Position numbers and translations under genes: made by a program. The notes below the pieces were generated by a model, which worked only from the letters and a program-made list of their open reading frames with translations, searched no databases and was not told the origin of the DNA. Shown piece after piece: positions 1 to 53,707 of a stretch of 53,707 nt of DNA (within the stretch, counting starts at the first letter, position 1; every line of letters starts with the position of its first letter). This stretch comes from a virus: the IMG/VR virus record IMGVR_UViG_3300013132_000064, positions 1-53,707 of that record. One strand, given 5' to 3'.

Positions 1-970
1 CATATACTGTAGTTCCACTATTAAAATTACTTGGAAGCGTAATTCTTCTTTGATTTCCAGTAGCTTGATAATTTACATCTGCTACTGTTGAACTGGATAT
101 AACACTAGCAGAAACTCCAACCGTTGAACCGAGATCGTAATCTGTTCCAGAATTAAACCTTGTTTCTATTACATATAAATAATTTCCTATATCTGTAGAG
201 GTTGGGGTATATGTTGTGCCTGTTCCAATCTGTGTTCCGCCAGATGTGCTATTTGTAGAATTTCTATACCAAACGACGGTGGTTCTAAAAGATTCTGCTT
301 TTCTAGCCTCAGATGTATCCCATGTTGATGAATATGTTAATTGAGTTCCAACAGATGGATTATAAGAACTTAAAGATGTTGTTAGGTTTATTGGTATTCT
401 TCTAATTATTTGTATATATGGAGATGTAGACGATCCAGAATATGTTGAGTTAGTAGCATTTGCTGTTACTTCAAATCTAATATATTTACGATCATATGTT
501 TCATTATTTGTTGAATTATCCCATGTAGATAGTGGCAGAACATCCTGTCCTGTTCCGCCAGATGTCCATCCAGATCCAGTACCGCTTTCTCCAGAAAAAG
601 TTACACCTGAAGATAATCCATCATTAGTAGAATAATATCTCCAAGCATAACTATAGCTAGCAATAGTCCAGCCATTAGGATCCCATTGAGCATTGTTTCC
701 ATAATAATTAGAACCTATTCTAATTCTGCTACTTGATGTTAATCTATCTGCATATGTAGTAGTAGAATCAGGTCCTATCCAAGCTGGTCTTGTAGCAAAT
801 ACTCCAGAAAGAGGCCATACCTTCAACCAGTTTGCTGCTTGCCTAATCCAAATTCCTACTGCAGATCTCCATCCAGTAGATCCCAAAGCTGCAGTCTTAA
901 TAAAAAGATTAGACATCTTTCGCCATCCAGTATTGCCAGCGCCTGCTGTTTTAATAAAAAAATCAGACAT
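1..970 (-). CDS. Minor tail protein, 3' end beyond the window (partial)
   Basis: The frame is open from an ATG at 970 to the left edge, giving 323 residues with no stop, so the C-terminus is missing. A Shine-Dalgarno-like TAGGAT precedes the start, which lies 8 bases after the previous stop. The N-terminus repeats one short unit: FFIKTAG..TGWR, LFIKTAA..TGWR, then a diverged IWIRQAANWLKVW. Such FIKT/GW repeats are typical of small anchor segments at the start of actinophage-like minor tail proteins. The rest is Ser/Thr/Tyr/Trp-rich beta sequence with an Ig- or FnIII-like look (for example PSVGTQLTYSSTW and YTPTSTDIGNYLYV, as in Ig-like surface domains). It is the last gene visible in the tail-tip group, so a surface or receptor-facing role is inferred. 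Confidence 0.8.
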   Translation of the reverse strand, partial: MSDFFIKTAGAGNTGWRKMSNLFIKTAALGSTGWRSAVGIWIRQAANWLKVWPLSGVFATRPAWIGPDSTTTYADRLTSSSRIRIGSNYYGNNAQWDPNGWTIASYSYAWRYYSTNDGLSSGVTFSGESGTGSGWTSGGTGQDVLPLSTWDNSTNNETYDRKYIRFEVTANATNSTYSGSSTSPYIQIIRRIPINLTTSLSSYNPSVGTQLTYSSTWDTSEARKAESFRTTVVWYRNSTNSTSGGTQIGTGTTYTPTSTDIGNYLYVIETRFNSGTDYDLGSTVGVSASVISSSTVADVNYQATGNQRRITLPSNFNSGTTVY

Positions 971-978
971 TTTTTATC

Positions 979-3246
979 CTAACTATACTGAATGAATATG
1001 TCACCGAGAAGACCGTCTGTATCGGATGAAGTTTTTGCACCTGTTCCAGCGCTTATATTTCTAATAGTAGCATTTGTTAGAGTTGTTCCCGTTGCAATTG
1101 AAGTTCCTCCAGACAGTCCTCCTTGAGTACTAATTCTTCCACTTACATTTAAATTTGTAAAATTGGTTCCGAAACCTATGTCTACCCATCCACTCGCAGC
1201 GCCAGTATATATTGTAAGCCTTCCTGTACCATTCATCGTCATTATAGCATCACCAGATGGATCAGTAAACGATAATGTACTTGAACTTAATGCAGATGAA
1301 GTTGGTTGATTTCCGAAATTTCTTCCAGAAATAAATATTGCTCCATTGCTAAATATTGATTCTCCAGTTGCCGAAATATTTATATTTCCATTTTGTATAG
1401 CAACTGTTTGGACTACTGAGGGGAAGAAAGAATCTGCTCCTGATATCGACAAGCTACCTCCACTTATTTCTGCTCCATTAATACTAGATCCCGAAGTTAA
1501 GCTTCCCTTCATAAAAATATCTCCAGCACCATTTATTCTAAAGTTTTTTGTAGATATGGTTCCGTTATCTAAGTCGTAAATAGATCCATTACCTGTAAAT
1601 GTTTCTCCACGAATACCTCTTTCTCCTGCCGCCACGTTATTAGATATAATTGCACCAGTAGAAATAACGCTTCCAGTTACAGTGGTTCCCCCATTCCCAT
1701 CGTTTAGCTTATCAATAATTTGTGATTTTGAAAATAAAACAGTATCTAATTTTCCAGCAACTGCGGCTGCGGCTTCGGCGGCTGCTTCAGCAGCGTCTGC
1801 AGCGTCTTCTTGTGCTGCTGCGGCAGCGTCGGCTGCTGCGTCTGCGTCTGCTTGTGCACCATCAATTGCATCTTTTGTTGCTCCTGAAGTGATTATTAGT
1901 GCTCCTTCAATTTGAGCATTATTTGCAAATATTGTTCCTGTCGTTGGGTCTAGTCTTACGTATTTTCTATTAGCCCCAATTCCATTATCTTGTACTAGAA
2001 GTCCATTATTATTTAAAACAAATCCTCTGGTTCCTTCTGGGAGTGTGTCGTTTACTATTTGTCCAGAATATATTGATGCGCCAGATGTTTTCATAAACAA
2101 ATGCCCTGCAACAGTTGCGCTTCCCCCTACACCCAGATCTCCAGTTATAGAAAGATTAGTCCCATCCCAATACATAAACTGAGTATTACCGCCAACCCTA
2201 AACTGTCCCGTTGTTAGCCAATAGTTATTATTGTTTCCAGTCTTATTTAAAATAATTCCATTATATGTATTAGAAGACAAAGATGGAGTTGTGGTTAAGC
2301 TAGTGTTAATACTTGTTGCTATTCCAGTTCCAAATTTAAATAAATCGCCAGTTGCTCCGCCTATTGATATATAACTTTTAAGTCTTGCCCAACCATCTGG
2401 GTTTGTAGGATCTACAGCCGTAAATGTGCCGCCAGGCAAATATGACTGAGTGTTATTAAATTGATCTACTGACGCTACTTGAAATGAGTATTGCACATTT
2501 GGGATTAACCCTGTAGCTGTATAGGAGTTGTTTGGATAGTCTACAAATCCATATTCGTAAATAGGGTTTTCTGTATCGTATGTCCATCTTATTCTATATC
2601 CACGAGTTCCATTTGTATCTGCATTTGGATGATGTGTCCAAGAGAATGTAGCATATGCACTAAAACCTGTTTGATCATTCGGGTCTACCCCTGATGTTAC
2701 ACCTGGATTTGTAGGATTGTCTGGGGGTGTTAGATCTACTATTAGAGGGCTTTCTGTTAGTATTGTTTGCTCATCACTAAACAATGAAACTCCGCCTGAG
2801 TTAGAAACGGCCTGAAGCTTTACATAGTATTGTCCAGCCGCTGCTGTAATAGTTTGAGAGCCAGCTTTTTGAAAACTACCAACGACTTTATATTCAGAAC
2901 CAAAGCTGCTGCCTTTTGCCCAAATATCTATTCTCTGCAAGTTGTCTTTATAATTTGCCCCAAGATAATCTTTGCCAGTCCAAGAAACAATAATTGTGTT
3001 TCCAGTATAATCAAGATCAATTGCCCTAAACTGCGGTTTATTTATTGTGTCAGCTATAGTAGTTAATTTAAAAATATTAGACCATGTGTCTTTTATTTCT
3101 TCGTTTAATTTTTTATCTTCAAATATCCATTGAAACTGAAAAGCATAGGTGGTGACTAGGTTAAGCGGATTAATAGTAATTTCATAATAGTCCTTATTTG
3201 ATGGATCTGGTTTACCATTTATATTAAGGTCTGCTGGCAAAGTCAT
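979..3246 (-). CDS. Tail-tip fibre protein with FnIII-like domain and Ala-rich coiled coil
   Basis: The 755-residue protein has an N-terminal beta domain (about 10-165). A fibronectin-III-like domain follows at about 175-280 (motifs YATFSWTHH, GYRIRW and VQYSFQVASVD). Next comes a stretch typical of central tail-tip proteins in siphophages (FRVGGNTQFMYWDG, LSITGDLGVGG). A strongly alanine-rich coiled coil at about 465-500 and a Gly/Ser-rich C-terminal beta region of stacked short strands (about 520-755) complete it. The start overlaps the previous stop in TAATG, so translation is probably coupled. Architecture and position after the hub genes suggest a tail-tip fibre or J-like component. The exact function is inferred from layout, since I do not recognise a specific named homologue. 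Confidence 0.75.
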   Translation of the reverse strand: MTLPADLNINGKPDPSNKDYYEITINPLNLVTTYAFQFQWIFEDKKLNEEIKDTWSNIFKLTTIADTINKPQFRAIDLDYTGNTIIVSWTGKDYLGANYKDNLQRIDIWAKGSSFGSEYKVVGSFQKAGSQTITAAAGQYYVKLQAVSNSGGVSLFSDEQTILTESPLIVDLTPPDNPTNPGVTSGVDPNDQTGFSAYATFSWTHHPNADTNGTRGYRIRWTYDTENPIYEYGFVDYPNNSYTATGLIPNVQYSFQVASVDQFNNTQSYLPGGTFTAVDPTNPDGWARLKSYISIGGATGDLFKFGTGIATSINTSLTTTPSLSSNTYNGIILNKTGNNNNYWLTTGQFRVGGNTQFMYWDGTNLSITGDLGVGGSATVAGHLFMKTSGASIYSGQIVNDTLPEGTRGFVLNNNGLLVQDNGIGANRKYVRLDPTTGTIFANNAQIEGALIITSGATKDAIDGAQADADAAADAAAAAQEDAADAAEAAAEAAAAVAGKLDTVLFSKSQIIDKLNDGNGGTTVTGSVISTGAIISNNVAAGERGIRGETFTGNGSIYDLDNGTISTKNFRINGAGDIFMKGSLTSGSSINGAEISGGSLSISGADSFFPSVVQTVAIQNGNINISATGESIFSNGAIFISGRNFGNQPTSSALSSSTLSFTDPSGDAIMTMNGTGRLTIYTGAASGWVDIGFGTNFTNLNVSGRISTQGGLSGGTSIATGTTLTNATIRNISAGTGAKTSSDTDGLLGDIFIQYS

Positions 3247-4142
3247 TAGAAGGTTAGCCCTATCTTATACTCTATATCTATTGGCTTTCCTGCATTTTTT
3301 TGCAGCGGTGTAGGTAGCACATCTCTAGCAATCATTCCGAATGTTGGATCAAAAGTATCTTCATCATTTATTCTGACTCCTTCTAGATAGGCCACTGTGT
3401 CTCCTCCTGATCCCGCCGTTACTTGAATTCCTATTTTATTTATGCTATTTGATGGATTGTTATTTGATGTTAGAGACGAAAAGTTTATTGAAGACATCTT
3501 GTGACCTGTGGCGCCAGAAACATTGAATGTTGCTTCATAATAAGCAGTCGCAGAACTATATAGTTTTAATTTTATTGAACTAAGATTTGAATCTTCTTTG
3601 TGATAAGCAAGTACAATTGAGTCATTGGACCCGTAGCCAGATATATCAAAAGGAAGAATTGATGAAGTGTATTCTTCAGAAGAAGATGCGCTAACATCTA
3701 TCATCATTAAAGATGATCCCATTCTTGGCACAGGAAATGTTGGCTCAGCTTCGCTATATGCCACAAGTTCTGGATTCTGATTAGAGCTGTTAAACCAAAC
3801 TAAATTGTTTTCAAAATCTGATAATATCTTGCTGTCAAATGAATTAGTAGATGTTCTACTTCCTGGATACAAAGCAATCTCTTTTATTGTGCCTGCAATA
3901 TCTTGAGGGACTGTGGTCTTGTATACAACAGCATAGGTGCTATTTCCTTGTTCATCAGTTTGTATATCAATGCTTCCAAAAGAAGCAGGCAGTCTATAAA
4001 ACTCAAACCCTAATCTAGTATTTGTATCCGCCGAAGCATAGTCTGACGCTCCTGATATTCCTATTGCAATATCTTGCTTAGGAAAAGAAACCATCCCAGC
4101 TAAATAAGAAGCAATAAACCTCTTTCCAAATTTAGTTATCAT
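3246..4142 (-). CDS. Tail-tip structural protein, jelly-roll-like C-terminus
   Basis: The 298-residue protein begins MITKFGKRFIASYLAG and continues with a conserved-looking beta region (about 20-110: IAIGIS, AVVYKTTVP, IKEIALYP). That pattern recurs in minor tail proteins placed next to hub proteins. Residues 125-260 look like a carbohydrate-binding or LamG-like beta sandwich (SILPFDISGYGSND, LKLYSSATAYYEATFN, KIGIQVTAG). It shares an ATGA overlap with the gene before it and a TAATG overlap with the fibre gene after it, so it belongs to the same coupled tail-tip unit. No catalytic motif is visible. The role as a tail-tip or baseplate component is inferred from context. Confidence 0.65.
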   Translation of the reverse strand: MITKFGKRFIASYLAGMVSFPKQDIAIGISGASDYASADTNTRLGFEFYRLPASFGSIDIQTDEQGNSTYAVVYKTTVPQDIAGTIKEIALYPGSRTSTNSFDSKILSDFENNLVWFNSSNQNPELVAYSEAEPTFPVPRMGSSLMMIDVSASSSEEYTSSILPFDISGYGSNDSIVLAYHKEDSNLSSIKLKLYSSATAYYEATFNVSGATGHKMSSINFSSLTSNNNPSNSINKIGIQVTAGSGGDTVAYLEGVRINDEDTFDPTFGMIARDVLPTPLQKNAGKPIDIEYKIGLTF

Positions 4143-4513
4143 TTCTTTGGTACCCTTCCAGATATTCCTACAACAGGATATCCTGTAGAATTTTTTATTC
4201 TTAATATTAGTTTAACAGAGACTGGTTTAGTTGTATAGTCTAGGACCATGGACTTGATGCTGATATCTTCTAGCTTTGGGATTAAGCTAGATATTGAGCC
4301 CTCTTGATACTCTTCTGCTAATGACTGAAATTGAGTAGAAAAATATTTATCAGTACCGCTTCCTATGGAGGTTGTTGTTCCCTTTATAGTTCCGCTTACT
4401 AACCTAATGGCTGAAGGGTCTATGGCAAGAGCCTTGGGATCAGTATCTACTCCAAATAGAGGTGCTACTTGATCTATTTGATTGCTAGACTTTTTAGAAT
4501 TTACTGCTGACAT
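4139..4513 (-). CDS. Small tail-tip protein of unknown function
   Basis: A 124-residue protein that I do not recognise. It has a polar N-terminus and a mostly beta remainder with no cysteine, membrane segment or enzyme motif. It lies between two tail-tip genes and overlaps the next one by 4 bases (ATGA). The start has no Shine-Dalgarno sequence; instead TATAAT sits 6 bases upstream of the ATG, the arrangement expected of a leaderless transcript. A small virion or assembly component is the most economical reading. Confidence 0.6.
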   Translation of the reverse strand: MSAVNSKKSSNQIDQVAPLFGVDTDPKALAIDPSAIRLVSGTIKGTTTSIGSGTDKYFSTQFQSLAEEYQEGSISSLIPKLEDISIKSMVLDYTTKPVSVKLILRIKNSTGYPVVGISGRVPKK

Positions 4514-4519
4514 TTTTTA

Positions 4520-4525
4520 ATTATA
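4520..4525 (-). promoter_or_regulatory. Candidate -10 element for a leaderless transcript
   Basis: TATAAT lies 6 bases upstream of the ATG at 4513, in the 16-base gap after the previous stop, and no Shine-Dalgarno is present. No convincing -35 hexamer is visible at 17 bases. The distance suits initiation at or next to the A of the start codon. In AT-rich DNA a chance match is possible. Confidence 0.4.
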
Positions 4526-4529
4526 CCAT

Positions 4530-6200
4530 TTATTGACTATATATAGATCTGGCCGTAATGGTAGTTTCTAATCCCTCCCCCCATGCTTGCTCTACATCTG
4601 TTACTATAAATTTCTCGGTTCCTTGTAGCCCGTGATAAGGATAGTTAATTGCAATAATATCAGCAACAGAAATCAAGGGGTTGCCAAAGGTTTTTATAGA
4701 AATGGTTCTTTGACTCTTGCTCCATTGAAACTTTATAAAATCAGAAAGATTTTTTGCATCTGATATTTTCTGTACCCAATACGATTCAAATGTTATTGGC
4801 TCTTGTATTCCAAACTTGTCTGAGTCTTCATCTGAATAAACTATTTGATCGCTTTTTACTAAGTTATTGCCTACTACGCTTATCTGAGTTCCTGAAGCTG
4901 ACGACACCGAAGAAGAAACTCCAGAAGAATTTATAAGATAAAGTTCTGCATCAAAAGAAGAAAGCTTAGAGGCTAATACGTCTACCCCCTTATTTAAATT
5001 TTGAAATGTAAATTTTGGATAAGACGGAGACCTTTCATATCTTTTTTTAATATATCTTATTTCTCTTGCTATTGGACCAAACTCCTCTATAAATCTCTGT
5101 GAAGAATTTGAATCCTCTGCGGTTAGTCCAGAAACAAACAGATCTCCATATGCTAATTTTGCTAAACCAGTAAACTGTTGATTGTATAGGTCTTCAGATA
5201 AATTATTATATTCTTGTTCTGATATAGCCATAGCATAGGCATAGTCAAAATAAATAGTACCTAAATTTGCAAACAATGATATATAATCAGATCTTGAAAG
5301 GGTTGGATTTGCAGTTGAGCCTGTGTCTTCTGCTATAACCCTAAATCCATTTATATATGCAATTATAATAGTCTTATTACTAAATACTTTAACCTTGACA
5401 TCTATCTTGTAGCTTGTTCCAGGAATAATTCCCACCTGGTATCCCACACTTTGTGTTGTTTTTAAAACCTGATTGTCTGGCAGTGGTTGTACGACTCCGC
5501 CTTTTACTTTTAATATCTTAAACTCATCTCCCAAAGTAGCTGCTGCCTCTGAGGTCTTTACAGAAATAAAGTATCCTGTAGTTGAACTGTTGTTTGCAAA
5601 AAAACCTAAGCCTCCAGACTGATTTGATGTAGATGCTTTTGGAGCAAAGAATAGGGTGGTTCCAAATGCATAGTACGCTGGAGCGGTGTTAGATACTGGT
5701 GCTGCAACATCAATACCTGTTTTCCTAATTGCACAAGACAAGGTATCCTTAGATCTTGTGTCTGTGCTTATGGCTAACAATGATTTAGCAATTTTAATTT
5801 CATCGTTTAGAGCAACAGAGGTCTGCTCTGAAGGTTCTCCGTTTTCTTCAGAACTATTCTTTTGAGCAATCATTTCCTTTGTAATCTTTGGAACTTTAAA
5901 GCTAAAATATTTATATACAGACGCTTGGCCATCTCCATCTGGCAAAGGGTATGTTCTTAATCTTAAGTAATATGTTTTGTCTGTTTGCAAGGACTTTGTT
6001 ATTTCTGATTTTCCGTTTGTAAAATTGCCGATTATGTCATCTGCTGGTGGGCTATTGTAGTTTCTTGAAGGTGATATTTTGCCAACAAATGATTGTTTTG
6101 TAATATCTGCAGACTCTATAGTAAGTGTTCCTTCTAGGGTGGAGGCTCCTTCTGCTAGTCCATCGGAGTCAAAAGTAAATTCTACTTGTTTTACTGTCAT
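4530..6200 (-). CDS. Tail-tip protein with central LamG-like domain and hub-type C-terminus
   Basis: The 556-residue protein has an N-terminal FnIII/Ig-like region (about 1-110, TYYLRLRTYPLPDGDG). A concanavalin/LamG-like sandwich covers about 145-335 (YAFGTTLFFAP, GLGFFANNSS, IIIAYINGFRV, IYFDYAYAM). The C-terminus (FGNPLISVADIIAINYP ... GLETTITARS) resembles the last beta domain of phage tail-hub proteins. The preceding gene carries hub-like motifs but lacks that ending, so a hub function may be shared between the two. The genes overlap by 4 bases (ATGA). It probably forms part of the tail tip. The LamG-like part could bind glycans, but that is inference. Confidence 0.65.
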   Translation of the reverse strand: MTVKQVEFTFDSDGLAEGASTLEGTLTIESADITKQSFVGKISPSRNYNSPPADDIIGNFTNGKSEITKSLQTDKTYYLRLRTYPLPDGDGQASVYKYFSFKVPKITKEMIAQKNSSEENGEPSEQTSVALNDEIKIAKSLLAISTDTRSKDTLSCAIRKTGIDVAAPVSNTAPAYYAFGTTLFFAPKASTSNQSGGLGFFANNSSTTGYFISVKTSEAAATLGDEFKILKVKGGVVQPLPDNQVLKTTQSVGYQVGIIPGTSYKIDVKVKVFSNKTIIIAYINGFRVIAEDTGSTANPTLSRSDYISLFANLGTIYFDYAYAMAISEQEYNNLSEDLYNQQFTGLAKLAYGDLFVSGLTAEDSNSSQRFIEEFGPIAREIRYIKKRYERSPSYPKFTFQNLNKGVDVLASKLSSFDAELYLINSSGVSSSVSSASGTQISVVGNNLVKSDQIVYSDEDSDKFGIQEPITFESYWVQKISDAKNLSDFIKFQWSKSQRTISIKTFGNPLISVADIIAINYPYHGLQGTEKFIVTDVEQAWGEGLETTITARSIYSQ

Positions 6201-8212
6201 TTAGTTTTCCACCCCACATTTTTTAAACCCTTCCATTGGCTAACTACGTTTGCAGGATTTGGTGAATGAGAAGAAATTTTTGTGCCTAAAGCACCTCTTG
6301 TTTTAATTCTATATTGATTTGTTGTAATAAAGTCTAGGCCAAAAGAACTACTTGTTGTATCTGAAACTGTCCTAGCTTTGCCCTTGTACTTGGCAAGATC
6401 TGCAGGACCTGTAATATCAATATATACTGTTTGTCCTACGGTATAAGATACTCCATTTATAGTATCGTTTACTGCTGTTGTATATTTATATCGTATTGCA
6501 TCGTACTCAATAATTTCTTGATTTAATAAAAGATAGCCTGAAAATTCTGGAAGAACTGTGCTTAGCTTTGATATTTGATCATCAATAATAAATATTGGTT
6601 TAAGCGTGATATATTTATTAGCTTCGCTCCATGTAGACTTAGTTTCGTTTGTCACATTACCAAGAGAAGATTCAAGAGATGCAGATATTAAAGAAGTATT
6701 GTCAACCGACACCAGTTCTTTAGCGCTTTGCTCATACGTTGTAAGATAGGCTGTGCTATATAAAACTCTGATTTGATTTACTGATGGGAGGTCTCTTAAA
6801 TTCATTGAAACAATATTAGGAAGCTCTCCGCTAGCGCCTGCCGCATATCTAAATGTCCAGTTAATATTTCTAGAGGCACTAAACATATAGTCTCTTGAGT
6901 AAAATTGTAATACATTGTTTTCGTCTACCGAAGCCGACATCTGTATATCTTTACATAGTTCTTGAAGCATTACCCATACCGTTTTTGTACTATCACTCCA
7001 CCAGTAATCTGGGGTTATTATAGACTTGTCGTCTGAAGTTAAGTTAAAATTATAATTGGTAAAACCAACTGAGTCGAGCATTCTTCTTATAATAGCAACA
7101 GCAGAATATCCATCACAAACCATGTCTGGGCAGATTGTTTCTTGCAGTACCTTAGCGTAATCTAAAGCGAACAAAGCTGCCTCTCCATATTCGCCAATAG
7201 ACCAGCTATCTAAAATAAATACACCTTGTGGTATTTTAAAATAAGCTCCATTTAAATCGGTTAATGTTCCGTCTGGGTGGTACAGCTTTGCATATGACTT
7301 AATCTCTGCGTGCTTAGACAAGTATATGTAATCAGTATCTATTTCTTCTACTGCTATCTTGGAGTATGATTTAAACAGTATGTCAGTATCATTAAATCCA
7401 TTTAGCCCTACCTCTAAAGAATTAGCAGTCAAGTTTCCAACTGGCAGGATTCCCTCGCTGCTAGATGAGGAGTCTTTTGTAATACTTAAAGACAATATAT
7501 TGTTGGTTATATCTTTTACCCAATGTGGAGATAGTTCTATTACACCTATGTACCCGCCAGGGTTTACCGCAGTTAGTGCTAATGTGCTAACCATTACGTG
7601 TGCATCTGGATTTAAAGAATTTTCTGATCTTGTCCATCCTGTACCTGTGTAATAAATCTCAACCACACCATTTGCGGGAACAGTCTTAGATAAAGATGAA
7701 GACACATCTGTTCCATCTATTAATACAGACCAAGATGTAGGGATGCGGTGACCTATTTCAAACTTAAAAACTATTTTATTGCATGGGACCTTTTTATTTT
7801 TTTCGCTTACGGCAACTCCTGATTGGAAATACCTGATACCTATTGAAGCATTTTCATTTAAGGGCGTAACAAAATATTTATAATATACGTCTTTGGATGG
7901 ATAATATGTTCTATACGGATGTAGATAGTTATTGTTTCTTGGATCAGCCCAGCTCTTTTCAGTTATATCTCCAGAGATAGCATATTTTACTCCACCAGCA
8001 ACTGGCCTAAAAGTTTTAACAATTGTATCTAGTGGGAATAATTTTTTAAATGGGGACTTTCCCTGTATTACAGCGTATGGGTTTCCAGTCAAATCATCAT
8101 CAGAAAGAGTGACAAGTGTATTGCAATTAATATCAATTAATGCGCCTGCCGTAGACTGTACGGTTTGGCTTTTGTTAAAGGTATCAGTAACTTTTGAATC
8201 TACCGATATCAT
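6197..8212 (-). CDS. Tail hub / tail-tip protein (Tal-like)
   Basis: The 671-residue protein follows a Dit-like gene directly, as expected for a tail hub. An N-terminal adhesive-looking beta region reaches about residue 230 and includes IRYFQSG and WSVLIDGTDV. A middle section has the pattern common in hub proteins: a jelly-roll stretch LDSWSIGEYGEAALFALDY, then DGYSAVAIIRRMLDSVGF, then YWWSDSTKTVWVMLQELC and FYSRDYMF (about 350-460). The C-terminus (YRIKTRGALGT) also occurs in minor tail proteins. It starts one base after the previous stop with GAGG upstream and overlaps the next gene by 4 bases. The hub assignment rests on motif order and synteny, not on a database match. Confidence 0.65.
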   Translation of the reverse strand: MISVDSKVTDTFNKSQTVQSTAGALIDINCNTLVTLSDDDLTGNPYAVIQGKSPFKKLFPLDTIVKTFRPVAGGVKYAISGDITEKSWADPRNNNYLHPYRTYYPSKDVYYKYFVTPLNENASIGIRYFQSGVAVSEKNKKVPCNKIVFKFEIGHRIPTSWSVLIDGTDVSSSLSKTVPANGVVEIYYTGTGWTRSENSLNPDAHVMVSTLALTAVNPGGYIGVIELSPHWVKDITNNILSLSITKDSSSSSEGILPVGNLTANSLEVGLNGFNDTDILFKSYSKIAVEEIDTDYIYLSKHAEIKSYAKLYHPDGTLTDLNGAYFKIPQGVFILDSWSIGEYGEAALFALDYAKVLQETICPDMVCDGYSAVAIIRRMLDSVGFTNYNFNLTSDDKSIITPDYWWSDSTKTVWVMLQELCKDIQMSASVDENNVLQFYSRDYMFSASRNINWTFRYAAGASGELPNIVSMNLRDLPSVNQIRVLYSTAYLTTYEQSAKELVSVDNTSLISASLESSLGNVTNETKSTWSEANKYITLKPIFIIDDQISKLSTVLPEFSGYLLLNQEIIEYDAIRYKYTTAVNDTINGVSYTVGQTVYIDITGPADLAKYKGKARTVSDTTSSSFGLDFITTNQYRIKTRGALGTKISSHSPNPANVVSQWKGLKNVGWKTK

Positions 8213-8213
8213 T

Positions 8214-8699
8214 TTATACCTCTTCCAGAGTTAGCGATACATCCCAAAATTCTTGAGCAGGGTCTGCGGTTTTACCCTTAACATTTCTTTTTACTACTGT
8301 AAAATTACAAGAAGTAAATACAGCCAAAATCTCATCGTCTCTGTCTACCGTATTGCTCCCTACAACTTCTTTACCATAAACAATTTTTACTTTAAATGAA
8401 GATCTCCCTTTTGACGCAAGGGCATAATACTCTTGTATATCTACTGCTCCCCATCCTCCGTCTACTGTAAGACTTGATCTTGACGGAAGCATTCTCCAAG
8501 AAACACTAACAGACTTTTTATCAGCCACCCAATATTTTCTTAAGAATCCATTTGCCATTCTTTGAGATTTTTCAATTCTATTTATGTTTACGGAAGATGG
8601 CTCTCTGTTATGCTCTGAGATTTTTTGCCACGTTGGAGTAGAGGTTGAAGATGTATCAAAATATATAAGGGAGCCTACTGGCAAGAATACTGTTGACAT
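8214..8699 (-). CDS. Distal tail (Dit-like) or minor tail protein
   Basis: The 161-residue beta-rich protein lies directly after the tape measure, the usual place of the distal tail protein. Visible motifs are WRMLPSRSSLTVDGGWGA, YYALASKGRSSFKVKI and FWDVSLTLEEV. The start overlaps the tape measure stop in TAATG, so translation is probably coupled. No catalytic features are seen. Its role would be to join the tail tube to the hub and baseplate. Size, position and beta content support this, but no signature is decisive. Confidence 0.6.
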   Translation of the reverse strand: MSTVFLPVGSLIYFDTSSTSTPTWQKISEHNREPSSVNINRIEKSQRMANGFLRKYWVADKKSVSVSWRMLPSRSSLTVDGGWGAVDIQEYYALASKGRSSFKVKIVYGKEVVGSNTVDRDDEILAVFTSCNFTVVKRNVKGKTADPAQEFWDVSLTLEEV

Positions 8700-11600
8700 T
8701 AGCTATTACTTCTCGGCAAGCCAAGGCGAGCCAAGTCCTTTCTTTGTAGATCCACAATATATCTTCCGATATCTTCCTTAGACATATTCTCAGGAATATT
8801 ATATGTATTTTTTATTTGCACTACTGTAGGGCTACCTACGGCGGCTGCTTGATTCATTGTACCATTTCTTAGTGAATTAATATAGTCTGTATCGTAGACT
8901 CCTTCGGTTCCTGCCCTTAATATTGCTCCAACCTCTTGTCCATAACCTCCAGGAACAGCGCCATTCCAGTCATGGAACTTTCTAATTTCCCCAGCATACC
9001 CTCCCATTGCCATCTTCATAATATCAAATGGTCTCTTTGAGAAATCAGATATCTTTTTAAATCCGACTCCAGCTCCCTCAAAAAGAGATAGAATATCATA
9101 TCCCTTATCCTCTAAAACATTTGCGTATGTATTTCTTGAGTTTGCGGTAATTTTACCCAGCCATCCGCCTCTGTTGACTATTCCTTTTACTCCAACATCC
9201 TTTAGTACATTAGCCAGATTAAACCAAGCATATGGATTTAATCTAGATGTTGTTTCAGCTACAACTTCCCCTGCTGTGCCCTCTGCTTTTAATGCCCTTA
9301 GCAGGTGTTGATAATGCTCAAATTTTCTTCCTGGCAGTGCTAGCTTAGAAGGATTATTTAATGCGGCGCTAACCAATGCTTTGTACGCATCTGGGTTTTG
9401 AGAGAAAATGCTTGGAGCATTATGTCTTAAATCTATTACTTCGCTTGGCTTTAGCTTAGCAAATATTTCATATAGGTTTGATGTTTTGCCACGTGATAGC
9501 AATTCAGATCCAAACATTGATGCAGTAGTAATGTCGTCAGTAGCAAAGAACTTTCCTCCAAGCCATCCACCAGAACCTCCAGATCTGGCTGTGTCTAAAA
9601 TACCTTGCTCTAAATTTCCTCCATGGAACATTCTAGAAGATAAAAATTCCTCTAAAGATTTACTAGATGCAAATCCAGGCATATGCAAAGTATCTTTCAT
9701 TTTTACTGGGTTTCCAGTAAAAGGCAATTCTATTTTTGAAGAAAGCAGGCTTTCAAAGGTGCTTGCTTTGGGAGCCTCTATTGCAGCTTTTGCAACTTTA
9801 CCTGGGCCTGCGAAAGGAATGGCGGCCATTGCAAGATTTGCATAATCTCCCTTAGTTCCACTTCCACGAATTATTTCTGATACTCTTCTAACTAGGTCTG
9901 AAGTCATTAACTTATGCATCAATGGATTATGTATTCCCAGAACTTTTTCTGTGATTCCCAAAGATGCCAAGGCGTACATTTGTAATGCATTTAATCCCTT
10001 GCTAGAAGCTCCAGCAGCCATTCCCATCGCATGAGGAGCCGAGCTATAATTTACTGATCCGCCACCTTTAAGTTTCTTTGCATTTAATGCATCAAAAGTT
10101 TCTTTACCGTAGTGATCTACTGCTGCTGCACGTATTACATATTCCCCATCAGACAAATATGCTGGAATAGAATCAGATGTAGAAGTACCTGGGCCACTAA
10201 CTCCTCCGCCTGGCCCGTAATACTGTACCTGTCCACCAGAAGCCAACCTTTTAACGGTAACCCTATCTCCATTTACACTTGTTACTTCGTAGCGCTTTCC
10301 ACTAGTTGTACTAAATTGCGTTCCTTTAATTGGAGTAATGTCTGCATCTTCTAAAGCCTTTACATTTGTTTGGTAAACTGGAACGCCGCCAGCGCTACCG
10401 CCCTTTATGTTCTTATCATCTAAAGGCTTTTGAGTTGCGCCTGCGAATAGAGCAACTGCAGCAGCGAACGCATCAACAGAAGATTTAAATTGTGCATTTC
10501 CTCCTACTTGCTTATTAAGAGCATTTACAAGGCCCTGCGCCCAACCCATTTGATATACACTATCGCCTTGTCCATATGCGCTACGCATACTTCTTGCCGC
10601 AGTTTGAACTTCTATTGGCGAATCTTCGTCTAACATTTCTGCAAAAATAGTAGAAATTTCTTGTGCGTCTGCTCTACTCATTATATTTTTGCCAAAATTA
10701 CGTAAAGCAATTTCTTCTAATCTATCTCTATAGCTTTCGAGTTGAGCCAAGTCTGCTGCTTTTTGAGTAGCATTTGCTGTTTTGGCATTATAAGAATCTT
10801 GAGCTTGCTTTAATTCTTTTTGCAAATCCTCAATTCTTTTTTCTAACTTATCAATTTTTGTATCATAAGTATCATTAATCTTGTCTCTAGTAAGCTGTCT
10901 TTGTCTATCTGCAACTAATTTTTCTATGGCCAGCTGTTCTTGTGCTGCAAGAGCTAGGTCTCCTGTGGCTACTGCTTGACTGTATCTAATTTGTGCTTGA
11001 GATAACTGGACCTCATACGTTTGGGCCTGCTCTTGAACATCTAGAGCTTTAAGCCTTGCAGCCCTTTCTTCTTGCAATGCTTTTATTGTTTTTTGAATAT
11101 TGTCTATTTTATTCTTATAATAATCTTCGTCAACCTTTTTTAATTTAGCAACTACGTCCTTGGCATCTTTAGCCTCTTTCTTAACTCTTGCAATTATATT
11201 GGCCAAAGGTAATAGTGGGTTTTTAGATCCTTTCGATGTATCTTCAGTAACTGAATTCATAACATTCTGCACAATTGCCAAATTCTTTGCAAATGCTGCT
11301 GCCTGCTCTGCCCCCATGGCAGCTAAGTTTACGATTTCTCCAAATCCAGCCTGATAAAGCATTATCTTTGCTGTAATGCTTTCTATTGTTTCCGCTGCTC
11401 CTAGTATTGCACTATAAATTATATTTTCATTTTTTAACGCTTCAAGATTATCTTCAGATATTTCTTTTTGTGCGCCCTTCATCTTGGAAATTTTTTCCAT
11501 AGTTAATTCAAGGGCATCTGCTTGATCTAGAATATTTTCATTTTCATCTTTTGTTCCTACCAGAGCATCCTTATATATAATGATAGAATTTAATAAAGTG

Positions 11601-14600
11601 TCTAGGCCTCTGTTGAATTCTTCTGCATTGAAGTCTTCGCTCTCCAATTCATTTTTAAGAGCTTTAATAAGCATAGAGATTCCGCTTACAGAATCTGATA
11701 TTGAGGTAAAGTCTTTTGATGTAATTGCAGCTAAAGCCTGTCCCGCCTTTTCTGAAGCTCTAATAATTGCATATATTTGATTTGTAGCTTCTTGGGCCGA
11801 CATTCCCATAGCAACAAATTGAGCCTTAATTTGTGCAGCATATTCAACGACTCTACCAGAGTCTATGTTGTTAAATGCCTCTACATAATCTTGTTGATTT
11901 TCTTTAGCATTTTTTATTGCGTCTCTTAACTCTTTTATTGTAAGAGTTAAACCAGGGGTTCCTGTTCTTGTGTAAGACTGGTAAGTTGATTTTACTTTAG
12001 CCCTATGTAATTCTAGCTTTTCATTTATGTCTTTAATACGATCAGACATCTCTTTATATTTTTTAATTCCTACTGAGCTAAATGAATCTTCAGTTCCGCC
12101 AAAAGCTAATCTATTTGCTTTTCCTGCTTCCTCTGCCGACTTTTTCCAGGAAATCAGTCCTTTTACAATTAAGGTTATTGCAGTAATGACTAGGCCAGGA
12201 ATGGTCAAAGATTTAAGTATTTTAAATAATCCTCCAGCAGAAGTAGATGCAGCTTTTAATCCCATGATAATTTGTGGCAAGAAGGAGCCTGCAATTCCTC
12301 CTACAATTGAACCCATTGAGCCGAAAGAAGATCCAACCATACTTCCGCCAAGTCCGCCAACCATTCCATATCCAAGCATTCTTCCCATGCCCATGCTCTT
12401 TGGTCCTGGCCCAGGGACAACATTGCCGTTCTGTATATTTAAAGGCATGGAGGTTGGGCCTGGAAGATATCCAGACATTCTTAATCTATCTGATATGCGT
12501 GGCCTATAAGATGTGGAAGGAGGAGTTACAATTGGTGTTGGATAAATTGGAGTTCCACCAATACCCATAGTTGCTTGACTTGCTCTTCTATCTGTTACTG
12601 TATATCCTGGTCTTTGATTATCTCCATAAAATCTTCTTCCTCTTCTGACCGTTCCGCCAGCACGAGTTCTTCCAACCCTTCCGCCTCTATTAAAGCTGTG
12701 CTGAGCGGCCTTTTGATAAGAAGAATACAAAGCACTAATTTCTCTTGACATTGCATCATCAACTATATTTCCCCACTTAGTTTCCGATAATGGCTTATCT
12801 CCAAGCTTTGTCATTGCTTTATTTACTCTGCCTAGAGTACGTGATGCTGCTCTATATGCTACCTTATACGGGACTCCTGAATTTGTTAGATGAGAAATTA
12901 AAGAAATTAAATGTTCTGGACGTCTTGATGATTGCAACCACATATTTCCTGTGGCTGAACCATTTCTTAAAGCAGCATTAAAATCTTTAGTAATTGTTAT
13001 TAAATTATCTGGCAGCAATTGATATTTTTTAGATGCGGTTGCTCCGCCTGGCATAGTTCCAAATCTTTGTTGTATTTGAGCTCCTGTTAATATTCTGCTG
13101 GATCCTTGCATTGGGAATCCAGAAAGAGATCTTAAAAATCTACTAGTTATTACATGACCAAGAACTTCATTTTGATTACGCTCTCCAAATCTTATTGAAC
13201 TATCCCAAGCAGATCCAGATCTTCTATATAAAGCATGATAAGGAGTCGGACCGTATGCTACCCCTGGATCAAATACTCTTGGAGAATTGCTTGATCTGCT
13301 GCCAGATGCACCTGTGTCATAAAATCTTCTTGCTCCACGGGCTATATTTGGATTCCATTGAGTTAGTCCAGATAAAATTCTTTGTATCGCACCACCAGCA
13401 AATCTATTTTGAACTGGAACAACCATTGCTCTACCTTCATTAAGAGCTCGCATTCCATCTGGATCCTGTTGCGCTACATCTTTGCGGATAACAAATTCTC
13501 CTGGAGTAAGCATTGCAGGAACTACATCTGCATTTACATTAGGACCTGGAACCTGGTCTCCGTCATTATAAAATACCTTTCCGCCATCATTAAATTTAGG
13601 AAGTCTTGTTACTTCTATAGAGTATGGTGCTCCGTAAGTTCTTATTCCACGAAGACGGCCAAACTCTTCGAGCACTCCACGACTAGACCCCCTCTTAAAC
13701 ATATCTCGTAAATTATATTTGCCTGAAGGGTCTGTAGCAGGTTGATCTATTAGTGGAGCTTTTCTAGGATCAAACGGAAGTCCACGAAGAGCTGCGTATT
13801 GAGCAAGCTCTGCAGTCATTTCTGCATCTATTTGAGCATTAAGCGCAAGAATTCTAGCTCTAGCTTGGTCTACAGTAATTTTAGCAGCACGAAGCTCTGC
13901 TACTATAGCTGCAGATTCATTAGCAGCTTTTGTTGCAAATTTTGATGTTATGGGCAAAAGATCATCATATGTATTTAAAAGATCGGAATTTATTGTTCCG
14001 CCAAGAGCAACTGTTTTCTTGATTACTTCAACTTCTTGTTGAGTTCTCATAGAAAGTGTTCCCATTAATGCATGGAATTTTGCTGCTTCTTGAGAAACTA
14101 TTCCTGTTGAAACTCCTCCAATAGAAGTTAATCCTTCTATATTAGGAAGCCTATCATGCATGTAAATTTGTGGCGCTGCGCCTATTCTTTGATTTACTGG
14201 AATAGCTCCTGGAACTACTCCAAATATTCCACCAGAAGCAAATCCGCTCTTTCTTGGATTTATATGAGAGAACGCTCTAGTTCCTTCTTCTCCAACAAGA
14301 GGATGTGTCGGATCCACATATCTTCCAGAACCGCCAGGCATAAGAGTACTTCCTGCTAATGTGCTTATTGCTGGGCGGACAGATATGTTTCCATTATTTA
14401 CTGCAGTTTGTAAAAGATTAAATTCATCTACTAAATTTCTTAATGCTTGTTCCAATATAGCTGCAGCTTGAGCATCGCTATAGAATGTGTCTCCTAGTGT
14501 CTTGGCTGCATGCTGTGCTGCAATAATTTCTGGGGTGAGCATCTTCCAGCCCTTAGATCCAGCAAACAAGGATTTTAGATTAGTTGCTCCTTTTAATATA

Positions 14601-16294
14601 TATCCAGCAAAGTTTGCCAAAACACCAGTTAGCATAATTATTGGTCCAGCAATTGCTGTAAAGCCAGCAAAAGCAGTAATTAATTTTTTAACAGGATCTG
14701 GTAAGCGATTTAAAAACTTTAAAAGCTTTGTTACAATATTTATAAATTTTGTTCCTATATCAAGAAACTCTTCTCCAAGCGTTGACATTTCTGCTTTTAA
14801 AGATTCTATGGCTCTTCTGTATTGTCCAGAAGCTGAATCGGTGACTGCTGATAATTCTCGACCCGCCAATTCCTCCAAGTCTCCAGCACTTGCTTTCATT
14901 AAATCTAAAACTTGTAAGGTTTGGCTGCCTTGCTTTCCAAGGTTTTCAAATAACGCATTTAGTCTTGAAAACTGAAACTTACCAAACAATTGTTCAATAG
15001 CCTGTTGCTTAGATAAAGGATCTAATTTATCTAAAGCTGCTTGTAATGCGAATAGGGTAGCGGTTGTATCTCCAGCATTATTCTTTACTATTCCTAATAA
15101 ATCTATTCCGAATCCTTCAAACTTTTTTACCGCCACATCTGTTGGGTTAATTAAAGATGCCAATGCTGACTTTAAAGCATTTGCTCCTTCAGATGCATTA
15201 ATACCGCCTTCACGCATAGCTGTTAAATAAAGAGCAAGATCTTGTATACTTCCGCCCAATCCTTTAATTACTGGTCCAGCTTTTGGAATTGCTTCAACAA
15301 GATCATTTAGCGTTGTTGATGTTTGGTTTTCAACTGCGTTTAAAAAGTTGATAGATTCAGATAGCTGATCTGTGTTTTGCTTAAATGCACTCTGTATAGC
15401 TAGAGTTGCTTTCATAGCTTCTTGACGATCTACTTCGCCAAGTACAGCAAGCCTTGTTGTTTCTTTTAATGAACCTAAAAGATCTTCGCCAGTTTTCCCA
15501 GTAGCTGCGATATCAGCAGCCAAAGAAATGGTTTCTTTAAAGTTAACCCCCATGGTTGTTGCTAATTCTTTAGAGGTCTTTGTTATTTCCGCTCTTACAG
15601 CTCCAAGCTCTTTTGCAGTAGTGCCACTTACATCTCCATAAACCTTAGTAAGTCTTACAAGCTCTTGATCGGCTTCTCTAAATGCTTTAGCAGCCGCTGC
15701 GCCAAATGCGGCAATAGGAACTGTTAGTCCTACCGTTAACTGACGTCCAGCCCACTGAGTATTCTTACCCCAGTTGATAAGAGAGGTGGCGCCTTCATTA
15801 ATTGCACGATTCATTATTTGCAATTCCATGTTGGCTAGTTTTGTTTTATTTTTTATTAAATCCAGTCCTCTTGGAATATGAACTTCATACTGCATGAGGC
15901 CTTGAGCATTTCTGCCCAATGGTTGCATAACAGCATTTTGTAGCATTACTTGCTGTCTAGCTAAGTCTCTTATTAATCCGCCACTTGTTTTAGCATGTTG
16001 CTGAAATGCTGAGTAAAAATCTCTAAGCTTTAGTCTTCCAGCGTCTAATCCTTTTCCAAATTTTTCTACATCGGAATGTAAAGTAACAAAGTGAGACCCG
16101 AATTGCCCAGTGCTTCTTAGGGTTTCTCCAAATGAATTGTTTATTACTTTTACTTGAGATGCTACTGTTTTACCAGCAGAAGATAAACTTTGCTGAAGGT
16201 TTTGTAAACTAGCCGTAGCCCTGTGCACTTCAGACACAAGGCTAGACAGATCTGCTCTGGCGACTATATTAGTTATAATCTGCTCGTCGGCCAT
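8699..16294 (-). CDS. Tail tape measure protein with ART-like C-terminal insert
   Basis: This 2531-residue protein is by far the largest gene product, lies after the tail chaperones and sets tail length. Residues about 165-400 form the TP901-type tape measure core (NWGKNTQWAGRQLTVGL, KELATTMGVNFKE, SINFLNAVENQT). Hydrophobic stretches are at about 540-570 and 1300-1385 (Gly-rich, then IPGLVITAITLIVKG). Two TPGEFVIRK / SDGEYVIRA motifs of the type found in long tape measures lie near 925 and 2050. A coiled coil covers about 1690-1860. At 2222-2258 the patch MFHGGN ... GGKFFATDD ... MFG looks like an ADP-ribosyltransferase fold (His2224, FF2249-2250). AAGGAG lies 9 bases before the ATG. At about 1.5 angstrom per residue the tail would be about 380 nm, an upper estimate. 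Confidence 0.95.
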   Translation of the reverse strand: MADEQIITNIVARADLSSLVSEVHRATASLQNLQQSLSSAGKTVASQVKVINNSFGETLRSTGQFGSHFVTLHSDVEKFGKGLDAGRLKLRDFYSAFQQHAKTSGGLIRDLARQQVMLQNAVMQPLGRNAQGLMQYEVHIPRGLDLIKNKTKLANMELQIMNRAINEGATSLINWGKNTQWAGRQLTVGLTVPIAAFGAAAAKAFREADQELVRLTKVYGDVSGTTAKELGAVRAEITKTSKELATTMGVNFKETISLAADIAATGKTGEDLLGSLKETTRLAVLGEVDRQEAMKATLAIQSAFKQNTDQLSESINFLNAVENQTSTTLNDLVEAIPKAGPVIKGLGGSIQDLALYLTAMREGGINASEGANALKSALASLINPTDVAVKKFEGFGIDLLGIVKNNAGDTTATLFALQAALDKLDPLSKQQAIEQLFGKFQFSRLNALFENLGKQGSQTLQVLDLMKASAGDLEELAGRELSAVTDSASGQYRRAIESLKAEMSTLGEEFLDIGTKFINIVTKLLKFLNRLPDPVKKLITAFAGFTAIAGPIIMLTGVLANFAGYILKGATNLKSLFAGSKGWKMLTPEIIAAQHAAKTLGDTFYSDAQAAAILEQALRNLVDEFNLLQTAVNNGNISVRPAISTLAGSTLMPGGSGRYVDPTHPLVGEEGTRAFSHINPRKSGFASGGIFGVVPGAIPVNQRIGAAPQIYMHDRLPNIEGLTSIGGVSTGIVSQEAAKFHALMGTLSMRTQQEVEVIKKTVALGGTINSDLLNTYDDLLPITSKFATKAANESAAIVAELRAAKITVDQARARILALNAQIDAEMTAELAQYAALRGLPFDPRKAPLIDQPATDPSGKYNLRDMFKRGSSRGVLEEFGRLRGIRTYGAPYSIEVTRLPKFNDGGKVFYNDGDQVPGPNVNADVVPAMLTPGEFVIRKDVAQQDPDGMRALNEGRAMVVPVQNRFAGGAIQRILSGLTQWNPNIARGARRFYDTGASGSRSSNSPRVFDPGVAYGPTPYHALYRRSGSAWDSSIRFGERNQNEVLGHVITSRFLRSLSGFPMQGSSRILTGAQIQQRFGTMPGGATASKKYQLLPDNLITITKDFNAALRNGSATGNMWLQSSRRPEHLISLISHLTNSGVPYKVAYRAASRTLGRVNKAMTKLGDKPLSETKWGNIVDDAMSREISALYSSYQKAAQHSFNRGGRVGRTRAGGTVRRGRRFYGDNQRPGYTVTDRRASQATMGIGGTPIYPTPIVTPPSTSYRPRISDRLRMSGYLPGPTSMPLNIQNGNVVPGPGPKSMGMGRMLGYGMVGGLGGSMVGSSFGSMGSIVGGIAGSFLPQIIMGLKAASTSAGGLFKILKSLTIPGLVITAITLIVKGLISWKKSAEEAGKANRLAFGGTEDSFSSVGIKKYKEMSDRIKDINEKLELHRAKVKSTYQSYTRTGTPGLTLTIKELRDAIKNAKENQQDYVEAFNNIDSGRVVEYAAQIKAQFVAMGMSAQEATNQIYAIIRASEKAGQALAAITSKDFTSISDSVSGISMLIKALKNELESEDFNAEEFNRGLDTLLNSIIIYKDALVGTKDENENILDQADALELTMEKISKMKGAQKEISEDNLEALKNENIIYSAILGAAETIESITAKIMLYQAGFGEIVNLAAMGAEQAAAFAKNLAIVQNVMNSVTEDTSKGSKNPLLPLANIIARVKKEAKDAKDVVAKLKKVDEDYYKNKIDNIQKTIKALQEERAARLKALDVQEQAQTYEVQLSQAQIRYSQAVATGDLALAAQEQLAIEKLVADRQRQLTRDKINDTYDTKIDKLEKRIEDLQKELKQAQDSYNAKTANATQKAADLAQLESYRDRLEEIALRNFGKNIMSRADAQEISTIFAEMLDEDSPIEVQTAARSMRSAYGQGDSVYQMGWAQGLVNALNKQVGGNAQFKSSVDAFAAAVALFAGATQKPLDDKNIKGGSAGGVPVYQTNVKALEDADITPIKGTQFSTTSGKRYEVTSVNGDRVTVKRLASGGQVQYYGPGGGVSGPGTSTSDSIPAYLSDGEYVIRAAAVDHYGKETFDALNAKKLKGGGSVNYSSAPHAMGMAAGASSKGLNALQMYALASLGITEKVLGIHNPLMHKLMTSDLVRRVSEIIRGSGTKGDYANLAMAAIPFAGPGKVAKAAIEAPKASTFESLLSSKIELPFTGNPVKMKDTLHMPGFASSKSLEEFLSSRMFHGGNLEQGILDTARSGGSGGWLGGKFFATDDITTASMFGSELLSRGKTSNLYEIFAKLKPSEVIDLRHNAPSIFSQNPDAYKALVSAALNNPSKLALPGRKFEHYQHLLRALKAEGTAGEVVAETTSRLNPYAWFNLANVLKDVGVKGIVNRGGWLGKITANSRNTYANVLEDKGYDILSLFEGAGVGFKKISDFSKRPFDIMKMAMGGYAGEIRKFHDWNGAVPGGYGQEVGAILRAGTEGVYDTDYINSLRNGTMNQAAAVGSPTVVQIKNTYNIPENMSKEDIGRYIVDLQRKDLARLGLPRSNS

Positions 16295-16300
16295 TAGTAA

Positions 16301-16959
16301 CTACTCCTTAGAATAACCTAGTCCCATTCCGATTCCGAATCCAGCTTCTGATGCGAACACTCCTTGTAGCGAAACGATATCTTCTCCGTCTGCATCTACC
16401 CCCAGTGCTCTTCTTCTTACATCCTCGAAGGTGGGACCTGTTTTCTCTGCATTATCATCTAAAGATATACCTTTAAGTGATGCTGCAAACTTTCTCTGGT
16501 TTTCTTCCTTCTCCCTCATTGATGTCAATGTTTGAAGAAGTTCTGGCATTGATAGCGAATCCTCTAGGTCTTCGTAATTTTTCCAATGACCTAAAAGAAA
16601 CACTTCGCCTTCTAAAGCGGCTAGATCTAGTTCTGACCAGCCAGAACCGCTGCCGCTAGAAGGTTTGGGTCGTCCATCTTAATCCCTCCACACACTTCTA
16701 GTATGCGATTGATTGTTGGAACGTCCAATGCGTCTTCCAATGTTTCTCTATCTTTTACCAAATCTGGTAGTTGTTTTTCTAATGCAACTGCACACGCATC
16801 TATAAGAATTGTTAATGTTTCATCTTCTGTCTGTGATGTTGCTGTTTTTTGAATCGCCGCCATAAACTTGCGGAGTTCCTTAATTGATAGCGGCTTAAGT
16901 TTAACCTTAGCGCCATTTTGTAGTTCGATTTCTTCTACGTTATATACTGTAGTAGCCAA
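16301..16959 (-). CDS. Tail assembly chaperone G-T, made by -1 ribosomal frameshift
   Basis: This is the fusion product of the tail chaperone pair. Translation starts at TTG 16959, and at CCCAAAC (16663-16669) ribosomes slip back one base and continue to the stop at 16301, giving about 219 residues. The -1 frame is open across the whole junction and reads a Ser/Gly linker (SSGSGSGW) followed by an acidic region, then FLLGHWKNYEDLED and a helical segment. The downstream part has no good start of its own: a GTG at 16603 has no convincing Shine-Dalgarno. In lambda the T part binds tube protein while G coats the tape measure. The gene lies between tube and tape measure, exactly as in other siphophages. 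The frameshift itself is predicted. Confidence 0.85.
16616..16669 (-). promoter_or_regulatory. -1 frameshift signal: CCCAAAC slippery site with nested stems
   Basis: The zero frame reads ..C CCA AAC, so P-site CCA re-pairs as CCC and A-site AAC as AAA. Five bases downstream a 6-bp outer stem begins: AGCGGC (16652-16657) pairs with GCCGCT (16616-16621). It encloses an inner 6-bp hairpin: GTTCTG (16642-16647) with CAGAAC (16630-16635). The zero-frame stop (16627-16629) lies within the structure. Heptamer, spacer and structure fit the standard -1 frameshift design. Confidence 0.85.
16627..16959 (-). CDS. Tail assembly chaperone G (zero-frame product)
   Basis: The product is 110 residues. I place the start at TTG 16959 because AAGGAGGA lies about 4 bases upstream and the resulting N-terminus, (M)ATTVYNVEEIELQNG, is a natural one; an earlier TTG at 16983 has no ribosome site and lies next to a predicted -10 element. 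The sequence (KVKLKPLSIKELRKFM, then helices LTILIDACAVALEKQL) resembles gpG-type chaperones of siphophages. It would coat the tape measure before tube polymerisation. Its terminal residues overlap the frameshift signal, and a minority of ribosomes should make the G-T fusion instead. Confidence 0.85.
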   Translation of the reverse strand: MATTVYNVEEIELQNGAKVKLKPLSIKELRKFMAAIQKTATSQTEDETLTILIDACAVALEKQLPDLVKDRETLEDALDVPTINRILEVCGGIKMDDPNLLAAAVLAGQN

Positions 16960-16985
16960 TTTATCCTCCTTGGATAGTCTCAATT

Positions 16986-17014
16986 ATTATAACATATAGA
17001 TATTAAGGAGACAA
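16986..17014 (-). promoter_or_regulatory. Sigma70-like promoter for chaperone/tape measure unit
   Basis: TTGTCT (17009-17014), a 17-base spacer and TATAAT (16986-16991) lie directly after the tail-tube terminator and upstream of the chaperone gene. The -10 is consensus and the -35 matches 4 of 6. Initiation would be expected near 16979, leaving a leader that contains the AAGGAGGA ribosome site. Confidence 0.65.
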
Positions 17015-17016
17015 AC

Positions 17017-17040
17017 GAAAAGCCCCCATTTCTGGGGGCT
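17017..17040 (-). terminator. Intrinsic terminator after the tail tube gene
   Basis: A perfect 8-bp GC-rich stem (AGCCCCCA with TGGGGGCT, 4-base loop, 17021-17040) is followed on the minus strand by TTTTCGTTT. It begins 21 bases after the tail tube stop. It should end most tube transcripts before the chaperone gene. Confidence 0.85.
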
Positions 17041-17061
17041 CCCGTGACTACCTAAAATAAA

Positions 17062-17760
17062 TTAGGCTGGTGTCCAAGTACGATCAATAATCTTTCCGTA
17101 CTCTGATCCAGAATAATTTGAATCTGGGAGCAAGCGGAATGTTACTGGGAAAGTAGTTGGTGTATTACGAGCAAGGGTGAATTGTGACTGTTGTACAGAC
17201 AAAACACGACGTGCGTAATAAATGCGCTCTGAGTAAGTTGAAGCTTCTGTTGGAGCTTGTCCTATACCGATAAGCTGACGCTCTGTTGGCTGAACGCCAA
17301 GAGCACCTGCCTCAAGTCCTAGAACCTGTGATCCTGCTGAACCTGTAAGCGTTGATTGTGCCTGTCCAAAAACAACTAGAACGTTTTCTAGTGTACCTTC
17401 GGACAATTCTGTTGCAATCATAACCTCCATCGCAGACTTAAATAGCTTTGCTGTATCAAGCAACTGGTCAACAGTTACTGAATCGTATGTTGGGTTATAA
17501 GTGATCTGAAGACCATTGTTTGTAAAACCTACGTTACGATATGAGTTATCTGCACCTTGCGCTGCGTCTAGTGTTACACGATATGAAGCAGCACTGTTGT
17601 ATGCTGGTACGCCATTCTTAGCTCCAGAAGTAGCAGTACGTGCTACGCCTGGCTCAGAGTTTTCAACCTGTGTAGCATAGTTAGCGGTGGTGGAATCACG
17701 CTGTGTGATGTAAAGCGGTGAAGCACCGACTAGAATTTGCTTGGCTGAGTTAAATGCCAT
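17062..17760 (-). CDS. Major tail (tube) protein
   Basis: The 232-residue protein sits just before the chaperone pair, the usual place of the tube protein. It is beta-rich without long hydrophobic stretches (motifs NVGFTNNGLQITYNPTYD, GTLENVLVVFGQ, ERIYYARRVLSVQQSQFTL, PTTFPVTFRLLPD), which fits a gpV-like tube subunit. It has its own predicted promoter, a strong AGGAGGT ribosome site and its own terminator, as expected for a highly abundant virion protein. Codon choice appears to use more GC-ending codons (for example CGT, GCA/GTT mixtures with ACC and CGC) than the AT-rich fibre genes, a feature it shares with the capsid gene. Confidence is high from position plus expression signals. Confidence 0.88.
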   Translation of the reverse strand: MAFNSAKQILVGASPLYITQRDSTTANYATQVENSEPGVARTATSGAKNGVPAYNSAASYRVTLDAAQGADNSYRNVGFTNNGLQITYNPTYDSVTVDQLLDTAKLFKSAMEVMIATELSEGTLENVLVVFGQAQSTLTGSAGSQVLGLEAGALGVQPTERQLIGIGQAPTEASTYSERIYYARRVLSVQQSQFTLARNTPTTFPVTFRLLPDSNYSGSEYGKIIDRTWTPA

Positions 17761-17846
17761 TGTTTCTTACCTCCTGTATAAAGAATACATATATATATAT
17801 ATTTTTTCAATCTGTAAATCTTGGCTGGCTAGGCCCTTTCCTCTAT

Positions 17847-17860
17847 GTCTAATTTTAGAC
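17847..17860. repeat. Small inverted repeat over the tail-tube -10 element
   Basis: GTCTAA and TTAGAC arms of 6 bases, separated by 2, form a perfect inverted repeat that covers the TAAAAT at 17852-17857. It could be an operator for a dimeric protein, or chance. The identical promoter at 23525-23553 does not carry the same repeat. Confidence 0.3.
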
Positions 17861-17880
17861 TAAAAAGGGTCATAAGGCAA
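17852..17880 (-). promoter_or_regulatory. Promoter of the tail tube gene (TTGCCT-17-TAAAAT)
   Basis: TTGCCT (17875-17880), 17 bases, TAAAAT (17852-17857) lie in the 121-base gap between the preceding gene and the tube gene. The same two hexamers with the same spacing precede the protease-capsid unit at 23525-23553. The expected leader is about 85 bases and includes an alternating TA tract near 17790-17800 and the AGGAGGT site. Confidence 0.65.
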
Positions 17881-17881
17881 A

Positions 17882-18391
17882 CTATACGAATCGGCCTTCA
17901 GTATTTACATGCCTAGAGTATTTGACCTCTAAAACGACGTCCGTAGACAAGAACCCAGACAGTTCTTCAGATGGCTCTGTGGCTGAAATGTCGGCTATGA
18001 ATATGCTATAGAATTTAAACTTGTTGGACGGAGGCATAAAATAATTTATATCTCTTCCCGACTCGTCCATTCTTCTGTATAGGTCCATCATTAAATTCCT
18101 AATAGCCACGATCTCTGAAAAGTCTGTCGAGTATATTGTGAATAGTATTTGCTCGCAACATACCACCCAGTTATCTTCATATGATAGGCCTACCTTGTCA
18201 TAGACTATATGGGTCTTCCCGCTCAAAAACTGATTCATTTCAGCAAGCTGCTGTACTGGAATTATGGGGGTTATTTCTTCATCGATATTATCGCTATAAT
18301 AATCCGAGGCATCTAGTATGCCAGTGGACTTTAAGTTATCCCAAAGATGCTTCCTTATGTCGAACATAGGGTCTAATTTATAATCTGTCAT
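17882..18391 (-). CDS. Tail terminator-like connector protein
   Basis: I place the start at ATG 18391 because GGAGGA lies 6 bases upstream; a longer reading would need a TTG inside that ribosome site. The protein is about 169 residues with an alpha/beta pattern (WVVCCEQILFTIYSTDFSEI, RNLMMDLYRRMDESG, LSTDVVLEVKYSRH). It is the last of the connector genes before the tail tube, the usual position of the tail terminator, which caps the finished tube and joins it to the head. The family assignment rests on order and size only. It starts 4 bases after the previous stop. Confidence 0.55.
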   Translation of the reverse strand: MTDYKLDPMFDIRKHLWDNLKSTGILDASDYYSDNIDEEITPIIPVQQLAEMNQFLSGKTHIVYDKVGLSYEDNWVVCCEQILFTIYSTDFSEIVAIRNLMMDLYRRMDESGRDINYFMPPSNKFKFYSIFIADISATEPSEELSGFLSTDVVLEVKYSRHVNTEGRFV

Positions 18392-18395
18392 ATCT

Positions 18396-19175
18396 TCATC
18401 CTCCAAACGCCGACTCTACAGATATCTTTGCTTGAATATCTAGCGTGTTAGGCGAAAAGGAATATTTAACCGTCTTTATATTTTTAGGAAGTCCCATTGC
18501 TTTAGCAATCTTATAATTAAATATCTTTTGAAATCCTGATCTTTTAATAGAACTGCTTACCAGGTTGCCCCTAAAGAATTGAGCATATGCTATTTTAAAC
18601 CTACTTGTAGTTTTACCTCCGCCTGCACGGCGTACTGTTACTGATTTTCCTTTTGGCATAAACACCATAGACCCACGAACTTCAAAAACTAATCTTTCAG
18701 CATTCTTTGGTCTTATTACTAGAGGGCCGCCTTCTTCCATAACAACCGCCTTGTTTCTAAACACATGTCTTGTGTTTCCAAAATTAGACGGCACTGCAAT
18801 CTTAGACATTTCAAAATCGTATCCTATTTGAAAAGATAAACCATTTTGATTTTTAGTTTTTAATTTAAATAATCTAGCAGACGGATCGCCTACGGACTTC
18901 CATTCATAAACATGATGAAATTGAGATGGATTAGCTCTTGCTTTTGCATCTACATAATCTCCAAAGTCATTACTTATTTGTTTAAAAATAACATCCCTAA
19001 ATTTTTTTTGAAATGCAGCACTTGTAGGAAGGCTGGCTAAAACGTGAGTTTGATAATAAAGAGCTGCTGATACCTGAGCCACTGTGCTATCTTTTAGTGC
19101 ACCAGTCTGCGCCCCTGATGACATTAGCTTTGCTAATCCACTTGAGGCTTGCATCAATACAAAACTAGATGCCAA
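18396..19175 (-). CDS. Neck/tail-completion protein
   Basis: The 259-residue basic protein overlaps the preceding gene by 11 bases. The best start is TTG 19175 (GGAG 10 bases upstream); ATG 19154 is possible but has no ribosome site. The middle is beta-rich and the C-terminal part strongly basic (FMPKGKSVTVRRAGGGKTTSR), followed by a helical FRGNLVSSSIKRSGFQKIF. By order it matches the HK97 gp10-like tail-completion slot between the head closure and tail terminator genes, though it is longer than usual for that family. I do not see a diagnostic motif. Confidence 0.5.
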   Translation of the reverse strand: MASSFVLMQASSGLAKLMSSGAQTGALKDSTVAQVSAALYYQTHVLASLPTSAAFQKKFRDVIFKQISNDFGDYVDAKARANPSQFHHVYEWKSVGDPSARLFKLKTKNQNGLSFQIGYDFEMSKIAVPSNFGNTRHVFRNKAVVMEEGGPLVIRPKNAERLVFEVRGSMVFMPKGKSVTVRRAGGGKTTSRFKIAYAQFFRGNLVSSSIKRSGFQKIFNYKIAKAMGLPKNIKTVKYSFSPNTLDIQAKISVESAFGG

Positions 19176-19593
19176 TTTGCTGATTCTCCGATCTCTTCAT
19201 TGATGAATTGTATCCTAAAACTCTACCGAATGGATCGGTTATTGGGGTAACCCCCATAACTTCAAATACGGTTGGTGTTTCAGTTGGATAGTTAAGTTCA
19301 GTCCAAATATAAACATTTTCAGAGTTTTTAATATTTGTAATCTTTTCTCTGGCTGTTAGTCTTTCGGTAGTTCTAACTTGAATAATCTGATCGTTTGTAT
19401 ACCTTTTGTCAAATATCTGATTGTCGCTAGATCTAGTTGTAGCTGAATTACTTATAACTCCTTTTGCGTGGCAAGGAAGAGTTTTATAGTATATCCATTC
19501 TTTTTTTAAAGCACCAGTGTTTGAATCTTGTATATCTGTTTGCTTGTATACATCCATAGTCATAGAAAGAACGGCATCAACTATAGACGACAT
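19165..19593 (-). CDS. Head closure / stopper-like connector protein
   Basis: The 142-residue protein is mostly beta (MTMDVYKQTDIQDSNTGALKKEW, IIQVRTTERLTAREKI, FEVMGVTPITDPFGRVLGY). That layout of an early DVY strand, a central barrel and a late VTPITDP-like turn is common in head-closure proteins. It overlaps the adaptor gene by one base (TAATG) and the next gene by 11. Its inferred role is to close the portal channel after packaging and to dock the tail. Confidence 0.55.
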   Translation of the reverse strand: MSSIVDAVLSMTMDVYKQTDIQDSNTGALKKEWIYYKTLPCHAKGVISNSATTRSSDNQIFDKRYTNDQIIQVRTTERLTAREKITNIKNSENVYIWTELNYPTETPTVFEVMGVTPITDPFGRVLGYNSSMKRSENQQIGI

Positions 19594-20576
19594 TATATCA
19601 ACGAGGCTTTGTTTACGACAAAATCTGCAAGAAGCCTATCTGCGTATGCGTTGCCTGTCCCCAAGAAAGCTTCAGGATTATACTCAAATTGCCAGTCAAA
19701 TGTTTGTATATTTTGAACATATTGATTTTTCCAAACTATATCTTTGGCAAAAAAGTCTTTCATTAATTCTATTGTTGCAAGATCTACCTTGTCTGGAACT
19801 TTCTTCCAGCCAAATGTTCCATGAACTTCATACATTACGTTGTTTCTAAATACTCCAGATCCATCATTTATTGATGGCGGAACCATACCGTTTGCAACAT
19901 ATACAGTATTGTCAAGCATGTTTGCCCTATTAATTCTTATTCCAAAATTAGTTTCTGATACCTGTACGTCGTAACCCCAAGCATTTACTACAGGACTAGA
20001 CAAATTATCTACCAAAATAATATCATTCATATATAGTCTATCTAGGGATTGAATTTTCTCTGGAAGCGGCAATATATCTGAATCAGATCCCAGTACTCTG
20101 TATACATCTTTATACTGAAAAAATTGTTGTCCTGTGTAGTTTTCGATTCTTTGACGAGCATATCTTTCTGCTGCTGCCAATTCTCGATATGACTTATAAG
20201 TAGGATCGGAAGGATCCGTGCTTATGCCTAGACACATGCAGGCCTGAGACAAGTCTGTGTAAGGCATTACAACAGATACATCGTTTGCATAAAAAATAGT
20301 CTCTCCAGACATGTTGTATTGCCAAACTAGTCTTAATGTAGATAGATCATCTGTTATGGTATTTGGTAAATACACAACATACATTCCGACATTGGTTTCA
20401 TCCTTTTCGGAAGTTATTGTTGTTAGAAGTTGCGTAAGCCCAGGATCTTCTTCTTCAGGGGTTTCTGTTATATTATAGACCTTAACTATTGGCAGAGCAT
20501 CTGAGTCTGTTGGTGCACCTCTATAAAATATTTGATGATAAACTGGAGATGAACTATTTCTTAATACCTCTGCCAT
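19593..20576 (-). CDS. Head-tail adaptor protein (gp6/gp15-like)
   Basis: The 327-residue protein has, at about 130-165, helical ELAAAERYARQRIENYTGQQF, the pattern of head-tail connector proteins that bind the portal. An N-terminal beta extension (about 1-110, VYNITETPEEEDPGLTQLL, MYVVYLP) is unusual for this family, whose members are often 100-200 residues. The C-terminal helix (DLATIELMKDFFAKDIVWKNQYV) also fits. It lies after the SAP-like gene and before the head closure gene. The function inferred is the first ring added beneath the portal. The N-terminal extension may be a decoration domain. Confidence 0.65.
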   Translation of the reverse strand: MAEVLRNSSSPVYHQIFYRGAPTDSDALPIVKVYNITETPEEEDPGLTQLLTTITSEKDETNVGMYVVYLPNTITDDLSTLRLVWQYNMSGETIFYANDVSVVMPYTDLSQACMCLGISTDPSDPTYKSYRELAAAERYARQRIENYTGQQFFQYKDVYRVLGSDSDILPLPEKIQSLDRLYMNDIILVDNLSSPVVNAWGYDVQVSETNFGIRINRANMLDNTVYVANGMVPPSINDGSGVFRNNVMYEVHGTFGWKKVPDKVDLATIELMKDFFAKDIVWKNQYVQNIQTFDWQFEYNPEAFLGTGNAYADRLLADFVVNKASLI

Positions 20577-20586
20577 TTATTACGGC

Positions 20587-20988
20587 TTAGTTATAATACT
20601 CCTGCACTTCCTTTGGAGTAGCTAATCTAAACCCTTCCTCCTTATCAAAAATTTCTTGAGCATCCTCTTCAGACATTGCGACAAATGGGTGATCTTTTGT
20701 AAATGTATATCCCACAATGTCATATCTAAAATTATCTCTAGTCATTCTTACCAAAACCTTGTCTGCTGACTGCTCCTTTGACGGATCAAGTCTTGGAAGA
20801 ACTTCATATCCTTCTTCTTCTACACTATCTTCTATATCTTTAATTGTCTTTTGATATACCGCCCATGTCACGCCTTCTTCTGCGAGAGCAGCTACGATAT
20901 CAGCCTTATTTTTTAGGCCCTCAGTTTCCACAGCAAAGTCTTCTGCGATTTTCTTGAGTTCAGATACTTTTAATGTCTCAAATGACAT
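20587..20988 (-). CDS. Small acidic protein with SAP/Rho-N-like N-terminus
   Basis: I choose ATG 20988 because AAAGGAG lies upstream; an ATG at 21015 overlaps the predicted -10 element and would be missing from that transcript. The product is 133 residues. The start FETLKVSELKKIAEDF ... LKNKADIVAAL has the helix-turn-helix look of SAP or Rho-N domains, which often begin small proteins encoded after the capsid gene. The remainder is acidic with a beta part (DNFRYDIVGYTFTKDHPFVAMSEEDA). It may be a head or connector accessory. It is the first gene after the capsid terminator and has its own promoter. Confidence 0.6.
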   Translation of the reverse strand: MSFETLKVSELKKIAEDFAVETEGLKNKADIVAALAEEGVTWAVYQKTIKDIEDSVEEEGYEVLPRLDPSKEQSADKVLVRMTRDNFRYDIVGYTFTKDHPFVAMSEEDAQEIFDKEEGFRLATPKEVQEYYN

Positions 20989-21013
20989 ACTTTCTCCTTT
21001 TCTAGGTATGTCC

Positions 21014-21042
21014 ATTATAGCATTGATAAATTAAAATGAAAA
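21014..21042 (-). promoter_or_regulatory. Sigma70-like promoter for the connector unit
   Basis: TTTTCA (21037-21042), 17 bases, TATAAT (21014-21019) follow the capsid terminator; the -35 overlaps the terminator's T-tract. The -10 is consensus and the -35 matches 4 of 6. Initiation near 21007 leaves a 19-base leader with AAAGGAG before ATG 20988. Confidence 0.6.
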
Positions 21043-21062
21043 GCCCCCCAAAAATGGGGGGC
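21037..21062 (-). terminator. Intrinsic terminator after the major capsid gene
   Basis: A perfect 8-bp stem (GCCCCCCA with TGGGGGGC, 4-base loop, 21043-21062) is followed on the minus strand by TTTTCATTTTAATTT. It lies about 30 bases after the capsid stop. Form and placement match the terminator after the tail tube gene. Confidence 0.85.
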
Positions 21063-21092
21063 ATTTCTTGCAAGCCTACTAATTAATTAAAA

Positions 21093-22145
21093 TTAAGAAG
21101 CGACCTTAACGTTCTTTACGACTACCCATGCATCTGCCTGCTCAATTTGGGTTCCAACACGAGTAAATAGTGTGTACTCGATGGAGTCCTTCTTTGGCCA
21201 GAAAAAGCGATAAACGGTGACGTCACGCTTGATTCCAATAACAACGTTATTTGGGAATGTCAAGTGAACATCTCCATGGGTGCCTGATGCACCTGAATGT
21301 GTTCCTGTTTGGGTTTCGTTGAGTAGTGGGACTTCAACAATCGGAATACCGAATGCGAATGGTGCCACATATCCTGCTGGTCCACCTAGTGGTGCAACTC
21401 CGCCACGGATAACGCTTGATGCGATATCTGATGGAATTGTTTGGTTTGTTCCAATGCTGTTAGCATATAGGAAGTCCTGAATTAGGTTTGATCCTGCAAG
21501 GAAGCGAAGATCTCCACGGCGTTGCTTGTACTTACGTGGCAAAGCCTTAAGAGCCTTATTGAATACCTCACGAGAAACTGTAGCTCCCGCTGCGTCTACG
21601 ACGTGTGCGCTAGCCTTAGCCTTCTTAACAATTCCATCGAAGGACTTGTAAAGAAGATCTGTGGTTTGGGCTGTATCTCCATTGAGGATAACATCTTCAA
21701 TGTCGTTACCTGCTTGAGTTGCCATCAAACGTGCAATATGATCTTCGAGATCAGCACCTTCGATATTGTCCTCAAGTGACTCTGTTGAAAGCTCCCAATC
21801 CATGCGGAGTTTCTTTGTTGTTAGAGAAATCTTGGAGAATGTAACACCTGAGTTTGCACTGTTGGTGTTATCTCCTTCGCTAGCGAGCTTCATTAGCTTC
21901 TCGCCTACTGACATACGATCAATCTCGGTTGTGTCAGCTCTCATACGTACTGTACGTGCGACTTTACCGATTACGGTTGCGTCGAACATATAGTCAAGGA
22001 AACGAGCAGATTGCTCTGGGTTTAGGAGACCTCCGTTTCCGTTTTCGGAAGCACGGTGTACTCCAGTTCCACCAGTGGTGGATGCAAATGTACCTGTTAC
22101 TGTTGAGCCTGCCTCAGCAGCTTTTTCTAATAGTTCATTGCTCAT
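21093..22145 (-). CDS. Major capsid protein (HK97 fold)
   Basis: The 350-residue protein follows the protease-scaffold gene and is followed by a strong terminator. Sequence features match HK97-type capsids: LLNPEQSARFLDYMFDATVIGKVARTV near the N-terminus, an E-loop region (TEIDRMSVGEKLMKLASEGDN), a spine-helix-like ESLEDNIEGADLEDHIARLM (about 120-145), EDVILNGD, then an A-domain ending DVTVYRFFWPKKDSIEYTLFTRVG. About 50 N-terminal residues are polar and could be removed or act as a short scaffold. GGTGA precedes the ATG. It should assemble the icosahedral shell on the portal. Confidence 0.92.
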   Translation of the reverse strand: MSNELLEKAAEAGSTVTGTFASTTGGTGVHRASENGNGGLLNPEQSARFLDYMFDATVIGKVARTVRMRADTTEIDRMSVGEKLMKLASEGDNTNSANSGVTFSKISLTTKKLRMDWELSTESLEDNIEGADLEDHIARLMATQAGNDIEDVILNGDTAQTTDLLYKSFDGIVKKAKASAHVVDAAGATVSREVFNKALKALPRKYKQRRGDLRFLAGSNLIQDFLYANSIGTNQTIPSDIASSVIRGGVAPLGGPAGYVAPFAFGIPIVEVPLLNETQTGTHSGASGTHGDVHLTFPNNVVIGIKRDVTVYRFFWPKKDSIEYTLFTRVGTQIEQADAWVVVKNVKVAS

Positions 22146-22164
22146 TATTTTTCTTTCACCTACC

Positions 22165-23517
22165 TTAGTTAATTATATCGTTCACGGAACCGAGGAAAGA
22201 ACCGTTCCATTTGGATTTCTTGATTGTTGTTCCAACCGACCCGCCGAGGTCAGAGGACTTCTTAATTGCAGTCTCTGATTCAACTGCATCGACACGCTTT
22301 TGGACAGTATCAATCGTGTTCTTGATGTCTTTTACAGCATTAGATAGTACTGAATGCTGCTCTGCCAATTCTGAAATTCTAGTGTCAACACTCTTGCTGA
22401 ATGTCTCCACTGTTTCTTTAATTACTGCAACTTGTGTTGCATTTGCTTCTGAAGCCTTGCTCAAAGTATCCGAGAAAAATGACTTTAGGTCGCCCAACAT
22501 TTTTGCAAAATCAGGCTCTTCCATCACAGCTTCTGCGACCTCAGTTGTTTCAACTAGTGCATCTACTGCTTTCTCAAGAGTTTCGGCAGGAGCGTCTTCT
22601 GCAGGTGCTGTCTCAGCTGGTGCTGCTTCTGCTACTGCTTCCGCAGCAGCTTCGGCAGGAGCTGTTGTCTCTTCTACAACTGCAGGAGTTTCTTCCACTG
22701 CTGCAACTGTTTCTGTGTTTTCTGACACTACATTACCTCCTTCTGCGTTTGCCTGTTTTGCGATTGTTTGTGTTTCAGGCAACGTAAATCTTGATCTTTT
22801 GTAAGAATCAAGAATCTTATCTATATCCTTTGCTTTGTTAACATCATTAGACTCTACCCATCCAATTAGAGCTGCTGGTTTTCCTGTGACGGGAGAATCG
22901 TATGTCTTATCTGTTGAGATAAAAACAGAATCGCTTTCCTCACAATAAAAAATATTTTCAATAACGGTTTCTGCTGCAATTCCCTTAAACATTAATTGAC
23001 CATTCTTTTTTTGAATAGACAAAATATTGCAAAGCTCATTTGCTGGAGAGTCTACGATTGATAGTTCCATCAATTCATATCCTTTAATAAATCTAACTGT
23101 TTTTCCAGTAGACTTATTAACTTCATTATCAGAATCTGTTATTTTTCCGCCGATTGAGAATCCTGCCAAAGTTCCATCCAAAACTTTTTCCCAAGTGTCT
23201 TGTGCGCCTTTTGAAATATATGCATCTACATATACTCCATTATAAAATTCTTTTGTAGATGGATCGTAGTATGTCTCTGGCTTAAATGAAACCATTTTGC
23301 CTACAGCATTTGATCCATGCATCTCACGAATATTTCCACGGAAGCTTTCAAATGCCTTTAGGCTAGCTTCTGCAGTTACAAGGTCTCCAGTTTGATCAAC
23401 GTTATCTAGCGTTGCAAAGCCAGACACTGTTCTTTTTTCACGGTTGACTTTTGTGAATGGAACAGATAGACTAATGACGTCGCCATTAGATGACCATAGA
23501 GATTTCTCAATATTCAT
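22165..23517 (-). CDS. Prohead protease (XkdF/S78-type) fused to scaffold
   Basis: I place the start at ATG 23517 (MNIEKSLW), 7 bases after a TAAAAT, giving 450 residues; upstream ATGs lie within the promoter. Residues 12-165 are the protease, with His67 (REMHGSN), Ser121 (LAGFSIGGK) and Asp156 (ELSIVDSPAN) placed like the S78-type catalytic set. After a region with HNH-free alpha/beta sequence, an Ala/Glu/Pro-rich linker (about 265-325) leads to a long helical scaffold part (about 335-420). One polypeptide therefore carries protease and scaffold, as in several siphophages. The capsid gene follows after 19 bases. Confidence 0.88.
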   Translation of the reverse strand: MNIEKSLWSSNGDVISLSVPFTKVNREKRTVSGFATLDNVDQTGDLVTAEASLKAFESFRGNIREMHGSNAVGKMVSFKPETYYDPSTKEFYNGVYVDAYISKGAQDTWEKVLDGTLAGFSIGGKITDSDNEVNKSTGKTVRFIKGYELMELSIVDSPANELCNILSIQKKNGQLMFKGIAAETVIENIFYCEESDSVFISTDKTYDSPVTGKPAALIGWVESNDVNKAKDIDKILDSYKRSRFTLPETQTIAKQANAEGGNVVSENTETVAAVEETPAVVEETTAPAEAAAEAVAEAAPAETAPAEDAPAETLEKAVDALVETTEVAEAVMEEPDFAKMLGDLKSFFSDTLSKASEANATQVAVIKETVETFSKSVDTRISELAEQHSVLSNAVKDIKNTIDTVQKRVDAVESETAIKKSSDLGGSVGTTIKKSKWNGSFLGSVNDIIN

Positions 23518-23524
23518 ATGTATT

Positions 23525-23553
23525 ATTTTATACTTGATACAATCAAAAGGCAA
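23525..23553 (-). promoter_or_regulatory. Promoter of the protease-capsid unit (TTGCCT-17-TAAAAT)
   Basis: TTGCCT (23548-23553), 17 bases, TAAAAT (23525-23530) lie just after the portal gene. TAAAAT is 7 bases from ATG 23517 and no Shine-Dalgarno is visible, so the transcript may be leaderless. The hexamers and spacing are identical to those before the tail tube gene. Confidence 0.65.
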
Positions 23554-23559
23554 ATAATA

Positions 23560-23579
23560 GTTGAGTGATATTACTCAAC
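23560..23579 (-). terminator. Hairpin at the portal stop, weak terminator
   Basis: GTTGAGT and ACTCAAC arms of 7 bases with a 6-base loop overlap the portal stop codon and are followed on the minus strand by TATTATTT. The stem is short and the T-run interrupted, so termination would be partial. Confidence 0.4.
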
Positions 23580-25151
23580 CTGTCTTCCTTCCCCTTTAGG
23601 ATTTCTGGCTTCCCCTTGACCATCTGGGGCCTTGGCTGACCGCTCTCTATCCCTGGTTCTGCTTTGTAGTGCCTGTGCCTTAACTTCTGCTGCCTGGGCC
23701 TGCAAATCTACGACCTCATCGCCGCCATCAAGAGGGATCATACCCTTTCTAATTCTAACTTCATTTGGGGTAATTACCTGCATTCTTAAATATCTTTCAT
23801 CAATTTGAGACTGAGTGTCCTCGTCAGTAAGAGTTAATTCATTGAATTTAAGAATAAGGGCGTCTGTTTTTTCTTCAAATATTCTATTTATTTTCTTTTC
23901 AAGGATAATTTGAGATGGTCTGCAGACCTGCTCCTTAAATGTTTTATCTGCATCTCTAGCATTTGCCAAAGACACCCCTTCAGGAACTCCAATTTTATTA
24001 ATAGGAACTCTGTGGGCAATTAATATTTCATCTCTATTTGCGGACCTATAAACATTAAATGAAGACTCTTGAGTATTTGCCTCAACTGGTTCCATTTTAA
24101 ATTCAACCTTAGAATCTGGTGAATCTGCTGGTAGGGGAACATATAGAGATCTATGGCTCTTGCCCTTTAGCCCGACCTGGAAAAATTCTAATAGCTTTCT
24201 TTCTGACTCTGAGGAAAGCTTTGCTCCCTTGACTGTAATAATATATCTTGGGACTGCCTTGTTTTCAAAATAATCTAAATTATATTTTCCAGAAAATTCG
24301 TTTCCAGCTAATGCAACTTGTGCTGCAACGATATCTGGTATTCCGTAATAATTATTCATAGGAGTGTACTTCTTTAAATGAATAATTTCATTAGGTCTAT
24401 CTTCTTGACCAGCAATTGGATTCTCGGTATCCTGATCTCCGAAGTTACGGAAATATACCGCCTTGCCGTATAGCAATTGAATAAAGCCGTCACGAAGGCG
24501 ACGTACACGCATCGTCTTTGCAGGAATGTGTCCTATATAACCTATGTTTCCTGCTGTAGTTCTTCCTACTTCTAGATAGCCATTACCTGTTGCCTCAAGA
24601 TCTGTGTAGACCTTGATAAGAGTTTGAGTAAATGTATCTTCATCATTTGTAGAGTCAAGCCAAACATGCAGATCTTGTCTTAATTTATTAAGCTTCCTTC
24701 TTGCTCGCTCTAGCTGTTTTTCATCTGTAATATTATCTATTGCATCGTTGGTCTTCTTTGTTTCTACAAAATCAAATCCTAGTCCGACTATGTTTGCAAC
24801 CTTAGCATTAATTGCTGCGTAGTTATAGGGCGAAACTTCATAAATTTTTGATAGATACTCTAAGTTGTATGTAGGCTCAATTAAATCAAACATGGCATAT
24901 CCAGTTATGGCTTGAGCCAAAAGGTTTTGCTGTGTGGCAGTTCCTTCTATTCCAGTAAATGCCTTAGTAAATTCTCTGCCTATTTTTCTTCTAAACGAAG
25001 CGCCTAGCCCTCTTAGCTTTTTAATCTCTTCAAGGTCGATCTGAAAAGGATCATTAGATATAACATCAGAGGAACTCTTAAACTTAAACCAGTCTGAGTT
25101 GTTTGATATCTCTATTGTATTGTCAGAATTTTCGTCTTCTATAAATTGCAT
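23571..25151 (-). CDS. Portal protein
   Basis: The 526-residue protein has the phage portal pattern: EPTYNLEYLSKIYEVSPYNYAAIN (about 90-115), then VYTDLEATGNGYLEVGR, IHLKKYTPMNNYYGIPDIVAAQVAL and a late GVPEGVSLANARDADKTFKEQV (about 395-420). Length and order match HK97/PBSX-type portals. The C-terminus is a basic, Gln/Arg/Ala-rich tail (LQSRTRDRERSAKAPDG), probably flexible. GAGG lies 9 bases before the ATG, and only 1 base separates it from the previous gene. It forms the dodecameric DNA gate. No terminase gene lies beside it in this window, which is unusual. Confidence 0.92.
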   Translation of the reverse strand: MQFIEDENSDNTIEISNNSDWFKFKSSSDVISNDPFQIDLEEIKKLRGLGASFRRKIGREFTKAFTGIEGTATQQNLLAQAITGYAMFDLIEPTYNLEYLSKIYEVSPYNYAAINAKVANIVGLGFDFVETKKTNDAIDNITDEKQLERARRKLNKLRQDLHVWLDSTNDEDTFTQTLIKVYTDLEATGNGYLEVGRTTAGNIGYIGHIPAKTMRVRRLRDGFIQLLYGKAVYFRNFGDQDTENPIAGQEDRPNEIIHLKKYTPMNNYYGIPDIVAAQVALAGNEFSGKYNLDYFENKAVPRYIITVKGAKLSSESERKLLEFFQVGLKGKSHRSLYVPLPADSPDSKVEFKMEPVEANTQESSFNVYRSANRDEILIAHRVPINKIGVPEGVSLANARDADKTFKEQVCRPSQIILEKKINRIFEEKTDALILKFNELTLTDEDTQSQIDERYLRMQVITPNEVRIRKGMIPLDGGDEVVDLQAQAAEVKAQALQSRTRDRERSAKAPDGQGEARNPKGEGRQVE

Positions 25152-25152
25152 A

Positions 25153-25497
25153 TTATTTACCTCTCGAAATTAAATTTTTCATTTCGTCTTTATAAACGCC
25201 AATGTCTAATGGGTCTGGAACTAGTCCCCATTCTAATCTTTGTTTTTGATATTCAAATTCTTCATCATCAATTTTTCTGCGTCCCGACAGAAATTTAGGC
25301 TTACCATCATAGATACCAAAAGATCTTACTTCACGAGCAAGAGCGTCTATTTTAGACTTATTCCCCTTTTTGGAGGTTATGGATAGAAAGTTTCCGTCGT
25401 CATCGCCTATCCACCTACCGTCTGGCATTTCCCAGACATATATGCCTAAAGTGGTCTCTTCTTCTTGGATCTTGCTGTTGACCTTATTAATATTCAT
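25153..25497 (-). CDS. Small protein before the portal, unknown function
   Basis: A 114-residue charged protein that I do not recognise. Visible parts are LGIYVWEMPDGRWIGDDDGNFLSI, a beta-type opening, and KIDALAREVRSFGIYDGKPKFLSGRRKIDDEEFEYQ written here only as a helix-turn region at about 48-85. The same type of small WxMPDG protein often sits near phage portal genes. It starts 8 bases after a TAAAAT with no Shine-Dalgarno and ends 1 base before the portal. It could be a packaging or head accessory factor; that is context only. Confidence 0.6.
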   Translation of the reverse strand: MNINKVNSKIQEEETTLGIYVWEMPDGRWIGDDDGNFLSITSKKGNKSKIDALAREVRSFGIYDGKPKFLSGRRKIDDEEFEYQKQRLEWGLVPDPLDIGVYKDEMKNLISRGK

Positions 25498-25505
25498 AGG
25501 AATTC

Positions 25506-25534
25506 ATTTTACCACTTTTCAGTGCCTAAGTCCA
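25506..25534 (-). promoter_or_regulatory. Promoter of the head gene unit, possibly leaderless
   Basis: TGGACT (25529-25534), 17 bases, TAAAAT (25506-25511) lie 8 bases before ATG 25497, which has no Shine-Dalgarno. The -10 matches the one used before the protease and tail tube genes. It marks the boundary between the fibre block and the head genes. Confidence 0.5.
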
Positions 25535-25537
25535 GCT

Positions 25538-25560
25538 TTTTGTCACACCAAGTGACAAAA
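25538..25560. repeat. Perfect 9-bp inverted repeat after the double-LamG gene
   Basis: TTTTGTCAC and GTGACAAAA arms with a 5-base loop begin at the base after the LamG stop codon and end 3 bases before the predicted -35. No T-run follows on the minus strand, so it is not a standard terminator. It could act as an RNA 3'-end stabiliser or as an operator for the promoter next to it. Confidence 0.5.
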
Positions 25561-27279
25561 TTATACGCTTCGAATAACTATATATTCATCATCATAGTAT
25601 TCTGCGCCAGAGTCTGTCACCTCTAATGACGAAAGTGAGCTTGATAGGGCAGGTCTAGATATATATGAATTATAATTATCTACTATATCTGCTTCTGAAA
25701 AAATAGATTCATAAAGGGCTATATTATTATATGAATTAGAGGGGCCAGCCAAATTAAAATTAATATCTCCATTTATTGAAGAGTCTGTCACTATAGTCAC
25801 CAAATAAAGCATGTCTGAGGCGAATACAGAGCCGATAGATGATGTGGAGGTCTTTGATACCCCATTGACATAAAACTGGCTTATACCCGTCTTAGAAATT
25901 GCTCCAGAGCCATTCCAGGACAGGTTTAGCCCAGAAGAATTTACTAGGGTTGTAGCTGTTAATGCTGAGGGTCTAAAAAAGAACTCTATTGTTCTAATAT
26001 TAGAGGCATTTATTTTAAATCCATTATTTGGGATTGTCACAATACCGTCATTTTTAAATCTTAATAGTGGGGGAAGATTAAAAGAAGATACAGAATAATC
26101 ATAATCTGATTCTATTTTATACCCATAATTTTGAGCATATACGTCCTTACTGGAATAAAATTTAATTTTAAACTTAGAGAATCTTGGTAAATACTTAGAG
26201 GCGTCGCTAGAATATATTCTTATTTTAATGTATAGCAGTCCTTCTGAAACTGTTGTGCCTTTATTATAGAATGGCATAAAAGATCCGTTAGAGCATTCTT
26301 CATAATTTTCTCCGTCTTGGCTGACAAATACCGTAATACCTTTATCCGCCAGCCATTCTATTTTTGAGGAAATTATTCCTAGGCTAGGGGGCACGTTTAA
26401 TATATCGTACAAGAAAACTTCTTTTGATTCTGAAGCTTCCGATAAATAAAAAGATAGAAATCCAAAGCTTGGATCATAGAACAAATCTTCTTCTACAAAG
26501 CTTTTCATTTTATCTGGTGTAAATTCGTAAGTAAATACCTTGGGCATGTCTTCTTCATTTGTTGGGAAGAGATACCCTCCTTTTGAATCTACTATTTGAA
26601 AAGGACTGACTGATATTATGCCGCTTAAATAATGATCGTATATTTTATTAGATGTAAGAGCATACCTATAAACTGCTGGTGCATCTACTATAAAATAATC
26701 ATTAGCGCTTTCTGTTGGACCTAGGTATAGAGACAAAGAAGAGTTATCAAATTTAAATCCTGATATAGACTTTGAAGCAACTTCTGCTCCATCTATAAAA
26801 AGCTTAATAGAATTAATTGCATATACCCCAACTAAGTGCATTACCTTTTTGCTGTTTGAAATAGTATATGTAGCTTCATGAGATTGAATTTTAAATATTA
26901 CATTTCCATTTTCATAGAAAAGACCTATTCCTGCAGACTCGTCTGCAAACAATACTGTTCTATCTGAAGTAGTTATATTCTGATGAATCCAAACCTCTAT
27001 TGTAAAATCATTATCAGATGTATCTATATCTCCTAGTCCTCCACTTGCCGTAGAGGCATAGTAGTCTTTTGTTGTAGGAAGAGATATATATTTAGAATTA
27101 TTAATTAAATTACCAGCAGCCCCACCTGGAATAAGTGGAAGTATTGATGAGTCTAGGCCTCCATAATATGTTCCGTTATTAGCACACCCAGAATTATCAA
27201 ATGCAATAGATCCAGAAGATTCATCTAGCTTCCAAAATCCTATTGGATAATCTCTTATAACTTTAAGATGATATGACAT
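25561..27279 (-). CDS. Virion protein with two LamG-like jelly rolls
   Basis: I choose ATG 27279 (MSYHLKVIRDYPIGFW), which has GGAGGT 7 bases upstream and overlaps the glycosyltransferase by 17 bases; product about 572 residues. Residues about 10-220 form a LamG/concanavalin-like domain (GFWKLDESSG, FTIEVWIHQN, KLFIDGAEVAS, APAVYRYALTSNKI). A second, diverged copy lies at about 425-560 (RTIEFFFRPSAL, QFYVNGVSK, NIALYESIFSEADI). Between them is a beta-rich linker. Such domains bind glycans or act as virion decoration. The neighbouring glycosyltransferase and fibres suggest a surface role. Confidence 0.8.
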   Translation of the reverse strand: MSYHLKVIRDYPIGFWKLDESSGSIAFDNSGCANNGTYYGGLDSSILPLIPGGAAGNLINNSKYISLPTTKDYYASTASGGLGDIDTSDNDFTIEVWIHQNITTSDRTVLFADESAGIGLFYENGNVIFKIQSHEATYTISNSKKVMHLVGVYAINSIKLFIDGAEVASKSISGFKFDNSSLSLYLGPTESANDYFIVDAPAVYRYALTSNKIYDHYLSGIISVSPFQIVDSKGGYLFPTNEEDMPKVFTYEFTPDKMKSFVEEDLFYDPSFGFLSFYLSEASESKEVFLYDILNVPPSLGIISSKIEWLADKGITVFVSQDGENYEECSNGSFMPFYNKGTTVSEGLLYIKIRIYSSDASKYLPRFSKFKIKFYSSKDVYAQNYGYKIESDYDYSVSSFNLPPLLRFKNDGIVTIPNNGFKINASNIRTIEFFFRPSALTATTLVNSSGLNLSWNGSGAISKTGISQFYVNGVSKTSTSSIGSVFASDMLYLVTIVTDSSINGDINFNLAGPSNSYNNIALYESIFSEADIVDNYNSYISRPALSSSLSSLEVTDSGAEYYDDEYIVIRSV

Positions 27280-28339
27280 CCGACTCACCTCCATTTACTG
27301 CTTTATTGTAAAATAAAACATTGTCTACTAATCTTGGATCGTATTTTAGACCTAATGCCATTTTACCATGCTCTAATGCCTCATTGTAAAATCCTAGGTA
27401 GTAGTTCGCCAAAGCCGACAGATCGTATGGCTTCCATCCCCAGGCATCAGCTTCACAAAAATACTCTAGATATTTTTTCTTTATTAATAAGGCTTTATCT
27501 GCAAACTCTTTAGTCTGTTCCCAATCTTGTTTTTCGTAATACAATTGAGCAAGATCTACAAAGGGCTCTCTTCTTTCAGGGCACTCTTCTATTGCTTGTC
27601 TTAACCAGAACTCTGCATTATCTGGCTCACACTTTGCTAAGTATCTCATAGACTCACATCTCTCTGGCTTCCAGACTGCTGAAGGCAGGCTAAGATGTCT
27701 TCTAAACTCTTTGGCGGCATCTTCGTAACTTAATCTGTAATACAATTCTCTAGCATAATAATGAGAGTTTCTATCGCTTGCTGGATCTTCTTGAACTGCT
27801 AAAGATAGTAGAGCTAAATATTGGGATCTAGATTTTAAATTATCTGGCAAATGATATATTTTAATATCTGTTGATTGTTTTTTTTCTTCTATTCCATATG
27901 GCCCAACAGATTCATGAACTGGGTACTTCCACCTATACCCTTGTCTCTTGTGTATTCTTAAGGCTTCAAATTCTAGTCCTGGGTCGCCTATTTGATCTAT
28001 ATGAGTAACTAATTTATGTAATGGTCTATTTATTTCAGGATTTAATTTTTCTATTTCTGATCTCCAGCCTTTGGACAGTACCTCGTCTAAATCTAAAGAT
28101 ATGCAATAATCTATATCCTTTGGCAATAGAGCAAGAGCAGCATTTCTAGCATCATCAAATCTCCAAGGGTTAATAGAAATATTAAAAACATTTATACCAA
28201 GTGATTTAGCTATCTCTACTGTTTGGTCTTGTGAGCCTGTATCTGCTATAAGTAAATAATCTGCTTCTTTTGCAGACTCATACCATCTTTTTACAAATTG
28301 CTCTTCATTTAATGCGATACTGTATACCGCTATTTTCAT
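27263..28339 (-). CDS. GT2-type glycosyltransferase with C-terminal TPR repeats
   Basis: ATG 28339 is chosen because GGAG lies 7 bases upstream and the protein then begins MKIAVYSIALNEE, the standard GT2 opening; 358 residues. ADTGSQDQT (32-40) and the metal-binding DLD (83-85, in SLDLDEVLSKGW) are the nucleotide-sugar site. Residues about 185-330 contain TPR-like helices (YYARELYYRLSYEDAAKEF, FVDLAQLYYEKQDW, YYLGFYNEALEHGKMAL). GT2-TPR enzymes glycosylate proteins or surface polymers. It sits between a collagen-like fibre and a LamG protein, so a virion target is plausible but not shown. The donor sugar cannot be told. Confidence 0.85.
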   Translation of the reverse strand: MKIAVYSIALNEEQFVKRWYESAKEADYLLIADTGSQDQTVEIAKSLGINVFNISINPWRFDDARNAALALLPKDIDYCISLDLDEVLSKGWRSEIEKLNPEINRPLHKLVTHIDQIGDPGLEFEALRIHKRQGYRWKYPVHESVGPYGIEEKKQSTDIKIYHLPDNLKSRSQYLALLSLAVQEDPASDRNSHYYARELYYRLSYEDAAKEFRRHLSLPSAVWKPERCESMRYLAKCEPDNAEFWLRQAIEECPERREPFVDLAQLYYEKQDWEQTKEFADKALLIKKKYLEYFCEADAWGWKPYDLSALANYYLGFYNEALEHGKMALGLKYDPRLVDNVLFYNKAVNGGESDVISS

Positions 28340-28353
28340 TCTTACTCCAATGA

Positions 28354-30753
<2,400 letters not shown>

Positions 30754-30764
30754 TTTCTAGCCTC

Positions 30765-31478
30765 CTAGACTATAGACCACTTAGATCTTAGATCTTTTTC
30801 TACAGTATTGTACTCTGCAAACTGAAGAGCTCTATCGTAGATGATTAGTTCTCCTATTTTAAAGTTTCCATAAGAGGAAACATATCTTCCTATTGATTGT
30901 CCAGTCATTGAAGCAATAGAGCCTGAAGATACAGCACGAGAGACTTCAGCATTGTTTCTTCTTACGATTCTTAAATTATTTGAAAGGTCATAAACTAGTG
31001 TGTAGATTTCTGTTGTTCCTGCTGGGGCAACTGTTACAATAGATCCCTGATCATCATTTCCAAATCCAAATCTATGAGTATTTGAAGTAAGGTTACCAGT
31101 ATACAAATTAGTTCTTGTTGCAGTATTTGTTCCGCCTATAATCCAAGTATTATTATTTGCTGGCTTTGAAGCAACATAAATTACAGTAAAAGATTTTCCA
31201 GCAATATAAGATAAAGTTTGATCTGAAAATGTCATGAAGTCGTCTGTCCCGTCAAAATTGATTGCTCCCAATCCGCCGAGACCAGTTGGCTGAAATGTTG
31301 GTCTATTTGCTCCAGAGCTTGACATGTTTCTAACTTTTCCAGACTTATCGTTCCATTGAGAAACTAAATTCGAACCATCTCTAATTACTGTAGCTGGCAG
31401 GGCAGCATCTAGGTGGAGCTGCATACCCACTGTGGTAAATCTAGCTCTTCTAAAATTTGAACGCTGATTATCGAACAA
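30765..31478 (-). CDS. LamG-like (concanavalin-type) virion protein
   Basis: The 237-residue protein reads as a single LamG-like jelly roll: LHLDAALPATV, VSQWNDKSGKVRNM, AINFDGTDDFMTF, SFTVIYVASKP, and the closing FKIGELIIYDRALQFAEYN. The DxSG..RN and GELIIYDR patterns are common in this fold. It begins with a short polar segment that may anchor it to another fibre. The next gene starts 1 base away, so the two are in one transcript with the collagen-like fibre. It probably binds a surface glycan or decorates the virion. Confidence 0.8.
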   Translation of the reverse strand: MFDNQRSNFRRARFTTVGMQLHLDAALPATVIRDGSNLVSQWNDKSGKVRNMSSSGANRPTFQPTGLGGLGAINFDGTDDFMTFSDQTLSYIAGKSFTVIYVASKPANNNTWIIGGTNTATRTNLYTGNLTSNTHRFGFGNDDQGSIVTVAPAGTTEIYTLVYDLSNNLRIVRRNNAEVSRAVSSGSIASMTGQSIGRYVSSYGNFKIGELIIYDRALQFAEYNTVEKDLRSKWSIV

Positions 31479-31919
31479 TTAAGCTTCTCCTCCTGGATAA
31501 ACGACTGGCTTATTTGGCCAAGTTACATCTGATATATTATCATATTCTTTCAAAAGAAGCAGCTTATCTCTGTAAGCTTTCCAAGCATTAATATGTGTTT
31601 CAGAAAGAGTGGTATCTGAATCTACCCAGCTTGTTGATATTAGTTCAAAATCAATGTAGGCTTCAAGAATTTCTTTTTGCTCTTCTGTTGATATGTTTTC
31701 TACTCTTACTGAATATACTTTACCGCCTTGAATATAAGGCTCACATTCAATTAGCTTTTGTGTATTTGTATTATATTCAATAGTATTAATTACTTCTACT
31801 GCATCATTATCTTCTAAGAAGCTTCCGTATTCGCCGCTTTCAGGAAAAGAGGAGTTTGGAAATAGACGATCTAGCCTTCCAGAGGCTACTATTTCATTGT
31901 TCCTTACTATGGCGTACAT
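31479..31919 (-). CDS. Tail fibre chaperone-like protein (Phage_tail_APC type)
   Basis: The 146-residue protein opens with MYAIVRNNEIVASGRLDRLFP, typical of small proteins encoded with phage fibres. It ends with INAWKAYRDKLLLL ... VTWPNKPVVYP, the W-YR-L ... WP-P pattern of the tail assembly chaperone family (PF16778 type). A second member with the same ending lies at 35572-35973. It is likely to assist folding or assembly of a neighbouring fibre. The C-terminal pattern is clear; the function is taken from the family. Confidence 0.65.
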   Translation of the reverse strand: MYAIVRNNEIVASGRLDRLFPNSSFPESGEYGSFLEDNDAVEVINTIEYNTNTQKLIECEPYIQGGKVYSVRVENISTEEQKEILEAYIDFELISTSWVDSDTTLSETHINAWKAYRDKLLLLKEYDNISDVTWPNKPVVYPGGEA

Positions 31920-31931
31920 TTTGCCTCCTAA

Positions 31932-32369
31932 TTAAATAAATAGATCAGCGAATGCGTATCCGCCAAATATGTTGGTGCCACCGTCTCTGGTATAAAAATT
32001 TAACAAAGTGGTATTTGTTGATAGCAATGGTGCAATATTAGATGCTCCGCCGCCGTCCCACTTAATTGTTCCTGGCCAAGTAATGGTGTATGATCCACCG
32101 TTCTTGATCTCAACTTGCCAAAATGCTCCCTTACCAGAAGTAGGCATTCCTGCAAAAGCTACGGTCATATTTCCGTTAGCAATCATTTTAAATACTCCAG
32201 CTTCAGAAACATTGCAAGTTGCAGTTCCTGCAGCATTAATGGTTCCCTTATCTTGGTACTCTACAGGGATATTAAAATATGTATAACCCTGTCCATTAAT
32301 TGGAGCCTGTAGATATGTGTATGTCCATAATGCTGGTGTTACAGCACTTGGCGACATTGATACTGGCAT
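31932..32369 (-). CDS. Beta-rich virion protein with fibre-tip-like ending
   Basis: The 145-residue protein shows WTYTYLQAPINGQGYTYFNIP, a beta barrel core, and the C-terminal pattern WPGTIKWDGGGASNIAPLL ... FYTRDGGTNIFGG written here in parts. The endings IKWDGG and TRDGGTNIFGGY occur in many phage fibre tip domains. No enzyme motif is present. It lies between a chaperone-like gene and a glycine-rich adhesin. The likely role is a small fibre or a tip protein. Confidence 0.6.
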   Translation of the reverse strand: MPVSMSPSAVTPALWTYTYLQAPINGQGYTYFNIPVEYQDKGTINAAGTATCNVSEAGVFKMIANGNMTVAFAGMPTSGKGAFWQVEIKNGGSYTITWPGTIKWDGGGASNIAPLLSTNTTLLNFYTRDGGTNIFGGYAFADLFI

Positions 32370-32394
32370 ATTATTCTCCTCTTATTTCTTTGTG

Positions 32395-33327
32395 TTAAGC
32401 TGTCTTAACCCAATATGTAATTATGCAAACTCCAGAGCCACCGCTTCCACCGCATCCTCCACCTGATCCCGTGTTCTGATAAGCAGATTCTCTTGGAGAT
32501 CCAATATAGTCTCCACGACCTTGTCCTCCACCATTTGAGCCTGGGCCTCCAGTACCTCTTCCGCCGCCACCGCCGCCTCCAGCTACTCCATAAAGCCCTG
32601 ATCCTCCCTTGCCGCCTGTTTGACGACGACCAGAGTCATTTGAGTTGGCCATTCCTGGGCCACCTCCTGAAGAACCTTCTGAAGAAGCACGGCTTCCACC
32701 GAAATATCCTGAATATCCTCCGTTGTTATAAAAGTTTAATCTTCCGTAGTGTCCAGCGCCACCAGCGCCTCCGCCGCCTCCGCCAGAACCCCATGAGTTC
32801 TGCCAGTTACCTTGGCCGCCGCCGCCTGAACCAATTCCTGTGATGTTGTCTGCTCCTGGTCCACATGAACCAGACTGACCGTTTCCTTGTGTTGATCCTC
32901 CACCGTATGCGACCATATAAAATGGTTGTCCCGAAGTTCCAAATGTAGAGTTTCCACCTTGACCATTGCATCCTCCGCCGTTACCGATTCCAATTGATAT
33001 TCCAGAGTTTACTGCAACTGATGAAATGTCAAGAATTCTTCTTAGAACTTGGCCTGCTCCGCCGCCACCGTGGTTTGTTGATCCATTATCGCATCCACCA
33101 CCACCGCCGCCACCTACCAAAGTAACTTCTACTTGAGGAGCGCTATTATTTGGGCGAGTCCATTGTCCACCAGATAAAATAGTTACGTTGTACTGATTAT
33201 AAAATCCAGAAATTTGTGCAGCCAATAGAGGGATAGCTACAGAAACAGAAAGTGTTCCTGCGGCAGTTTTTATTTCAGAGTCCAGCCCTGGTACAAATAT
33301 TTGATTAATCGTTCCGTATGTTGCCAT
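32395..33327 (-). CDS. Glycine-rich adhesin-like protein, copy 1
   Basis: The 310-residue protein has a short N-terminal part (about 1-55) with a hydrophobic helix, then GGQWTRPNNSAPQVEVTLVGGGG, followed by about 220 residues dominated by glycine with Gly-runs of up to 7 and scattered Asn, Ser and Tyr. It ends SGVCIITYWVKTA. The layout matches the glycine-rich family of phage fibre proteins, in which the repeats may form packed polyglycine-II helices, as in the S16 gp38 adhesin. A paralogue with the same opening and ending lies at 33860-34864. The start overlaps the previous stop (TAATG). A receptor-binding role is inferred. Confidence 0.75.
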   Translation of the reverse strand: MATYGTINQIFVPGLDSEIKTAAGTLSVSVAIPLLAAQISGFYNQYNVTILSGGQWTRPNNSAPQVEVTLVGGGGGGGCDNGSTNHGGGGAGQVLRRILDISSVAVNSGISIGIGNGGGCNGQGGNSTFGTSGQPFYMVAYGGGSTQGNGQSGSCGPGADNITGIGSGGGGQGNWQNSWGSGGGGGGAGGAGHYGRLNFYNNGGYSGYFGGSRASSEGSSGGGPGMANSNDSGRRQTGGKGGSGLYGVAGGGGGGGRGTGGPGSNGGGQGRGDYIGSPRESAYQNTGSGGGCGGSGGSGVCIITYWVKTA

Positions 33328-33575
33328 TAGTTAGGCACCTCTATTTCTAGCCATTCATCATGGTTAATGTATTGTGGATCTTCGGGAAGCAATTCTGCTG
33401 GCTTCTTGAATTTTCCTTCTTCTATTTTCCAGGCAACTCCTGGTTTAATTTCTAAATCTGTTATATCAACTCTTTCAAAAGCTGACCAATCTGGATGAGA
33501 TGAAACAAATTCTTCATCTGCTATTATAATGTTTCCAACAACACCATTTGCAATAATTGCCCATTCTCTTGCCAT
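33327..33575 (-). CDS. Small fibre-associated protein
   Basis: The 82-residue protein opens MAREWAIIANGVVGNIIIADEEF and continues VDITDLEIKPGVAWKIEEGKF. This V-x-NIIxAD ... PGxxW ... GKF pattern recurs in small proteins encoded beside phage fibre genes and is usually left unnamed. A related but diverged protein is encoded directly before it at 33577-33858, and another resembles it at 46947-47276. It probably helps fibre assembly or attachment. Overlap TAATG links it to the glycine-rich protein. Confidence 0.6.
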   Translation of the reverse strand: MAREWAIIANGVVGNIIIADEEFVSSHPDWSAFERVDITDLEIKPGVAWKIEEGKFKKPAELLPEDPQYINHDEWLEIEVPN

Positions 33576-33576
33576 A

Positions 33577-33858
33577 TTAGTTGCCTCCTGCTAATTCATC
33601 TGCAGCTGGCTCAGTTAATGGAACCAAAGGTTCTGCAGGGAGTGGTGTTGGAAGAACTAAATCATTTTTATTCCAACTCTGTGTTTCAAAATTATATGTC
33701 CAATGCATTCTTGGATGATCTTCTGGAACCCACTCTGTGTAATCAAAATAAGCAAGATCTTTCCAATCTTCGTTACTCAATACTGCATCTACATTTTCTA
33801 GGTAAACGAGGTTATGCATTGTTCCGTCTGGATTGACTAGTGCAAATCTTTTAAACAT
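33577..33858 (-). CDS. Small fibre-associated protein
   Basis: The 93-residue protein starts MFKRFALVNPDGTMHNLVYLENVDAV and is followed by an aromatic stretch DWKDLAYFDYTEWVPEDHPRMHW. The opening is similar in pattern to its neighbour at 33327-33575. The Pro/Leu/Glu-rich C-terminus (about 68-93) looks unfolded. It lies between two glycine-rich adhesin genes with 1-base spacing on both sides. A chaperone or linker role is plausible, but no function can be read from the sequence. Confidence 0.55.
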   Translation of the reverse strand: MFKRFALVNPDGTMHNLVYLENVDAVLSNEDWKDLAYFDYTEWVPEDHPRMHWTYNFETQSWNKNDLVLPTPLPAEPLVPLTEPAADELAGGN

Positions 33859-33859
33859 A

Positions 33860-34864
33860 TTATGCCTTGACGTACCAAGTAATTATTGCTACGCCATTAC
33901 CTCCTCTTTGGCCTACTCCACCACTGTGATTATTTCCTCCGCCGCCTGAGCCAGTTCCGTCTCGTCCTCCAGCGCCTGAGTTATCTGTTGTTTGTGATCC
34001 TCCAGCGCCTCCGCCGCAAGATCCTCCGCCGCCTGCTCCGCCGCCGCCACCACCGCCACCTGCAATTCCGTATAGTCCATCTCCTCCTGAGCCACCTACT
34101 CCAATCCAGCTTGTCCAGCTATGATTAGCTCCTGCTCCGCCGCCTGATGCACCTGGACCGAATCCAAATCCACCTTGGTATCCTGGACTTCCTGTTCCGT
34201 TACCTTGAGTTGTATTCATAGCCATCCAACCAGAGCCACCAGCGCCACCACCGCCACCTGCTGCGCCATATTGCCAGTCTCCACCAGCGCCACCGCCGCC
34301 GCCTGAACCTCCGCCATTTCTGCTTCCCATGCCTGCGCCCATGTTGCCACTGTTTCCATTGTTGCCAGTTCCATATGGATATCCTCCACCACCACCGCCG
34401 TAAGCGATACAGTAGAATGAATTTCCATTAACTCCAAATGATGAGTTGCCACCATTATTACCATTTGAGTTTCCGCTAACAGCATTACCTCCAGCACCAA
34501 TTGTTACTGGGATAGTTCCTCCAATTGCAACAGAAGAAATGTCTAGCCATGTTTCAATTAGCTGACCTGATCCGCCGCCTCCTGAGCCGTTGTGAGACCA
34601 AGAATGACCGCATCCACCCGATCCTCCACCACCGACAAGTATAAGCCTTATTACTGGACCAGAGTTTGCTGGTCTTGTCCAGTTACCAGAGCTGTAAATT
34701 CTTTGCTGTCTTGGCAAAAACATCGAGCTAACTCCAGCAGCAGCAATTGCTTGTGCAGTAATTCCTTCCTGCAATCCTTCTGTGATTGATGCATTAATTG
34801 TTTGTGTCAATCCAGGCAGGTATGTATTACTTGCTGACGTGGATACTTGTCCGCTAAAGGCCAT
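33860..34864 (-). CDS. Glycine-rich adhesin-like protein, copy 2
   Basis: The 334-residue paralogue of the 310-residue protein has an N-terminal part containing YLPGLTQTINASITEG and an Ala-rich helix, then SGNWTRPANSGPVIRLILVGGGG, then about 230 glycine-dominated residues with runs up to 10. Scattered Asn, Ser, Tyr and Trp would lie on the surface of a polyglycine bundle. It ends NGVAIITWYVKA. AAGGAG lies 9 bases before the ATG. Having two such proteins suggests alternative or paired receptor-binding tips. Confidence 0.75.
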   Translation of the reverse strand: MAFSGQVSTSASNTYLPGLTQTINASITEGLQEGITAQAIAAAGVSSMFLPRQQRIYSSGNWTRPANSGPVIRLILVGGGGSGGCGHSWSHNGSGGGGSGQLIETWLDISSVAIGGTIPVTIGAGGNAVSGNSNGNNGGNSSFGVNGNSFYCIAYGGGGGGYPYGTGNNGNSGNMGAGMGSRNGGGSGGGGGAGGDWQYGAAGGGGGAGGSGWMAMNTTQGNGTGSPGYQGGFGFGPGASGGGAGANHSWTSWIGVGGSGGDGLYGIAGGGGGGGGAGGGGSCGGGAGGSQTTDNSGAGGRDGTGSGGGGNNHSGGVGQRGGNGVAIITWYVKA

Positions 34865-34881
34865 TTTTATTACTCCTTAAA

Positions 34882-35202
34882 TCAAGATGATGTTATTTTA
34901 ACACCTGAGATGAACATTGATACTGCTGCTGCATTCCCTGCTGTTACTGCGATAGTTTCAGCTGTATTAAGAACTTGCTTAATATCCAATGTCATAAAGG
35001 TTTGTGGCGGAAGACTTAGCTGGTAAGCCAAGAAAACTCCTGCCATTTTTACGTTAAATGTTTGTGCTGAAAGTGTTAGGTTCTGTACAGTAATTGATGT
35101 GATAACATCTGTCTCTGCAGCAGGAACTGTCCAAACACCTGTCTCTACGTTAGGTACGACTCCTGCATAAAATCTCGCAGGCAAACTTACTGTTGTTGGC
35201 AT
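34882..35202 (-). CDS. Small beta-sandwich virion protein
   Basis: The 106-residue protein has the pattern VPAAETDVITSITVQNLTLS ... FNVKMAGVFLAYQLSLPPQ ... NTAETIAVTAGNAAAVSMFISGVKI (shown in parts). It is close in order of strands to the N-terminal domain of the collagen-like fibre at 28354-30753, so it may be a free-standing copy of a fibre attachment domain. It overlaps the previous stop (TAATG). No catalytic residue is visible. The role is inferred. Confidence 0.6.
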   Translation of the reverse strand: MPTTVSLPARFYAGVVPNVETGVWTVPAAETDVITSITVQNLTLSAQTFNVKMAGVFLAYQLSLPPQTFMTLDIKQVLNTAETIAVTAGNAAAVSMFISGVKITSS

Positions 35203-35534
35203 TATAGTACTCCCATGTGGTTATAAATTGTAAAATTGTTTAACTCATTAGCAACTGCTGCTACCTGAGTTGCGCCAGCAGCGGCAACTGCTGCAACCTG
35301 TGTGCTTCCAGAAGCAGTCACTGTTGTGACTGCGCCAGTTACGGCGGAGGAAATGTCATTTAGCTTTGTATTTGTCGCAGCAAGAACATCATTTACTCCT
35401 AAGAGATTGCCCATTGCTTCGATTGCTTTTGCTAGATAAACTAATTCTTGTGCTCCTAGTGTGGCCGTATTAAGAGCGGTAACTTTGGTCTTAAATAGGT
35501 CAACCTGAGCGGTTAAACTTGCATAATCTGGCAT
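35202..35534 (-). CDS. Short fibre protein with MPDY-type N-terminal module
   Basis: The 110-residue protein has an N-terminal module (about 1-55: MPDYASLTAQVDLFK, LGAQELVYLAKAIEAMGNLLGVND) nearly matching that of the 223-residue protein at 36896-37567. An Ala/Val/Thr-rich coiled-coil-like segment follows with AAGATQVAAV repeats, and the protein ends with a short NNFTIYNHMGVL. It looks like an anchor module with a truncated shaft. AGAGGTGAGAG precedes the ATG. Confidence 0.65.
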   Translation of the reverse strand: MPDYASLTAQVDLFKTKVTALNTATLGAQELVYLAKAIEAMGNLLGVNDVLAATNTKLNDISSAVTGAVTTVTASGSTQVAAVAAAGATQVAAVANELNNFTIYNHMGVL

Positions 35535-35571
35535 TTATCTCTCACCTCTCATATAGTATAGCATAATAGAG

Positions 35572-35973
35572 TTATTGGGCAGGCGGGACAGGCCATTCAA
35601 CGTTATAATCTACAACATCTTCTGGCAGGTCTCTTAGAGCCTGTCTATATTCTCTCCATTGCTCTCTTAATTCTTCAGACATGGGGGCAGTTTCAATCCA
35701 GTCAGTTTCTAGTAATTTAACATTTCTTAAATGCCTAGTTGCAGACTTGGCTCCAGATATTAATATCTCTGCCTTCCAAGCATTATGTTCTTGGTCAGTC
35801 ATAACCCTTGGAGTTCCATTATCTAGTTTCATATGTTTTTCATATGAAAATTCTTCTATCTCATACCAATCAGATCCTTCTGGGGTATCTACTGATGTTG
35901 TTGTACCAATTTGATTTCCCGCCTCATCAAATTGAACCCACTTTTTAATTTCTGGCAATATTTCTTCTGTCAT
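35572..35973 (-). CDS. Tail fibre chaperone (Phage_tail_APC type)
   Basis: The 133-residue protein ends WREYRQALRDLPEDVV ... VEWPVPP, a near-consensus ending for the PF16778 tail assembly chaperone family. The N-terminal part KKWVQFDEAGNQIG is also typical. It overlaps the preceding fibre gene by one base (TAATG), which fits a chaperone made with its client. A diverged second member lies at 31479-31919. Family recognition is good; the client is inferred from gene order. Confidence 0.75.
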   Translation of the reverse strand: MTEEILPEIKKWVQFDEAGNQIGTTTSVDTPEGSDWYEIEEFSYEKHMKLDNGTPRVMTDQEHNAWKAEILISGAKSATRHLRNVKLLETDWIETAPMSEELREQWREYRQALRDLPEDVVDYNVEWPVPPAQ

Positions 35974-36896
35974 TATCTATCTCCATATAATGTAGCGGCC
36001 TGATTCCATACTTTATGAGAATCAATTGTGCTTGTATAGTTATTATTGTTATGCTCATTAAATGCCCATGCTGCCATAGTCAATCTCATGTCTGGCTGAA
36101 TCCAGAAATTAGAATTGAATGTTGACTGCAAAGAATAGAATCCATTAGTTTCTGTCCAGTGATAATTATTTCCAGTATCTGTCCAGTAATGAAATGTATT
36201 GCACCCAAGAACTGCTGCAGTTTTACCTGGAGCTAGCGAAAATGTTCCGCCAATTCCGTCATTGGATGGATTTGATCCAGTTCTTGTTGCAAGATTTGAC
36301 CAGCTTACGCTTGTAGAGCTTGAATATGTTGTATTGTTTGGAATACCTACTTGTAGTCCTGCTCCATCTGCTCCTGATGCCCATCTGGTTGAGAACAAAA
36401 AATAGACAGTTACGTTATAACTGTTTGTAGGATGAAAGTTTCTAATAAACATTACCCTAGATCCAAAAGGACCTGCTGAAGTATTCTGTGGATATGTGTG
36501 TAAGCGTGAAGCAACATTTCCGCATATATTATTTGTTGCCCAATCTAGCCTCTTGACTCGTCCAGACATATAATTCTTATAAGATTCACTTTGTCTACGA
36601 TATCCGCCAAGTGCGTGCCAAAATGCTCTTTCAGCATCCCACGGTTGAGTTCCCGTCATGTATGTATGAAATGTTGTCCAATCATCTCCGTTACCCCATG
36701 AATAGTTACCCATCATAGAATTGCCACGAACATTTACAGAATAAATAGATGGAATGTGGAATGGAATTCTAGATCCGTCTGTAACCTCTCTAAACATTTC
36801 AATTGGTTGCTTTACTCCAAGAGAAGCTGCTGTTACTCCTAGGCTGCTTGCGCTTACTCCTATTGTTGGAATAAATAATGTATCAAAATTTGCCAT
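35973..36896 (-). CDS. Fibre or receptor-binding protein
   Basis: I choose ATG 36896 (MANFDTLFIP), which overlaps the previous stop as TAATG, instead of ATG 36911, whose ribosome site would touch the start; product 307 residues. A short N-terminal module (IPTIGVSASSLGVTAASLG) leads to a Trp/Tyr/Asn-rich beta domain (WGNGDDWTTFHTYM, MFIRNFHPTNSYNVTVYFLFS, FSLAPGKTAAVLG, MRLTMAAWAFNEH). Such aromatic composition suits a carbohydrate-binding tip. An APC-type chaperone follows directly. I do not recognise the family. Confidence 0.6.
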   Translation of the reverse strand: MANFDTLFIPTIGVSASSLGVTAASLGVKQPIEMFREVTDGSRIPFHIPSIYSVNVRGNSMMGNYSWGNGDDWTTFHTYMTGTQPWDAERAFWHALGGYRRQSESYKNYMSGRVKRLDWATNNICGNVASRLHTYPQNTSAGPFGSRVMFIRNFHPTNSYNVTVYFLFSTRWASGADGAGLQVGIPNNTTYSSSTSVSWSNLATRTGSNPSNDGIGGTFSLAPGKTAAVLGCNTFHYWTDTGNNYHWTETNGFYSLQSTFNSNFWIQPDMRLTMAAWAFNEHNNNNYTSTIDSHKVWNQAATLYGDR

Positions 36897-37567
36897 TATG
36901 TTAGTACCCATCCTCTCGTAGCATTTACATAAACTAATCTTACTGCGGCTCCTGCTACGTTTACAACTAGATCTTCTAGTAAGCCTTGTATTCTTGAAGA
37001 GTTTCTTCCAATAGTAAATGCAGGGGATGCGGTGCTTACTGTTGCACCAGTTGCATCTATTAATGTGACAGCAAACCCTAGAGATGGGTTTAGGGGTAGT
37101 GTTACGGTAATACCTTGTTGAGTAACAAATATTCTATCGTTATTTAATGAAGTTAAACTTGCTGTAGCTGTTGTCCAGTTTGATGGCAGCTGTCCAAGAG
37201 ATGTTTGAAGTCCAGAAACTGTAGACTGTAGAGTTGAATATTGTGTAGAATTTGTAGAAACAAATCCCTCTACGTTTGTTGTTCTGGCTTGCAGATCATC
37301 TATATCTGCCTCTGCGGATGTCAATCTAGCTCCGTTAGTTCCAGCATTAAATGCTGTTATGGCTGCGGTTTTAGTAGTCTCAATATTAGCAATAGCTGAG
37401 GTAAGTGCGTTGTTTAAATCTGCTACTCCCAAAGAATTTGCTATTGCATTTAAAGAGGCTCCGACTAATGACAACTCATTTGCATCTAGAGTGCCGCTAT
37501 TCATCAGTGCTGATGCTGCTGTTTTATACTGCTCTATCTGTGTGGATAAAGTTGTGTAATCTGGCAT
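36896..37567 (-). CDS. Tail fibre with MPDY module, coiled coil and beta tip
   Basis: The 223-residue protein starts with the MPDYTTLSTQIEQYK ... LDANELSLVGASLNAIANSLGVAD module shared with 35202-35534. A coiled coil covers about 75-135 (RLTSAEADIDDLQARTTNVEG). The C-terminal domain contains TSLNNDRIFVTQQGITVTLP and RLVYVNATRGWVLT, the GW-L ending common in fibre tips. It would form a short trimeric fibre anchored through the shared module. The preceding gene is 3 bases away. Confidence 0.7.
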   Translation of the reverse strand: MPDYTTLSTQIEQYKTAASALMNSGTLDANELSLVGASLNAIANSLGVADLNNALTSAIANIETTKTAAITAFNAGTNGARLTSAEADIDDLQARTTNVEGFVSTNSTQYSTLQSTVSGLQTSLGQLPSNWTTATASLTSLNNDRIFVTQQGITVTLPLNPSLGFAVTLIDATGATVSTASPAFTIGRNSSRIQGLLEDLVVNVAGAAVRLVYVNATRGWVLT

Positions 37568-37570
37568 TTT

Positions 37571-40500
37571 TTAGGCCTGCGCTTCCGTCCATGATAGCGT
37601 TGCTGAAATATTAGCCGCTGATGAACCTAGATTTGTTGCAACAATTGACAAGATGTCTGGGGCATTTGGGAATCCTGGAGCTGCTGTACTTCCGTCTCCA
37701 TTTAGGATTGAGTTACCCAAATCTCTAACTTTTGTCAAGTCAATACGAGTAACTGAGTAGTTGGTACCACCTGAGTTATCCGTATAGAATGCGAATACAC
37801 GGTCTCCTCCCGAAACTGTATTTGTTGGCGAAAGAACTGGGGAACCTGGGACACCTGTTCCGTCATGATAAATAATTTGTGCAAGAGAACCAGAGCCTAC
37901 TCTGCTCTGTGACCATGCATTAGGAATATCAACTCCGTTTAGAGATTGAGCATTGAGAATTCCTTCAATCAAAAATTGTCCTTGAGACAATATGTTTACG
38001 TTAAACAGCTTCAGCTGCATCGTATTCATAAGCTCACGAAGACCAAAGTTTCTTCCTGTACCGTTATCTACTGAAGGCGCCACTCTAAGAGAAATTAAAG
38101 GACGTGCCTGCTGGGTAGCTCCAAACACCTGTGTTACTCCTCCATTTGGATTTATAGCTGAAGATGTTTCGTCTGGCTGAGCGAGGGCGTAAGATATTGT
38201 ATTTGATGTAACTGCTGACAAAGTAAATGTTCCATTATAAAAACTTGATGTTGTTGCTCTAGCATTATTTGCAGTAGGAACTAAAGTGAATGGAATATTT
38301 GTTGATGATCTTGAGAACAATATTGTTGTACTAGTTACGCCAGTAATTGTCCAGGTGCCATTAAATACTCCGTCTACACCAACAACAGTAACACTCTGTC
38401 CTACTCTATGTCTGTGTGCTTGAGACATTGTTAGTTCTGCTATGTTAGATGTCAACCTCTTATATGTGATTGTAGATATATCATTAACTCCAGAAACTAC
38501 TGCCGCTACTCCAGCTAACAATGAGTGTGGGGCTGATGTTGTTAAGGTTGCAATTCCAGAAGATCTAACTCTTGAAACAAGTGTTGCTGAGACTGATCCA
38601 GAACCTCCAACCTGCATAAATCTCTGCATACCTGCTGTAAAGATGAACGAGGAGTCGTCGTCGAATCCTCCGTCCATAATAACTGAAGATCCCCAGTGTG
38701 ACATAACTGGAGCGCATTCCTGAGAAATTACTTGAATAGAAACTTGAGCGGATCCTGATCCTCCTGGAATTGTAGCATCTGGTCTGAACGTTGCTTGAAC
38801 ATAACTTCCATTTAAATTGTATGCTTGTCCTGAGTAATATGTTACATAAGGCTGTCTGCGAATCAAATTGAGTGCATATCCTCGTGCTGTTGAATTATAT
38901 GCACCTATACTTGTATATTGTGCAATTTCGCAATAGCTTTCATCTGAGATTCTTAAGAATCCGCTTGCTGGCCAATAATCAACATTTTCAACATACATAA
39001 CTGTATCGTTTGGTAGTAGGTTTGAACCTCTTACGGCAGTTCCGCCTGCAACAAGTCTTGTAAACTTTGTTGGCTCATTCATTGCTTCATAACGAGCTGG
39101 CAAGTTACCAGAACGCTGGTACGCCTGTACATTTACGTTATTATGTGAAATTTCATGGGCCCAAGAAATTTTTCCTCCTTGGCCTCTAAATCCATAACGA
39201 ATTGTTCCTGCGCCGTACCATGAGTAATCAATAAATGTCATTTGCATCTTTGATGGATCAAATACGTGGCCAGAAGGACCAGTTCCATCAAATTTATCTA
39301 GGTTCCATTGTGATTGTGGAATTTTTTGGATTTGTGTCTTTCTAAATTTAACGTTAGGCTGCGTTGCTCCTCTATACGCTGGAGCAATTATCATATCTGT
39401 ATCTGAGTTGATTTGAATAACTCTATATGATTGTCCTCTGATAACAATTTTGTCTCCTGACAACAATTGTTTTCTAAAGATAGTATTAGTTCCAGTTACA
39501 GTACTATTAAATTTAGTTACCGAAACCGTTCCTCGTAATTCTTGAGTTGACCACTGACGGCAGCAATAAATCCCTTGCCCATCATACTCAAACCAAAATC
39601 CATCTTGTTCTGAATACAATCCAGCTCTAGTTGAAGCACCTTTCCATGTATATGCTGTTGCATATACGTTAACTCCGCCAGGAATTTGATCAATTGCTGA
39701 TAGCACCTGTGAAAAGTTTACATTATATTTAAATGTTGTAGAGTCAATAACTGCTGTGATTAAATGAATACCATTAAATGGATTATAGTCTCCAGCAATT
39801 TCAACTCCGTCAATTTTGATATAGGCTCCTGGCTGAAGGTTGTGTGAATCTAGTGTGGTTACTGTTATATCGTTTGATCCAACATTTACACTTTGTGCTG
39901 CGATATACTGAACTTCAAATGTTGGAGTAAATTTTGTTCCAGTTGAAAACAGGATTGACTTTCCTGACTGATAACGGAAGAATCTACGTGTTTGACGAAT
40001 TGTTTGCGTTCCGCAAACATTGTTACCAGTTGAAAGGATAACTCCACCGTCCATTGGTCTGTGAGTTACATAACCTTCTGGCTTTGCATAAAATCCTTGA
40101 CCAACCGTATTGATTGGATTATTAATTTGTTGAGCCGCCATAAATGACATTGTATTTGGGCTATCTACTGTATCAATAAAGAAGCTTCCGTAAAAATTGC
40201 TTCCTTCTTTTTGTGTTATAAGAATTGGTGTACCTGGAAGAAGTCCATGTGGTTTTGGAGACACTACTGTAATTCTTGAAGGATTTGCTTGATCGGATAC
40301 TGCTGAAAATGATCCTAATGCTCCTGTGCTTCCGCCCATAATATGAGCATTATCAAAAATTCCTCCTCCATAAATTGCAGTTAGGGTTCCATCTTGCAAA
40401 TTTCCACTAACTACGCCCTTTGCAATATATGTAAATGTTACAGAATCAATTGGGTTAGCAAGGAACGTTCCGTCTGCCTTATCATTTAAAGTTTCTGCTA

Positions 40501-41062
40501 CTGATACGACATCACCAGAACTTAATCCGTGTGGGGTATTGCAAACAACTGTGATTGTGGAGAGTGGTGATTGTCCTCCGCCAGTAATCAATTGAACATC
40601 ATAAGCGTTTCCTCCAGAAGTCTTTCCAAAGAATCCTGGGTAATTATTAATTAATGTGAGTGTTTCCCACTTAGAGTTCTGAATACCGTATTCAAAGTCG
40701 GTATCAATCAAAGACTTTGGAGATGCTACTCTTAATTTTCCTACAGCATCTACTAGAAAGTCCGATGGTTCAAATTTTTCATTTTCTGTATCATAAACAA
40801 CTTGCCATTTATCGTTTACATTCATGTTGGCAGTATTATATTTTAATACAAGTACAGTTTCTCCATGTGCTGCATCTTTAGAGTGATCAAATGCATGAGA
40901 CACAAGGCCGAGAGAAGGATCGGAGAAGTTATAGACAATCTTGTTAGCAGTAACGTTGGTTATTAGAAGAAGCTGATTGTGTCTAAGTAATTCAGGAAGA
41001 CGAAGTGTGCTCGTTCCTGGTGTGAACTCTACGTGTGTTAACTCTAATACTCTTCTTGCCAT
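37571..41062 (-). CDS. Large virion protein with FCCH-like repeats
   Basis: The 1163-residue protein contains at least five copies of a beta repeat of the type ITVxxxxPHGLxxGxxVxVxGV ... FxGxFxIxxVxSxTTFxY (about 165-235, 260-310, 395-455, 800-825, 835-890). Database searches often label such repeats as ubiquitin-E1 FCCH domains in phage proteins. The N-terminus (LRHNQLLLITNVTANKIVYNFSD) and the central WYGAGTIRYGFRGQGGKISWAHEISHNNVN region recur in large phage baseplate or fibre proteins. TTAGGAGA precedes the ATG. It may be a side-fibre scaffold onto which shorter fibres attach; this is inference. Confidence 0.75.
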   Translation of the reverse strand: MARRVLELTHVEFTPGTSTLRLPELLRHNQLLLITNVTANKIVYNFSDPSLGLVSHAFDHSKDAAHGETVLVLKYNTANMNVNDKWQVVYDTENEKFEPSDFLVDAVGKLRVASPKSLIDTDFEYGIQNSKWETLTLINNYPGFFGKTSGGNAYDVQLITGGGQSPLSTITVVCNTPHGLSSGDVVSVAETLNDKADGTFLANPIDSVTFTYIAKGVVSGNLQDGTLTAIYGGGIFDNAHIMGGSTGALGSFSAVSDQANPSRITVVSPKPHGLLPGTPILITQKEGSNFYGSFFIDTVDSPNTMSFMAAQQINNPINTVGQGFYAKPEGYVTHRPMDGGVILSTGNNVCGTQTIRQTRRFFRYQSGKSILFSTGTKFTPTFEVQYIAAQSVNVGSNDITVTTLDSHNLQPGAYIKIDGVEIAGDYNPFNGIHLITAVIDSTTFKYNVNFSQVLSAIDQIPGGVNVYATAYTWKGASTRAGLYSEQDGFWFEYDGQGIYCCRQWSTQELRGTVSVTKFNSTVTGTNTIFRKQLLSGDKIVIRGQSYRVIQINSDTDMIIAPAYRGATQPNVKFRKTQIQKIPQSQWNLDKFDGTGPSGHVFDPSKMQMTFIDYSWYGAGTIRYGFRGQGGKISWAHEISHNNVNVQAYQRSGNLPARYEAMNEPTKFTRLVAGGTAVRGSNLLPNDTVMYVENVDYWPASGFLRISDESYCEIAQYTSIGAYNSTARGYALNLIRRQPYVTYYSGQAYNLNGSYVQATFRPDATIPGGSGSAQVSIQVISQECAPVMSHWGSSVIMDGGFDDDSSFIFTAGMQRFMQVGGSGSVSATLVSRVRSSGIATLTTSAPHSLLAGVAAVVSGVNDISTITYKRLTSNIAELTMSQAHRHRVGQSVTVVGVDGVFNGTWTITGVTSTTILFSRSSTNIPFTLVPTANNARATTSSFYNGTFTLSAVTSNTISYALAQPDETSSAINPNGGVTQVFGATQQARPLISLRVAPSVDNGTGRNFGLRELMNTMQLKLFNVNILSQGQFLIEGILNAQSLNGVDIPNAWSQSRVGSGSLAQIIYHDGTGVPGSPVLSPTNTVSGGDRVFAFYTDNSGGTNYSVTRIDLTKVRDLGNSILNGDGSTAAPGFPNAPDILSIVATNLGSSAANISATLSWTEAQA

Positions 41063-41073
41063 GTTTTATTCTC

Positions 41074-41694
41074 CTAAAATATCATGCTTGTAGCTTGAAT
41101 TACTGAGTTGTTCATAGTCATGTTTGCCAATGTCTGGTACTTAGGATAGTATACACCAAGATTTAACTGTTGGTCTACCTTCCAACTATTTAACTCATCT
41201 ATTACATTTTGTACTGCTGTTTCTCCAGCTGGTCCTGTGGCACCAGTTGGTCCTGTTACTCCTTGTGCTCCTGTATTTCCAGATGGGCCTTTGATATTGC
41301 CAACTAGACCCCAAATCTCCGTCGAAGAATTATATTGGAAATAATCTCCAGAAGTTGTATTTAAATATGTATCTAATCCATTCTTTTGTGCTGGGTTAGA
41401 TGTTGTAGGGTTTGCAATTCCAGTAAATGTATATGATCCTCTTGCTCCAGGAGTTCCTTGAGTTCCCGCCGCTCCTGCTGCGCCTGTTGGACCGATTGGA
41501 ATTTGAAAATTGAATATAGCAGCTCCAGAAGAACCAGAGTTTGTTACGGCTGCTGGAGATCCTGCTGGCACTACGTTTACAGTTCCAATAGAAATTGTTG
41601 CTGCGGCACCAGTTGGTCCTGTTGCACCCTGTGGGCCAGGACGAGATCCAGCTACGGTTACCCAAGCTGTGCCATTCCATCTTTTTAGTGACAT
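41074..41694 (-). CDS. Short collagen-like fibre
   Basis: The 206-residue protein begins KRWNGTAWVTVAGSRPGPQG, then alternates short Gly-x-y runs with one copy of the IGTV ... VTNSGSSGAAIFNFQIPIGPTG module also found three times in the 799-residue fibre. One YLNTTSGDYFQYN ... IWGLVGNIKGPSG unit resembles the second module type there. It ends with a helical segment (about 170-206). AGGAGG lies 11 bases before the ATG. It probably forms a thin trimeric fibre or a connector between fibres. Confidence 0.75.
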   Translation of the reverse strand: MSLKRWNGTAWVTVAGSRPGPQGATGPTGAAATISIGTVNVVPAGSPAAVTNSGSSGAAIFNFQIPIGPTGAAGAAGTQGTPGARGSYTFTGIANPTTSNPAQKNGLDTYLNTTSGDYFQYNSSTEIWGLVGNIKGPSGNTGAQGVTGPTGATGPAGETAVQNVIDELNSWKVDQQLNLGVYYPKYQTLANMTMNNSVIQATSMIF

Positions 41695-41734
41695 ATTATA
41701 ATACGCCTCCTACCTCTAAAGTATACCAGAACGA

Positions 41735-44170
41735 CTATTCAAATCCCATCCAAGCGAGGGCTTTTAAATCCTCGAAGACTGAAGAGTTCGTTGATATTGT
41801 CTCGTTAATATTCGATGCAGTAACTATTTTAAGCCAGTTGCCCTGAGTTCTAACATAAGCAGCTCCTGTAGCTGCATCTGCTGCTATAAAGCCATTTGGA
41901 GCATTTGGCGGGAAGTCTGCAATAGTTGGATAATTAGGAAATGATAGTTGATCATAATAGCTTGGGCTTTCGTTTTCATTAATATCTACCCAAAGTTGAA
42001 CGTTGTCTGGATTTGGAGGGGTTGCTCCAAATTCTAATATTGCTCCATCAAATTCATCTGTGTCGATCCAAAGTTCTCCAGGATAAGATGGAGTTGTTGG
42101 CTCATCAGCACTATAAATTAACTCTTGAATTGGCTCTGTAGCGTCTACCCAAAATTCATATTGTTGAGGATCTGGGGCAACTGCTCCTGTAAAGAATTGA
42201 TTGAATGGGGTATCTATATCGTCTACATCAATCCAAAGATCTCCATTACTTGTAGATCCGCTTGGAGGAGCAATAAGTCCAACAAAAAATGTGGATGGGG
42301 ACAACGTGTTGTCTGTAGGTATTAGACTTAGGCCTCCGCCGCCCGTGCCAACCTGAACATCTTGCCACAAGCCTCCTGAATAAACTCTAAGCTTATCTGT
42401 AATTCTATTATAATAAATTTGACCATGAACTCCATTTGTTGGGTTTTGATCCAAAGCTATAATAATTCCGTTTGTAAAAGTATTTGTAGATGTCCAAGTA
42501 TTGTTTGTTGACAAAGATAAATCAGAGGCGACATATTCCCATGTAGAAGACCCAGCATTCCAAACCTTAAGGGCTCTAGTATTTCCTGTTCTGTACTCGT
42601 CTGAATCAAACCAAAATTCTCCATTTGCTGGATTTGTTGGAGCTGAGGCTGAGACAATAGCTTTCGATGGGGGAATTATTGTTTCAAGAATTAACTTATT
42701 TGCCACATCGTCATAAGTAGCATTAATATTTGGGTTTAATCCATGAACAAATAAAGGAGCTATATAGTCTTGAGCCTCTTCTTGTGTTAATTGTGCTGCC
42801 ACCGCCAAATTAATTCTATTATTTACATCGTCATAGGTTGCTGTGACATTTTGATGAAAGGCATGAGTTAGCAAAGATGCTGCTGAATCTTGGGCAGCTT
42901 CTGTAAATCCTGGTAGATCTGCTGTAGTTATAGCAAAATTTAATTTTCCTGAATCATCATCATATGTTGCAGAAAATCCTGTAGGCTCTGTGTTTCCAGA
43001 CACCATTCCGCCTGCAACATCTTGAATTCTTTCGTCTGTGTCTGCCAGGGCTAAGTATGTATTTGCTGCGTCTGTTATATTTAATTTAGTCGCTAAAGCG
43101 TTAGTAATTGTAGTTGCAAAATTAGCGTCATCGCCAATCGCTGCAGCAATTTCATTTAGTGTGTCTAGCAGTCCAGGCGCAGAATCAACTAAATTAGATA
43201 TTGCTGTATTTACATATGTTTGAGTTGCTATTACGCTTGTATCTACAGATACAGTGATTGTATTTAAGGTATCATCAAATGATTTTGTGATTCCATTTCC
43301 TGCAGTAAGCGCTGTTGCTATTGCTGTTACTACTTCGTCGTCGCCATATGTTGCGGTTAAGTTAAGCTTATTGTTTACATCATCAAAAACAACGGTAATT
43401 CCTGTATGAGTACCGCTAGTTACTATGGCAGCTGCTACATCTTCAACTCTTTCTTTAAACTGAGTGCCTGATTCTATTTCATCATATATAAGTTGTTCTG
43501 AAGCAAGGATTGCCTCCTGTTCTGCCGCATCGGCTTTATCTGATGCGTCTGTTGCAGCGGCACTAAGTATAAATGCTTCTCTAGTATCAGTATAAGTTTT
43601 TGCCTCTTGAATTCCAGCAGAAAGTTCTGTGTCTCTAGTAATTGAGGATGGTATTTCTGAATCTGGAATATACCCATCTGGTCCCAGAGAGGCTACTCCA
43701 TCTGGATTGCCTACTTGATTTAACGAAACATAAACTGTCGGTAATGCATTTCCTAAACTGTATACAGCTTCATCTACGTAGGTCTTAGTAGCGACTTCTG
43801 CGCTTGTAGAAATACTATATGTTCTGGTCTGATCGTTATACGTAAATTCTATATTTACGTGATTTCCGCCCTGAAGGGCAGACTTGATTGCGTTATAAGC
43901 TCTATCATTATTAAAGTATTGAGCGGTCAAGCTTTCTGCCACATCGGCAGTAGTTATAGTCTCAACAAAAGTTTTTAGCGTATTTAATACGTTCTGTATT
44001 GAATTTGTATCAGGAGAATTATTGATTCCAAGCTTAAGTTGAATTGCTTCGACTGCGTCATTTAAGTTTCTATGCTGTGCGGAATGGGATAGCTGACCCG
44101 AAGCTCCCATTGATGTAGAGCCAGATGGATTTGGAAAATTATCTAAAGCTGTGGGGTACGACGTAGCCAT
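41735..44170 (-). CDS. Long tail fibre with TYDD repeats
   Basis: The 811-residue protein has a helical N-terminus (HSAQHRNLNDAVEAIQLKLG). The shaft repeats TYDDVNNRINL-like units (VFDDVNNKLNL, TYDDDSGKLNF, TYDDVNNRINL, TYDDVANKLIL; about 265-510). Segment DGVASLGPDGYIPDSEIPSSI (about 155-185) is almost identical to one in the fibre at 48559-50040. Residues about 650-760 repeat a PPxxxxxxxLWxDxDE-like motif four times. It ends with a fibre tip (AYVRTQGNWLKIVTA). TATAAT lies 7 bases before the ATG and no Shine-Dalgarno is visible. It is probably a main side fibre. Confidence 0.75.
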   Translation of the reverse strand: MATSYPTALDNFPNPSGSTSMGASGQLSHSAQHRNLNDAVEAIQLKLGINNSPDTNSIQNVLNTLKTFVETITTADVAESLTAQYFNNDRAYNAIKSALQGGNHVNIEFTYNDQTRTYSISTSAEVATKTYVDEAVYSLGNALPTVYVSLNQVGNPDGVASLGPDGYIPDSEIPSSITRDTELSAGIQEAKTYTDTREAFILSAAATDASDKADAAEQEAILASEQLIYDEIESGTQFKERVEDVAAAIVTSGTHTGITVVFDDVNNKLNLTATYGDDEVVTAIATALTAGNGITKSFDDTLNTITVSVDTSVIATQTYVNTAISNLVDSAPGLLDTLNEIAAAIGDDANFATTITNALATKLNITDAANTYLALADTDERIQDVAGGMVSGNTEPTGFSATYDDDSGKLNFAITTADLPGFTEAAQDSAASLLTHAFHQNVTATYDDVNNRINLAVAAQLTQEEAQDYIAPLFVHGLNPNINATYDDVANKLILETIIPPSKAIVSASAPTNPANGEFWFDSDEYRTGNTRALKVWNAGSSTWEYVASDLSLSTNNTWTSTNTFTNGIIIALDQNPTNGVHGQIYYNRITDKLRVYSGGLWQDVQVGTGGGGLSLIPTDNTLSPSTFFVGLIAPPSGSTSNGDLWIDVDDIDTPFNQFFTGAVAPDPQQYEFWVDATEPIQELIYSADEPTTPSYPGELWIDTDEFDGAILEFGATPPNPDNVQLWVDINENESPSYYDQLSFPNYPTIADFPPNAPNGFIAADAATGAAYVRTQGNWLKIVTASNINETISTNSSVFEDLKALAWMGFE

Positions 44171-44177
44171 ATATGTA

Positions 44178-44183
44178 ATTATA
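44178..44183 (-). promoter_or_regulatory. Candidate -10 element for the long fibre gene
   Basis: TATAAT lies 7 bases before ATG 44170 in a 34-base gap, with no Shine-Dalgarno. No good -35 is visible. The spacing suits a leaderless transcript. Confidence 0.4.
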
Positions 44184-44204
44184 CCCGAAATTTAATTTAA
44201 AGCT

Positions 44205-44471
44205 CTAGATTACGTAGCCGTCGTCCTTTTTAGAAGCCTCTTCTTCAGGATTAAACTGACCCCATTTTCCTACAGGGCATTCTGCATTAGGCAACTTAGT
44301 TTTTGAGTCCATAAGACAGCCACATTTTTTACATTGTTTAGTAAGCTTTATTAAGTGTGGGCATTCTAGGCATATGGCAAATCTTTCAGCAGCAATCTCT
44401 TCTGTGACCCTGCCTATCTTTTTATTAAAAAGATCCCAAGGTCTTGCTGGTCTGTCTGGGTAATCTGTCAT
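44205..44471 (-). CDS. Small zinc-ribbon-like protein
   Basis: The 88-residue protein holds CLECPHL (Cys34, Cys37), QCKKCGC (Cys47, Cys50, Cys52) and ECPVGKW (Cys65), a likely zinc site. Proteins with the pattern ICLECPHL ... CKKCGCLM ... KLPNAECPVGKW occur in aquatic phages and are of unknown role. The N-terminus is basic. It directly follows the GT60-like gene in the same transcript direction and precedes the long fibre. TATAAT sits 6 bases before the ATG. It could bind nucleic acid or a partner protein; neither is shown. Confidence 0.7.
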   Translation of the reverse strand: MTDYPDRPARPWDLFNKKIGRVTEEIAAERFAICLECPHLIKLTKQCKKCGCLMDSKTKLPNAECPVGKWGQFNPEEEASKKDDGYVI

Positions 44472-44477
44472 ATCTAT

Positions 44478-44483
44478 ATTATA
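44478..44483 (-). promoter_or_regulatory. Candidate -10 element for the zinc-ribbon gene
   Basis: TATAAT lies 6 bases before ATG 44471, overlapping the end of the upstream gene, and no Shine-Dalgarno is present. No clear -35 is seen at 17 bases. It is one of five similar start arrangements in the window. Confidence 0.35.
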
Positions 44484-45423
44484 CCTTATCTAGTGGGAAA
44501 AAGGTAGGGGGTATATAAAATTTGCTTTTACACATTTGTTTACCAAACTTTATTCCAGCATAATCCTCATATTGTTTTTTAATAGAACTTTTGTTAATCT
44601 TTTTTTGTATGTATTCCTCTTCCTTTAGATAAATTTCATTTAATTCTTTTTGGCTAGGCAAATACATTGACATACTAAGCCTGTCTCCTCCATGCTGATT
44701 TAATCTATTTTGATATAAGTGAGTTAGCCCAACTTCTAGGTTCGGATGCACAATAGCATATCCAGACTCTATTAAGTCTAATGTCTTTGAATATTCTTCC
44801 GCCCAAAAGAAAACCTCTTCGTCTAGAGTAAGAGATTCTTGATATTTACCTAGAGTAAAAACAAAATTTGCAGAAAATTTTCTTGCTGGGGCAAAATCAA
44901 CCTTTAGTGGATCAAAAGAATTAGCCCACAATGGGAGGACTCTATGAACTAGTTTATCGTTAGTCATATAAGACCACAGAGGAATTGTTGTGTTCGCAAC
45001 AACTCTTTTTCTTTTGCTTTTATAAAAATATTCATTTAAATAAGCAGATAAAATAGTCTTTTCAGAGCCAACAAAATTTATTGCTTGCCCATATAAAGAT
45101 ATCAATCCTTCATCCCAGTTTTTTTCAAATTTTGTATGAGAATCTATTTGTAGTATGTATTTTTCACCATCATACAAGGACTTTGCTCTATTTCTGCCCT
45201 TTGATATACCGAGACTTTCTTTTGCATAAGAAAAGAGCAGCCTAACATTTTTATATTTAGAAAAAGCCTTTTCAATATCTGCCTTTTCTTCTAAGGTCGC
45301 ATATTGATAATGCAGTCCAACATAAACTCTTTTAGGATTCTTTGCTTTTTTAAAAACATCTTTTATCGTCTTGTGTATTTCTAGATCTCTAAGACTAGGC
45401 ACCGAAACAAATATTGTATTCAT
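44479..45423 (-). CDS. GT60-like (GlcNAc domain) glycosyltransferase
   Basis: The 314-residue protein shows the pattern of the PF11397 GlcNAc-transferase family: IFVSVPSLRDLEIHKTIKDVFKKAKNPKRVYVGLHYQ (given by position 4-40), then KESLGISKGRNRAKSLYDGEKY and LQIDSHTKFEKNWDEGL, with Asp94-Ser-His96 at the metal/nucleotide site. FAPARKFSANFVFTLGK and LTLDEEVFFWAEEY lie later (about 195-230). Eukaryotic members add GlcNAc to a hydroxyproline of Skp1; bacterial and phage members are little known. It overlaps the upstream DUF6065-like gene by 4 bases (ATGA). A virion or host-surface target is inferred. Confidence 0.75.
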   Translation of the reverse strand: MNTIFVSVPSLRDLEIHKTIKDVFKKAKNPKRVYVGLHYQYATLEEKADIEKAFSKYKNVRLLFSYAKESLGISKGRNRAKSLYDGEKYILQIDSHTKFEKNWDEGLISLYGQAINFVGSEKTILSAYLNEYFYKSKRKRVVANTTIPLWSYMTNDKLVHRVLPLWANSFDPLKVDFAPARKFSANFVFTLGKYQESLTLDEEVFFWAEEYSKTLDLIESGYAIVHPNLEVGLTHLYQNRLNQHGGDRLSMSMYLPSQKELNEIYLKEEEYIQKKINKSSIKKQYEDYAGIKFGKQMCKSKFYIPPTFFPLDKV

Positions 45424-46205
45424 AGGTATCTTTTTTTCTTTCTATAATCTCTTTTATACATGCCGCCCATTGCCTCACCGCTAGAGTCGTATCTTTCTTT
45501 GTCATACTCTGCAATATCTTTTGCAGAACTTTGAAGAAATTCTCTATTCGGATTATCATGAACTCCAGAATTCCAATCATCTCTTTTAAAAGGAATGACT
45601 TGAACAACTGGGGTGCCTGCTGGAATTTTACCAGAAAAATTATTTTTCATTAAAAACGGGAAAAGAACTGGCATAATATAAGAATCTGTATCTACAACAC
45701 CGCTTAGGGTATAAAATGGTAGATCTGATCTATTTAAAGGGTGAGTAAATAATATACTGTATCCTGGTGGGGTTTTTATCAGGTATTGATTTGACCATTT
45801 AAATGCATAGCTAATAAACTCTGGACTAAATGGCATATCTCCTAACTGTGTTATGGGATGCATTGATACTGCTTTATGCTCTACGTTGTGACCGCCCTTT
45901 ATTTTTGATATATTTTCTTCTTCATCGTGTTCAAAATAATAGTCTTCTGTTGTTGTTAAAAAGTAACCAGTTGTAAAAGCATCTAGCACAGGAATACATC
46001 TTTTTATTGTTAGATCTTCAATTTTAGCATTAGACTTTAACTTTGTTTTTGACGGAATGTTTTTATACCACTCTGGTATGAGCTCAGATCCTCTTTTCAT
46101 TTCCAAAAATTTAATTGAGTTTCTGTCTGACCAAATAAACTCTATTCTTCCATTGTCGGAAGAGCTAGTTATTGTTTTTTTCTTCCACTTATTTCTTTTT
46201 ATCAT
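45420..46205 (-). CDS. DUF6065-like protein, copy 2
   Basis: I choose ATG 46205 (MIKRNKWKKK), with AAGGCAG upstream, because a start at 46295 would overlap the previous gene by over 100 bases; product 261 residues. It is a clear paralogue of the protein encoded just before it: ELIPEWYKN, LDAFTTGYFLTT, GYSILFTHPLNRSDLPFY, IPAGTPVVQVIPFKRDDW. This order matches the DUF6065 pattern (PPGW..L..HP.N ... G.VE.D ... F..G.P...IP). Function is unknown. The fold looks beta-rich. It is coupled to the glycosyltransferase by an ATGA overlap, so a joint role is possible. Confidence 0.7.
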   Translation of the reverse strand: MIKRNKWKKKTITSSSDNGRIEFIWSDRNSIKFLEMKRGSELIPEWYKNIPSKTKLKSNAKIEDLTIKRCIPVLDAFTTGYFLTTTEDYYFEHDEEENISKIKGGHNVEHKAVSMHPITQLGDMPFSPEFISYAFKWSNQYLIKTPPGYSILFTHPLNRSDLPFYTLSGVVDTDSYIMPVLFPFLMKNNFSGKIPAGTPVVQVIPFKRDDWNSGVHDNPNREFLQSSAKDIAEYDKERYDSSGEAMGGMYKRDYRKKKRYL

Positions 46206-46950
46206 AATCTGCCTTATATTTTTTTGGTATCCAAACCTTAGATCTATAAAATCCATAACTAACTTCTCTAGAACTATTTGCCAAGAATTTATCATAATCG
46301 TCCATTATCCTAGCTGTCGATATCCATGAAGATCTTTTAATTGGTATTAGCTGAGCAACTGGAGTTCCTTTTGGAATAATTCCAGTAAATCCTTTTTTAA
46401 TAAAAAACGGCATATTCCCATTAGGGCTAAATCTATCGCTTTCCATTATCCCACTCATAGTAATAAATGGAAGATCAAAATAATTCATTGGATGAGTAAC
46501 AAGCATACTCCATCCTCTGGGCAGCTTCATTCCCCATTTACATTGCCAAACCATGTGACAACTAGAATATCCCTCTGGTCTAGGTATTGTGTGTCCCAAA
46601 TCGCCTTTTCTTTCTGCTAAAACTTCCCAATTTGATGGAGATTCTTGATAGCCGCCAAAAATATCTGGCTCTACATATCTATACTCTACTCCGTCTTCAT
46701 CATTTTTTGTAAACTCAATATCTGCCCAAGATGTTATAAAATATCCAGATGTCAATGCATCTAAAAACGGCATGCACCCCTTCATTCCTGAGACTCTATC
46801 TAAATCAGAACTATCAGTAACTTTGTTTGTTTCTGGATTTAAAAAACTTTCGCCTTTTCTATACCATTCTGGAATGAGGCTAGAGGAGGGTACGGGGGGA
46901 TCTATTGGTAGATGGTATTCTGGTCTTAATACAAAAGTTATTTTTTTCAT
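46189..46950 (-). CDS. DUF6065-like protein, copy 1
   Basis: The 253-residue protein has SLIPEWYRKGESF, KGCMPFLDALTSGYFITSWADIEF, GWSMLVTHPMNYFDLPFITMSGIMESD and IPKGTPVAQLIPIKRSSW. The same landmarks occur in the next gene, so the pair arose by tandem duplication and then diverged considerably. The ending IPKGTPVAQLIP slightly recalls the dUTPase beta motif, but no other dUTPase motif is visible. No membrane segment or signal peptide. It overlaps the upstream gene by 4 bases and the downstream by 17. Function unknown. Confidence 0.7.
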   Translation of the reverse strand: MKKITFVLRPEYHLPIDPPVPSSSLIPEWYRKGESFLNPETNKVTDSSDLDRVSGMKGCMPFLDALTSGYFITSWADIEFTKNDEDGVEYRYVEPDIFGGYQESPSNWEVLAERKGDLGHTIPRPEGYSSCHMVWQCKWGMKLPRGWSMLVTHPMNYFDLPFITMSGIMESDRFSPNGNMPFFIKKGFTGIIPKGTPVAQLIPIKRSSWISTARIMDDYDKFLANSSREVSYGFYRSKVWIPKKYKADYDKKK

Positions 46951-47276
46951 TTATCATGATCGTGGTGATGATGGTGATCAGCGTGATCATCATTTGTATT
47001 AATAAATTTACCGTCTTCGTATTTAAACCCTCTCATGACTTCTTTATTGGAAACATTTACAATTGTGGGTTCGCTTAAAAATATCGCTGCTAATCTAGGC
47101 TGACAGGAAAGAACATCTACAACTTCTCCGTCTATAATAAAAGCAATTCTCTCTGTCATATCTATTGGAGGTGAAGGCAAAGCCTTTTTCTTTTTTATTG
47201 GCTTTATTTTATTAGTAAACTCTTTATATCTTCGATTTCTATATTCTTTTTTAACTTCTTTAAATTTATTGCTCAT
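46947..47276 (-). CDS. Small protein with histidine-rich C-terminal tail
   Basis: The 109-residue protein has a very basic N-terminus (about 1-35, many Lys/Arg), then IAFIIDGEVVDVLSCQPRLAAIFLSEPTIV, a pattern of small fibre-associated proteins. The last 14 residues alternate Asp and His, including five consecutive His (DDHADHHHHHDHDK), a likely metal-binding tail. It overlaps the cysteine-rich virion protein gene by one base (TAATG) and the DUF6065-like gene by 4. It may be a metal-binding or assembly partner of the cysteine-rich protein, but this is only context. Confidence 0.65.
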   Translation of the reverse strand: MSNKFKEVKKEYRNRRYKEFTNKIKPIKKKKALPSPPIDMTERIAFIIDGEVVDVLSCQPRLAAIFLSEPTIVNVSNKEVMRGFKYEDGKFINTNDDHADHHHHHDHDK

Positions 47277-48559
47277 TAAGACACCCTAAATTCGTTTATC
47301 TCCGATGTTTGAGAATCTGCGTAGGTCACAGGAGACTTTAGTATACCATGTTTTTTAGTTTTTGTATATCCTGAAACAGTTGTTGATTGATCAGATCCTA
47401 TTTGAGAAGTATAGTTAGAGCCAGAAAAAGCTCTTACGGTAACGCTGTTTCCGCTTAATATAGTTCTAAATCCAGCTATAGTTGATGCAAAAACAAATGT
47501 AGCAACAACACTAACAGTTCCTGATATTGATCTCAAAACCCTAACTCTATTACTTACAACACAATTACAGGTAAAAGAATTCCCTGGGGACCAAGCTGAA
47601 CAACAATTTGCAGCAAAAGCATTACAATTGCCACCTGTTGAAGGGTTGTTGGCTGTTGCCCAACCTGAACAATTTCCTGGGTTCGTTCCACTTGACCAAC
47701 TGTTGCAAGTAAATGAGAACCATTGAGTTGGAGGGTTTGTTGGATTTGTAGTTGCACAGTTTCCTCCACTTGGTGGATTAGTTCCTGAACTAGTATTCCC
47801 AGCAGCGCAATTTCCTCCAGCTATATTATTACTACATCTTTTACAGCCGTTTGGCCCACTGAGTCCGCCGCAAGAAGATGAGGTACAGCAGCTGCCCCCG
47901 CATAAAGAAGAAGACGCTCCATTACAGCTAGCGCAACCACCGCAACCACATGTATAATTAGTTACTGCTTGAAAATTATTCCATGTTGTGCATGTAAATA
48001 TAGTAAAAGGATTTCCTGGAACTATTGGGTTCCATGTTGCACAATTTCCGCCACCGCCTGCATTCCATCCTGAGTTGGTAGTCCCAGCGCTGCAGGTAGT
48101 AAATGGAGTTCCTGGATTGAAGTTTTGACAAAAAGTATAAGAGTTTCCTGGCACTACGGGATTTGTATTTCCATTACAACAAGTAAAGAATTGATTGCAG
48201 ACTGCTGAATTAAAACATGTTTGACATTGCTGTACGCCGTCTACTGTTGTGCCCCACCAAGTTCCAGCATCGGTAACCCAAAAAGATGATCCCACCCCTG
48301 GACCTACTCCATCCACAGAAATAGTTACATCTTCTTTTGTAAATGTAAGAGTGGCTAAAGGATATGTTGCAGGACTGTCTCCGCTTAAAGCTTTATTATT
48401 AGATATACCCCATGTTCCTTTTATTTGAGCCCAAGGAGATCCACCAGTTGAACCTAAAGAAAATGCATTATTTGATCTATCAAACAAATCAATAGCAGAC
48501 AACAAAGCTTTTAGCCTTGATACTGCAATATTTTTTCTTCTTCTAATTGCACCAGCCAT
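47276..48559 (-). CDS. Jelly-roll virion protein with a 28-cysteine insertion
   Basis: The 427-residue protein splits a LamG-like jelly roll in two. The first part (about 20-107) has LFDRSNNAFSLG, WAQIKGTWGISNN and GSSFWVTDAGTWWG. The second (about 338-427) has VATFVFASTIAGFRTIL and closes HGILKSPVTY ... INEFRV. Between them, residues 112-333 contain 28 cysteines, with three CC pairs, a CGCGGCASC cluster and recurring PGNSFTC-like units. Such a domain could be heavily disulfide-bonded or metal-binding. The start overlaps the previous stop (TAATG). It is presumably exposed on the virion. Confidence 0.75.
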   Translation of the reverse strand: MAGAIRRRKNIAVSRLKALLSAIDLFDRSNNAFSLGSTGGSPWAQIKGTWGISNNKALSGDSPATYPLATLTFTKEDVTISVDGVGPGVGSSFWVTDAGTWWGTTVDGVQQCQTCFNSAVCNQFFTCCNGNTNPVVPGNSYTFCQNFNPGTPFTTCSAGTTNSGWNAGGGGNCATWNPIVPGNPFTIFTCTTWNNFQAVTNYTCGCGGCASCNGASSSLCGGSCCTSSSCGGLSGPNGCKRCSNNIAGGNCAAGNTSSGTNPPSGGNCATTNPTNPPTQWFSFTCNSWSSGTNPGNCSGWATANNPSTGGNCNAFAANCCSAWSPGNSFTCNCVVSNRVRVLRSISGTVSVVATFVFASTIAGFRTILSGNSVTVRAFSGSNYTSQIGSDQSTTVSGYTKTKKHGILKSPVTYADSQTSEINEFRVS

Positions 48560-50040
48560 TATGAACCTATTGTGTCACCAGTCATTATCCAAGAATTAGC
48601 AGCAATCTTTTCAATAAATAAAGAAGAGTATTGGACCCTTGTTCTCCTATGGTTTTCTGGAGATACTAGTGTTGCTGGGGCTTCTGATTGTACTTCTACA
48701 TATCCTGCTCCCATTTGTCTAATTTCAAAAGATGATCCAACTTCCCAATTAGAATCCGTTGTTTCATTAGGCAATGTTAAAAATACTGCAGATTCATTTG
48801 TAAAATGAATCATTTTATATTTATGTAAAGAAGAGCTTGCTGTTGTTGCTCCAGGCACAGAAACGTATAAATATAACTCATCTGTTTTTTTATCTAATTC
48901 TGTTTGTACTGCTGTAGACACTGGCTTACTGGCATCAGAAGTATTATCTGCATTTTCTAAGCCAACCATTGCTTTTGTAATTCCGCCAACCGTCCCTGTG
49001 AAAGTTGGATTGTTAATTCTGGCGATTGTACTATCTACACTAAATTGTGTTCCATTTAATGATAAACCCGTGCCTGCTGTATATGTGCCTGCCCCTGCAA
49101 ATTGCGTAAATTCAATTTCGCTAACTCCTATTGTTCCAACAACATTTGTTTGAACCCAACTTGTATCATTGTTATATGTTCCTGATAAAACAAAAATAAA
49201 GTCTCCCCCGTCTATTTCTGCGGGTGAATCAAAATCTGTTGCTCTAGTTGGAGCTCCAGAAGCAGATACAACATATATTCCATTCTCAGTTTTATTAGTT
49301 TGGTTTTTAACTAGTATTCTATTTCCAGTTGCTAGCGTTACTCCGTCTAAAACAGATCCGTTTTGTACGTCTGTGGATAAATCAATATTTGTTATTGTTG
49401 CCGCCACCGCAGATGCATGTACGTGCAAGCCTTCTGAAACAGCGTCGACATATTGTTTGGTTGCTGCATCTAATGAATTTACTGGATCTGCATGCAGGAC
49501 TAGACTGCCTGTTAAAATACCTCCAGATTTTGTTAAAAGGTTTGTCGTATCTGTTATTCCATGAACATTTGTTGTTGCTAAATTATGAGAAGACAATTCA
49601 GTATCTCTTGTAATTGTAGGTGGGATTTCCCCATCTGGAATATACCCGTCGGAACCAATAGAGGCAACACCATCTGGGTTGCTTATCATTGAAAATGTTA
49701 CATATGACTCTGGAAGAGCGTTTCCTAAATTATTAACCGCTGTATCTACATAGACCTTGTCAGCTACTGTGTTATCTATTGATAACAAAAGTGCACCATT
49801 GTCATATAATGCATCTATTCCAGTTCCGCCTTGTATAAAATTAGCAACCTCTTGCTGAACATTTAATGATAACTCAGATGGAAGTAGATTAATATATGGT
49901 AGGTCTCCGAATACGTCTTCTCCATTTCCAACTTTTAATTTATTAAGAGTTGTATTAACGGCAAGCTCGCCTGTTTCTAAAACTCTAGTGGATGTAGCCC
50001 ACTCTTCATTTGTAGCTCTTCTAAGTAGAATTACTGGCAT
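48559..50040 (-). CDS. Tail fibre with Mtd-N-like head domain
   Basis: The 493-residue protein begins ILLRRATNEEWATSTRVLETGELAVNTTLNKLKVGNGEDVFGDLPYI (1-50 by position), the pattern of the Mtd N-terminal domain that attaches fibres. The shaft holds DGVASIGSDGYIPDGEIPPTI, shared with the long fibre, and a region (about 185-330: AATKQYVDAVSEGLHVHAS, VLDGVTLATGNRILVKNQT, NGIYVVSASG, GDFIFVLSG) duplicated in the 582-residue fibre. The C-terminal tip (FLTLPNETT, FEIRQMGAGYVEVQ, SLFIEKIAANSWIMTGD) is a classic fibre beta tip. Overlap TAATG with the next gene. Confidence 0.8.
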   Translation of the reverse strand: MPVILLRRATNEEWATSTRVLETGELAVNTTLNKLKVGNGEDVFGDLPYINLLPSELSLNVQQEVANFIQGGTGIDALYDNGALLLSIDNTVADKVYVDTAVNNLGNALPESYVTFSMISNPDGVASIGSDGYIPDGEIPPTITRDTELSSHNLATTNVHGITDTTNLLTKSGGILTGSLVLHADPVNSLDAATKQYVDAVSEGLHVHASAVAATITNIDLSTDVQNGSVLDGVTLATGNRILVKNQTNKTENGIYVVSASGAPTRATDFDSPAEIDGGDFIFVLSGTYNNDTSWVQTNVVGTIGVSEIEFTQFAGAGTYTAGTGLSLNGTQFSVDSTIARINNPTFTGTVGGITKAMVGLENADNTSDASKPVSTAVQTELDKKTDELYLYVSVPGATTASSSLHKYKMIHFTNESAVFLTLPNETTDSNWEVGSSFEIRQMGAGYVEVQSEAPATLVSPENHRRTRVQYSSLFIEKIAANSWIMTGDTIGS

Positions 50041-50291
50041 TATGCCCCGCCTCCATCAATAACTCCAGGGTTAATAACATTGACGTCTGCTACTGCAAAG
50101 ATGGCTCCATCATATTCATGGGTATGTTCAAGAATTCCTTCAATAGCTCCACTTACATTATGCCATTCGTCGCCATCATAGAATTTTAATTTGTCATCTG
50201 TAGTATTGTAATATAAAGAACCCATATGATGAGTTCCTGAAGGATGTTCTGGTAATGCTACTGCATGTAAGGGGACTAATCTTCTTACCAT
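50040..50291 (-). CDS. Small virion protein between two fibres
   Basis: The 83-residue protein contains GSLYYNTTDDKLKFYDGDEWHNVSG, the same unit that opens fibres such as its upstream neighbour (GQIYYNNTNGNKTLYFWNG). It looks like a free-standing copy of this YYN ... FxDGxEW domain with a His-rich HTHEYDGAIF tail. GGGAGGGG lies upstream of the ATG, and TAATG couples it to the 493-residue fibre. It may bridge the two fibres it lies between. No enzyme motif is visible. Confidence 0.6.
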   Translation of the reverse strand: MVRRLVPLHAVALPEHPSGTHHMGSLYYNTTDDKLKFYDGDEWHNVSGAIEGILEHTHEYDGAIFAVADVNVINPGVIDGGGA

Positions 50292-50304
50292 CTAAACCCC
50301 TCCC

Positions 50305-52053
50305 TTACGCTGTAACGACTACTCTGAACTGGTTCTCCGCTGGAGCCTGTGAAAATCCTATGGTTGTTGAGTTTGCGCTTGTCAAAGCAACATCTGCTTC
50401 TACTAAGTTTGTTCCCTCGTAAACTTGAACTGTAGCCCACTGATTATTTAAATTATGATTTACTGTGTAGCTAGTTGCTGTTCCATTTCCAATTAAGGAA
50501 GTGTATTTACGAGCTACTACTGCTGTATCGATTGCTACATCGTTAGCATTTACAATAATTCCTGTACCTTGACCTACATTAAATACTGTTCCGTCAAGAG
50601 TAAGACCTGCTCCGCCTGTATATGTTCCAGCACCAGAGAATTGAGTAAAGCTAATTGCATCTGTGCCAATTATTGCTGGGGATAGGGTTTGTACCCAACC
50701 AGTATTTCCATAGGTTGATCCAAGGGATACAAAAATAAAGTCTCCAGACTTTATTTCTAAGTTTGTATCAAAATCTGCTGCTCTTTGTGCTGGGCCTGCG
50801 GCGGTAACTACATATATACCATTTTGTGCAGCATTAGTTTGTCCATTTATAAGAACTCTGTTTCCTGCAACTAATGTCACGCCGTCGACTACATTTCCAG
50901 CTTCAAGGGCTGTAGCCAAATCAATATTTGTGCCTACAAAAACCCTAGCGGCTTCATGAACATGAAGTCCTTCTGCTACAGCATCAACATATGCTTTGGT
51001 TGCTGCGTCGTTTGCCTCTGTAGGGGCTCCAAGATTTACAATCTTGTACGTACCAGCATCAAGATCTGCGCCCAAATCAATATTTGTGCCTAATACTTTA
51101 TTTGTTAGTGTTTGTTGATCATCTTTTGTTACTACTGTTGAGTCAATATCTAGTGTGAGAGTTCCATCATTGTCGTTATAGACTTTGTCTAGTCCAACTC
51201 CAGCTACAATTAAACCATCAACGATATCTTCAATTCTATCTTCGCTGATTGCGACATCGCCACTTGTTACAACGAAGTCTGTCTCATCAAAACTTGCGAT
51301 ACCCTTATTTGTAGATGTGGCATCTTCACCTTTTACTGTAATTGATGCTCCAGTATGAGTTACATCAATTCCTTCTCCGCCAAGAATTGAAATTCCATGA
51401 CCAGATGGAGTAAGAGCACCATCATCTGTTGTTACAGACTTGATTACGGTGTCTTCTAGTTCTACTGCACCATTTGTTACATTAAAATCTTCGGAATCAA
51501 AAGAAGCAATACCTTTATTTGTTGTGCTTGCATCTTCTCCAACAATTGTAATTGTATTTTCTGTGACATTTACATCTATGCCCTCTCCGCCATTAACAGC
51601 AAGATCTTCGCTAAGAAGATTAATTGATGTTGTTCCAGAATCTCCAGTGATGTCTAGAGTGGTTGCTACTTCTTCTTCACCAGCTGCAGTTAGACGACCT
51701 TGTGCGTCTACTGTGAATGTTGGGATCTTTGTTTGCGATCCATAAGCGCCTGGTGTTACTGCTGTATTATCTAAATCTAAAGTTGTTTCGTTGGTTGAAT
51801 CATTAAAGGTTGCAGTTAAGCCTGTTCCGCCCTTAACATATTCACCAATTGTGTCTGTGATTACTTCAACTGAACCAGAAGTTGGAATCCACTCTGTGCC
51901 ATTCCAGAAATATAGGGTTTTATTGCCATTAGTATTATTATAATAAATTTGGCCTTCGACTGGTGTTGCTGGAGCTGTACCCAAATTCTGAATTCGTGCA
52001 TTGAGTAGCTCATTCTGTAGTAAATCTAAACTAACTACAAATTTTCTTGCCAT
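50305..52053 (-). CDS. Tail fibre protein
   Basis: The 582-residue protein begins MARKFVVSLDLLQNELLNARIQNL, then GQIYYNNTNGNKTLYFWNGTEW (about 34-55). The shaft (about 90-300) repeats IDV..TGASITVKGEDAT-like and GIASFDxxDF units two to three times. Residues about 330-490 duplicate the NGIYVV ... GDFIFVSLG ... FTQFSGAGTYTGGAGL module of the 493-residue fibre. The C-terminal domain SYTVNHNLNNQWATVQVYEGTNLVEADV (shown by its start) is a common fibre end that binds a further protein. AAAGGAG precedes the ATG. Confidence 0.8.
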   Translation of the reverse strand: MARKFVVSLDLLQNELLNARIQNLGTAPATPVEGQIYYNNTNGNKTLYFWNGTEWIPTSGSVEVITDTIGEYVKGGTGLTATFNDSTNETTLDLDNTAVTPGAYGSQTKIPTFTVDAQGRLTAAGEEEVATTLDITGDSGTTSINLLSEDLAVNGGEGIDVNVTENTITIVGEDASTTNKGIASFDSEDFNVTNGAVELEDTVIKSVTTDDGALTPSGHGISILGGEGIDVTHTGASITVKGEDATSTNKGIASFDETDFVVTSGDVAISEDRIEDIVDGLIVAGVGLDKVYNDNDGTLTLDIDSTVVTKDDQQTLTNKVLGTNIDLGADLDAGTYKIVNLGAPTEANDAATKAYVDAVAEGLHVHEAARVFVGTNIDLATALEAGNVVDGVTLVAGNRVLINGQTNAAQNGIYVVTAAGPAQRAADFDTNLEIKSGDFIFVSLGSTYGNTGWVQTLSPAIIGTDAISFTQFSGAGTYTGGAGLTLDGTVFNVGQGTGIIVNANDVAIDTAVVARKYTSLIGNGTATSYTVNHNLNNQWATVQVYEGTNLVEADVALTSANSTTIGFSQAPAENQFRVVVTA

Positions 52054-52065
52054 GTTTCACTCCTT

Positions 52066-52518
52066 TTAGGACAGATATGCTGTCCCTGAAAATGGCTGGG
52101 CCATCGTCAGTGTTAAAGTATCATTACTATTATAGTCTATTCCTGTTTCTAACACATCGCCAGCGCTATTTTTAATGGTCACATTTGGCTTAAAGCCTAA
52201 ATTATGTGTTATCAGCACAGAGTAAACTCCAGATACTGGTCCAGTAACCTGTGGGAGGGACCAGCTAATTTCTTTAGAGAACTCTGAAGGTAGTTGCTGT
52301 AGCGGATAGGAGGTTACTCCAGTCCAAGTATGATCCAAAAGCTTTGGACCATAAAACATTGTATTTGTCTTATCATAATAAAAATCGCCTTCTACTCCCA
52401 ATGCTTCTGGTGGTACTCCGATGCCATTTAGGATAGTCTTGCCTCTGGGACCTTGTGGGCCTGGGGCTCCTACTACGACCTTATTTACTTCTTCAGTAAT
52501 TATTACATTATTAGACAT
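52066..52518 (-). CDS. Virion protein with short collagen-like segment
   Basis: The 150-residue protein has a very short collagen-like run GAPGPQGPRG (about 18-27), then GVEGDFYYDKTNTMFYGPK, a fibre shaft unit, and a C-terminal domain SGVYSVLITHNLGFKPNVTIKNSAG ... GTAYLS that matches in pattern the C-terminal domain of the 582-residue fibre. It overlaps the previous stop (TAATG). It is probably a short fibre or connector between baseplate and long fibres. Confidence 0.65.
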   Translation of the reverse strand: MSNNVIITEEVNKVVVGAPGPQGPRGKTILNGIGVPPEALGVEGDFYYDKTNTMFYGPKLLDHTWTGVTSYPLQQLPSEFSKEISWSLPQVTGPVSGVYSVLITHNLGFKPNVTIKNSAGDVLETGIDYNSNDTLTLTMAQPFSGTAYLS

Positions 52519-52868
52519 TATATTGTCACCGACCTACTTAGGGTTATAAATCCTTCAACTAATTTGGTTTTTGTGCCATTGCTATCTGTAAGCATTATGT
52601 CGTATGACGACTTTGGATAGAATAATTTATTTGTTTGGGCGGGACTCATCTGTATTGTAAGCTTTCCTAATGATCCGTCTATTGTTATTCCTCCAGATGG
52701 TTGAGAATTCAATGTAAAAGCTAACTTGCTTCCGCCCTTTGTATCTCTTACCTGCATTTTAGCAGATGCGCCAACTAAAGATATAGGAACAGCGCTATCG
52801 TCTTTATACTCTACAGTAAAACGAAACGTTGTATTTTGATCTACTTCCCAATTCTTTTGGCCAGCCAT
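52518..52868 (-). CDS. BppU-like beta-sandwich virion protein
   Basis: The 116-residue protein has WEVDQNTTFRFTVEYKDDS, ISLVGASAKMQVRD, GITIDGSLGKLTIQMSPAQT and SSYDIMLTDSNGTKTKLVEGFITLS. This is the strand order of the N-terminal domain of baseplate upper proteins (BppU-type) and related small virion proteins, which attach receptor-binding parts to the baseplate. The start is preceded by TAGGAG that overlaps a 10-bp inverted repeat (52877-52908). It is the first structural gene after the holin-like gene. Confidence 0.65.
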   Translation of the reverse strand: MAGQKNWEVDQNTTFRFTVEYKDDSAVPISLVGASAKMQVRDTKGGSKLAFTLNSQPSGGITIDGSLGKLTIQMSPAQTNKLFYPKSSYDIMLTDSNGTKTKLVEGFITLSRSVTI

Positions 52869-52876
52869 AAAATCTC

Positions 52877-52908
52877 CTAAAATAGGAAAACTCCTATGCC
52901 TATTTTAG
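52877..52908 (-). promoter_or_regulatory. Inverted repeat touching the ribosome site of the BppU-like gene
   Basis: Perfect 10-base arms, CTAAAATAGG and CCTATTTTAG, flank a 12-base loop. On the transcript the 3' arm ends within the TAGGAG ribosome site, 8 bases before the ATG at 52868. The hairpin could limit access to this site or stabilise the transcript end. No T-run follows, so it is not a standard terminator. Confidence 0.5.
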
Positions 52909-52937
52909 CACAGGAGCTGTCCTAACTACTTATTAAA

Positions 52938-53165
52938 TTATGCCTTCTTTGTAAATCCGAAAGAATTTTCGTTTGGATTTAATGCCTTCAAAATAACAGG
53001 CAATGTAGCGGCAATACCACCCTTGATTAAATCTCCTGGGTCTGTATTACCAGTCATATATAGAGCGATGGCGGCACCAAGGAAATGGCGACCATAGCTT
53101 GCTAACGCTGCTAGAATTCTCTCTTGCATTGTTACCTTTCCATCATTATTAAGATCTTCTTTCAT
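52938..53165 (-). CDS. Small holin-like membrane protein with EF-hand loop
   Basis: The 75-residue protein starts MKEDLNNDGKVTMQERI. Residues 4-15 form a canonical EF-hand loop: Asp4, Asn6, Asp8, Gly9, Val11, Thr12 and Glu15. Two weakly hydrophobic segments follow: about 24-38 (YGRHFLGAAIALYMTG region) and 48-62 (GGIAATLPVILKAL region). The end is polar (NPNENSFGFTKKA). Similar short proteins with GRHFLGAAIALYMTGNTDP-like sequence are found in aquatic phages and are sometimes called holins. AAGGAGG lies 8 bases before the ATG. The membrane role is plausible; the holin call is unproven, as no lysin is nearby. Confidence 0.55.
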   Translation of the reverse strand: MKEDLNNDGKVTMQERILAALASYGRHFLGAAIALYMTGNTDPGDLIKGGIAATLPVILKALNPNENSFGFTKKA

Positions 53166-53179
53166 AAAGACCTCCTTAT

Positions 53180-53218
53180 CTGGGCACCTTGCCCAGGAAT
53201 TTTGAGGTTGCCCTCAAA
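53180..53218 (-). promoter_or_regulatory. Two tandem hairpins in the leader of the holin-like gene
   Basis: The first (53201-53218) has 7-bp arms TTTGAGG and CCTCAAA with a GCAA tetraloop. The second (53180-53196) has 7-bp arms CTGGGCA and TGCCCAG with a 3-base loop. The second ends just before the AAGGAGG ribosome site. No T-run follows either, so they look more like a structured leader or stabiliser than terminators. Confidence 0.55.
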
Positions 53219-53221
53219 TCT

Positions 53222-53250
53222 ATTATACTACTAAGTGGTGATATCCACAA
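53222..53250 (-). promoter_or_regulatory. Candidate promoter at the start of the virion gene block
   Basis: TATAAT (53222-53227) lies just after the ribonucleotide reductase stop codon. At 17 bases upstream is TTGTGG (53245-53250), a weak -35 with 3 of 6 matches. Transcription would begin near 53215, within the first hairpin. The -10 is consensus, so the site is plausible but unproven. Confidence 0.45.

Positions 53251-53707: not shown

What the first reader, a model, noticed from the sequence alone, without database searches (positions are those of the whole stretch)
44205..46950. Four-gene cassette in the fibre block: two DUF6065-like genes, GT60-like enzyme, zinc ribbon
The genes are overlapped and co-oriented, and none is an obvious virion part. 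In eukaryotes GT60 enzymes add GlcNAc to hydroxyproline on Skp1 after a hydroxylase acts. Here the neighbours are fibres rich in Gly-Pro-Thr. A phage system that modifies collagen-like fibres, with the DUF6065-like pair as cofactor or preparatory enzyme, is a testable idea. I see no iron-binding HxD motif conserved between the pair, so a hydroxylase role is not supported by sequence.
Basis: inference. Interest (0 to 1): 0.8.

Follow-up and report, generated by a model that had tools for sequence, protein, structure and literature searches.

The report
Phage fibre-side sugar-transfer gene module
In many freshwater phages a sugar-transferring enzyme travels with one or two uncharacterised proteins folded like dUTP-cleaving enzymes, next to a loop-bearing tail-fibre gene; it probably decorates the phage's own particle, but the collagen-like fibres are not its likely target.

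Summary
Zinc ribbon, GT60-like enzyme and two DUF6065-like genes lie at 44205-46950, co-oriented and mostly overlapping. A fifth coupled gene (46947-47276) was missed. The module is conserved: in 80 GT60 loci, DUF6065 lies within four genes in 62, usually downstream of a Ser/Thr/Asn-rich, often Cys-rich, fibre gene like 47276-48559.

The AlphaFold model of DUF6065 (pLDDT 92) matches only dUTPases and dCTP deaminases among its 50 best PDB hits. The dUTPase catalytic motifs are not kept. There is no conserved iron-binding motif, so a hydroxylase role is not supported.

The collagen idea fails three tests. Ten of 25 records with the module show no collagen match. GT60 and collagen are not associated within fibre-block loci (p=0.7). 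Orthologues of the window's collagen-like protein (76-79% identical) occur in records without GT60. A different gene, a GT2-type glycosyltransferase (27263-28399), overlaps the long collagen-like gene, tracks collagen (p=0.001), and lies just downstream of collagen-like genes in isolated phage DSL-LC01.

Best reading: a module for glycosylating a late phage protein, probably the adjacent loop-bearing fibre, with DUF6065 as a dUTPase-fold partner. Substrate and DUF6065 role are inferred, not shown.

The parts
44205..44471 (-). 88-aa zinc ribbon (Cys pairs; phrog_13558, weak DUF6171), last gene of the unit
   Evidence: relatives in 32 of 80 GT60 loci
44479..45423 (-). GT60-like glycosyltransferase, 314 aa, catalytic QIDSHT motif intact
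   Evidence: PF11397 E 5.1e-31, phrog_24687 E 1e-28; alignment A3
45420..46205 (-). DUF6065-like protein B, 261 aa from the likely ATG at 46205 (the longest ORF starts at 46295); 4-base overlap with GT60
   Evidence: PF19541 28.3 bits (cut-off 26.6), phrog_7084 E 8e-46; start read
46189..46950 (-). DUF6065-like protein A, 253 aa, dUTPase-like beta-clip fold
   Evidence: phrog_7084 E 2e-35; AlphaFold pLDDT 92.4; PDB fold search
46947..47276 (-).
   Evidence: within 2 genes of GT60 in 41 of 80 loci; AlphaFold pLDDT 85.5, no PDB fold match
47276..48559 (-). 427-aa fibre-block protein with a long Cys/Ser/Thr/Asn/Gly-rich insert between conserved flanks; proposed substrate (inference)
   Evidence: family in 46 of 80 GT60 loci; composition; no Pfam or PDB sequence match
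41735..44170 (-). 811-aa tail-fibre protein downstream of the module
   Evidence: PHROG tail-fibre families; orthologues 53-61% identical without GT60
41074..41694 (-).
   Evidence: PF01391 25.7 bits, just under the cut-off of 27.2; orthologues 76-79% identical in records without GT60
27263..28399 (-). second glycosyltransferase (GT2 type, phrog_13126), overlapping the long collagen-like ORF; better candidate for a collagen-linked enzyme
   Evidence: association with collagen
28354..30753 (-). 799-aa collagen-like protein
   Evidence: PF01391 E 2.7e-15

Best explanation
The unit is a late phage glycosylation module. The GT60-like enzyme adds a sugar, by family precedent an alpha-linked GlcNAc, to Ser/Thr side chains of a phage protein made at the same time, most probably the fibre protein encoded directly upstream (47276-48559), whose long Ser/Thr/Asn/Cys-rich insert resembles a mucin-like acceptor. 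DUF6065 is a dUTPase-fold (beta-clip) protein that has lost the dUTPase catalytic motifs but keeps an Asp-x-Asp and a Gly-Thr-Pro-x-x-Gln at the equivalent places; it acts as a nucleotide- or substrate-handling partner of the transferase, not as a hydroxylase and not as a fibre. Shown: gene content, conservation of the unit, the fold assignment at model level, absence of hydroxylase motifs, lack of a specific link to collagen. Inferred: that GT60 acts on protein, that the upstream fibre is its substrate, and what DUF6065 does.
For: GT60 fold family and intact QIDSHT/His columns. DUF6065 within 2 genes of GT60 in 54 of 80 and within 4 in 62 of 80 loci; 33 of 48 after removing near-copies, against a permutation mean of 17.1 for <=3 genes (observed 31, p 5e-4). 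The link spans deeply diverged GT60s. The upstream loop-bearing fibre is present in 46 of 80 loci, typically 3-5 genes upstream on the same strand. Its insert is rich in Ser, Thr and Asn in GT60 loci. GT60 family members are known that act on threonine of mucins without any hydroxylase (PMC3769586, PMC6939170). 50 of 50 top PDB fold matches of DUF6065 are dUTPase/dCTP deaminase, best E 4.5e-4; viral-library dUTPases too; profile alignment pairs PxGY, GxxDxD and GxxxxQ (p 2e-4 and 5e-3).
Against: No biochemistry. The same fibre family also occurs next to DUF6065 without GT60 (L024, L026, L030), so GT60 is not obligatory for it. The GT60 search was seeded with DUF6065-linked sequences, which favours linked loci. 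Fold-search TM-scores over the query are low (0.25-0.31) and only three PDB hits pass E 0.001. DUF6065 has a life without GT60: one copy next to thyX/RNR genes in haloviruses and in Rhizobiales chromosomes, so its basic role need not be glycosylation.
Confidence: 0.45

Rival explanations
1. The module modifies collagen-like (Gly-Pro-Thr) fibres, a phage analogue of Skp1 hydroxyproline glycosylation.
For: A GPT-rich protein lies 2.5 kb downstream; raw co-occurrence of GT60 and collagen runs in DUF6065 loci is positive (odds 3.9, p 0.007); six of 48 or more relatives have a 2OG-Fe(II) oxygenase within 2-3 genes of GT60.
Against: The raw association vanishes within loci that have the fibre (8/21 vs 5/10, p 0.70). 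10 of 25 module-bearing records, six of them 73 kb or longer, have no collagen match. Orthologues of the collagen-like protein (76-79% identical) and of the next fibre occur in records without GT60, one of 95.6 kb. The 2OG oxygenase enrichment near GT60 is not significant (p 0.07) and the window has none. A separate GT2-type gene tracks collagen instead.
Confidence: 0.12
2. DNA or nucleotide modification: DUF6065 works on a nucleotide (dUTPase fold) and GT60 glycosylates modified bases.
For: dUTPase-like fold; in haloviruses the gene neighbours thymidylate synthase, DNA polymerase or ribonucleotide reductase; many GT60 loci have a DNA-methylase-like gene two genes on (PF01555); phage DNA glycosyltransferases are well known (cited in PMC12619734).
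Against: No thymidylate synthase/hydroxymethylase homologue in any of 25 records and no Tet/JBP match over cut-off. GT60 family precedents act on protein. The genes sit in the late structural block, transcribed with fibres. dUTPase catalytic motifs are absent.
Confidence: 0.15
3. DUF6065 is a virion or assembly protein (trimeric beta-clip, as in some decoration or fibre proteins) and GT60 modifies the host surface, for example to block superinfection.
For: Conserved position among fibre genes; beta-clip trimers occur in virions (general knowledge); no catalytic motif recognised.
Against: Nine columns are invariant across 50 diverse sequences including Cys59, Asp172 and Tyr235, more typical of a binding site; bacterial chromosomal members outside phages; the halovirus copy lies on the opposite strand from the tail genes; arrays of 3-4 copies sit among oxygenases and halogenases, not fibres.
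Confidence: 0.18

Closest known systems
GT60 (PF11397): Dictyostelium/Toxoplasma Skp1 Gnt1 and Trypanosoma cruzi pp-alpha-GlcNAcT
   Same: Sequence family, QIDSHT catalytic motif, expected polypeptide acceptor; the T. cruzi enzyme needs no hydroxylase and targets Thr in mucin-like repeats (PMC3769586, PMC6939170).
   Different: Only 25-35% identity even among phage copies; joined to DUF6065, a small protein and a zinc ribbon; substrate and donor untested.
Trimeric dUTPase / dCTP deaminase superfamily (PF00692, PF22769)
   Same: Predicted fold; GxxDxD and GxxxxQ positions align.
   Different: Canonical motifs 2, 4 and 5 are absent (2/50, 0/50, 0/50) and motif 3 fails in its strict form (0/50); no Pfam dUTPase match in 50 members; about 100 residues longer.
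Mycobacteriophage virion glycosylation by phage-encoded glycosyltransferases (Freeman et al. 2023, known via PMC12619734)
   Same: Phage-encoded transferases acting on the phage's own structural proteins.
   Different: Different enzyme family and different proposed target; no DUF6065 partner was described in the passages read.
Actinophage DSL-LC01 collagen-halogenase-GT2 block (OQ999401)
   Same: Glycosyltransferase downstream of GPT-rich fibres in a late block; its GT is 52% identical to window 27263-28399.
   Different: No GT60 or DUF6065 in that block.

Membership tests
GT60 (PF11397) | Profile match above the curated cut-off | tested here: met
   108.9 bits against 21; E 5.1e-31
GT60 (PF11397) | Catalytic QIDSH motif and conserved C-terminal His | tested here: met
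   D94, H96 and H235 in A3
GT60 (PF11397) | UDP-GlcNAc:polypeptide transferase activity | not testable with these tools
   needs assay
DUF6065 (PF19541) | Profile match above the curated cut-off | tested here: inconclusive
   B 28.3 bits (met), A 14.4 bits (not met), cut-off 26.6; both align with 48 relatives, 31 of 50 members match at E<=0.1
Trimeric dUTPase | Fold | tested here: met
   model-level: top 50 PDB hits all dUTPase/DCD, best E 4.5e-4, low TM over query
Trimeric dUTPase | Motif 2 (P-R/K-S-x), motif 4 (GxRxAQ), motif 5 (GGFGST) | tested here: not met
   2/50, 0/50, 0/50
Trimeric dUTPase | Motif 3 catalytic Asp | tested here: inconclusive
   D170 in 47/50 (Glu in window A), D172 in 50/50, but the strict motif is absent
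2OG-Fe(II) hydroxylase | Conserved HxD/E...H | tested here: not met
   one His-rich column only (H153, 41/50); the HxD/E...H pattern in 7/50
Skp1-type hydroxylation-glycosylation pathway | A prolyl hydroxylase coupled to GT60 | tested here: not met
   no 2OG family in the window; enrichment near GT60 in relatives p 0.07
Collagen-fibre modification system | Cassette tracks collagen-like genes | tested here: not met
Phage virion glycosylation system | Glycan on a virion protein | not testable with these tools
   needs glycoproteomics

The most novel reading that the evidence does not exclude
DUF6065 is a dUTPase-superfamily protein re-used by phages as a general partner of late modifying enzymes: in different phages it is paired with GT60, other glycosyltransferases, 2OG-Fe(II) oxygenases or flavin halogenases, up to four paralogues in tandem, and serves the chemistry that decorates phage particles.
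Probability: 0.25. Interest if true: 0.75.

Novelty: new variant of a known kind. Interest (0 to 1): 0.5.

Why it matters
It puts a fold on a large, unannotated phage and bacterial family (DUF6065) and names its recurrent enzyme partners, which gives a concrete starting point for assays. If the fibre is glycosylated by GT60, phages would share with trypanosomes a Thr-type O-GlcNAc initiation enzyme, and the modification would bear on host recognition and immunity to phage. It also separates two glycosyltransferases in one phage, redirecting the collagen question to the GT2-type gene, for which isolate DSL-LC01 offers a cultured test case.

Tried and rejected
Hydroxylase role for DUF6065: no conserved iron ligands, dUTPase-like fold. 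DUF6065 as a true dUTPase: motifs absent, no Pfam hit in 50 members. Collagen as GT60 substrate. DNA hypermodification: no thymidylate synthase or Tet/JBP homologue in 25 records. Sequence search of the PDB with DUF6065, GT60 and fibre profiles: nothing. Fold search of the small 109-aa protein: nothing significant. NCBIfam: no match for the window's proteins. Bacterial DUF6065 neighbourhoods (ECF sigma and anti-sigma-like genes) gave no functional hint. The upstream fibre's composition does not differ clearly between loci with and without GT60, so composition does not prove it is the substrate. Literature: no paper in the library mentions DUF6065. In HF2 only four major virion bands were identified (PMC7230728); the passages read do not give the locus tags of all four, so whether the DUF6065 orthologue is a virion protein was not settled.

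Full report
What is there. The window is a 53.7 kb virus record with portal, head protease and tail genes. Its head protease is closest (about 43% identity) to Streptomyces phages, so an actinobacterial host is likely but not shown. On the minus strand the genes run: Cys/Ser/Thr-rich fibre-block protein (48559-47276), 109-aa small protein (47276-46947), DUF6065 A (46950-46189), DUF6065 B (46205 or 46295 to 45420), GT60 (45423-44479), zinc ribbon (44471-44205), 811-aa fibre (44170-41735), 206-aa collagen-like protein (41694-41074). The 4-base overlaps suggest translational coupling.

Conservation. Gene order around them was tabulated. A scan seeded with 16 GT60 proteins gave 80 loci. In these DUF6065 lies within 2 genes of GT60 in 54 and within 4 in 62; the small protein within 2 genes in 41; the zinc ribbon within 4 in 30; the loop-bearing fibre somewhere in 46. 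After removing near-copies, 33 of 48 loci have DUF6065 within 4 genes. Shuffling gene labels within loci gives a mean of 17.1 for the <=3-gene count against 31 observed (p 5e-4). A tree of 53 GT60s shows the link on one large, deeply diverged side (36 of 41), while a clade of 11 proteins of 414-435 aa is not linked; the window's own GT60 branches near that clade on a long branch. Caveat: the seed came from DUF6065-linked loci, so the proportion linked is an upper estimate for GT60 at large.

Fold of DUF6065. With 50 aligned sequences AlphaFold gave pLDDT 92.4, pTM 0.88. All 50 best PDB fold matches listed are dUTPases or dCTP deaminases (best E 4.5e-4; TM over target up to 0.62, over query about 0.3). 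Viral-library hits are DUF6065-like proteins and then dUTPases. A profile comparison with nine dUTPases taken from related genomes aligned PxGY, GxxDxD and GxxxxQ. But canonical motifs 2, 4 and 5 are missing and no member matches the dUTPase Pfam family. So it is dUTPase-like in fold, not a dUTPase by these tests. Nine columns are invariant (P27, W29, C59, G69, S148, D172, T196, P197, Y235), which suggests a conserved site.

Partners of DUF6065. In 87 non-redundant viral DUF6065 loci, 45 have a recognisable modifying enzyme within three genes: 2OG-Fe(II) oxygenase 16, GT60 15, tryptophan-halogenase-like 12, other glycosyltransferases 7 and 7, methyltransferase 5 (family names). Contigs L151-L158 hold three or four tandem DUF6065 copies between oxygenases and halogenases. 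In haloviruses it is a single gene between the tail module and thymidylate synthase or ribonucleotide reductase. In Rhizobiales it is a lone chromosomal gene. DUF6065 is therefore a general partner, not a GT60 accessory only.

Test of the collagen idea. (a) Collagen runs of at least 8 Gly-X-Y lie within about 10 kb in only 19 of 80 GT60 loci. (b) In 25 whole records with the module, the collagen family is over cut-off in 14, below in 1 and absent in 10, of which six are 73 kb or longer; records may be fragments. (c) The raw association of GT60 with collagen (p 0.007) disappears inside fibre-bearing loci (8/21 vs 5/10, p 0.70). (d) L024, L026 and L030 carry orthologues of the window's collagen-like protein (76-79%) and fibre (53-61%) downstream of a DUF6065 but no GT60 in records of 37.7, 24.2 and 95.6 kb. 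(e) The GT2-type gene family of window 27263-28399 does track collagen (9/14 vs 8/49, p 0.001; within fibre-bearing loci p 0.02), is adjacent to or overlapping a collagen-like gene in the window, L207, L235, L239 and L028, and in isolated phage DSL-LC01 lies downstream of two GPT-rich collagen genes and a tryptophan halogenase.

Mechanism. GT60 precedents act on protein: hydroxyproline of Skp1 after a hydroxylase, or threonine of mucins with no hydroxylase (PMC6939170, PMC3769586). With no hydroxylase in the window and a minority in relatives, the threonine/serine precedent fits better. The constant neighbour is the loop-bearing fibre, whose insert is rich in Ser/Thr/Asn with Cys in some and Tyr in other relatives. 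I infer this as the acceptor. DUF6065 would handle a nucleotide or the acceptor. These last steps are inference.

Noticed in passing
window 27263-30753: GT2-type glycosyltransferase (phrog_13126) overlapping a 799-aa collagen-like ORF; the pair tracks across relatives and in isolate DSL-LC01, making it the better candidate for collagen-fibre modification.
   Followed up: partly
L151-L158 (e.g. L151:6779-10155): Three to four tandem DUF6065 genes flanked by several 2OG-Fe(II) oxygenases and a tryptophan-halogenase-like gene.
   Followed up: partly
L268 (OQ999401) 3583-10125: Isolated freshwater actinophage with two GPT-rich collagen genes, an unknown protein, a tryptophan halogenase and a glycosyltransferase in one run.
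   Followed up: partly
L005, L006, L009-L011: Haloviruses of Hafunaviridae carry one DUF6065 gene between the tail module and thymidylate synthase or ribonucleotide reductase, on the strand opposite the tail genes.
   Followed up: partly
window 46947-47276; L235:8966-9370: The small protein has a His/Asp-rich tail (HHHHHDHDK; DHDHDHSHDHDHGHDH in L235), possibly metal-binding.
   Followed up: no
L014:6917-7189, L015, L144, L214: A thioredoxin-like gene lies between DUF6065 and the zinc ribbon, in loci whose fibre is Cys-rich.
   Followed up: no
L209, L253, L221 fibre genes: In relatives the fibre insert is Tyr/Ser/Thr repeats (e.g. SYSYATNYG, YTYSYTAPYTY) in place of the Cys-rich insert seen in the window.
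   Followed up: no
L189-L195, L204-L219, after the zinc ribbon: A DNA-methylase-like gene of about 248 aa (PF01555 in L029) follows the zinc ribbon in many GT60 loci.
   Followed up: no
L103-L136 (Rhizobiales): Chromosomal DUF6065 gene near what look like an ECF sigma factor, an anti-sigma factor and a conserved 460-600 aa protein (names by eye, not scanned).
   Followed up: no
window 33330-33575: Weak second match to the small-protein family (E 8e-4) in another part of the fibre region.
   Followed up: no
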